A DNA stretch of 33,829 nt from an uncultured Lachnospiraceae bacterium. GTDB taxonomy: Bacteria > Bacillota > Clostridia > Lachnospirales > Lachnospiraceae. Below, in pieces: positions 1 through 33,829 of the stretch. Positions within the stretch are counted from its first letter, which is position 1. The number at the start of each line of letters is the position of its first letter. A program made the translations under genes and the position numbers. The stretch is taken from assembly GCA_947167135.1 (NCBI GenBank), contig CAMVGV010000028.1, positions 1 to 33,829 on the forward strand. The letters run 5' to 3'. The notes beneath the pieces were generated by a model. That model searched no databases. It was not told the DNA's origin and worked only from the letters and a program-made list of their open reading frames with translations.

Positions 1-86
1 CATACATTATAAAGAACATTGCAGCCAATATAAGCTGAAGGGTACCGAAAACCAGTTGTAAATCTGCCTCCGATTATTTTATGGGT

Positions 87-140
87 TGCCAAGTATACTT
101 GTCATGCTCTTATCATAATAATGCCAAGTAAACTTGTCAA
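87..140 (-). promoter_or_regulatory. Leftward promoter with paired operators
   Basis: Read on the minus strand, TTGACA (140-135) and TATGAT (117-112) are separated by exactly 17 bp, a near-consensus vegetative promoter firing towards the left edge. Two copies of an 18-bp site, TGCCAAGTATACTTGTCA (87-104) and TGCCAAGTAAACTTGTCA (122-139), start 35 bp apart. The first contains the perfect palindrome CAAGTATACTTG; the second differs at one base. One copy overlaps the -35 element and spacer, the other lies just past the -10, the classic layout for repression. A GGAGG on the minus strand at 71-67 could be the ribosome binding site of the off-window gene. I do not know the regulator. Confidence 0.72.
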
Positions 141-157
141 CATTTTTTATAAAGCAT

Positions 158-194
158 AAAAAACGAACCCCGGGATACTGTCTCGAGGTCCGTT
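158..194 (-). terminator. Rho-independent terminator, leftward
   Basis: On the minus strand, arms at 194-182 and 174-162 form a 13-bp stem with two G-U pairs and one mismatch, closed by a 7-nt loop and followed by a run of six T (163-158). It lies downstream of the glutathione peroxidase gene, with a 145-bp repeat between them, and upstream of the next leftward promoter. Termination of the peroxidase transcript is the natural reading. Confidence 0.7.
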
Positions 195-196
195 AC

Positions 197-341
197 TATA
201 TAAAATAATCAAGATAACCCACCACCTTTAGGTGGTGGGAATATCTTGATTTCGGGTGCGGGGTTATAAGCCCCGTACCCGGAGAGCTGCGTCAGCAGCG
301 ATTTTATAACGAGCAAAAAGCGAAGCGTTTGCGAGTTTAAC
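197..341. repeat. 145-bp structured repeat, copy 1
   Basis: This block recurs without a visible difference at 5226-5370. It holds several potential hairpins. The first pairs AATCAAGATA (207-216) and CCCACCACC (218-226) with GGTGGTGGG (231-239) and TATCTTGATT (242-251) around a TTTA loop. The second pairs CGGGT and CGGGG (253-263) with CCCCG and ACCCG (271-281). The third is GCTGC-GTCA-GCAGC (286-299). The last 40 bases are rich in imperfect inverted GCAAA/TTTGC motifs. No ORF of note is inside. The CCCACCACC stem-loop recalls the subterminal hairpins of IS200/IS605-type elements, so a non-autonomous mobile element or a structured RNA are the two candidates; both are inference. Confidence 0.85.
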
Positions 342-357
342 TTTTATTCTGTTATAG

Positions 358-897
358 TTACAGTAATGCCTTAATGCAATCCTCAACCTTATTCATATCG
401 GCAGTGGGTTCAAATCTTGCCACAACATTTCCTTCGCGATCGATCACAAATTTTGTAAAGTTCCACTTAATGTCAGGCTTGGATGCCCAGTCAGGATCAG
501 CAGCATTAAACATATTCTCGAGTACTCCCTTTAACTCATGATCATCAAAGCCTTCAAATCCTTTTTGCGCTTTCAGATATGTGTATAAAGGCAGTTCATT
601 CTCACCATTAACATCAGACTTTTTCATCTGTGGAAATGTCGTATTATAGTGAAGTGTGCAGAATTCATGGATCTCTTCATCGCTTCCCGGAGCCTGTGCA
701 CCAAACTGATTGCAGGGAATGTCCAGTATCTCTAATCCCTTATCATGATACTCCTTATATAAGTTTTCAATGGGTTCGTATTGCGGTGTGAATCCACAGC
801 CTGTAGCTGTATTAACAATAAGGATCACTTTACCCTTATAATCTGCAAGACTGAGTTTTTCTCCTTTTCCGGTAGTTACTTCGTAATCATAGATCAT
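358..897 (-). CDS. Glutathione peroxidase-family thiol peroxidase
   Basis: 179-aa cytoplasmic peroxidase of the GPx fold, expected to reduce hydroperoxides. Peroxidatic Cys34 lies in NTATGCGFT, where animal enzymes carry selenocysteine. Gln64 (PCNQFG) and Trp145-Asn146 (KWNFTKF) complete the catalytic tetrad. Cys80 in the EFC..HY...FP block sits where the resolving cysteine of thioredoxin-dependent two-Cys GPx enzymes lies, so thioredoxin rather than glutathione is the likely reductant (family knowledge). The start at 897 was chosen over the ATG at 939 because AGGAGG lies a few bases upstream and the product begins MIYDYEV like family members. It is a single gene, divergent from the tetR operon, with its own promoter at 960-988. 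A 145-bp repeat and a terminator follow it. Confidence 0.93.
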   Translation of the reverse strand: MIYDYEVTTGKGEKLSLADYKGKVILIVNTATGCGFTPQYEPIENLYKEYHDKGLEILDIPCNQFGAQAPGSDEEIHEFCTLHYNTTFPQMKKSDVNGENELPLYTYLKAQKGFEGFDDHELKGVLENMFNAADPDWASKPDIKWNFTKFVIDREGNVVARFEPTADMNKVEDCIKALL

Positions 898-959
898 ATT
901 TGTTTCCTCCTCGTATTGTTCTTTGTATGTGGTTTGCATCTTTTATTAACTTTTACCCT

Positions 960-988
960 ATTATATTGCGCACAATACATAATGTCAA
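960..988 (-). promoter_or_regulatory. gpx promoter with internal palindrome
   Basis: On the minus strand TTGACA (988-983) and TATAAT (965-960) are 17 bp apart, a perfect consensus promoter directed at the peroxidase gene. The spacer and -10 edge contain the near-palindrome TATTGTGCGCAATA (977-964; TATTG/CAATA arms). It would suit a dimeric repressor, possibly of the MarR type, but this is inference; it does not look like a PerR box. Confidence 0.8.
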
Positions 989-1046
989 TATCTAAATTTA
1001 TAAAAAATTAGAATAGCGTACCCCGTTGACTCCCTGCACGAGCTTC

Positions 1047-1095
1047 TTGACAAAAAGTAAACGCTCGTTTACAATCACAGTAAACAGTCGTTCAC
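1047..1095 (+). promoter_or_regulatory. tetR operon promoter with two operators
   Basis: TTGACA (1047-1052) and TACAAT (1070-1075) with a 17-bp spacer form a strong promoter. The palindrome GTAAACGCTCGTTTAC (1057-1072) fills the spacer and touches the -10. A weaker relative, GTAAACAGTCGTTCAC, lies at 1080-1095, over or just after the start of transcription. Two such sites in front of a TetR gene point to autorepression. Confidence 0.83.
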
Positions 1096-1121
1096 TTTTT
1101 GACATTGCAAGAGGAGACTTA

Positions 1122-1745
1122 ATGAAGACAACAAAGGAAGACATATTACTAACATCATTAAAACTGTTTGCAGAGAGTGGCTTTGACGCAGTTTCTACTG
1201 GAATGATAGCCGGGAAGCTGGGCATAACGAAGGGAGCACTCTACAGACACTACAAGAACAAACAAGAGATATTTGACAGTATAGTCCAAAGGATGTTTGA
1301 GAAGGATGCAAAAAGGGCCGGGGAGGATTCCGTTCCCGAAGAGGAATATGAAAAGAATCCGGGTAAATATGAGGAAGTAAGCCTAAAGGATTTCTGCGAC
1401 TATGTGGTCAATCAATTTGAGTATTGGACAAAAGATGAATATGCAGCATGCTTTAGAAGAATGATCACTATAGAGCAGTATAAGAGTCCTGAGAAGATGA
1501 AGCTGTACCAGGATGTGATAGGATGCGGGCCGGTAGATTATTCGGAGGACATTTTCAGGGAAATGATAAAGCGGGGAGTTCTTAATAAAGCCGCCGAGAA
1601 GGCAGGTTCTAGAAAGCTCGCGGTAGAATTCTATGCACCCCTTAAACTCTCTATCGATCTTTTCGATGGGGGAGGAGACTATAACAAGCTGAGGAAGAAT
1701 CTAAAGGAGATCACAGATGGATTCAAAGAAAGATACTCGGCCTAA
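1122..1745 (+). CDS. TetR/AcrR-family transcriptional regulator
   Basis: 207-aa regulator. The N-terminal helix-turn-helix is typical: about residues 5-50, with LFAESGFDAVSTGMIAGKLG followed by ITKGALYRHYKNKQEIFD. The remaining ligand-binding part is divergent and its inducer cannot be read from sequence. The start at 1122 has GAGGAG 7-12 bases upstream. A longer frame from 1026 would run through the promoter and operators and is rejected. The 3' end overlaps rsgA by 29 bp, so the two are translationally linked. It probably represses its own operon through the paired operators at 1057-1095. Confidence 0.92.
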   Translation: MKTTKEDILLTSLKLFAESGFDAVSTGMIAGKLGITKGALYRHYKNKQEIFDSIVQRMFEKDAKRAGEDSVPEEEYEKNPGKYEEVSLKDFCDYVVNQFEYWTKDEYAACFRRMITIEQYKSPEKMKLYQDVIGCGPVDYSEDIFREMIKRGVLNKAAEKAGSRKLAVEFYAPLKLSIDLFDGGGDYNKLRKNLKEITDGFKERYSA

Positions 1746-2739
1746 AGAGGCTGTTTTGGAAAGAGCCAGGGTTATTGCCCTGGACAGGGATTTATACAAA
1801 GTAAAAACAGAAACTAAAGAATTAAAGGCGGAGGTTTCGGGGAGATTTCGATATGAGACAAGTTCGGTATCTGATTTCCCGGCGGTAGGGGACTATGTTC
1901 TTGTGGAGTCCGGACAGGATAAGGATTATTGCATAATAACCGCACTTTATCCCAGAAAGAGCTGTTTTATCAGAAAGGCAGCAGGAAGGGAGAAAAAGGA
2001 GCAGGTCGTTGCGGCTAACATAGATTATTGTTTTATTTGCATGTCGCTAAACAATGATTATAATCTCAGGCGCCTGGAGCGTTACCTTTCAGTAGCATGG
2101 AATAGTGGAGCTACACCGGTTGTAGTACTTACAAAGGCTGATCTGTGTAACAACATAGAAACGAAACTAACCGAGGTGGGCCAGGTGGCTCCCGGGGTTG
2201 ATGTAATCTCGGTTTCAGCATATCTTGAGGATCTTGATGCAGTGTATGATTATGTCAGGCCGGGGAAGACCGTGGCATTCCTGGGCTCCTCCGGAGTAGG
2301 GAAATCTACCCTGATTAATGGACTTCTTGGGGATAATCTGATCAAAACCCAGGGCCTTCGTAATGACGACAAGGGAAGACATACCACTACAGGCAGAGAA
2401 CTTATGGAACTTCCAAACAAAGCATATGTTATTGACACTCCCGGAATGAGAGAACTGGGCATGTGGGATAGTGAGGATGGAATAGAATCAGCATTTCCGG
2501 AGATTGAGGAGCTTAAAGACAGGTGCCGTTTCTCCGACTGTTCTCACACCGATGAGCCCGGCTGTGCCATAAGGAAAGCAATACTTAACGGCGAACTGTC
2601 GGAAGCCAGACTGGCCTCTTATCTAAAACTAAAAAGGGAGAATGAATACATATCTGATGGCAGCGGATACCTTCAGGCAAAGAAATTAAAGTTCAAAGAG
2701 ATATCAAAGATTAACAAACATTCAAAAATGAAAGGATAA
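1717..2739 (+). CDS. rsgA: Ribosome small-subunit-dependent GTPase A
   Basis: 340-aa circularly permuted GTPase that assists late maturation of the 30S subunit. An N-terminal OB-fold (about 15-85) precedes the G domain, whose motifs occur in the permuted order: G4 TKAD (139-142), G5 SVSA (165-168), G1 GSSGVGKS (190-197), G2 RHTTT (221-225) and G3 DTPG (240-243). A C-terminal zinc knuckle has Cys270, Cys275, His277 and Cys283. Length and motif order match the family. AAGGAG precedes the ATG inside the end of tetR. It sits in a regulated tetR-rsgA-GNAT operon, not beside the usual stp-prkC phosphatase and kinase genes, so it may be a second, stress-linked paralogue (inference). Confidence 0.95.
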   Translation: MDSKKDTRPKEAVLERARVIALDRDLYKVKTETKELKAEVSGRFRYETSSVSDFPAVGDYVLVESGQDKDYCIITALYPRKSCFIRKAAGREKKEQVVAANIDYCFICMSLNNDYNLRRLERYLSVAWNSGATPVVVLTKADLCNNIETKLTEVGQVAPGVDVISVSAYLEDLDAVYDYVRPGKTVAFLGSSGVGKSTLINGLLGDNLIKTQGLRNDDKGRHTTTGRELMELPNKAYVIDTPGMRELGMWDSEDGIESAFPEIEELKDRCRFSDCSHTDEPGCAIRKAILNGELSEARLASYLKLKRENEYISDGSGYLQAKKLKFKEISKINKHSKMKG

Positions 2740-2748
2740 AGAAAAGAA

Positions 2749-3378
2749 ATGAATACAAAAGAATTAACAATACGATCAGAAAGAAAAGAAGAACAAAGAG
2801 AAGTTGAAAACCTTGTAAGGGAAGCATTCTGGAACGTTTACCGCCCGGGATGCAGCGAGCATTATGTGATCCATGTTCTCAGGGATGATCCGGCATTTGT
2901 AAAGGAGCTGGATTTCGTAATGGAGAAGGAAGGCAAGCTGATTGGTCAGAATATCTTTATGAAGACAATTATAGAAGCGGATGATGGAAGAATCATTCCT
3001 GTACTCACAATGGGACCGATAGGGATTACCCCGGAATTGAAACGCAAAGGATTTGGTAAGGCTATTCTTGACTACTCCTTAGAAAAGGCAAAGGAAATGG
3101 GATTCGGAGCCGTTCTTTTTGAAGGAAACATTGATTTCTATGGCAAAAGCGGATTTGACGTGGCAAGTAAGTTCGGCATCCGTTATCACGACCTGCCGGA
3201 GGATGCAGATTCATCCTTCTTTCTCTGTAAAGAGCTGATACACGGATATCTGGATGATGTAACCGGAGTCTATCAGACGCCGCAAGGCTACTATGTAGAA
3301 GACTCCGATGTGGAGGAGTTTGATAAAGAATTTCCGCCAAAGGAGAAACTAAAGCTGCCAGGCCAGTTGTTTGAATAA
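2749..3378 (+). CDS. GNAT-family N-acetyltransferase
   Basis: 209-aa acetyltransferase with the GNAT fold in about residues 5-140. The acetyl-CoA pyrophosphate loop is seen in LTMGPIGITPELKRKGFGKA (R99-K-G-F-G-K), and FYGKSGF (130-136) is the usual later motif, as in YhbS-like enzymes. The acceptor substrate cannot be predicted. It starts 9 bp after rsgA and is the last gene of the TetR-controlled operon. The N-terminal 30 residues are unusually rich in Lys and Glu. Confidence 0.88.
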   Translation: MNTKELTIRSERKEEQREVENLVREAFWNVYRPGCSEHYVIHVLRDDPAFVKELDFVMEKEGKLIGQNIFMKTIIEADDGRIIPVLTMGPIGITPELKRKGFGKAILDYSLEKAKEMGFGAVLFEGNIDFYGKSGFDVASKFGIRYHDLPEDADSSFFLCKELIHGYLDDVTGVYQTPQGYYVEDSDVEEFDKEFPPKEKLKLPGQLFE

Positions 3379-3386
3379 AAAAGTCA

Positions 3387-3433
3387 TTGACCTATACTAT
3401 AAAATATAGTACTATAATTTATAGTATAAGGAG
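3387..3433 (+). promoter_or_regulatory. padR promoter with tandem palindromic operators
   Basis: Two 15-bp palindromes abut: ACTATAAAATATAGT (3396-3410) and ACTATAATTTATAGT (3411-3425). The pair is itself part of a larger inverted repeat centred at 3410/3411. TTGACC (3387-3392) is a probable -35, with -10 candidates TACTAT (3410-3415) or TATAAT (3413-3418) inside the operators. AAGGAG (3428-3433) is the ribosome binding site. This is a strong autoregulation signature for the PadR gene that follows. Confidence 0.82.
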
Positions 3434-3442
3434 AATGGTTGT

Positions 3443-3967
3443 ATGTCCAGTATAGATATCATAGTCCTGGGTTGTGTAGCAAAAAAGCCCCGAAGCGCAT
3501 ACGATATACAAAAGGATGTCGAGGAGCATAACTTACCGGAGTGGACAAGGATCAGCATTCCATCTATCTATAAGAAAGTGCTGAGACTTCAGGAACAGGG
3601 GTATATAGAGGGTGATGAGATAGCCGGAGAACGGTTTGCTACAAAGATTATTTATCATATAACAAAAAAAGGAAGAGACTATCTGGAATCCCTTATGACG
3701 GAACAGTCTCTAAAACCTCCAAAAGTGTTGCTGGATTTTAACGCAGTTATCTGTAATCTTAATAAGGTTGATAAGCCTGCGGCTTTGGTTCTTATCAATA
3801 ATATAATATCCGGGATAGAAGAATCTAAGCGGTATTATCATTCTGTCCTGACAGAACATGCTGATATTCCGTTAGTTGGAAGAGCTATCATGGAACAGCA
3901 GGAAAAGGTGTGTGTGACTCTTCTTGAATGGGCGCATAACCTGTATGAGAGTTATAAGGAGGAATAA
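3443..3967 (+). CDS. PadR-family transcriptional regulator
   Basis: 174-aa repressor of the PadR type. An N-terminal winged helix (about 1-85: DIIVLGCVAKKPRSAYDIQK, then SIPSIYKKVLRLQEQGYIEG and a wing ending YHITKKGRDYL) precedes a helical C-terminal dimerisation region. The start has AAGGAG 9 bases upstream. The operator pair upstream suggests autorepression. The next gene, a VOC protein, begins 1 bp after this stop, so the regulator probably controls it; the ligand is unknown. Confidence 0.9.
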   Translation: MSSIDIIVLGCVAKKPRSAYDIQKDVEEHNLPEWTRISIPSIYKKVLRLQEQGYIEGDEIAGERFATKIIYHITKKGRDYLESLMTEQSLKPPKVLLDFNAVICNLNKVDKPAALVLINNIISGIEESKRYYHSVLTEHADIPLVGRAIMEQQEKVCVTLLEWAHNLYESYKEE

Positions 3968-3968
3968 A

Positions 3969-4316
3969 ATGAATAGCTATGACAATTTTTTTCTGCCAAT
4001 CGATAATATGGAAGAAGCTAAGGATTTCTATGGAAATAAGCTTGGACTGAATCTCAAATTTGACTTTTCAGATAAAGGGATGTCTGCTTTCAATGTGGGT
4101 TCTGAAGAACCTGCTATCATATTGAAGGATAAAATGAAGTTTCCTGATGCCAAACCGACAATATGGTTTGTTGTCGATAACGTAGTGGAAACCTATAACG
4201 ATCTGAAGGGAAAAGGTATAAAGTTCTTAAGCGCTCCCTTCCGGATCCATACAGGGAATGCCGCAGAGTTTGAGGATCCCTTCGGAAACAGGCTTGGGAT
4301 TACAGATTACGATTAA
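3969..4316 (+). CDS. VOC-family (glyoxalase/bleomycin-resistance fold) protein
   Basis: 115-aa single-domain vicinal-oxygen-chelate protein. It opens with the usual NFFLPIDNMEEAKDFYGNKL pattern and ends with AAEFEDPFGNRLGI, containing the last metal-ligand-type Glu. Other VOC proteins bind or modify small molecules such as antibiotics or methylglyoxal adducts; which applies here is unknown. The start at 3969 is set by AAGGAGG (3956-3962), which overlaps the padR 3' end. A longer frame from 3924 lies inside padR and is rejected. Confidence 0.88.
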   Translation: MNSYDNFFLPIDNMEEAKDFYGNKLGLNLKFDFSDKGMSAFNVGSEEPAIILKDKMKFPDAKPTIWFVVDNVVETYNDLKGKGIKFLSAPFRIHTGNAAEFEDPFGNRLGITDYD

Positions 4317-4319
4317 ATC

Positions 4320-4451
4320 ATGGACAGGATCAGTGAAAAACTTACGTATAAAAAAGAACTTTTGGAGTACGGGTATAAGGTCGGCAAGATTTCTTTGAAG
4401 GAGCAGAAGGCTATGTTTGAGAAGACAGCGGAAATGACTTCGAGAGGGTGA
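4320..4451 (+). CDS. Possible 43-aa hypothetical protein or gene remnant
   Basis: An open frame of 43 codons fills the gap between the VOC and YjbR/MGMT genes, starting 3 bp after the VOC stop. The product is charged and Lys/Glu-rich, with LTYKKELLEYGYKVGKISL followed by KEQKAMFEKTAEM, as expected of a short helical peptide. No good ribosome binding site precedes it, although VOC translation could deliver ribosomes. It may be the 3' remnant of a longer gene. I do not recognise it. Confidence 0.35.
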   Translation: MDRISEKLTYKKELLEYGYKVGKISLKEQKAMFEKTAEMTSRG

Positions 4452-4461
4452 TTACAGGATT

Positions 4462-5106
4462 ATGAAAACAAGAGAGGAAATATTAAAATATGGTCTTTCC
4501 TTTCCGGATACTTATCAGGATGCTCCATTTTCCGATCAGAACTGGAAGCTGGTCCGATATAGCGGAAACAGGAAGGCCTTTCTCTGGACGTATGAAAGAG
4601 ACGGCTATATTAATCTGAATTTAAAAACAGATCCTGAAAAGGCGTTTTTTTGGAGAAGTATCTACAAATCGGTCATTCCCGGATATCATCAGAACAAGAC
4701 CCACTGGAACACGATCATTCTCGACGGGAGTATTCCGGATAAAGACATCAGACTGATGATCGCCGAGAGCTATGATCTTATCAGTGATTGTCCTTCAAAG
4801 AGAATATACGAAGCGGTAAAAAAGATACCATACGGGACTGTTGCCACATATTCGCAGATCGCAGAGCTGGCAGGTGACAGGAAGATGGCCCGTGCAGTAG
4901 GTAATGCGCTTCATAAAAATCCCGATCCCGAAAACATTCCCTGTTTTCGTGTGGTAAATGCCAGGGGAGAACTGGCCGGAGCGTTTGCCTTCGGCGGGGC
5001 GGGAGAACAGGCAAAGCTGCTGGAAGCGGAAGGGATAGCGGTTACTGACGGAAAGGTAGACCTTAACATATATCAGTGGAAGCTATCCGGGAATACGGCT
5101 GATTAA
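4462..5106 (+). CDS. YjbR/MmcQ-MGMT-like fusion protein
   Basis: 214 aa in two parts. Residues 1-105 look like a YjbR/MmcQ (CyaY-like) DNA-binding domain (REEILKYGLSFPDTYQDAPF, then LNLKTDPEKA and IPGYHQNKTHW). Residues 110-195 are the C-terminal domain of O6-alkylguanine-DNA alkyltransferases (YGTVATYSQIAELAG, RAVGNALHKNP). The usual acceptor motif PCHR is here PCFR: Cys161 is kept, but the His that activates it is Phe162. Either the protein is a weak alkyltransferase or it acts as an alkyl-lesion-binding protein. It may belong to the padR operon. The start has only a weak AGGA upstream. Confidence 0.88.
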   Translation: MKTREEILKYGLSFPDTYQDAPFSDQNWKLVRYSGNRKAFLWTYERDGYINLNLKTDPEKAFFWRSIYKSVIPGYHQNKTHWNTIILDGSIPDKDIRLMIAESYDLISDCPSKRIYEAVKKIPYGTVATYSQIAELAGDRKMARAVGNALHKNPDPENIPCFRVVNARGELAGAFAFGGAGEQAKLLEAEGIAVTDGKVDLNIYQWKLSGNTAD

Positions 5107-5169
5107 TCGGAATGATTTGGACTTTTTGTATTTGTATCATATAATATAAGCAGATTGGGTAACTCATCT

Positions 5170-5228
5170 ATAAAACACAGTTTTTGATAAGATCCTTCGC
5201 TAACGCTCAGGATGACAATGTGTTTTAT
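5170..5228. terminator. Hairpin enclosing an AGGATGACA repeat
   Basis: A perfect 10-bp inverted repeat, ATAAAACACA (5170-5179) and TGTGTTTTAT (5219-5228), encloses a short-repeat unit at 5190-5217 that can itself pair (GATCCT/AGGAT). It follows the YjbR/MGMT gene and runs directly into the 145-bp repeat. It could stop transcription in either direction, but no clean T-run follows, so the role is inferred. Confidence 0.45.
5190..5217 (+). repeat. Short dispersed repeat, single copy
   Basis: AGATCCTTCGCTAACGCTC followed by AGGATGACA. The ends ATCCT and AGGAT can pair. It lies inside the 10-bp inverted repeat at 5170-5228, about 85 bp downstream of the YjbR/MGMT stop codon. Confidence 0.72.
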
Positions 5229-5370
5229 ATAAAATAATCAAGATAACCCACCACCTTTAGGTGGTGGGAATATCTTGATTTCGGGTGCGGGGTTATAAGC
5301 CCCGTACCCGGAGAGCTGCGTCAGCAGCGATTTTATAACGAGCAAAAAGCGAAGCGTTTGCGAGTTTAAC
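5226..5370. repeat. 145-bp structured repeat, copy 2
   Basis: Same sequence and orientation as 197-341, with no difference seen over 145 bp. Flanks differ (left ...GTGTTT, right CTGACATA...), which defines the element ends. The hairpins lie at 5236-5280 (long stem), 5282-5310 and 5315-5328. Together with the 48-bp repeat and the short repeat it occupies most of the 381-bp gene-free stretch 5107-5487. Confidence 0.85.
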
Positions 5371-5397
5371 CTGACATACAGATGATAATCAAATTGG

Positions 5398-5445
5398 CTA
5401 TTCAGAACAGTTACTTGCGGAACCGCAAGTGACGTATGAAAACCA
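5398..5445 (+). repeat. 48-bp hairpin repeat, copy 1
   Basis: A 48-bp block beginning CTATTCAGAACAGT and ending GACGTATGAAAACCA, found again at 8200-8247 with one visible difference (T here, C there, at the foot of the stem). Its core ACTTGCGGAACCGCAAGT folds into a 7-8-bp stem with a small loop. It sits about 40 bp upstream of the start of the gene at 5488. Confidence 0.8.
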
Positions 5446-5487
5446 GATTGGTTTATTTCAAATTCAGACTATTGGAGGTGTGAGATA

Positions 5488-5811
5488 ATGCAACTTGCCG
5501 AAATATCAAACAAATTTGAAGAAAAGATTGATGACAGAGATGAGCTTTTGCATATTCTGGGACTGAATCAGGATCTGAATGTATATGAGCACGATACTGT
5601 CGTATATATTCAGCTTGCTCACTCGCAGGGAACCGGAGGCGTGACATCTGAATCACCGGTGGAATTTGACAGGAAGCATAATCACGTTGCACAATGCATT
5701 TTCGACAGAAAACTGCATTGCCTTACGATCAATGACGATTCTTTTGATACCGGGAACAAGGTATCATTAAAGGAACTGATACAGATCCTGAAGTCGGAGA
5801 TAAAGAGATAA
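5488..5811 (+). CDS. Hypothetical protein, 107 aa
   Basis: Not recognised. The gene has a good ribosome binding site (GGAGGTG, about 8 bases before ATG). The product is soluble and acidic, has no signal peptide or membrane segment, and has two His pairs (around 69-71 and 77) and two Cys. The segment from about 35 to 85 has an alternating pattern suggesting beta strands (DTVVYIQLAH, HCLTINDDSF), with helices at both ends. The next gene, a probable lipoprotein, begins 29 bp later and may be co-transcribed. Confidence 0.7.
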   Translation: MQLAEISNKFEEKIDDRDELLHILGLNQDLNVYEHDTVVYIQLAHSQGTGGVTSESPVEFDRKHNHVAQCIFDRKLHCLTINDDSFDTGNKVSLKELIQILKSEIKR

Positions 5812-5840
5812 GAGATGGATGGAGTGGTGAAGAGCAGCTT

Positions 5841-6476
5841 ATGAAGAAAATAATATGCATTCTGTCAGCTGTTACTATTTTGGCGGCCGGGGGTTGCAAA
5901 AGCATTGATATGAATAAAGCGGCGGTAATAGAAGAAAAATCGCATCATTACCTACGGATCGCAGAGGAACAGGCTATAGATTATGCCGACAAGGCGAAGG
6001 AGAAAATTAAGGAGCAGGTTAAGGAGGGGTTGGCAAAACAGGACGGCAGCGCAGAACCGGGAATACTGTCCGGAGTTGAGGATGTTGGACTTAAAGATCT
6101 GACCGGTGCCGGAACGGATTATGCCTTTATTTATGACGGTACTCCTTATGCGGCAAAGTACACACCGGATAATTGGGAGATAACAGATTCCTATAGGATA
6201 ACGAATGCGATGGATATGGCTATTATATGTCAGGCACTAATAAATGAGCATCCGATCCATGGGAAGGACATGGTTTCCTTCAGAACCTGTGACGACATGG
6301 CATACGAATGGATCCAGCATAATGTGGCATATTCTTTTCTGCCGGAGGACAGTCCATGGATCAATTCCGTAAAAAACGTGGACCTTGATCCGAAGGATCA
6401 GGGAAAATCCTACAGGGATCTGTACGAAGACAGGACGGGAAAGAAGTTTGATATTGAGAGCATTTTGGATCAGTAA
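5841..6476 (+). CDS. Putative lipoprotein of unknown function
   Basis: 211 aa. The N terminus MKKIICILSAVTILAAGGCK is a lipoprotein-type signal with Cys19 as candidate lipid anchor, although the -3 residue is Ala rather than the preferred Leu. A helical, charged stretch (about 28-68, KAKEKIKEQVKEGLAKQ) follows. A C-terminal globular part (about 85-205) has NAMDMAIICQALINEHPIHG and DDMAYEWIQHNVAYSFLPED. I do not recognise this domain. No clear ribosome binding site is visible before the ATG. The stop falls 83 bp before the start of the following membrane-protein gene, whose frame is already open there. Confidence 0.68.
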   Translation: MKKIICILSAVTILAAGGCKSIDMNKAAVIEEKSHHYLRIAEEQAIDYADKAKEKIKEQVKEGLAKQDGSAEPGILSGVEDVGLKDLTGAGTDYAFIYDGTPYAAKYTPDNWEITDSYRITNAMDMAIICQALINEHPIHGKDMVSFRTCDDMAYEWIQHNVAYSFLPEDSPWINSVKNVDLDPKDQGKSYRDLYEDRTGKKFDIESILDQ

Positions 6477-6559
6477 GTGATGATACGTCTGAAGGACAGG
6501 ATGCTTGGAAAAATACCCCCTTTGAGCTTATTCGAACTATAGCGTATAATGGAAAGGAA

Positions 6560-8182
6560 ATGGACATTTACGCATACAGGAATATCATAGGGAGCAGGGA
6601 GAGCTTTTATTTTCTCAGGCAGGTGATGGTTATTGTCGGGCTCTTTACGGCGGGGCTTATACCTGCGGGTGTAATAAGAAAAAGGCTGCCCGGGAAAAGG
6701 GATATGCTGCTTGCCTTTCCGCTGGGGCTTTCGCTTTTCGGGGTATCGGGTTTTCTCCTCCTGATCTTTGGGGTCAGGCTTTCTGTACATAATATCATAG
6801 TTTTATATATTCTCCTGATGGCGGCATTTATTGCATATGTTAGGCTGAGACCCTGTGATGCGGGACAGCAGCTATATTTTGAAGATGAAGAAGTTCCGGC
6901 CGGTGATCTTCCGGATAAAGGTTCATTTAAGGAAGCGGAGAATAAGAAAAACAGCTGTAGGGATGCGGCTTTTGCTGCAGCAGGGTATGCTGTAGTAATC
7001 CTGGCGGCTCTTTTTTCCTGTTCGGGCATTCTTTCCCAGATCGTTACAAATGACTCCGTTTACTACTATTCTATGTATCCCTCCATTCTTGTTCACGACG
7101 GCTTTATTTCCGCAAGCCTTGACAAGTACCTTACGGATGTGGGTCAAACAACGGCCGTTATACAATGCCTTCCTTTTTTGTTTGATTTTGACCAGAGCTT
7201 TGGAATACAGCATTTCCTGAATATAAATTTCATCCTGATCTTTTTTACCGGATTGTATGAGGCTTTTTCAGGCTTTTATGATTTATGTAAACCTGGTTTT
7301 TCTCTTGCCGCGTCACTACTCGGAACCCTCTTTCTCGTGAGCTGTGAGCCTTTTATTGTACTGTCTAAATGGATATTGTCTAACGTTTACTTTATGGATT
7401 TTCTTTTCATTGTGTTTTTGCTGGAGCTTACTGCAGGTGGTGGAGGAAGAGGATCTGACAACACTTTTCCTGACAGGGCAGAGGAGAGGCTTTTGGATTT
7501 CAGGATCCTCTTTATGAGTGCTTTTCTCATTATGAGCCGGATGGAGGGGGGCGTTCTGGTATTTGTTCTGGCTCTTGCCTTTTCCGTACTTCCGATAGGA
7601 AAAGAAAAGCTTCTGATCCATTTCGCTCTGCCTCTGTGTATAATGGAAGTAGGATATTATGGGATGATCTACCTGCGGATCGGTATTGACCCCTTATACA
7701 GCTTTCTTGATCCAAAGACTGCCCTGCTAATGGTTGGATTGATAGTGGCACTGATGGTTTACATAATATTAATACGGGACAGGATAAAGAACGCATATCT
7801 GCCGTTATTGCTGCTAATCCTGCTGACCCTGGGAAATGCCGGACTTCTGTTTATAAACAGCGGACGTTATCTTACAAATCTCAAGGCATTTTTCCTGAAT
7901 GTAAGACTGGGTAACGGCTGGGGTCTCTTTTTAATAGTGATCGTTATTTATTGTATTATGCTTATATATGAGCTTGTAAGGAGAAGAGGCAGGGATATTC
8001 CGGTTGTGCTGTTTCTCCCTGCGGCGCTGGTGCTTGCGGTCATTGCCGTGTGCTTTGCAAGAGGCGGTGTGCTGGCGGTGAGGACCAGCGATTCGGGAAA
8101 CAGGGTTCTTATGGAGATCGTGCCGCTGCTTGTATTTTCGGTATTTGTGCAGGGGATTTCCTTTATTCGGGAAAGATCCTGA
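6560..8182 (+). CDS. GT-C-like polytopic membrane protein, possibly 5'-truncated
   Basis: 540 aa with about a dozen membrane segments, the first at about 22-38. The large outside loop after about residue 155 contains TNDSVYYYSMYPSILVHDGF, like the acidic first-loop motif of GT-C glycosyltransferases that use polyprenyl-phosphate sugars; the rest is not recognisable. A cytoplasmic insertion (about 97-133) is highly charged. The start is doubtful. The ATG has AAGGA only one or two bases before it, and the same frame is open, with protein-like composition, from 6458 without any ATG, GTG or TTG. The true start may have been lost. The stop codon lies in a sequence resembling the short AGGATGACA repeat. 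Confidence 0.62.
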   Translation: MDIYAYRNIIGSRESFYFLRQVMVIVGLFTAGLIPAGVIRKRLPGKRDMLLAFPLGLSLFGVSGFLLLIFGVRLSVHNIIVLYILLMAAFIAYVRLRPCDAGQQLYFEDEEVPAGDLPDKGSFKEAENKKNSCRDAAFAAAGYAVVILAALFSCSGILSQIVTNDSVYYYSMYPSILVHDGFISASLDKYLTDVGQTTAVIQCLPFLFDFDQSFGIQHFLNINFILIFFTGLYEAFSGFYDLCKPGFSLAASLLGTLFLVSCEPFIVLSKWILSNVYFMDFLFIVFLLELTAGGGGRGSDNTFPDRAEERLLDFRILFMSAFLIMSRMEGGVLVFVLALAFSVLPIGKEKLLIHFALPLCIMEVGYYGMIYLRIGIDPLYSFLDPKTALLMVGLIVALMVYIILIRDRIKNAYLPLLLLILLTLGNAGLLFINSGRYLTNLKAFFLNVRLGNGWGLFLIVIVIYCIMLIYELVRRRGRDIPVVLFLPAALVLAVIAVCFARGGVLAVRTSDSGNRVLMEIVPLLVFSVFVQGISFIRERS

Positions 8183-8199
8183 GCGATAGTTGAAGGTAA

Positions 8200-8247
8200 C
8201 TATTCAGAACAGTCACTTGCGGAACCGCAAGTGACGTATGAAAACCA
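8200..8247 (+). repeat. 48-bp hairpin repeat, copy 2
   Basis: Second copy of the block at 5398-5445. Here the stem is longer: CACTTGCGG (8214-8222) pairs with CCGCAAGTG (8225-8233), a 20-bp perfect inverted repeat. It ends 18 bp before the next start codon, so an RNA hairpin would form in the leader of the reductase gene. Confidence 0.8.
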
Positions 8248-8265
8248 AGGCAGATTGTGTAAATA

Positions 8266-8952
8266 ATGAAAACAGTATTGATAACCGGGGCGTCCAGAGG
8301 AATAGGCAGGGCGGTGGCTCAAAAATTCCAGAAAGAGGGCTATGAGCTTTTTCTTATCTGTCATAGGGATGTCGGGGATCTTCGGGAATTTAGGGGACAT
8401 CACTATGCCGGAGACGTGGGAGATCCCTCTTTTATTAAAAGTGTGATGGATGAGATAGAGAGCATTGATGTGCTCATAAATAACGCCGGTATAGCTTACT
8501 ACGGGCTTTTGCAGGATATGACCTTCGATGAATGGGACAGTGTGATACGCACTAATCTTACGTCAATGTTTCTGACCTGCAGGGAAGCGATACCGAAAAT
8601 GCTAAGGAACAGATCGGGGAAGATAATAAATGTATCCTCCGTATGGGGGAGCGCGGGAGCCGCGATGGAAAGCGCTTACTCCGCTTCAAAGGGCGGTGTT
8701 GATGCCTTTACCAGGGCTCTTGCAAAGGAGCTGGCACCTAGCAATATACAGGTTAATGCGATCGCTCCCGGAGTCATAGATACGGATATGAATAAGCACT
8801 TAAGTCCGGAAGAACGCTCAGCGCTTATTTCGGAGATACCGGCAGACAGGATGGGAAGCCCCGGGGAAGCTGCGGAACTTATATTTCAGCTTGCGGAAAG
8901 CAATTCATATCTTACCGGTCAGGTGATAAGTCTTAACGGCGGATGGTTTTAA
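8266..8952 (+). CDS. FabG-like short-chain dehydrogenase/reductase
   Basis: 228-aa classical SDR. The NAD(P) motif TGASRGIG (7-14) and NNAG (72-75) are intact, and the catalytic tetrad is Asn97, Ser125, Tyr138 (YSASK) and Lys142. The C-terminal GQVISLNGGWF is the usual end of 3-oxoacyl-ACP reductases. Its position next to a polysaccharide locus allows three roles: fatty acid synthesis, keto-sugar reduction (as YerF does in yersiniose synthesis) or reduction of an ACP-bound intermediate. The sequence does not decide. The start is weakly supported: only AAGG about 17 bases upstream, next to the 48-bp repeat. Confidence 0.88.
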   Translation: MKTVLITGASRGIGRAVAQKFQKEGYELFLICHRDVGDLREFRGHHYAGDVGDPSFIKSVMDEIESIDVLINNAGIAYYGLLQDMTFDEWDSVIRTNLTSMFLTCREAIPKMLRNRSGKIINVSSVWGSAGAAMESAYSASKGGVDAFTRALAKELAPSNIQVNAIAPGVIDTDMNKHLSPEERSALISEIPADRMGSPGEAAELIFQLAESNSYLTGQVISLNGGWF

Positions 8953-9004
8953 CCAAGTCCTGGTTCAGGCTCCGACAGAGTTTCAACGCTAATCGAGGAT
9001 GTCA

Positions 9005-11761
9005 ATGTTATGTAAACAAAAACGGATAGCTGCAGAGTGTCTGATCCCCGCGTTTGTTACGCTCCTTATCTTTTCGGGAGTGCTTTTTTCTAAAGGGATC
9101 TTTCCCTTCGGTGATAATCTCATAGACTACTATGATATGGGGCAGACAAATGCGCCTCTATATTATCATATCTGGGATTTTCTCCACGGAAGGTCGGCTC
9201 TTTTTTTTGACTGGTATATTAACTGCGGGCAGAATCTCGCTATGGGAAGCGCCATACAGTGGAATATCTCTCCATTTAATCTCTTTTTTCTTTTGATACC
9301 AAGAGAACTCACCTATCCCTCACTGTCCGTATTTATGGGGCTGCACCTCTTATTCATGTCATTTAATATGGCTTATTTTCTGCGGAGCATATTTCCTGAG
9401 CTTAAGCGCAGTGTGGTCTTTATTTCTGCGCTTTCATACGGTCTATGCGGATATACACTGACGCATTATACTATCCCGACCTATCTTGACACTGCCGTAT
9501 TCTTCCCGATATTTGCGCTTTCTCTTGTGCGTCTTTTAAGAGGCAGCGGAAGGGTAATGTATGCCCTGATGCTCGGCTTTATGACCGCACTAAGCTATTA
9601 TCTGGGGTTTATGCACCTGATCTATGTACTCCTGTTCTCAGGAGTTTACATAACACTAATCTGCCCCGATAAGACTGTGCGGAAGGAGAGGGCAGCAGAC
9701 CTGGCGGTGGGAACAGTTGCCGGAATTCTGCTTTCATTCTTTATGCTGCTCCCATCGGTAATGCAGATGACGCTTTCATCAAGATTTAATTCAAATCTTT
9801 CAGGAGGCGTCCTTGAAACCATGATTTCGATCCTGAATTCTGTAGGCGCGGATGAGTATTATGTGAAGTATTTCCAGCTCTATGCCTTGGAATTCTTTAT
9901 AGTTTTAATAATTGCAGGGGTTATTTATTTCAGAAGAGAGCGGAGATTTGTCATTACGGTGCTTTCAGCTGTTTTTATCCCCTGTGCGCTTATACCCTTT
10001 GAATCCATAAATATACTCTGGCACTTCGGCACCTATTATCACTATCCCATAAGATGCGGATATCTCATACCTTTTTCAATTATCGCGGCGGCCGCCTACT
10101 TAACGGAAAGAGCGGAGAAGGAGACAAAGGGCATGGCAGCCGCAGCCCCGGCGGAAAGAGCGGGGAAGGGGACAGAGGGCATGGCAGCCGCAGCGTTCGC
10201 TGCTCTTATTATCCTTATTAGAATATATGATAATAAAGCGCCATGGGATATAAGGCTGCTGTTTTCGCGTGCGGCTATGCTTTGGATCACGGTGTGCATT
10301 ATGTTAACCGCATTGTTCCTTCTTCTCGGAACGTTGAAGAAGCTCGAGGGCAGCAGACTGAACCATATGATGACCCGGATTTTTATGCCTGTGGTTATAG
10401 CTGAACTGATCCTTGGCGCCTATGTGGGATACGGACTTCCGAAATTCACCGACAGGTTTTTCGCCGATCCGGAGCAGAGCGGGGAATACATCCTTAAGGC
10501 AGAGGCCTTCAGCGAGGCAGCGGAGGGATATTTTAGCGCTTCTGATGAAAATTGCAGGACAGAGAGGCTTAAGAATCCGGATACGGATCTCAACACCAAT
10601 TACGGAATGGTTATAAGACATGCCACGGTGACAGGATGGGCCAATACAGCCACAGGGGAAATGATAAAGTGCGCCGAGAAGCTTGGCTACAGTACCCACT
10701 TTATGAGGATACTGGATTCAGGGGGAACCCTCTTTACGGATTCGCTGCTGCAGGTAAAGGATATAGTGACCGTGAGAGAGTATGAAGATGATGTCAGGTC
10801 GGTTTACATAAAACAAGGTGAATTTAAAACCTCTGAGGGAGAATACTATCTGTACCATAACGCTTTAAGTCTGCCCTTTGCCCTTGCGGTTCCCAATACT
10901 ATTGAAGATGCAGACCTTACGGAAGGGAGTATTACGGAAAACAATAACCTTCTGTATAAGGCTCTGTCGGGGGATGCGGAAAACATAGCCGATGTTATCA
11001 AAATATCGGAGCTTAAAAATAACAGTCGCAATAACAATGGAAATGCTGTTGAAATAGAGGTTTCCGGAAGGAAGGCTCTGTATCTTGGCAAAGGAAAGGC
11101 AGAGGAGATACGGGTGAACGGAAAGACAGTAGCGGTACCGAGCATAGGAGATCCCGAGAACAAAGCCTATCCGGCGTGGTTTAATTCTAATCTGCTGTTC
11201 CTCGGGATCTTTGAAAACAGCGCAGTTGAACTGGATTGTCCGGAAAAGTCGAGAATAATAACGATAGATATTGATAAGCTGAAGGCGCTTTCCGGAAAGC
11301 TTGAGGCTGAAGAAAAGAGAACAGGGGCGGGTGCGCCTGCAGCGGGAAAGAGCAATATTAGCTTCAGTATTACGGGAGACCGGAGCAGAAACCACGCGCT
11401 TATTCCTCTGTCATTCAGCCCGGGGTGGTGCGCTAAGGTTAACGGAGAAAAAAGAACCCTTAAGGATTTCGGAGGACTGTTTATGCTGCTTCCGATCGAT
11501 CAGGGAGAGAACAGGGTCGAATTAAGCTTTTCGCCTCCGGGACATAAAGCGGGAATGATCATAACGATAATTGCCTTGATCCTTGTCGCGGCTTTGGTTT
11601 ACATAAAATGGATGAAAGCTGCGGGCAATGCTGTTCTATCTGCCATATCTTCTGTGCTATATTATCTTTATTATTTCATCTTCATTTCAGCGGCATTAGT
11701 ATTATATCTGATACCGGTATGCTGGTTTGCCCTGCATGAGCTTTTAAGGATCCTGAGATAG
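9005..11761 (+). CDS. YfhO-family membrane glycosyltransferase (first copy)
   Basis: 918 aa. The N-terminal half holds about 10-12 membrane segments, then comes a long outside region (about 470-840), then a last pair of membrane segments at the C terminus (IIALILVAALVYI; FIFISAALVLYLIPVCWFAL). Acidic Asp37, Asp41 and Asp44 after the first segment (FGDNLIDYYD) match the GT-C active loop. YfhO proteins transfer a sugar from polyprenyl phosphate to a surface polymer such as lipoteichoic acid. The start at 9005 fits GAGG (8995-8998) better than the ATG at 8999. An in-frame 48-bp tandem duplication lies at 10104-10199. Confidence 0.87.
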   Translation: MLCKQKRIAAECLIPAFVTLLIFSGVLFSKGIFPFGDNLIDYYDMGQTNAPLYYHIWDFLHGRSALFFDWYINCGQNLAMGSAIQWNISPFNLFFLLIPRELTYPSLSVFMGLHLLFMSFNMAYFLRSIFPELKRSVVFISALSYGLCGYTLTHYTIPTYLDTAVFFPIFALSLVRLLRGSGRVMYALMLGFMTALSYYLGFMHLIYVLLFSGVYITLICPDKTVRKERAADLAVGTVAGILLSFFMLLPSVMQMTLSSRFNSNLSGGVLETMISILNSVGADEYYVKYFQLYALEFFIVLIIAGVIYFRRERRFVITVLSAVFIPCALIPFESINILWHFGTYYHYPIRCGYLIPFSIIAAAAYLTERAEKETKGMAAAAPAERAGKGTEGMAAAAFAALIILIRIYDNKAPWDIRLLFSRAAMLWITVCIMLTALFLLLGTLKKLEGSRLNHMMTRIFMPVVIAELILGAYVGYGLPKFTDRFFADPEQSGEYILKAEAFSEAAEGYFSASDENCRTERLKNPDTDLNTNYGMVIRHATVTGWANTATGEMIKCAEKLGYSTHFMRILDSGGTLFTDSLLQVKDIVTVREYEDDVRSVYIKQGEFKTSEGEYYLYHNALSLPFALAVPNTIEDADLTEGSITENNNLLYKALSGDAENIADVIKISELKNNSRNNNGNAVEIEVSGRKALYLGKGKAEEIRVNGKTVAVPSIGDPENKAYPAWFNSNLLFLGIFENSAVELDCPEKSRIITIDIDKLKALSGKLEAEEKRTGAGAPAAGKSNISFSITGDRSRNHALIPLSFSPGWCAKVNGEKRTLKDFGGLFMLLPIDQGENRVELSFSPPGHKAGMIITIIALILVAALVYIKWMKAAGNAVLSAISSVLYYLYYFIFISAALVLYLIPVCWFALHELLRILR
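10104..10199 (+). repeat. In-frame 48-bp tandem duplication
   Basis: Units 10104-10151 and 10152-10199 align over 48 bp with a few differences, encoding ERAEKETKGMAAAAPA then ERAGKGTEGMAAAAFA. The duplication lies in a loop between membrane segments, where a 16-residue insertion is likely to be tolerated. Confidence 0.85.
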
Positions 11762-11779
11762 TCCATATCGACTATACAG

Positions 11780-11806
11780 TGTCATTCTGAGCGGAGCGAA
11801 GAATCT
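11780..11806 (-). repeat. Short dispersed repeat, inverted copy
   Basis: Read on the minus strand this is AGATTCTTCGCTCCGCTC followed by AGAATGACA. It is the same family as 5190-5217, 16724-16851, 22201-22241 and 33738-33829, but in the opposite direction and with compensating changes (ATTCT/AGAAT for ATCCT/AGGAT), so the terminal pairing is kept. Confidence 0.75.
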
Positions 11807-11864
11807 TGGTCAGGTAATTCGGGGCATATTCCCGTAAAGGATTTATAAATATTGGGTTTTAGGG

Positions 11865-11870
11865 TATAAT
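11865..11870 (+). promoter_or_regulatory. Likely promoter of the polysaccharide operon
   Basis: A perfect TATAAT -10 lies in the only sizeable gap (11762-11932) of the polysaccharide locus. The best -35 at 17-bp spacing is the weak TTTATA (11842-11847), so an activator or a different spacing may apply. Transcription from here would leave a leader of about 55 bases before rfbF. I see no other strong promoter up to the right edge. Confidence 0.5.
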
Positions 11871-11932
11871 ATTCATTTAGGAGCTGTTCACAAATAACTT
11901 TACAGCAAGTCTTGACAGGATCGGTTTAATGC

Positions 11933-12706
11933 ATGAAAGTAGTAATTCTTGCGGGCGGACTCGGTACAAGGATCTCGGAAGAGAGCCATTTAAGACCGAA
12001 ACCCATGATAGAGATTGGTGATAAGCCGATACTCTGGCACATAATGAAGGAGTATTCCCATTTCGGTTTCAATGAATTCATTATCTGCCTCGGATATAAA
12101 CAGCATATAGTAAAGGAGTTTTTCGCAGATTACTACCTGTATTCTTCGGATGTTACCTTTGATCTTTCAAAAAACAGTATGGAGGTCCATAATCACTACG
12201 CGGAGCCCTGGAAGGTGACATTGGTGGATACGGGTCTTCATACCATGACCGGAGGCAGGATAAAAAGGGTCAGAGACTATATCGGTGATGAGACATTTAT
12301 GTTAACCTATGGTGACGGGGTTTCGGATGTGAATATAAAGGAGCTTCTGGAATTCCATAGATCCCACGGAAAGATCGGAACCTTAACCGCCATTGCGGTG
12401 GATCAGAGGTTCGGAGTTCTTGATATAGGAAGGGAAGGAAAGATACGGGAATTCGCCGAAAAGGAAGAAAAGGACGAGAGCGTTGTAAACGGCGGATATA
12501 TGGTGTTTGAGCCCCGGATCTTTGATTATCTGGAGGATGACAGTACCGTATTTGAGAAGGAACCCCTAAAGCAGCTTGCCCATGAGGATGAGCTCAGGGC
12601 ATTTCTTCATAAGGGCTTCTGGAAATGCATGGATACCCAGAGAGAGAAGGAACAGCTGGAAAAACTCTGGGCTTCGGGAAAGGCACCATGGAAGGTATGG
12701 GAATGA
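11933..12706 (+). CDS. rfbF: Glucose-1-phosphate cytidylyltransferase
   Basis: 257-aa cytoplasmic enzyme that joins CTP and glucose-1-phosphate to give CDP-glucose, first step of the CDP-3,6-dideoxyhexose pathway. The nucleotide-binding start MKVVILAGGLGTRISEESHL is complete, with RPKPMIEIGDKPILWHIM, the metal-binding YGDGVSDV and NGGYMVFEP all as in RfbF/DdhA. Length is as usual. AGGA lies 12 bases before the ATG. The end overlaps rfbG by 4 bp (ATGA), so they are translationally coupled. It is the first gene after the likely promoter at 11865. Confidence 0.96.
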   Translation: MKVVILAGGLGTRISEESHLRPKPMIEIGDKPILWHIMKEYSHFGFNEFIICLGYKQHIVKEFFADYYLYSSDVTFDLSKNSMEVHNHYAEPWKVTLVDTGLHTMTGGRIKRVRDYIGDETFMLTYGDGVSDVNIKELLEFHRSHGKIGTLTAIAVDQRFGVLDIGREGKIREFAEKEEKDESVVNGGYMVFEPRIFDYLEDDSTVFEKEPLKQLAHEDELRAFLHKGFWKCMDTQREKEQLEKLWASGKAPWKVWE

Positions 12707-13767
12707 AGGAGCTTTCATTTTATAAAGGAAAAAAGGTGCTTATTACCGGACATACAGGATTTAAGGGGGGTTATTTAAGCGCGCTTCTGTCATCAGCCGG
12801 AGCTTTGGTCACAGGCTATTCACTGGAGCCGCCTACGGATCCCTCTCTTTTTGAGTTATGTAAACTCGGATCTGACGTTGACCATATCATAGGGGATGTA
12901 AGGGACTATGAAAAGCTTTTTAAGGTATTTAAGGAGAAGAAGCCGGAGATAGTTTTTCATCTGGCAGCGCAGCCCATTGTCCGGACCTCCTATCGTGAAC
13001 CCAGACTTACTTATGAAACCAATGTGATGGGAACGGTAAATCTCCTGGAATGTGTGAGGGAGACAGACTCCGTGAGGAGTGTTCTTAATGTCACAACCGA
13101 CAAGGTATATCTTAATAACGATGAGGATAAAGCATTTACGGAGGATATGCCGCTTGACGGCTATGACCCTTATTCAAACAGCAAATCCTGCTCTGAGCTT
13201 GTGACACACAGCTACATTAAGAGCTTCTTTAGTGACGCTGATGCGCCGCGCCTTTCCACCGCAAGAGCCGGAAATGTCATAGGCGGCGGTGACTTTGCCT
13301 CTGACCGCCTTATTCCGGACTGTGTGAGGGCTGCTGAAAGCCGTGAAAAAGTGATAATAAGGAATCCCGCTTCGACCCGTCCCTTCCAGCATGTTCTGGA
13401 ACCGGTAACGGTATATGCGGATATAGCCGCAAGGCAGTATGATGAGCCGGAATATGCGGATTTTTATAATGTGGGACCGGAGCTTTCGGATGTAAAGAGC
13501 GCCGGGGAGCTTGCGGAGATATTCTGCCGGGAGTGGGGAGACGGCCTTGAAGCAAAGGTAAGGAATGACGGAGGCCCCCATGAAGCTTCTTTTCTGAAGC
13601 TTGACTGTGCAAAGCTGAAGAAAAAGCTTGGATGGAAAAGCGTCTGGAATGTTGAAGAAGCAGTGAAGAAGACCGTTCAGTGGAGCAGGGTCTATGTTGA
13701 GAAGGGCGATGTGAGGAAGGAGCTTTTCAGGCAGATCGAAGAATACCTGAGTGACGGGAAAGAATAA
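12703..13767 (+). CDS. rfbG: CDP-glucose 4,6-dehydratase
   Basis: 354-aa extended SDR that oxidises CDP-glucose at C4 and removes water to give CDP-4-keto-6-deoxyglucose, using bound NAD+. GHTGFKGGYL (16-25) is the cofactor motif and Tyr157-SNSK161 the catalytic YxxxK; LNVTTDKVY and RAGNVIGGGDF are family blocks. The start at 12703 was chosen for the ATGA overlap with rfbF and a GGAAGG just upstream; a frame from 12625 would lie inside rfbF. The stop TAA shares one base with the next ATG. Confidence 0.95.
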   Translation: MKELSFYKGKKVLITGHTGFKGGYLSALLSSAGALVTGYSLEPPTDPSLFELCKLGSDVDHIIGDVRDYEKLFKVFKEKKPEIVFHLAAQPIVRTSYREPRLTYETNVMGTVNLLECVRETDSVRSVLNVTTDKVYLNNDEDKAFTEDMPLDGYDPYSNSKSCSELVTHSYIKSFFSDADAPRLSTARAGNVIGGGDFASDRLIPDCVRAAESREKVIIRNPASTRPFQHVLEPVTVYADIAARQYDEPEYADFYNVGPELSDVKSAGELAEIFCREWGDGLEAKVRNDGGPHEASFLKLDCAKLKKKLGWKSVWNVEEAVKKTVQWSRVYVEKGDVRKELFRQIEEYLSDGKE

Positions 13768-15113
13768 TGAACTTTGATAATTTAAGTGAAAAGGAAGCCC
13801 GGGAAAAGATACTCGGGATCGTCCGGGAATATGCGGAAAAATACCATGAAGAGAAAAAGCCTTATAAGGAGGGAGACAGGATCCCCTACGCAGGGCGTGT
13901 TTATGATGCGGAGGAGATAACGAAGCTCGTTGATTCCTCCCTGGAATTCTGGCTTACCGCAGGGCGTTATACCGCGGAATTTGAAAAAAGCTTTGCGGAG
14001 TATCTGGGACTAAGATATGTTTCTATCGTAAACTCCGGCTCCAGTGCAAATCTCCTTGCCTTTATGACGCTTACAAGTCCTCTTCTGAAGGACAGGAGGA
14101 TAAGGCGCGGGGACGAGGTCATTACCGTTGCAGCGGGTTTTCCTACTACAGTAGCACCTGTTATCCAGTACGGGGCAGTTCCGGTTTTCCTTGATGTTAC
14201 AGTTCCGGGCTACAATATAGATGTAACAAGGCTTGAGGAAGCATATTCAGAAAAGACAAAGGCCGTTATGCTTGCCCATACCCTGGGGAATCCCTTCGAT
14301 CTGAAAAGTGTTAAGGATTTTTGCGACCGTCACGGTCTATGGCTTATTGAGGATAACTGCGATGCTCTTGGCTCCGTATATGAGCTTGACGGGGAAGAGA
14401 GGCTGACCGGAACGATAGGAGATATCGGGACCTCATCCTTTTATCCGCCCCATCATATGACCATGGGAGAGGGCGGAGCTGTATACACCGACGATCCGTT
14501 GCTCCATAAGATAATAAGGTCGATACGTGACTGGGGGCGTGACTGCAGCTGTGCTCCGGGAGTCGACAATTCCTGCGGACACCGTTATGACGGGAAGTAC
14601 GGGCTTCTTCCAAAGGGCTACGATCATAAATATGTGTATTCACACTTCGGCTACAACCTTAAGCCTACGGATATGCAGGCTGCCGTGGGGCTTGCTCAGT
14701 TAAAAAAATTCCCTTCATTTGTGAAAAGAAGAAGAGAGAATTTTGATATTCTTTATGAAGGATTTAAGGACTTAAGTGATGCTTTTATACTTCCAGAGGC
14801 CACGGAAAATTCAAGACCCTCCTGGTTTGGATTTTTACTTACGGTAAAGGAGGGCTTTTCCAGAAATAAAATAGTCAGATACATAGAGGATGAAAAGGTT
14901 CAGACCCGTATGCTATTTTCGGGGAACCTTATCAAGCACCCCTGCTTTGATGATATAAGGGATGACAATAGCTCCTACAGGGTCATAGGAGAACTTGAAA
15001 ATACGGACAGGATAATGAATGATACGTTCTGGATAGGGCTTTATCCCGGAATGGATGAGGCAAGGCTTGACAGAATGATAAGGGTAATACATGAGGCGGT
15101 AAAAAACAGCTGA
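13767..15113 (+). CDS. rfbH: CDP-4-keto-6-deoxyglucose 3-dehydratase (E1)
   Basis: 448-aa PMP- and [2Fe-2S]-dependent dehydratase that starts removal of the C3 hydroxyl to form the 3,6-dideoxyhexose. In the aspartate-aminotransferase-like fold, SFYPPHHMTMGEGGA carries His229-His230 where aminotransferases have the PLP lysine, the hallmark of RfbH/DdhC. GRDCSCAPGVDNSCG (Cys260, 262, 270) matches the iron-sulfur region. The enzyme needs an NADH-dependent reductase partner (E3, DdhD/RfbI type); none is encoded in this window. It overlaps rfbG and the next gene by one base each. Confidence 0.95.
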   Translation: MNFDNLSEKEAREKILGIVREYAEKYHEEKKPYKEGDRIPYAGRVYDAEEITKLVDSSLEFWLTAGRYTAEFEKSFAEYLGLRYVSIVNSGSSANLLAFMTLTSPLLKDRRIRRGDEVITVAAGFPTTVAPVIQYGAVPVFLDVTVPGYNIDVTRLEEAYSEKTKAVMLAHTLGNPFDLKSVKDFCDRHGLWLIEDNCDALGSVYELDGEERLTGTIGDIGTSSFYPPHHMTMGEGGAVYTDDPLLHKIIRSIRDWGRDCSCAPGVDNSCGHRYDGKYGLLPKGYDHKYVYSHFGYNLKPTDMQAAVGLAQLKKFPSFVKRRRENFDILYEGFKDLSDAFILPEATENSRPSWFGFLLTVKEGFSRNKIVRYIEDEKVQTRMLFSGNLIKHPCFDDIRDDNSSYRVIGELENTDRIMNDTFWIGLYPGMDEARLDRMIRVIHEAVKNS

Positions 15114-16720
15114 TGACAAGGATAGAACTTCTTGACTGTACCCTCCGGGACGGAGGGTTTATAAATGAATGGCGTTTCGGACGGGGGGATATAGCAAATC
15201 TCTTTGAAAGATCCGTTTCTGCAGGTATAGACTACATCGAAGCAGGTTTTATTGATGAGAGGGAGGAGTTTGATCCCGACCGCAGCATAACTCCGGATTC
15301 CGAAGGAATGGACAGACTTATCAAGGGTCTTGACCATGGCAGCTCAAAGATCTTTGCTATGATCGATTACGGAACCTGTGATATCTCCCGTATCAGGAAT
15401 GCGGCGGATTCCGAGATCGACGGAATAAGGGTCATGATAAAAAAGAAGACCCGTTACGAAGCCCTTGATTTCTGCAGGAAGCTGAAGGAAAAGGGATATC
15501 TCGTGGGTGCACAGCCAGTGTCTGTGACGGGCTATGATGATGAGGAGATGAAGGAACTCGTTAAAGAGATAAACAGACTTGAGCCCTTCGCTATGTATAT
15601 CGTTGATACATACGGCCTTCTGGACAGAAGTCATCTTCTCCATATCTTTGAGCTTATTGATGAGAGGCTGAAAAAGGGAATAAGGATAGGCTATCACGCC
15701 CATAATAATTTCCAGCTTGCCTTCTCAAATTCCGTAGCTCTTATGGAGGCAGACAGCGACAGGGATATTATAATAGACGGCTCCGCCTACGGTATGGGCA
15801 AGTCTGCCGGAAACTGTCCGTTGGAGCTTCTTACCGCATATCTCAATGAGAACAGGGGAAGTCATTATCACACGAGCCAGATCCTGGAAATGATAGATAC
15901 GGGGATAATGAAGATATACGAGAAATCTCCCTGGGGCTATCAGATGCAGTATTTCCTCTGTGCCAGCAATGACTGCCATCCGAAGTACGCCCAGTACCTT
16001 CTTCAGAAAAAGACACTTTCCGTTAAGCAGATCGATGACATTCTGTCAAGGATAAAGCCGGAGGAGAGCCTTGCCTTTAATAAGACCTATATTGAGAAGC
16101 TCTATGTTGAATATCAGAAGAAGGATATAAATGACAAAGTCGATATCGAGAGACTGAAAAACGTTTTCCAAACCAGCGGCTGTGTGCTTGTCCTCGGACC
16201 GGCACCTTCGGTTCAGGCGGAAAAAGGGAGGATAGATGCATTTTTACAGGAACACGATCCGCTTATAATATCCATTAACTTCCTTCCGGATGAGTATGCC
16301 CCGGATATGCTTTTTCTGAGTAATTCCAAAAGATATATGCAGCTTTCCTCAAGGCTTGAAAAAAAGGACGGGGCAGTGCAGATCCCGGTAATAGCCACCA
16401 GCAATGTGACGGCGGCGAAGGAGGGTTTTGATTATAATCTCGATTATTCATCTCTTATAGATGAGAGCTTTGAGATCCCCGACAATTCACTTCCCATGTT
16501 CCTCAGGCTCCTTGATAAGACCGGCGTAAATAAGGCTTATCTTGCGGGCTTTGACGGTTATGTCCAGGAACGGGGAAAGAATTACAGTGAGCCTGCAATG
16601 GAATACGAATTTGCGGCAGATTATGCCATAAGGCTAAATTCATATACGGCCGGAGTCATCCGGAAGCTTAAGGAGAGGATGGAGATCGAGTTTATCACGC
16701 CCTCCAGGTATGAGGAGTGA
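15113..16720 (+). CDS. HMGL-like aldolase fused to a C-terminal domain
   Basis: 535 aa. Residues 1-285 form a TIM barrel of the HMG-CoA-lyase/4-hydroxy-2-oxovalerate aldolase (DmpG) type. DCTLRDGG (Arg12, Asp13), GYHAHNN (His195, His197, metal ligands) and GSAYGMGKSAGN are all intact, so pyruvate-type aldol or Claisen chemistry is expected. From about residue 350 a second domain starts VLVLGPAPSV (358-367), a nucleotide- or phosphate-loop-like motif resembling DUF115/MptE-type proteins. Its place directly after rfbH and in the same operon as a ThDP enzyme suggests a role in building a carbon branch on the CDP-sugar, or supplying the donor. The precise reaction is unknown. Confidence 0.85.
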   Translation: MTRIELLDCTLRDGGFINEWRFGRGDIANLFERSVSAGIDYIEAGFIDEREEFDPDRSITPDSEGMDRLIKGLDHGSSKIFAMIDYGTCDISRIRNAADSEIDGIRVMIKKKTRYEALDFCRKLKEKGYLVGAQPVSVTGYDDEEMKELVKEINRLEPFAMYIVDTYGLLDRSHLLHIFELIDERLKKGIRIGYHAHNNFQLAFSNSVALMEADSDRDIIIDGSAYGMGKSAGNCPLELLTAYLNENRGSHYHTSQILEMIDTGIMKIYEKSPWGYQMQYFLCASNDCHPKYAQYLLQKKTLSVKQIDDILSRIKPEESLAFNKTYIEKLYVEYQKKDINDKVDIERLKNVFQTSGCVLVLGPAPSVQAEKGRIDAFLQEHDPLIISINFLPDEYAPDMLFLSNSKRYMQLSSRLEKKDGAVQIPVIATSNVTAAKEGFDYNLDYSSLIDESFEIPDNSLPMFLRLLDKTGVNKAYLAGFDGYVQERGKNYSEPAMEYEFAADYAIRLNSYTAGVIRKLKERMEIEFITPSRYEE

Positions 16721-16723
16721 AGA

Positions 16724-16851
16724 AGATCCTTCACTGAGCGTGTCAGTGCCACGGAGAGAAAGATCCTTCGCTTCGCTCAGGATGACAGTATACGCTCAGG
16801 ATGACAGTTGGAGAGAAAGATCCTTTGTCGCATCCGCTCCTCAGGATGACA
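16724..16851 (+). repeat. Cluster of short AGGATGACA repeats
   Basis: Three to four degenerate copies follow the aldolase stop within 4 bp. One is complete (AGATCCTTCGCTTCGCTC with AGGATGACA); the others are partial or interrupted (ACGCTCAGGATGACA; a copy with an inserted ATCCGCTCC). The AGGA at 16843-16846 lies 10 bases before the likely HAD start and may serve as its ribosome binding site. Confidence 0.75.
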
Positions 16852-16856
16852 GTAGA

Positions 16857-17570
16857 ATGGATGAAAGAATTATGTCAACCAATATAAACGGATCAAAAGC
16901 TATTAAAGCGGTTCTCTGGGATATGGACGGAACCCTCTTTAATACCAAGCCCGGGATAGACAGGGCTGTGAGTGAAACGCTTGAAATAAAAGGCTTTCCG
17001 GCATTGGAGCCGGGAGTTATCGATAATTTCATAGGCCCTCCGATCCAGTACGGCTTCCGGGATTATCTTGGGATCTCCGGGGAAGAGGCTGCAAAATGCG
17101 CTGATGTTTTCAGGAGACTTTACAGAGAAAAGGGCTATGTGGAGCTCTGCGATCCCTATGAGGGATTGAGGGAGACGCTGTTCAAACTACAGGATGACGG
17201 CCTGGTGGAAGGAGTCTGCACCCTGAAAAAACAGGATATGGCGGAGAGGATAGTAAGACGCTACGGGCTTGACAGCGTTTTTGACAGTATAGTCGGAACG
17301 GATGCCCTTGATAATATAAAGAAGCACGACACAATACGCATAAGCTGTGAACGCTTCGGGATCGGTGCAGATCAGGCGGTTTTGATAGGTGACACTTGTT
17401 ACGATTCCGAGGGGGCGGAAAAGGCCGGCTGCCTCTTTATCGGAGTGACCTACGGCTTCGGGTTCAAGACAAAGGAAGATGTGGATGAATATCCGAATAT
17501 AGGTACTGCAGCTTCTCCCTGGGATGTTTATGATCTGATAAACCGGTACAACACGGAAAATTTCTTATGA
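16857..17570 (+). CDS. HAD-superfamily phosphatase (Gph/PGPase-like)
   Basis: 237-aa cytoplasmic hydrolase. Motif I is LWDMDGT (nucleophile Asp22, Asp24), a helical cap follows (about 35-100), motif II is probably VCTLKK, motif III the Lys in IKKHD and motif IV IGDTCYDSEGAEKAG. Phosphoglycolate- or sugar-phosphate phosphatase activity is typical; in this operon it may act on a precursor of the unusual sugar. The start could be 16857 or 16872. The frame continues upstream to 16710, but that part only translates repeat DNA. It overlaps the next gene by ATGA. Confidence 0.88.
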   Translation: MDERIMSTNINGSKAIKAVLWDMDGTLFNTKPGIDRAVSETLEIKGFPALEPGVIDNFIGPPIQYGFRDYLGISGEEAAKCADVFRRLYREKGYVELCDPYEGLRETLFKLQDDGLVEGVCTLKKQDMAERIVRRYGLDSVFDSIVGTDALDNIKKHDTIRISCERFGIGADQAVLIGDTCYDSEGAEKAGCLFIGVTYGFGFKTKEDVDEYPNIGTAASPWDVYDLINRYNTENFL

Positions 17571-20386
17571 GCAGGATTTACTCTTTATATAAAAATTTCA
17601 GGGAAAAAAGATATGCGTATCTGCTTTCCTATATTCTTTTTTTCTGTTTTACCGCCATACTCATGTTCTGGTACTTTCCTGCTTTTCATAAAAGCTTTAT
17701 CTGGCAGCAGGACGGCTTAAAGCAGCACTATAACGGGCTTCTTTATTATGCGAAGTATTTACGCGGGATCTTATCCAACCTGTTTAAGGAGCACAGGCTT
17801 TCTTTTCCTATGTGGGATCATTCGGTGGGCTACGGATCGGATATTATAACAACCTTCCATTATTACGCCATAGGGGATCCGCTCACCCTTCTGTCGGTGT
17901 TTGTTCCCATAAGGTTTATGGAATTTTTTTATGCCTTCCTTTTTTTCCTCCGCTCCTTTATCGGCGGACTTGGATTTTCACTGATCTCCCTGAATAGAAG
18001 TAACAGCCGTTTTTATACTCTTATAGGTGCGATGATCTATTGCTTTTCCGCCTTTGCCCTGGTGCTTGGGCTGATGCACGGGATATTTATGATACCTGTA
18101 TGCTACTTCCCCTGGATGATCTATGGAGCGGACAGGATTTTTAATAATAAATCGCCTGTTATTTTCATATTGTCGGTAGCGGCAGCAGCAGCGGCAAACT
18201 TCTATTTCCTCTATATGGAGGTTCTGCTCACGGTCTTTTATATTCTTCATAAATTTATTTCTGAGGAAAGGGACAGATATGGAGTAAGGCAGAGTGTAAA
18301 AATTTACGCAGCCGATCTTTTAAAGCGCTTCGGGGAGTTTCTGCTGTACGGGATTAATGCTTTTTTCCTGTCGGCTGTGATACTTCTTCCTGTTTTAAGC
18401 GTCTTCTTTTCATCCGGGCGCTTTGCGGCGGAAAAGTACGTGCCTCTTTTCTATCCTCTGAAGCACTATCTGCAGCTTACGGCGAATTTTATGATAAGCA
18501 GGAGGGCCGGAAGCTGGACCCTTATGGGCTTCACTGCTGTGGGAGCATTGGCGGTGCTTATGTTATTTACCGACAGCCTTGAGGATAAGGAGATAAAAAG
18601 GCTGAGGCTCAGATTTTCGGTTCTGACGGTCTTTGCCATGATTCCCTTTTTCGGCTTTATGCTGAACGGCTTTGCCTATGTGGTAAACCGCTGGACCTTT
18701 GCCTGGGCTCTTTCAGCCGCTATGGTCACAGCCACCATGCTTAGCAGGCTGAACTGCTTTGATCCCGGGCGTAAGGGGAGACTTATCAAAGTATTGGCTG
18801 TTCTCACATATCTCAGCGCCGCTTTTTTCTTTGTGAGGAGTGAAGAATCCCTGCTTTCCATAGTACTTCTTCTGGTTCTGGTACTTATTCTCATGCGGGG
18901 GGAAATACCACGGGGATTAAAAAAGGGTTTGATCCTCATTGTAACATTTATGTCACTTTTCTTAAACGGCTGGTACTCCTATTCTACTGCTGAGGACGGA
19001 ATGCTGGACGAATATCTGGATTTTCACAGGGCGGATATGCTTCTTAATGATGACAGCTATACCGCAGCCTTAAATGATACCGGGGATACTTCCTTCTACA
19101 GAACGGAGCTGTATGACTGTGAGCGGACCCAGAACAGCTCCGTGCAGACCGGGTTAAAGGGCACACAGTATTATTTCTCGCTGACAAGCCCTTATATCTC
19201 TGACTTTATCAATGCCCTTTACCTCAACTGGCCAAAGGATTATGACTATGAGGGAGTGGAATCAAGAGAGGGTCTGGAAGCCCTGGCAGCGGTAAAGTAC
19301 TGCTTTGCCGGAGAGAACGCCGAAGGTGAGGTTCCGAAGGGCTTCAAAAAGATAGCTGAAAAGGAGAGCACCGCAGGGAAGGCTGAGCTTTACGAAAATG
19401 AAAATTCGCTGCCTCTCGGATATACCGTCGACAGTTTCATTTCAAGAAGCGCCTTTGACAGGGCGGAGGTGACGGGAAGGCAGAGCGCTCTTCTTACCGG
19501 AGCGGTTATTTCGGATGAAGATGCCGCTGCTCTTAGGGATGCCGGATATGAAGAGGCTGCTTTTACGGATGATTCCGTAAATGTGCTGAAAAGCATTGAA
19601 AAGAGCGGGGATATGGATCTCGGCCCAAATTCTTTTACAGTAAGGAGAAACGGGGGAGTAAGTATAAGTTTTGACGGAAGCGAAGATTCGGAGACCTACC
19701 TTTTCTTTACGAACCTCAGGTTTCAGGGCTACAAGGAAAGGGAGATGTACGATAAGGGAGCCTGGGCGGGACTCACGCCATACGAACAGGCGAAGGTCAG
19801 GGACAAAAATACAACGGACGGACGACCCGGCTCCTCCAGTATGATGATAAGCCTGGACGGACGTCAGCAGATAATGGAATTCTATAATAACAGGCAGGAC
19901 TATTACTGCGGAAGGCATGATTTCCTTATCAATCTCGGAAATACCGGAAAGGGGGAAAAGACCCTTGAGATCTCCTTCAGGGAGCCCGGGGTTTATACCT
20001 TTGATGCACTGGAGGTAAGGAGCCAGCCACTGTCATCGATAGAGGAGAAGCTGGAAGATCTCAGGGAGACAACGATGAGCGGAACCGGGATACTGAAGGA
20101 TGCGGTAAACGGAAGAATAAAAACGGACCGCAATAAGCTCTTAATGCTGTCAATTCCTTACAGTACGGGATGGAAAGCTTATATTGACGGCAGGGAGGAA
20201 AAGATCTTCCGGGCAGGGCTTATGTATATGGCAGTTCCAGTAACAAAAGGGGAACACAGTGTTTATCTTAAATACGAGACCCCTTACCTGAAGACCGGAG
20301 CCATACTTAGTATGATTGGAATAATCATGTTCTTTGTGATATCATTTTATGAAACAAACGTCAAAAGTCCAAATGGAGAGAAGTAG
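17567..20386 (+). CDS. YfhO-family membrane glycosyltransferase (second copy)
   Basis: 939 aa. A membrane segment (about 17-38), then Asp49 in WQQDGLKQHYNGLLYYAKYL, the YfhO signature loop, then about ten more segments to about 475, a large outside domain (480-900) and a last segment near the C terminus (TGAILSMIGIIMFFVISFY). It is predicted to move a sugar from undecaprenyl phosphate to a glycan or teichoic-type polymer on the outer face of the membrane. It starts within the HAD stop (ATGA) and ends 2 bp before the ThDP enzyme, so it is fully inside the CDP-sugar operon, unlike the copy at 9005. Confidence 0.88.
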   Translation: MSRIYSLYKNFREKRYAYLLSYILFFCFTAILMFWYFPAFHKSFIWQQDGLKQHYNGLLYYAKYLRGILSNLFKEHRLSFPMWDHSVGYGSDIITTFHYYAIGDPLTLLSVFVPIRFMEFFYAFLFFLRSFIGGLGFSLISLNRSNSRFYTLIGAMIYCFSAFALVLGLMHGIFMIPVCYFPWMIYGADRIFNNKSPVIFILSVAAAAAANFYFLYMEVLLTVFYILHKFISEERDRYGVRQSVKIYAADLLKRFGEFLLYGINAFFLSAVILLPVLSVFFSSGRFAAEKYVPLFYPLKHYLQLTANFMISRRAGSWTLMGFTAVGALAVLMLFTDSLEDKEIKRLRLRFSVLTVFAMIPFFGFMLNGFAYVVNRWTFAWALSAAMVTATMLSRLNCFDPGRKGRLIKVLAVLTYLSAAFFFVRSEESLLSIVLLLVLVLILMRGEIPRGLKKGLILIVTFMSLFLNGWYSYSTAEDGMLDEYLDFHRADMLLNDDSYTAALNDTGDTSFYRTELYDCERTQNSSVQTGLKGTQYYFSLTSPYISDFINALYLNWPKDYDYEGVESREGLEALAAVKYCFAGENAEGEVPKGFKKIAEKESTAGKAELYENENSLPLGYTVDSFISRSAFDRAEVTGRQSALLTGAVISDEDAAALRDAGYEEAAFTDDSVNVLKSIEKSGDMDLGPNSFTVRRNGGVSISFDGSEDSETYLFFTNLRFQGYKEREMYDKGAWAGLTPYEQAKVRDKNTTDGRPGSSSMMISLDGRQQIMEFYNNRQDYYCGRHDFLINLGNTGKGEKTLEISFREPGVYTFDALEVRSQPLSSIEEKLEDLRETTMSGTGILKDAVNGRIKTDRNKLLMLSIPYSTGWKAYIDGREEKIFRAGLMYMAVPVTKGEHSVYLKYETPYLKTGAILSMIGIIMFFVISFYETNVKSPNGEK

Positions 20387-20388
20387 TA

Positions 20389-22197
20389 ATGAAGATCAGG
20401 ATCGCCGATTATATTGCGGATTTTCTTGTAAATCATAAGGTGGATACAGTGTTTACCGTGACCGGCGGAGGTGCCATGCACTTAAATGATGCCTTCGGAC
20501 ATCACGAAAAGCTGCACTGCATCTACAATCATCACGAGCAGGGCTCGGCGATAGCAGCCGAGGGTTACACCAGACTGACCGGAAAGGTGGCTGCTGTCTG
20601 TGTGACAAGCGGTCCCGGCGGAACCAATGCTATAACAGGTGTTTTCGACTGCTATGTGGACTCTGTTCCTATGTTTGTGATCTCCGGGCAGGTTAAGAGA
20701 GAAACCACCGTGAGATATACGGGAACTGATCTTCGGCAGCTGGGGGATCAGGAGTGCGATATTGTGCGGGTTGTTGAGCCTATTACCAAATTTGCGGTTA
20801 TGATCACCAAACCCTATGAGATAAGGTATCAACTGGAGAAAGCCTGGTATCTTGCTACCCATGGCAGAAGAGGACCGGTATGGATAGACGTTCCACTGGA
20901 TATACAGGGAGCCGTCATAGAGACAGAGCAGCTTACCGGCTTCGAAAAGAAGAATACCGAGAAGAAGGAGCAGCCTTTGTTTGATAAATCAGAGGCAGAC
21001 AAGATACTTGAGAGGCTGGAGATATCGAAACGCCCGGTTATCCTCGCGGGAGAGGGAATAAGGCTTGGAGAAGCTTATAAGGAGTTTGTGGAGACCACCA
21101 GTGCTTTGAAGGTTCCGGTGGTTACCTGCTGGAATGCGCAGGATCTTCTGTGGGACAGTAATCCCTACTATGCGGGGATACCCGGAACTGTCGGGCAGAG
21201 AGCCGCCAATTTCATCGTACAGGCTGCGGATCTGCTGATCGTACTGGGCTGCAGGATGAATATCAGGAATATAAGCTATAATAAGCATCAATTTGCTGAG
21301 AAGGCTTATAAGATACAGGTCGATATCGACGAAAAAGAATTATGTAAACCAACTGTAAAAATAGACATGCCGGTTCACGCGGATGTCAAGGATGTCTGTG
21401 CCGAGCTTGCCCATGCTGCCGCAGACGAAGTGGGTGACCACAGAGAGTGGCTCAGGTGGTGCAGGGAGCTAAGAAAGCGTTTTCCAACAGTGCTTCCCGA
21501 GTATCTGGAGGTACAGAAGCCTATGAATCCCTACGCCTTTCTGGATATCGTCTCCGAAAACCTTGAAGGGGGAGACGCGGTGATCTGCGGAAACGGTGCG
21601 GCCTGTGTGCAGGTTTTCCAGACCCTGAAGCTGAAGAAGGGAATGAGGATATTTACGAATTCCGGTTCTGCGGAAATGGGCTTTGCCCTGCCTGCGGCGC
21701 TCGGGGCCGCAGCATCCGGCAGCGGGAGAAGGATAATCTGTATCGACGGGGACGGCTCCTTTATGATGAACCTGCAGGAGCTGCAGACCATAGTCCACAA
21801 CAAGCTGGATATAAAGATAATAATCCTTAATAATAACGGTTATCATTCCATACGGCAGACCCAGAGAAACCTCTTTAAGGGCAGGGCGCACGTTGGGATA
21901 GACAGGGAAAGCGGCGTATCCTTCCCTGAGCTTAAAAAGATAGCTTCGGCATTCGGTCTTTCCTATTTAAGGACGGATTCCTTAAAAAATGCAGACAGCC
22001 GTATTAAAAAGGCTTTTGAAACGGAAGGACCGGTGATATTGGAAGCCGTTCTGGATCATAAGCAGGATTTTGAGCCAAAGACCTCCTCAAGAGTACTTAA
22101 GGACGGCACTATTGTTTCAGCACCGCTTGATGATATGTTCCCCTTCCTTCCGAGAGAAGTGTATGAGGGAATAAGAGAGGAAGCGGCAGGTATTTGA
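20389..22197 (+). CDS. ThDP-dependent acetolactate synthase-like enzyme (YerE-like)
   Basis: 602 aa with the three domains of the acetohydroxyacid synthase family. The N-terminal ThDP domain has the activating Glu50 (HHEQGSAIAAEGY) and SGPGGTNAITG; a central domain covers about 195-340; the C-terminal ThDP-binding domain has GDG (454-456) and the closing NNNGY. With rfbFGH alongside, the best parallel is YerE, a flavin-bound enzyme that decarboxylates pyruvate and adds the two-carbon unit to the keto group of CDP-3,6-dideoxyhexulose in yersiniose synthesis. A plain catabolic acetolactate synthase is the alternative. GGAGAG lies about 10 bases upstream. Confidence 0.88.
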   Translation: MKIRIADYIADFLVNHKVDTVFTVTGGGAMHLNDAFGHHEKLHCIYNHHEQGSAIAAEGYTRLTGKVAAVCVTSGPGGTNAITGVFDCYVDSVPMFVISGQVKRETTVRYTGTDLRQLGDQECDIVRVVEPITKFAVMITKPYEIRYQLEKAWYLATHGRRGPVWIDVPLDIQGAVIETEQLTGFEKKNTEKKEQPLFDKSEADKILERLEISKRPVILAGEGIRLGEAYKEFVETTSALKVPVVTCWNAQDLLWDSNPYYAGIPGTVGQRAANFIVQAADLLIVLGCRMNIRNISYNKHQFAEKAYKIQVDIDEKELCKPTVKIDMPVHADVKDVCAELAHAAADEVGDHREWLRWCRELRKRFPTVLPEYLEVQKPMNPYAFLDIVSENLEGGDAVICGNGAACVQVFQTLKLKKGMRIFTNSGSAEMGFALPAALGAAASGSGRRIICIDGDGSFMMNLQELQTIVHNKLDIKIIILNNNGYHSIRQTQRNLFKGRAHVGIDRESGVSFPELKKIASAFGLSYLRTDSLKNADSRIKKAFETEGPVILEAVLDHKQDFEPKTSSRVLKDGTIVSAPLDDMFPFLPREVYEGIREEAAGI

Positions 22198-22200
22198 TCT

Positions 22201-22241
22201 GGAACGCTCAGGATGACAAAGGGAACGCTCAGGACAACACA
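22201..22241 (+). repeat. Short AGGATGACA repeats, two partial units
   Basis: Two abutting partial units, GGAACGCTCAGGATGACAAA and GGAACGCTCAGGACAACAC, fill the 50-bp gap between the ThDP enzyme stop and the next start. They keep only the right half of the full repeat. Confidence 0.7.
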
Positions 22242-22247
22242 GTATAA

Positions 22248-23249
22248 ATGACAGGTAAAACGAAAAAGACGATAAGCATAATGATTCCCTGCTACAATGA
22301 AGCGGAGAACGTGGAGCCGATAAGCGAACGGATCATTGAGATAATGACAGCAGAGCTCCCGGAATACGATTATGAGCTTCTTTTTATAGACAATTTTTCC
22401 ACAGACGGCACCAGGGAGAAGCTTACCGGGATCTGTGCCACAAATAAAAAGATCAAGGCGATCTTTAACGTGACGAATTTCGGACAGTTCAATTCACCCT
22501 TCTATGGGATGTGCCAGACCAGCGGGGACTGTACCATATCCATGGCATGCGACTTTCAGGATCCGCCGGAGCTCATACCTCAGTTTGTCCGGGAGTGGGA
22601 GAATGGATATAAGATCGTAAGCGCTATAAAGACCGGAAGCAAGGAAAACGGTTTCATCTACTTTTTACGGACACTTTACTATCGGATAATCAGAAATATG
22701 TCTGATGTGAAGATGATAGAAAACTTCACCGGTACGGGACTTTATGACCGCTCCTTTATAACTCTTCTGAAAAAACTGGACGATCCGGTGCCCTTTCTGC
22801 GCGGCATAGTTGCGGAGTACAATTTCAAGAGAAAAGAGATACCTTTTGTACAGCCTAAGAGAAGAGCCGGGAAGACCAGCAATAATTTCTACAAATTATA
22901 TGATGCGGCTATGCTCTCCATTACCTCCTATACCAAGGTTGGATTGAGGCTCGCCACGTTTTTCGGTTTCTTCGCGGGGCTCGTGAGCTTTTGCATAGCT
23001 ATATACTATACCGTGATGAAGCTGACCCACTGGTACAGCTTTTCTGCAGGCTATGCCCCCATGCTTATCGGAGTGTTTCTCTTAGGATCCCTTCAGCTTT
23101 TCTTTATCGGCTTTATGGGGGAGTATATTCTGAATATCAATACACGAATCATGCACCGTCCGCTTGTGGTGGAGGAGAAACGGCTGAATTTTGATGATGA
23201 TCCACCGGAAGAGGAAAAAACGGATAAGACAGAAAATGCAGATACATGA
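22248..23249 (+). CDS. CsbB/GtrB-like polyprenyl-phosphate glycosyltransferase
   Basis: 333 aa: a cytoplasmic GT-A domain of family GT2 (about 8-225; IMIPCYNEAENVEP, FIDNFSTDGT, catalytic-site DFQD at 102-105) followed by two membrane helices (about 235-258 and 270-297), the layout of CsbB, GtrB and dolichol-phosphate mannose synthases. It likely moves a sugar from a nucleotide donor to undecaprenyl phosphate, feeding a YfhO partner as CsbB does. Whether the donor is the CDP-sugar of this operon is inference. No strong ribosome binding site is seen; the leader is repeat DNA. It overlaps the GT8 gene by 4 bp. Confidence 0.9.
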   Translation: MTGKTKKTISIMIPCYNEAENVEPISERIIEIMTAELPEYDYELLFIDNFSTDGTREKLTGICATNKKIKAIFNVTNFGQFNSPFYGMCQTSGDCTISMACDFQDPPELIPQFVREWENGYKIVSAIKTGSKENGFIYFLRTLYYRIIRNMSDVKMIENFTGTGLYDRSFITLLKKLDDPVPFLRGIVAEYNFKRKEIPFVQPKRRAGKTSNNFYKLYDAAMLSITSYTKVGLRLATFFGFFAGLVSFCIAIYYTVMKLTHWYSFSAGYAPMLIGVFLLGSLQLFFIGFMGEYILNINTRIMHRPLVVEEKRLNFDDDPPEEEKTDKTENADT

Positions 23250-24262
23250 ACCTTAACGTCCTTTATCAGTTTAATGAGAAATACGCTCCCTATGCGGGAG
23301 CCAGCATAACAAGTCTTCTCGAGAACAATAAGCACATTGACAGGATCCATATCTTCATACTCGGAGAGGATCTGTCCCAGTTTTCCTGCCAGAGGCTGAG
23401 GAGCCTTACCGCCCAGTACGGAAGGCTTCTGAATTTTGTGAGGACCGAGAACCTTATCGCCCTCATGAAGGAGATGCATATGCCCTCCTACAGGGGGTCT
23501 TATGCCGCAAACATGCGGCTCTTTCTGTCCTTCATCATGGATGAGGATATTGACAGGCTTCTGTACCTGGATGCGGATACCATAGTTACCGGAAAGCTGG
23601 ATACGCTTATTGACCTTGATATGGGAGACCACCCTGTAGCCATGTGCCTGGACTCCCTGGTACGCAAGCATAAGAAACGCCTGAATTTTGATATGGCTGA
23701 CTTTTATTACAATTCGGGGGTTATCCTTTTTGACATGAAAAAATGGCGCAGGCTACGCTGTTCCGAGCGTATCGCGGATCACATAAGGAATGTAAGAGCC
23801 TGGTATCCCTCACCGGATCAGGATCTCCTGAATGTGGTATTAAAGGGTGAGATCATGAAGCTGAGCCCCAGATATAATATACAGCCGGTATATCTCGCCT
23901 TTTCTCCGAGGTCATACTTCAGAACCTTTGGCGGAAGGGGTTTTTATACACCTGAGGAGATGAGATCCGCTCTCACCGCTCCGGTCATATATCATTTCTT
24001 CCGCTTCGTGGGGGAATTTCCCTGGCATAAGAACAATGTCCATCCGGATAACGATCTTTTTGACAAATATATCGCTCTGTCACCCTGGAACGATTATGTG
24101 AAGCAGCCTGCGGATAACGGTATTGTCCTTAAGCTTGAAAAGATCCTCTATAAGAAGCTGCCCCGCTTTGTATTCATAAGGATATTCAGGGCCGCCTATG
24201 AGGATTTCATAAAGAAAGCGAACAAGGATTCACTCAAATTTAAGACAAACAGGCATATGTAA
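23246..24262 (+). CDS. Glycosyltransferase family 8
   Basis: 338-aa cytoplasmic retaining glycosyltransferase. NVLYQFNEKYAPYAGASITS is the GT8 opening, YLDADTIV carries the metal-binding DxD (Asp109, Asp111) and DFYYNSGVILFDMKKWR is the usual acceptor-side block, with SPDQDLLNVVL after it. GT8 enzymes of this kind add glucose or galactose in capsule or LPS-like glycans; donor and acceptor cannot be told. The gene starts inside the end of the preceding one (ATGA). Confidence 0.92.
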   Translation: MNLNVLYQFNEKYAPYAGASITSLLENNKHIDRIHIFILGEDLSQFSCQRLRSLTAQYGRLLNFVRTENLIALMKEMHMPSYRGSYAANMRLFLSFIMDEDIDRLLYLDADTIVTGKLDTLIDLDMGDHPVAMCLDSLVRKHKKRLNFDMADFYYNSGVILFDMKKWRRLRCSERIADHIRNVRAWYPSPDQDLLNVVLKGEIMKLSPRYNIQPVYLAFSPRSYFRTFGGRGFYTPEEMRSALTAPVIYHFFRFVGEFPWHKNNVHPDNDLFDKYIALSPWNDYVKQPADNGIVLKLEKILYKKLPRFVFIRIFRAAYEDFIKKANKDSLKFKTNRHM

Positions 24263-24272
24263 CGAAATTTCC

Positions 24273-25814
24273 ATGATCCAGATGACCATAACATCCCTTA
24301 GTTTCATTATTTTTATTGTTTTGGCAGTGGTTGTTTATTACCTGACTCCGAAAAGGTATATGTGGATGACACTGCTTTTTCTCAGCTTTGTTTTTTATTT
24401 TCTTGCTGCGGTTCCCTATACTCTTGTTTTTCTGCTGATAACAGCGCTTACGGCGCATTTTTCGTCGTACCTTATGGAAAGAACGGAAAAATACCGGAAT
24501 ACGGTGGCTTTCGCGGCAATAGCGGTCAATATCCTGCTTTGGTTTTTATTTAAGGGAAGCACATACTGGATCGGCCTGTCCGTGGCTCTTCACTCGGTTT
24601 TTCCGGCGGTGCCTGTTCTAAATAAGATCCCGTTCCCGGCGGCCTTTGGTATGAGTTATTATACCTTTCAGTCGGTAAGCTACATAATCGACTGTCTGTG
24701 GAAAACGTCAAAACGTGAAAAAAATTTCTTCAGACTCCTGCTTTTTCTCATGTTTTTCCCGCAGCTCACCACAGGTCCCTTCAGCCGGTACAATGCGCTT
24801 CAATCTGTCTATGAGGGGAGAAGCTTCGATATAGACAGGATATGCCGCGGGGCGCAGAGAATATTGTGGGGCTTCTTTAAGAAGCTTGTCCTTGCGGAGA
24901 GGATAGGGGCAATAGTGGATACGGTATACGGAGCTCCCGAAGCACATATCGGCTTATGGTATGTTCTCAGCTTTCTTCTATATCCGCTTCAGCTGTATGC
25001 CGATTTTTCCGGGAGCGTGGATATCGTTCTGGGAGTTGCGGAGCTTTTCGGAATAGAGCTTCCGGAAAACTTTAATAACCCTCTTTTTGCCGAGACTTCA
25101 CAGGAGTTCTGGCAGAGATGGCATATGTCCCTCGGAAGCTGGGTAAAGGACTATATAATGTATCCGGTTCTTAAAAGCAAACCGGTTCTTGAAGTGGGGA
25201 ACAGGATAAAGGCAAAGCATGGAAAAAAGGCCTCCAAGCTTGTAACGCTCGGTATAGGTATGTTCTGTACCTGGATGTTTATCGGAATATGGCATGGGGG
25301 ATATAGATACATCCTTGGATGCGGGATCTATTATTGGGCAGTTATGCTTTCCTATGAGATCCTCTCTCCGTATCTTTCCGGGATAAATAAAGCACTTGGC
25401 ATAAACGTGGCGTCCTTCAGCTATCATCTTATGAGGAAGCTTAGGACTTATCTGATCCTTTGTATATCGATGGTTTTTTTCAGGTCAGATGGCATAATGA
25501 ACGCATTCCGTATGCTTAAAGCCATAATACTGTCCTTTACACCCGGTTTTTTCAATCCCTGGATCTTTATTAACGGTGCACTTGCCGATACGGGTCTTTC
25601 CGGAACGGATACAGCTGTTATTATAATATCCCTGCTTCTAATGCTGCTGGCAGCTCTTATGAGGGAAAAAAAGGGACATGCCAGGGATTGGATCGCAGAG
25701 CAGGGAATAGTTTTCAGATGGAGCGCGTGGCTTGTCCTTTTCACCTTAGTAATGATCTTCGGAATGTACGGTCCGGGATATCATGCTGCGGATTTCATAT
25801 ATCAGGGGTTTTAG
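24273..25814 (+). CDS. MBOAT-family O-acyltransferase (DltB/AlgI-like)
   Basis: 513-aa polytopic membrane protein with about eleven segments. The MBOAT core is clear: QEFWQRWHMSLGSWVKDYIM, then the invariant His341 in GIWHGG. Such proteins pass an acyl group across the membrane to a surface glycan or teichoic acid. The donor in DltB is a carrier-protein thioester. An ACP gene lies 5 kb downstream in the same run of genes, and an SGNH-like partner begins at the next base after this stop, as in Dlt and alginate systems. The ribosome binding site is poor and the start could also be the ATG at 24282. Confidence 0.93.
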   Translation: MIQMTITSLSFIIFIVLAVVVYYLTPKRYMWMTLLFLSFVFYFLAAVPYTLVFLLITALTAHFSSYLMERTEKYRNTVAFAAIAVNILLWFLFKGSTYWIGLSVALHSVFPAVPVLNKIPFPAAFGMSYYTFQSVSYIIDCLWKTSKREKNFFRLLLFLMFFPQLTTGPFSRYNALQSVYEGRSFDIDRICRGAQRILWGFFKKLVLAERIGAIVDTVYGAPEAHIGLWYVLSFLLYPLQLYADFSGSVDIVLGVAELFGIELPENFNNPLFAETSQEFWQRWHMSLGSWVKDYIMYPVLKSKPVLEVGNRIKAKHGKKASKLVTLGIGMFCTWMFIGIWHGGYRYILGCGIYYWAVMLSYEILSPYLSGINKALGINVASFSYHLMRKLRTYLILCISMVFFRSDGIMNAFRMLKAIILSFTPGFFNPWIFINGALADTGLSGTDTAVIIISLLLMLLAALMREKKGHARDWIAEQGIVFRWSAWLVLFTLVMIFGMYGPGYHAADFIYQGF

Positions 25815-27104
25815 ATGAAAATAAGAAAGCTTTTTAAGACGGTTATATTCCTGTGTCTTATTGTAATGATAATGATGGGATTATCCGGACTTTTTGTTGA
25901 CAAGACAAGCAGATATTATAAGTCTGAATTTCTGAATGCAAGGACGGATTTTGATGCGCTTTTTTTTGGCGCCAGCAGAATGCATGAAGCGGTGGATCCT
26001 ATGTATCTCTGGGATAAATACGGGATATCCTCGTATAATCTGGCTTCGGCGGGGGAATCTGTCCAGATGTCCTATTATGTCCTTAAGGAAGCATTGGACC
26101 ACTGTTCTCCGAAGGTTGTATTTATTGATGCGGCAAAGATATCGGATGAATCTGACAAGATCAATTCCGGCTACGGTTTTGTGCATGAATCCATTGATGC
26201 ACTTCCTTTGAACAGAAACAAGCTGGAGGCTGTAAATTATGCCGGACGTTTTTTTGAAGGAGGGAGACTGGGCTTCATTTCAATGCTGTATGCGTATCAT
26301 GGCAGATATGATGACCTGAAGGAAGAGGACTTTAAGAGAGAGGTCAATTATGATAAGGGAGCTTATATCATGACGTCCGTATATAAAAGGGAAAAGCCTG
26401 TCCGGCAGACCGATGAGGTAAAGGAGCTGAAGGGCGGAGACGGAGTAAGCCATTATAAGCGTATTCTGGAGCTGTGCAGAGAAAAGGGCGTCCGCTGTGT
26501 GCTTACCGATATTCCGGTACATGCCAAAATATTCACCCCCGGCAGACAGAAGCATCTGAATGCGCTTATCAAGCTTACAAAGGAAAACGGTGGAGATGTG
26601 ATATCCTTTAATGATATTCTGGATGAAATAAAGCTTGACTATGACTATGATTTCGGAGATGCCGGACACCTGAATTTTATGGGAGCCGGGAAGATCTGCG
26701 ATTACCTTGCGGGATATATGCAGGATGATATCGGAATAGAAGATCACAGGAATGATCCCCTGTACAGCATTCCCTGGGAAGAAGACAAAAAGAAGTGGAA
26801 GGAACAGAGAACCGGGATGCTAGATGAAAAGGAGGACGCGGTTGCCTATATTTTCGGTGCGGTCGATGAGGGAAGAGAGATAAAAATGTACGTATATGAA
26901 CCGGATAAGGTCCGTAATCAGTACGGAATGGATTTTTGTCTTAATAGAACCGGAATTGAGCCCGAGCCGGTGGATGAGGATGAGATCGGCGGATACGATA
27001 TGATGATAGAGGTGCTGAATAAGGAAAACGGGGAAAGGATAGCACAGAAATCCTTTTTCTATAATCAGAGCAGCGGAATGTTTACAACAAAAGAGGAGGA
27101 ATAG
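25815..27104 (+). CDS. Membrane-anchored SGNH-like protein, MBOAT partner
   Basis: 429 aa. One N-terminal membrane helix (about 7-28) places the rest outside. The SGNH-type nucleophile Ser54 is in LFFGASRMHEAV, an ASAGES block follows (77-82), and the Asp-x-x-His pair is in GDAGHLNF (Asp282, His285), as in DltD and AlgX-like proteins. It follows the MBOAT gene with no gap. The expected role is final transfer of the acyl group to the polymer, or editing of it. The C-terminal 110 residues are highly charged and not recognised. Confidence 0.82.
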   Translation: MKIRKLFKTVIFLCLIVMIMMGLSGLFVDKTSRYYKSEFLNARTDFDALFFGASRMHEAVDPMYLWDKYGISSYNLASAGESVQMSYYVLKEALDHCSPKVVFIDAAKISDESDKINSGYGFVHESIDALPLNRNKLEAVNYAGRFFEGGRLGFISMLYAYHGRYDDLKEEDFKREVNYDKGAYIMTSVYKREKPVRQTDEVKELKGGDGVSHYKRILELCREKGVRCVLTDIPVHAKIFTPGRQKHLNALIKLTKENGGDVISFNDILDEIKLDYDYDFGDAGHLNFMGAGKICDYLAGYMQDDIGIEDHRNDPLYSIPWEEDKKKWKEQRTGMLDEKEDAVAYIFGAVDEGREIKMYVYEPDKVRNQYGMDFCLNRTGIEPEPVDEDEIGGYDMMIEVLNKENGERIAQKSFFYNQSSGMFTTKEEE

Positions 27105-27106
27105 GC

Positions 27107-28894
27107 TTGAGGGAACTGGAATATCCTTTTGACGGAGACTATATCATAATGAAAAAGAAGGCCTTAAGGAGAGAGCTTCTGAAGAAGGAAAAGCTTCTTC
27201 CTTTAAGGATTGCGGTTCTCGGAGGATATACCACTGATGATATCGTTAAGGTACTTGAGCTCTTTTTATTGAATTCCGGAATAAAGCCGACTTTCTATGA
27301 GTCCGAGTATAACAGGTATTATGAGGATGCGATGTTTGAGAATGGTGAGCTGGAGGCTTTCAAGCCGGAGATCATTTTCATATGTACATCCGTAAGGAAT
27401 ATCACGGATTTTCCGGACATCAATGACAGTGCCGAAACCGTGGAAAATAAATTTAAGACGGAGTGCGAACGTCTGGAAGCTATGTGGCAAAGGCTTGACA
27501 GAGTCTACGGATGTCCGATAATACAGAATAATTACGAATACCCCTCAGAGCGCCTCCTCGGGAACAGGGATTTCTGGGATATACACGGAGCGGTAAACTT
27601 TACGCTGAGACTGAATGCCTTTATAGGTGAATATGCTTCATCACACGGGAAATTCTATGTTCATGATGTAAATTATCTGTCTTCTCTGTACGGGCTTGAA
27701 AAATGGTCGGATCCGTTCTACTGGCATATGTATAAATATGCGGTTTCCGTTCCGGCGATACCCCGTTTTGCCTTTAATCTGTCAAATATCATCAAGTCAC
27801 TTATGGGGAAAAACAGGAAGGTATTGATGCTGGATCTGGATAATACCCTCTGGGGAGGGGTAATAGGTGATGACGGAGAAGATAATATCGAGATAGGTCA
27901 GGAAACATCACTTGGACAGACCTACAGTGAATTCCAGAAATATATTAAATCCCTTTCATCCCTTGGAATACTTCTTGCGATCAATTCTAAAAACGATGAG
28001 GAGACTGCACTTAAGGGTCTTAGGCGCCCGGACACCGTTTTGTCTCCGGAGGATTTTGCGGTAAAAAGGATAAACTGGGAGCCAAAGAGCGAGAACCTTA
28101 TAAGTGCCGCAGAGGAGCTGTCTCTCCTTCCCGAAAGCTTTGTTTTTGTTGACGATAATCCGGCTGAAAGGGAGATAGTCAGGGCAAACAATAAAGGGAC
28201 TGCGGTTCCGGAGATCGGGGACAGGCCGGAATATTATAAGGATATAATCGACAGATCCGGATTTTTTGAGATTACCGAACTGTCGGAGGACGATCTGAAG
28301 AGAAAATCCATGTATAAGGCAAATGCCGAGCGCAGAGAAAGCAGGACACAGTTTACCGATTACGGCGAATACCTGAGGTCACTGGATATGAAGGGTGAGA
28401 TAGGAGACTTTATTCCCGCCTATATGTCCAGGATCGCGCAGCTTACCAATAAAAGCAACCAGTTCAATCTGACCACGAAAAGATATACACAAAATGAGAT
28501 AGAGGAAGCGGAAAGGGAGGATGATACCATTACAATATACGGGAAGCTCAGTGACCGCTTCGGTGATAACGGTGTTGTAAGCGTCGTGATCGGAAGGATC
28601 AGGGATCAGGAGTGCCATATTGAGCTCTGGATCATGAGCTGCAGGGTACTGAAAAGGGATATGGAATTTGCAATGATGGACGAGCTTGTGAAGAAGTGTA
28701 CTGAAAGGAAGGTAAGTACAATATTCGGATATTATTATCCTACCGCAAAAAACGCTATGGTAAAGGAATTCTACGCGCTGCAGGGCTTCGAAAAGATATC
28801 TGAGGATGAGGACGGAAATACGGTATGGCGTTTTGACATAAAAGAGGACTATGCAAAAAAGAACAGATATATAGATGTCTGCAGTGGTGTGTGA
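27107..28894 (+). CDS. FkbH-like HAD-IIIC enzyme
   Basis: 595 aa. An N-terminal region with a Rossmann/SGNH-like look (about 30-220) precedes the HAD subfamily IIIC core: VLMLDLDNTLWGGVIGDDG with Asp243 and Asp245, then INSKN and FVDDNPAERE. A C-terminal GNAT-like part (about 420-585) completes the full FkbH length. FkbH proteins load a glyceryl unit from 1,3-bisphosphoglycerate on an acyl carrier protein with loss of phosphate, and this operon has an ACP. The start codon is TTG, strongly supported by GAGGAGGA six bases upstream. No adenylating or ketosynthase enzyme is seen in the window, so this is the best candidate for acyl supply. Confidence 0.92.
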   Translation: MRELEYPFDGDYIIMKKKALRRELLKKEKLLPLRIAVLGGYTTDDIVKVLELFLLNSGIKPTFYESEYNRYYEDAMFENGELEAFKPEIIFICTSVRNITDFPDINDSAETVENKFKTECERLEAMWQRLDRVYGCPIIQNNYEYPSERLLGNRDFWDIHGAVNFTLRLNAFIGEYASSHGKFYVHDVNYLSSLYGLEKWSDPFYWHMYKYAVSVPAIPRFAFNLSNIIKSLMGKNRKVLMLDLDNTLWGGVIGDDGEDNIEIGQETSLGQTYSEFQKYIKSLSSLGILLAINSKNDEETALKGLRRPDTVLSPEDFAVKRINWEPKSENLISAAEELSLLPESFVFVDDNPAEREIVRANNKGTAVPEIGDRPEYYKDIIDRSGFFEITELSEDDLKRKSMYKANAERRESRTQFTDYGEYLRSLDMKGEIGDFIPAYMSRIAQLTNKSNQFNLTTKRYTQNEIEEAEREDDTITIYGKLSDRFGDNGVVSVVIGRIRDQECHIELWIMSCRVLKRDMEFAMMDELVKKCTERKVSTIFGYYYPTAKNAMVKEFYALQGFEKISEDEDGNTVWRFDIKEDYAKKNRYIDVCSGV

Positions 28895-28895
28895 T

Positions 28896-29834
28896 ATGAC
28901 TGGGAACGGATCTGCAAGAAAGAATAAAAGGACAGAGGAATTTCTCGGACTGGTATTTGCTTCAAACCCAAGACAGAAGGAAAGCATTCTCTATACTATG
29001 GATAAGTACTATACGGAGGATGATTATTCTAAGCTGGAGGATATTCTTATGTTTTACGCCAGGAGCATGAGTATAACGGAAATAGCAGATGCGTACAGGC
29101 TTCTGGTAGAAGATACGATAAAGGAGACCATGTATTTCCTGGAGCATGGCCGTTACAGGTATTCGAGCTTTGAAGAAACCGAGAGACTGGTGTACAGCAG
29201 AAAGGAATATATGTCAAAGTATATGGTGGGTCTTTCTGTTTCGGGGTATCTGTGGTCAAATCACATAAAGATGTTTCACTGGTTCCGGGATATTATGAAG
29301 GGAATGGAAGGAAGGCGCTATCTTGAGATCGGACCCGGCCACGGCAGGTATTTCTGTGAGTCGGTAATGATAAACGGTTTTTCTGAATACGATGCGATCG
29401 ATGTATCGGAGACATCCGTTGATCAGACAAATGCTTATCTGAAGGAGCATCTTGATAAGGATCAAATGGGGAAGTGTAGGGTATTTCGGAAAAATGCCTA
29501 CGATCATAAGCCTGCGGAAAAGTACGATTTTGTTGTTATTGCCGAGGTGCTGGAGCACCTTGAGGATCCTTTGGGGATGCTTTCTCACGTTAACAGCATA
29601 AGCTCCGATCAGGCTTATCTCTATGTCACCGTTCCTGTAAATGCTCCGGAGATAGATCATATTTATCTCTTTAACAGCATAGAAGAGGTCGAGGAGCTTA
29701 TTAAGGCCGCGGGATATGAGATCAAAGACAGATTATATGCGGCAGCGGGAGATATGAAGCTGGAAAAGGCGGTTAAGAAAAAGAATTCCATTATTGTCGG
29801 ACTGCTGGCCGGAAAGGTGCGGGGAATGGGATGA
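28896..29834 (+). CDS. Class I SAM-dependent methyltransferase
   Basis: 312 aa. After a helical N-terminal extension of about 135 residues comes the Rossmann methyltransferase core: motif I RRYLEIGPGHGRYF (around Glu144-Gly148), DAIDVSETSVDQTN, and KYDFVVIAEVLEHLEDP, the motif common in Methyltransf_11/23 enzymes. Position between FkbH and MaoC genes suggests O-methylation of the ACP-bound acyl unit, as in methoxymalonyl-ACP pathways, but sugar methylation is equally possible. The start is uncertain: 28896 lies 1 bp after the previous stop, while 28875 would overlap it by 20 bp. Confidence 0.85.
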   Translation: MTGNGSARKNKRTEEFLGLVFASNPRQKESILYTMDKYYTEDDYSKLEDILMFYARSMSITEIADAYRLLVEDTIKETMYFLEHGRYRYSSFEETERLVYSRKEYMSKYMVGLSVSGYLWSNHIKMFHWFRDIMKGMEGRRYLEIGPGHGRYFCESVMINGFSEYDAIDVSETSVDQTNAYLKEHLDKDQMGKCRVFRKNAYDHKPAEKYDFVVIAEVLEHLEDPLGMLSHVNSISSDQAYLYVTVPVNAPEIDHIYLFNSIEEVEELIKAAGYEIKDRLYAAAGDMKLEKAVKKKNSIIVGLLAGKVRGMG

Positions 29835-30247
29835 ATCACTATGGCTACAGGGATCTGAGACCCGGTATGAAGGCGAGCTTTGACGTGGTTCTGGACGAAG
29901 AAAAGCTTGATATGTTCAGAACAATAACAGGAGATATCAATCCTCTTCATAATGACAGGAGCTATGCAGAGTCAAAGGGATACCGCGAAAGAGTGGTATT
30001 TGGCATGCTAAGTGCATCCTTAATGTCGACCCTGGCGGGAGTGTATCTTCCCGGGGAAAAAAGCCTCATCCAGTCCGTGGAAAGCAAATTCATAAAGCCG
30101 GTGATCCTTAATGATGTCATCACGGTCACCGGAGAGATCACGGATATGAATGATTCGGTGCAAAGAATCGAGCTGAAGGTAACAATGACGAATGACAGGG
30201 GAGAGAAGGTATTAAAAGGAAAGATGCAGGTATTGGTAAATGGATGA
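29831..30247 (+). CDS. MaoC-like (R)-specific hydratase
   Basis: 138-aa hotdog-fold protein. The hydratase motif TGDINPLHND (Asp35, His40 as the catalytic pair) and RVVFGMLSASLMS are intact, as in PhaJ and MaoC enzymes that add or remove water on enoyl-thioesters. It is coupled to the methyltransferase by ATGA and overlaps the SDR by 8 bp. With the SDR and ACP it could form a small reductive module on a carrier-bound acyl chain; no condensing enzyme is present. Confidence 0.9.
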   Translation: MNHYGYRDLRPGMKASFDVVLDEEKLDMFRTITGDINPLHNDRSYAESKGYRERVVFGMLSASLMSTLAGVYLPGEKSLIQSVESKFIKPVILNDVITVTGEITDMNDSVQRIELKVTMTNDRGEKVLKGKMQVLVNG

Positions 30248-30977
30248 GAGATGTATTTTTGTGACGGGAGCGTCGTCCGATATAGGGGTGGAGCTTATTA
30301 ATTCCATCGGTGACAATTATTCTTTGATCTATGCCCATTACAGAAATGATAATGAGAGCTTCTCTGCACTGAAGGAGAGCTTCGGTGAGCGGCTTTTCCC
30401 TCTTAAGGGCGACTTTCTTAACAGGGAAGATCAAAGGCATCTACTTGATATTATCAAAGAAAGAGGGGTCTTCCCCGATCATTTTGTTCATCTTCCTTCG
30501 GATAAAATGACGGGAAACAGATTTCATAAAAGAGACCCGGAGGATTTCCGGCGCAGCCTGGAGGTATCCTTTATGTCGGCAGCTACTCTCCTTAACGGGA
30601 TTATCGGTCCTATGGCAAAGAAAAGGTACGGCCGGATCATTTTTATGCTTTCCTCCTGTATTCTCGGGAGGGCGCCTGCCTACCAGTCACCCTATGTGAC
30701 TTCGAAGTATGCCCTTTTCGGTCTTATGAAGGCGCTTTCTGCAGAATATGCTTCAAAGGGGATCACCGTGAACGGGGTTTCACCGGATATGATGGATACC
30801 AAATTTCATAACGGTACTCTGAAGAAGGAAGTAGTGCTGAAGGAAAATGCGGAGATAAATCCGCTCGGAAGGAATATTGCCATAGGAGATGTTATCCCGG
30901 TTATCAGCTATCTTTTATCTGATGCCGCAGAGGCCGTGACGGGACAGAATATTGCGGTAACCGGTGGAGTGAGATAA
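30240..30977 (+). CDS. SDR-family reductase with atypical NNAG region
   Basis: 245-aa short-chain dehydrogenase. The cofactor loop is TGASSDIG (9-16) and the catalytic residues are Ser139, Tyr152 (YVTSK) and Lys156; the end is GQNIAVTGGV. The NNAG that normally follows strand 4 is replaced by HLPSDK (84-89), and the protein is clearly diverged from the FabG-like enzyme at 8266. It is encoded in overlap with the MaoC gene and just before the ACP, so an ACP-linked keto or hydroxyacyl substrate is likely. Confidence 0.88.
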   Translation: MDERCIFVTGASSDIGVELINSIGDNYSLIYAHYRNDNESFSALKESFGERLFPLKGDFLNREDQRHLLDIIKERGVFPDHFVHLPSDKMTGNRFHKRDPEDFRRSLEVSFMSAATLLNGIIGPMAKKRYGRIIFMLSSCILGRAPAYQSPYVTSKYALFGLMKALSAEYASKGITVNGVSPDMMDTKFHNGTLKKEVVLKENAEINPLGRNIAIGDVIPVISYLLSDAAEAVTGQNIAVTGGVR

Positions 30978-31064
30978 AATGATTAAATGATTTTTTGAGA
31001 AGGTGCGTATGGGGTCTGAATAGCTGCATTAAAGCATTTTTCCGGGAGAACGGAGGAAAAGGAT

Positions 31065-31313
31065 ATGACAAGAGAAGAAGTATTTGAGAGACTTACAGAG
31101 GTCTTCAGAAACGTTTTTGATGACGATACCATAGAGCTGTCGGAAACAACCACATCAAAGGATATTGAGGACTGGGATTCCTTCGAGCATATTAATCTAA
31201 TAGTTGCGGTGGAGAAGGAATTTTCGATCAAAGTCCCTATGGGAAAGGTCACCACAATGAAGGATGTGGGAGAAATGGTTGACATAATTCTTCAGGAATC
31301 CGGAGCTGTATGA
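31065..31313 (+). CDS. Acyl carrier protein
   Basis: 82-aa acidic four-helix carrier. The phosphopantetheine site is Ser39 in DWDSFEHINL, with the Asp-Ser pair intact, and the last helix follows VTTMKDVGEMV. The ribosome binding site is strong (CGGAGG, 9 bases before ATG), stronger than those of its neighbours, as expected for a carrier needed in excess. The 87-bp gap before it holds no clear promoter. In context it should carry the acyl unit loaded by FkbH and passed to the MBOAT protein, the role DltC plays for D-alanine. Confidence 0.93.
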   Translation: MTREEVFERLTEVFRNVFDDDTIELSETTTSKDIEDWDSFEHINLIVAVEKEFSIKVPMGKVTTMKDVGEMVDIILQESGAV

Positions 31314-31319
31314 GGCGGT

Positions 31320-32369
31320 ATGAAGATATCGGTAATAATTCCCGTATATAATACAAAGGCCGAATATTTAAGAGAGTGCCTGAACAGTCTTCTCTGCCGG
31401 CAGAAATTTAAGGACTATGAAGTCATTGCGGTAAATGACGGCTCTACAAACGGCTGTGAAAGTGTTATTGAGGAATTTGCCGGTCTTCATAACAAATTGG
31501 TTTACATAAAGCAGGAAAACTCCGGAACCAGCGTTGCGAGAAACACCGGTCTCTCCAGGGCAAGGGGGGACTATATCATGTTCGTGGATGGGGATGATTT
31601 TGTTTCCAATGACTGCCTTCATATCGTATATGAGGCGATGCAGAGGAGACGTACGGACATCCTTTTCTTCGGCTATGCCACCAGCTATACCAACAGGGAG
31701 ATCCGCCGGGTGCTTGATAAACCTGTCACAGATCTCTGGAGGAAGGATACTCTGGAGCTCTCGGTGCTTAAAGGGAATCCGGCTCTGGGAAGCGTGGAGG
31801 TGGGGGCACCCTGGGGAAAGCTTATCAAACACGATATAATCAGGGATAACGGCTTAAGGTATACGGAGGGGCTCATTAAGGGACAGGATACGGTTTTTAT
31901 GCTCTCTGTTTTTGAGCACTGCCGGTCATTTTCATATCTAAAGTATCTGGGGTACCATTACAGGATATCGGATGTTTCCGTAAGCCACCGCTACAACCAG
32001 GATATTGTTTCCATAATGGAAAAAACCCTTGGAGCTTATGGGGATTTTGTGGAAAAATATCATAAGCCGGAAGAGTTTGCGGAGGCTGTGAGGCAGAAGT
32101 ATTATAAGGTGATGCTGGGAGAATATCTGGAGTTATTTTTTCTGAATAAGAAGAATAAAGCGCCGAAGAGAGAAAAGGAAAACGATTTTCTAAAGATCCT
32201 TGTGAGCGAACCCTATTCAGACATTATCGAAAAGGTGGATCCCGGCAGCATGGGTCTTTATCAAAGGGTTCAGTTAAAGCTCCTGAAGAAGAGAAATATC
32301 TCTCTTCTCTTCGCCTTGAAGAGAGGGGAGTTCTTTTTAAGAGACCTGGTAGTGAGAAAGTATGTTTAA
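31320..32369 (+). CDS. Glycosyltransferase family 2
   Basis: 349 aa. The GT-A domain (about 1-220) starts KISVIIPVYNTKAEYLRECL, with VNDGSTNGC and the metal-binding FVDGDDF (Asp90-Asp93). No membrane helix is evident, so it acts in the cytoplasm on a lipid-linked intermediate. It starts 6 bp after the ACP stop with GAGGCGG just upstream. The sugar cannot be predicted. The C-terminal third is basic and helical, suiting membrane contact. Confidence 0.92.
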   Translation: MKISVIIPVYNTKAEYLRECLNSLLCRQKFKDYEVIAVNDGSTNGCESVIEEFAGLHNKLVYIKQENSGTSVARNTGLSRARGDYIMFVDGDDFVSNDCLHIVYEAMQRRRTDILFFGYATSYTNREIRRVLDKPVTDLWRKDTLELSVLKGNPALGSVEVGAPWGKLIKHDIIRDNGLRYTEGLIKGQDTVFMLSVFEHCRSFSYLKYLGYHYRISDVSVSHRYNQDIVSIMEKTLGAYGDFVEKYHKPEEFAEAVRQKYYKVMLGEYLELFFLNKKNKAPKREKENDFLKILVSEPYSDIIEKVDPGSMGLYQRVQLKLLKKRNISLLFALKRGEFFLRDLVVRKYV

Positions 32370-32420
32370 GCCTTCCGCCTTTGTGGCATATGAGGGTAGT
32401 CCACTATAAAGGAGATATTC

Positions 32421-33734
32421 ATGTCAATATATAACGATCTTATAAGCAAAAACACGAAGCTTGCCCTTGTGGGTTTAGGCTATGTTGGGATGCCGATCGC
32501 GGTGGCTTTTTCAGAGCAGGTGCCTACCATAGGCTTTGATATAAATAAGGAAAAGATAGAGAAGTACAAAGCCGGAAAGGATCCCACAAATGAAGTGGGG
32601 GATGAGGGCGTAAAAAACTGCAGTGTAGAGTTCACTTCGGATGAAACGCGGCTAAAGGATGCTTCTTTTGTAATAGTGGCGGTCCCGACACCGGTAAAGA
32701 ATGATCACACACCGGATCTCTCCCCTGTGGAGGGGGCAAGCCACGTGGTGGGACGGAACCTTAAAAAGGGGTCTGTCGTTGTTTATGAATCCACGGTTTA
32801 TCCCGGAGTCACCGAGGATATATGCGTTCCCATACTGGAAAAGGAATCAGGATTAAAATGCGGAAGCGATTTTAAGATCGGCTATTCTCCCGAAAGGATA
32901 AACCCGGGTGATAAGGTTCACAGGCTTGAAACCATCACTAAGATCGTGTCCGGTATGGATGAAGAAGCTCTCGAAGAAATCGCATCCGTATACAGTCTGG
33001 TAGTGAAGGCCGGAGTATACAGGGCGGAAAGCATAAAGGTTGCGGAGGCCGCAAAGGTCATAGAGAACAGCCAGAGGGATATAAACATCGCATTTATGAA
33101 TGAGCTTTCAATGATCTTTAATAAGATGGGGATCGATACCCTGTCGGTATTAAAGGCAGCGGGAACAAAATGGAATTTCCTTAATTTCCGCCCGGGGCTT
33201 GTGGGTGGACACTGTATAGGAATTGACCCCTATTACCTTACCTACAAGGCAGAGGAGCTGGGGTATCACAGCCGGATAATACTTTCAGGACGGCGTATAA
33301 ATGACGATATGGGTAAATACGTGGCTGAAAGCCTGGTTAAAAACCTGATAAAGGCAGATATCCCCGTAAGAGGAGCCCGGGTTGCGATCCTTGGCTTTAC
33401 CTTTAAGGAAAACTGCCCGGATACCAGAAATACCAAGGTCATAGACATTGTGAACGAACTTCGGGAATACGGCATCGAGCCGGTTATCACCGATCCGGAG
33501 GCAGACAGCGCTGAAGCGAAAGCCTTATACGGCATAGATTTTATCGATATAAAGGATATAAAAAACATGGATGCGGTGATCCTTGCCGTGGGGCATGACA
33601 GCTTCAAAAAACTAAAGGAAAACGATTTCTCAAAGCTGTACAGGGAAAACCGGATAAGGGTTCTTTCCGATGTAAAGGGGCTTCTTGACAGGAAGGAATT
33701 TGAGGAGAAGGGATATATTTACTGGAGACTGTGA
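32421..33734 (+). CDS. UDP-N-acetylhexosamine 6-dehydrogenase (TviB/WbpO-like)
   Basis: 437-aa NAD-dependent nucleotide-sugar dehydrogenase that oxidises C6 of a UDP-HexNAc to the uronic acid in two steps. [13 protein letters not shown] (18-30) binds [17 protein letters not shown] and [11 protein letters not shown] are family blocks, Cys265 in [12 protein letters not shown] is the catalytic thiol and [18 protein letters not shown] belongs to the UDP-binding domain. This block pattern fits the WbpO/TviB/CapL branch rather than UDP-glucose dehydrogenase. AAGGAG sits 8 bases before the ATG. An acidic aminosugar in the glycan is implied. Confidence 0.92.
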
Positions 33735-33737
33735 GAA

Positions 33738-33829
33738 GATCCTTCGTCGCTTCGCTCCTCAGGATGACAGAATCTCGCTCCTCAGGATGACAGAATCTCG
33801 CTCCTCAGGATGACAGAATCTCGCTCCTC
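33738..33829 (+). repeat. AGGATGACA repeat expanded into a 23-bp tandem array
   Basis: Starting 3 bp after the dehydrogenase stop, a full short repeat (AGATCCTTCGTCGCTTCGC...) leads into identical 23-bp units at 33752-33774, 33775-33797 and 33798-33820 and a partial one to the window end. Each unit starts TCGCTCCTC and ends AGGATGACAGAATC. There are no spacers between units. The array is cut by the window edge, so its length is unknown. Confidence 0.85.

Follow-up and report, generated by a model that had tools for sequence, protein, structure and literature searches.

A putative carrier-protein-fed envelope acylation module with an FkbH-like enzyme in the place of the adenylating enzyme in a Lachnospiraceae bacterium

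The window analysed here, a stretch of 33,829 nucleotides from an uncultured Lachnospiraceae bacterium with gut and rumen relatives, carries a gene module that we consider likely (about 70%) to encode an ACP-fed envelope acylation system, in which FkbH would load the carrier, the group would be tailored on the ACP, an MBOAT would act as the shuttle and an SGNH-like protein would transfer the group to a glycan. A small acid group is thereby probably taken from a glycolytic intermediate, remodelled on the carrier and passed through the membrane to surface sugars. None of the papers found gives a description of this gene set with FkbH-fed MBOAT acylation. The seven open reading frames occupy 24273-31313 on the + strand in the order MBOAT, SGNH-like, FkbH, methyltransferase, MaoC, SDR and ACP, with intergenic gaps of 0, 2, -20, -4, -8 and 87 bases, and the methyltransferase, MaoC and SDR genes are mutually overlapping. 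The first-pass annotation had described seven consecutive genes over this span, and this is borne out, with intact catalytic motifs. The features are:

22248-24262, + strand, PgfS-like GT2 and GT8 glycosyltransferases directly upstream of the module (Pfam/NCBIfam)
24273-25814, + strand, MBOAT acyltransferase, 513 aa (PF03062 and DltB-model matches)
25122-25295, + strand, MBOAT His284 to His341 and the long basic segment that they enclose, a candidate carrier-protein docking element (homologue alignment)
25794-25811, + strand, C-terminal FIYQGF, putative acyl-shuttle motif with Tyr510 (FxYxxF likeness to DltX/PatA, available part of PMC12148441)
25815-27104, + strand, membrane-anchored SGNH-like protein, 429 aa, Ser54/Asp282/His285 (motif residues, conservation)
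27107-28894, + strand, FkbH-like HAD-IIIC enzyme, 595 aa, TTG start (TIGR01686, 276 bits)
27833-27859, + strand, HAD motif I of FkbH, DLDNTLWGG (residue conservation)
28640-28642, + strand, Cys512 in the SCRV motif of FkbH, candidate acyl-carrying cysteine (conservation)
28875-29834, + strand, SAM methyltransferase (PF13489, 3.6e-15; EIGPGHG motif)
29831-30247, + strand, MaoC-type hydratase/dehydratase (PF01575, 3.1e-17; catalytic motif DINPLHND)
30240-30977, + strand, SDR reductase (PF13561, 1.1e-32; TGASSDIG, Tyr152/Lys156)
31065-31313, + strand, acyl carrier protein, Ser39 in WDSFEH (ACP models below cut-off; solved relative 2LML, 66.6 bits)
31320-33734, + strand, GT2 glycosyltransferase and TviB-like nucleotide-sugar dehydrogenase directly downstream of the module (Pfam/NCBIfam)

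The module resembles the Dlt pathway (DltA, DltB, DltC, DltX and DltD; D-alanylation of teichoic acid) in its dedicated carrier protein, found beside the MBOAT at 31065-31313, its DltB-like MBOAT with two catalytic histidines, its putative SGNH partner and the extracellular polymer that is the likely acceptor. In contrast, FkbH occupies the place that the AMP-forming ligase DltA has in Dlt, and MaoC, SDR and methyltransferase genes are added. The earlier claim that no DltA-like, ketosynthase or AMP ligase gene is present holds for the scanned set of 29 window ORFs (Pfam for 28, NCBIfam alone for 20389-22197), among which neither an AMP ligase nor a ketosynthase/PKS was found. The FkbH glyceryl-ACP pathways (tetronates, methoxymalonyl-ACP, aeruginosins) share the full-length FkbH, the carrier protein and the methyltransferase, but no PKS or NRPS was seen in the window and the acyl-ACP would be expected to go to the MBOAT. 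In the available parts of the sources, tetronates are described as using a glyceryl-ACP pathway, and the methoxymalonyl-ACP set likewise combines FkbH, ACP, oxidoreductase and methyltransferase. That the module supplies a secondary metabolite with an extender unit, of methoxymalonyl type or for a polyketide, is nonetheless highly improbable, given that no ketosynthase is found among the window ORFs scanned, the absence from the module of that pathway's two dehydrogenases oxidising the primary hydroxyl, in whose stead MaoC and one SDR are found, and the sugar-nucleotide enzymes and glycosyltransferases that surround the module.

The window MBOAT matches PF03062 with 39 bits (cut-off 27) and the DltB model TIGR04091 with 129 bits, far under the cut-off of 375, and is therefore not called DltB; sequence searches retrieved no solved relatives other than DltB 6BUG and 8JEM. 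His284 and His341, which align with the RWH and WHG motifs of DltB, are invariant in 51 MBOAT homologues, as are Tyr510 and Phe513 of the terminal FIYQGF (residues 508-513). The available part of PMC12148441 places the FxYxxF acyl-shuttle motif on DltX in Dlt and on the MBOAT C-terminus in PatA. Since the motif with its shuttle tyrosine is fused to the window MBOAT, whereas in Dlt it lies on DltX, the MBOAT is by its motifs a Dlt/PatA hybrid. In this respect the initial reading, a Dlt-like module with FkbH for the adenylating enzyme, is amended, while its architecture stands. PatA-PatB/AlgI-type MBOAT-SGNH O-acetyltransferases also combine a C-terminal FxYxxF on the MBOAT with a separate SGNH protein, but according to the same part of PMC12148441 they use acyl-CoA and no carrier protein, whereas the window has an ACP.

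In the midpoint-rooted MBOAT tree the window protein lies in an 81-row clade (SH-aLRT 99), in which 68 rows adjoin an FkbH gene of the same strand, 78 carry the C-terminal shuttle motif and none of the 81 has an AMP-forming ligase on the same strand within 4.5 kb. A neighbouring clade of 31 rows (SH-aLRT 92), whose branching order relative to the first clade and one further row is unsettled (group support 87), has such a ligase on the same strand within 4.5 kb in 24 rows; 22 of these ligases were scanned, giving 14 of amino-acid-adenylation/DltA type, seven of acyl-CoA-ligase type and one without a match at threshold. The segment between the two histidines measures 63 residues in the window MBOAT, in 73 of 79 FkbH-clade rows and in all 31 ligase-clade rows, and 46 residues in 23/23 PLGG-type MBOAT rows of these genomes, which we take to be of AlgI/PatA type. 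Thus, the long basic segment is common to the FkbH and ligase clades and absent from the PLGG-type MBOATs. FkbH is encoded in 20/20 genomes of the 20 most window-like MBOATs, against 1/18 of the next genomes, and of eight FkbH-clade MBOATs chosen for having no FkbH nearby, seven lie in genomes that carry FkbH elsewhere, whereas for the ligase clade FkbH is present in 6/28 genomes (Fisher p 0.0013). The neighbouring clades, the genome co-occurrence and the shared segment together make FkbH a well-supported stand-in for the adenylating enzyme in a Dlt-like module, as far as sequence comparison reaches. In the window's own genome, an AMP-forming ligase that immediately follows a different MBOAT on contig 1, and that scores 261 bits with the DltA subfamily model (cut-off 476), suggests that both MBOAT types, FkbH-linked and ligase-linked, are present together. 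The two clades would then serve as a natural experiment on how MBOATs choose their donor, one clade served by AMP-forming ligases and one by FkbH.

The association between FkbH and MBOAT extends beyond the closest relatives. At FkbH sites collected family-wide with the FkbH model, independently of likeness to the window, an MBOAT lies within 4.5 kb at 24/38 window-type sites versus 7/33 others, and a long-segment MBOAT is found at 21/38 versus 3/33. At the other 14 of the 38 window-type sites no MBOAT is that close; some lie at contig ends, and some have unrelated neighbours such as PFK (L135), Sir2 (L125) or a cytidylyltransferase (L130). A GNAT or PglD-like acyltransferase stands beside the FkbH set at four (L132, L133, L146, L138) of the nine such sites scanned. 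In addition, the 81-row clade does not include 19 of the 87 MBOATs linked to FkbH, and ten of the 19 show the short segment of CoA type, so FkbH can adjoin an ordinary MBOAT. These observations, like the suomilide clusters of cyanobacteria, where the available part of the source assigns FkbH and MBOAT separate jobs, would fit two unrelated activities, with the MBOAT and SGNH protein acetylating from acetyl-CoA and FkbH and ACP serving another acceptor, for example an amide on an amino sugar. Such a division is improbable for the window: its MBOAT clade is tied to FkbH across genomes and shares with the ligase-linked clade the segment that is short in the PLGG-type rows, and none of the ten ORFs in 22248-32369 matches a GNAT or hexapeptide enzyme in Pfam. 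One FkbH-clade MBOAT (L177) belongs to a genome without FkbH above the cut-off and has a phosphotransacetylase adjoining its ACP, which can therefore be fed otherwise.

The proposed acylation route would begin with FkbH, whose family membership is indicated by TIGR01686 (cut-off 147), by the PF21211 N-domain above its cut-off and by the intact Asp243 and Asp245. These two residues, Thr247, Trp249 and Gly251 are each found in 119/119 window-type homologues, and Cys512 is present in all 119 and in 36 of 37 other FkbH proteins, the remaining one having a gap. FkbH is expected from its sequence to load the ACP and, by analogy with its family, would transfer D-glyceryl from the glycolytic acyl phosphate 1,3-bisphosphoglycerate, so that no adenylating enzyme would be needed. 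The ACP scores 19.7 bits with PF00550, just under the cut-off of 20.8, and its best NCBIfam matches are acyl carrier protein models, none above its own cut-off. Following the Dlt and PatA systems, the acyl-ACP would dock at the cytoplasmic face of the MBOAT, which would carry the group across the membrane to its own Tyr510, although the DltC contact Glu40 corresponds to Asn44 of the window ACP (manual count), a point against this route. Ser54 of the SGNH-like protein would then accept the group and esterify the glycan of the surrounding cluster. This protein itself has no Pfam or NCBIfam match at E<=0.01, but Ser54, Asp282 and His285 lie where the first-pass annotation had placed them. In an alignment of 37 relatives, the serine at position 54 is kept in 36, the other having a gap, the histidine at 285 is kept in all 37, and position 282 holds Asp in 28 and Asn in six; at E<=1, Lipase_GDSL_2 is matched by 9/37 (best 2e-5), DUF1574 by 11/37 (best 9.6e-5) and DltD by 2/37 (best 0.018). 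On this view the module would produce a glyceryl-derived group and deliver it to a glycan.

The 81 loci of the FkbH proteins closest to that of the window were compared, with neighbours taken within 6 kb. The core is found repeatedly among them, ACP and MBOAT both lying within 6 kb of FkbH in 65/81 loci. An SDR is always accompanied by MaoC (21/21), as is a transketolase (13/13), and VOC never occurs with MaoC (0/23); this exclusion does not reach significance when tested on independent pairs from the tree (0 same, mean 4.3 opposite of 9; median p 0.125). Only five of the 81 loci carry a methyltransferase on the FkbH strand at a distance of up to 6 kb. Related loci combine this core with different tailoring genes and so probably differ in the acyl group that they make, from glyceryl alone to VOC-epimerised and transketolase/AKR-modified forms. 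In the window, MaoC might dehydrate glyceryl-ACP across C2-C3 to pyruvyl-ACP and the SDR might reduce this to lactyl-ACP, while the methyltransferase may O-methylate the ACP-bound group; the MaoC and SDR substrates and this lactyl chemistry are guesses, the route reportedly having been proposed for bryostatin. MaoC and SDR would thus shift the group first annotated as glyceryl-derived, possibly O-methylated or otherwise modified, to a lactyl type rather than plain glycerate. A plain or O-methylated D-glyceryl, with MaoC and SDR acting elsewhere or only tuning, is rather unlikely, although 15/81 minimal loci have ACP and MBOAT without MaoC, SDR, VOC, TK, AKR or MT, and locus L082 reads FkbH-MT-ACP-VOC-MBOAT without MaoC. 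It would agree with the aeruginosins, for which the available part of the source proposes glycerate loading and then O-methylation by an OMT-FkbH-PCP set. In contrast, the overlapping MT/MaoC/SDR genes and the restriction of SDR to loci with MaoC fit a two-step route on one substrate.

Within the available parts of the sources, the nearest published precedent is the di-O-methylglycerate of the Campylobacter jejuni flagellin glycan, where a gene with an FkbH domain, cj1302, lies in the glycan locus and a glycerate-derived group, such as the plain or O-methylated reading would require, decorates a bacterial sugar; MBOAT-SGNH export goes unmentioned there. A strain that carries cj1302 as a pseudogene did not show the group, but strain 12661, recorded without cj1301, also lacks it, and the role of cj1302 is correlative. 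The chances seem evenly balanced that the module represents a widespread third type of envelope acylation, carrier-fed like Dlt, self-shuttling like PatA and energised through FkbH by a glycolytic acyl phosphate rather than by ATP-dependent adenylation or acyl-CoA, with exchangeable tailoring on the carrier (lactyl from MaoC and SDR, the C2 epimer from VOC, branched acids from transketolase and AKR) diversifying surface-glycan esters in gut and rumen Lachnospiraceae. If so, a glycolytic intermediate would feed directly into the surface decoration of these common bacteria, and glycan esters of glyceryl, lactyl, O-methyl and branched type may have been missed, perhaps since alkaline work-up strips esters. 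Several carriers bear strain names and are not MAGs, namely Kineothrix alysoides (L049), Lachnospiraceae AD3010 (L005) and GAM79 (L070), which makes the system testable.

The window system is probably a new variety of carrier-fed MBOAT-SGNH acylation. Its module consists of seven closely packed ORFs, which lie in the following setting (neighbouring genes assigned by profile matches):

11933-22197, 5' of the module: glucose-1-phosphate cytidylyltransferase, CDP-glucose 4,6-dehydratase, RfbH, HMGL-like aldolase, HAD protein and acetolactate-synthase-like ThDP enzyme
5' of the module: two YfhO-family membrane proteins (the second also PgfM1-like), a PgfS-like GT2 and a GT8
24273-31313, + strand: MBOAT, SGNH-like protein, FkbH, SAM methyltransferase, MaoC, SDR and ACP
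3' of the module: a GT2 and a TviB-like dehydrogenase

The sugar-nucleotide and glycosyltransferase genes on both sides place the module inside a surface-glycan cluster. The gene set at 11933-22197 probably leads to a branched 3,6-dideoxy sugar, which we take to be yersiniose-like. Among the best 80 of 403 FkbH relatives, those nearest to the window genome are Lachnospiraceae, the closest being L003, a goat-rumen Lachnospiraceae MAG with an FkbH 98% identical to that of the window. The seven-gene set read in the first-pass annotation is confirmed; the DS motif of the ACP is intact, and residues Ser54, Asp282 and His285 of the SGNH-like protein are present where that annotation had placed them.

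The HAD residues Asp243 and Asp245 of FkbH are retained in 119/119 window-type homologues (those akin to the window FkbH) and 37/37 others, and Cys512 (SCRV) in 119/119 and 36/37, respectively. In contrast, Cys136 occurs in 119/119 window-type sequences and only 6/37 others, and is thus invariant in the window-type set alone. The window MaoC displays an intact DxNPxHxD motif and the SDR contains Tyr152 and Lys156. His284, His341, Tyr510 and Phe513 of the MBOAT are each invariant in 51 homologues, and the solved relatives found by sequence search are DltB structures only. Within 37 homologues of the SGNH-like protein, Ser54 is conserved in 36 (the other has a gap), Asp282 in 28 and His285 in all 37. 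Its profile retrieved no SGNH relative among solved structures; three matches were obtained at E<=1, the best of which, FAM3B (0.13, at the C-terminal end), was dismissed as not meaningful.

A one-genome-per-species collection scanned with the window FkbH yielded 403 relatives, the best 80 of which form, together with the window, a set of 81 loci; L002 and L001, the latter duplicating the window, do not enter its counts. Within 6 kb and on the same strand as FkbH, an ACP is found at 72/81 loci and an MBOAT at 68/81, while the neighbourhood check for MBOAT, FkbH and ACP together finds both partners at 65/81. A family-wide search of 298 same-family genomes with an FkbH model, which avoids selection by likeness to the window, detected FkbH above cut-off in 63/298 genomes (own genome counted) versus 10/249 drawn from the phylum. 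Examination covered 71 of the 73 in-family sites above cut-off, leaving out the window itself and a broken site in genome G503. At these 71 sites, an MBOAT lies within 4.5 kb of 24/38 window-type FkbHs versus 7/33 others, an MBOAT with a long segment (the stretch spanning the catalytic His284 and His341 motifs) of 21/38 versus 3/33, and an ACP of 34/38 versus 24/33. MBOATs of the short-segment PLGG type (clade X, 23 rows) are present at these loci too, and adjacency counts taken by themselves would therefore mislead. Chance clustering of FkbH and MBOAT in polysaccharide loci was rejected as a full account of the association, since the linked MBOATs group for the most part in a clade of their own and track FkbH across genomes.

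For the MBOAT tree, the same 298 genomes were searched with the window MBOAT and 40 stretches with a window-like MBOAT but no nearby FkbH were added, giving 157 rows (quick method, midpoint root; sequences <430 aa and duplicates left out). The window MBOAT belongs to an 81-row clade (SH-aLRT 99), here the FkbH clade, in which FkbH adjoins 68/81 rows. A neighbouring 31-row clade (SH-aLRT 92), here the ligase clade, contains MBOATs that adjoin AMP-forming ligases; both clades and one further row join at support 87, with a branching order that the tree does not settle. By profile search, 24/31 ligase-clade rows have a same-strand AMP-forming ligase no more than 4.5 kb away, one more than the 23/31 of the tree labelling, versus 0/81 FkbH-clade rows. 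Mapped on the tree, the label FkbH requires 19 changes; shuffled labels require 51.9 on average, and 0/500 shuffles were as low, a result that near-copies favour. FkbH is not confined to its clade, since 19/87 FkbH-linked MBOAT rows fall outside it, 10 of them with the short segment. When genomes are ranked by their match to the window MBOAT (42 matches listed after the window's own), FkbH is present in 20/20 of the best versus 1/18 of the next, the parting line of 301.5 bits having been placed after seeing where FkbH ends. Among eight FkbH-clade MBOATs picked for having no nearby FkbH, some of them on short contigs, the genomes of 7/8 carry FkbH elsewhere, versus 6/28 for the ligase clade (Fisher p 0.0013; genome lists compiled by hand). 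Clades and genome co-occurrence thus lend good support to the architecture proposed in the first-pass annotation, with FkbH in the adenylating enzyme's place.

Annotation of 22 of the 24 ligases (L176 and L186 left out; L-numbers are loci fetched from relatives) assigned 14 to amino-acid-adenylation and DltA models, none of them above the DltA cut-offs, and 7 nearest to acyl-CoA ligases, with 1 giving no match at threshold. Two ligase-clade ACPs were checked, and their matches to carrier models (DltC and AmcB) score under the cut-offs. The ligases nearest acyl-CoA ligases adjoin ligase-clade MBOATs at L175, L184, L167, L174, L192, L193 and L200, and the ligase clade may therefore handle more than amino acids. 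Locus L185 (3836-9626) combines a ligase of the amino-acid-adenylating type with a DltC-like ACP, an MBOAT, an SGNH protein and a lysA-like PLP decarboxylase (170 bits; annotated in this locus only), and similar-sized ORFs are placed likewise in L172, L173, L178, L183, L186, L187 and L190. Loci of this type possibly encode a further glycan modification, aminoacyl or amine-derived, that is not known to have been described. The window's own genome encodes a second MBOAT with an amino-acid-adenylating ligase directly 3' (contig 1, 10383-13374), and so apparently holds both a ligase-fed and an FkbH-fed type. At L177 (5042-7949) a phosphotransacetylase gene adjoins an FkbH-clade MBOAT and an ACP of the FkbH type. 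The genome has no FkbH above cut-off, and it looks as if this ACP were fed by another acyl phosphate.

The window MBOAT is predicted from its sequence to be a hybrid machine, both carrier-fed and self-shuttling. In the parts of the source available, DltB takes D-alanine off the carrier DltC and hands it to a tyrosine of DltX, whereas PatA bears an FxYxxF motif itself and uses acyl-CoA as donor (PMC12148441). The window MBOAT carries FIYQGF at its C-terminus, and the module includes a dedicated ACP. It resembles Dlt in having a carrier protein but has the shuttle tyrosine on the MBOAT rather than on DltX, and shares the position of the shuttle motif with PatA but would use ACP instead of acyl-CoA. 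The segment that spans both histidine motifs measures 63 residues in 73/79 measurable FkbH-clade rows and 31/31 ligase-clade rows, and 46 residues in 23/23 PLGG-type rows, with median net charges of +10, +9 and +4, respectively (clade membership lists compiled by hand). In DltB, a helix of this region is described as the docking site of the carrier (PMC11035591, in part), and by analogy the long segment is a candidate carrier-docking element.

The tailoring genes of the 81 loci (window and best 80 of 403 relatives) follow simple rules. MaoC is present in all 21 loci with an SDR and all 13 with a transketolase pair, and transketolase in all 6 with an AKR. In contrast, MaoC occurs in 0/23 loci with a VOC gene (Glyoxalase_4 in the one member scanned), an exclusion with a raw Fisher value of 1.5e-6 that ignores relatedness and that does not reach 0.05 on independent tree pairs. 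These rules could fit a scheme in which VOC would invert C2 of glyceryl-ACP, while MaoC would strip the C3 hydroxyl, with the C2 centre also lost, to give pyruvyl-ACP; SDR would convert this to lactyl-ACP or, alternatively, transketolase would add carbon to the keto group. A D-lactyl route has been proposed for bryostatin, and we infer the lactyl route here from this precedent and from reaction logic. Kin of the window MBOAT and SGNH pair vary in their tailoring, with methyltransferase, MaoC and SDR in L003, L004 and L007, MaoC and SDR in L005 and L008, and VOC in L006, which also has a methyltransferase homologue on the opposite strand. For the window module, the proposed acyl-group chemistry is a well-reasoned prediction. 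A split transketolase pair lies between FkbH and MaoC-ACP-MBOAT in L012, L013, L015, L016, L024, L028 and L070, accompanied by an AKR in L016, L024, L028 and L070.

Precedents exist for FkbH-linked glyceric acids. In aeruginosins, according to the excerpts available, an OMT-FkbH-PCP module is the proposed source of methylglycerate. In Campylobacter jejuni 11168, the flagellin pseudaminic acid bears di-O-methylglyceric acid, which is absent both in strain 12664, where the fkbH-domain gene cj1302 is a pseudogene, and in strain 12661, noted without cj1301 (PMC7099621, in part). Within the accessible portions of the openly licensed literature, FkbH with MBOAT led only to cyanobacterial peptide work giving each a separate job, and FkbH with polysaccharide or glycan to no account of a window-type system.

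Window-type FkbH occurs without an MBOAT within 4.5 kb at 14 sites. An acyltransferase neighbours 4 of the 9 whose neighbours were scanned: at L132 it is a hexapeptide enzyme of the PglD-like kind, at L146, L133 and L138 a GNAT; the other scanned sites have unlike neighbours, e.g. PFK, Sir2 and a cytidylyltransferase. The gene order FkbH-ACP-MaoC(-SDR) followed by the PglD-like hexapeptide or GNAT gene in L132 (7331-11192), L146 (7441-11207) and L133 (8790-11889) suggests that amino sugars may be N-acylated from the same acyl-ACP. Judged from their genes, the four sites look as if acyl-ACP were a common currency and the transferases exchangeable. In the window's own genome, contig 6 encodes a second FkbH (26144-27799, 37% identical) with neither MBOAT nor ACP in the 20 kb examined; 12 kb from it, at 40253-40495, lies an ACP-like stretch that contains a single in-frame TGA. 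Within the window, a single ORF at 4462-5106 encodes a YjbR domain fused to the DNA-binding domain of a 6-O-methylguanine DNA methyltransferase.
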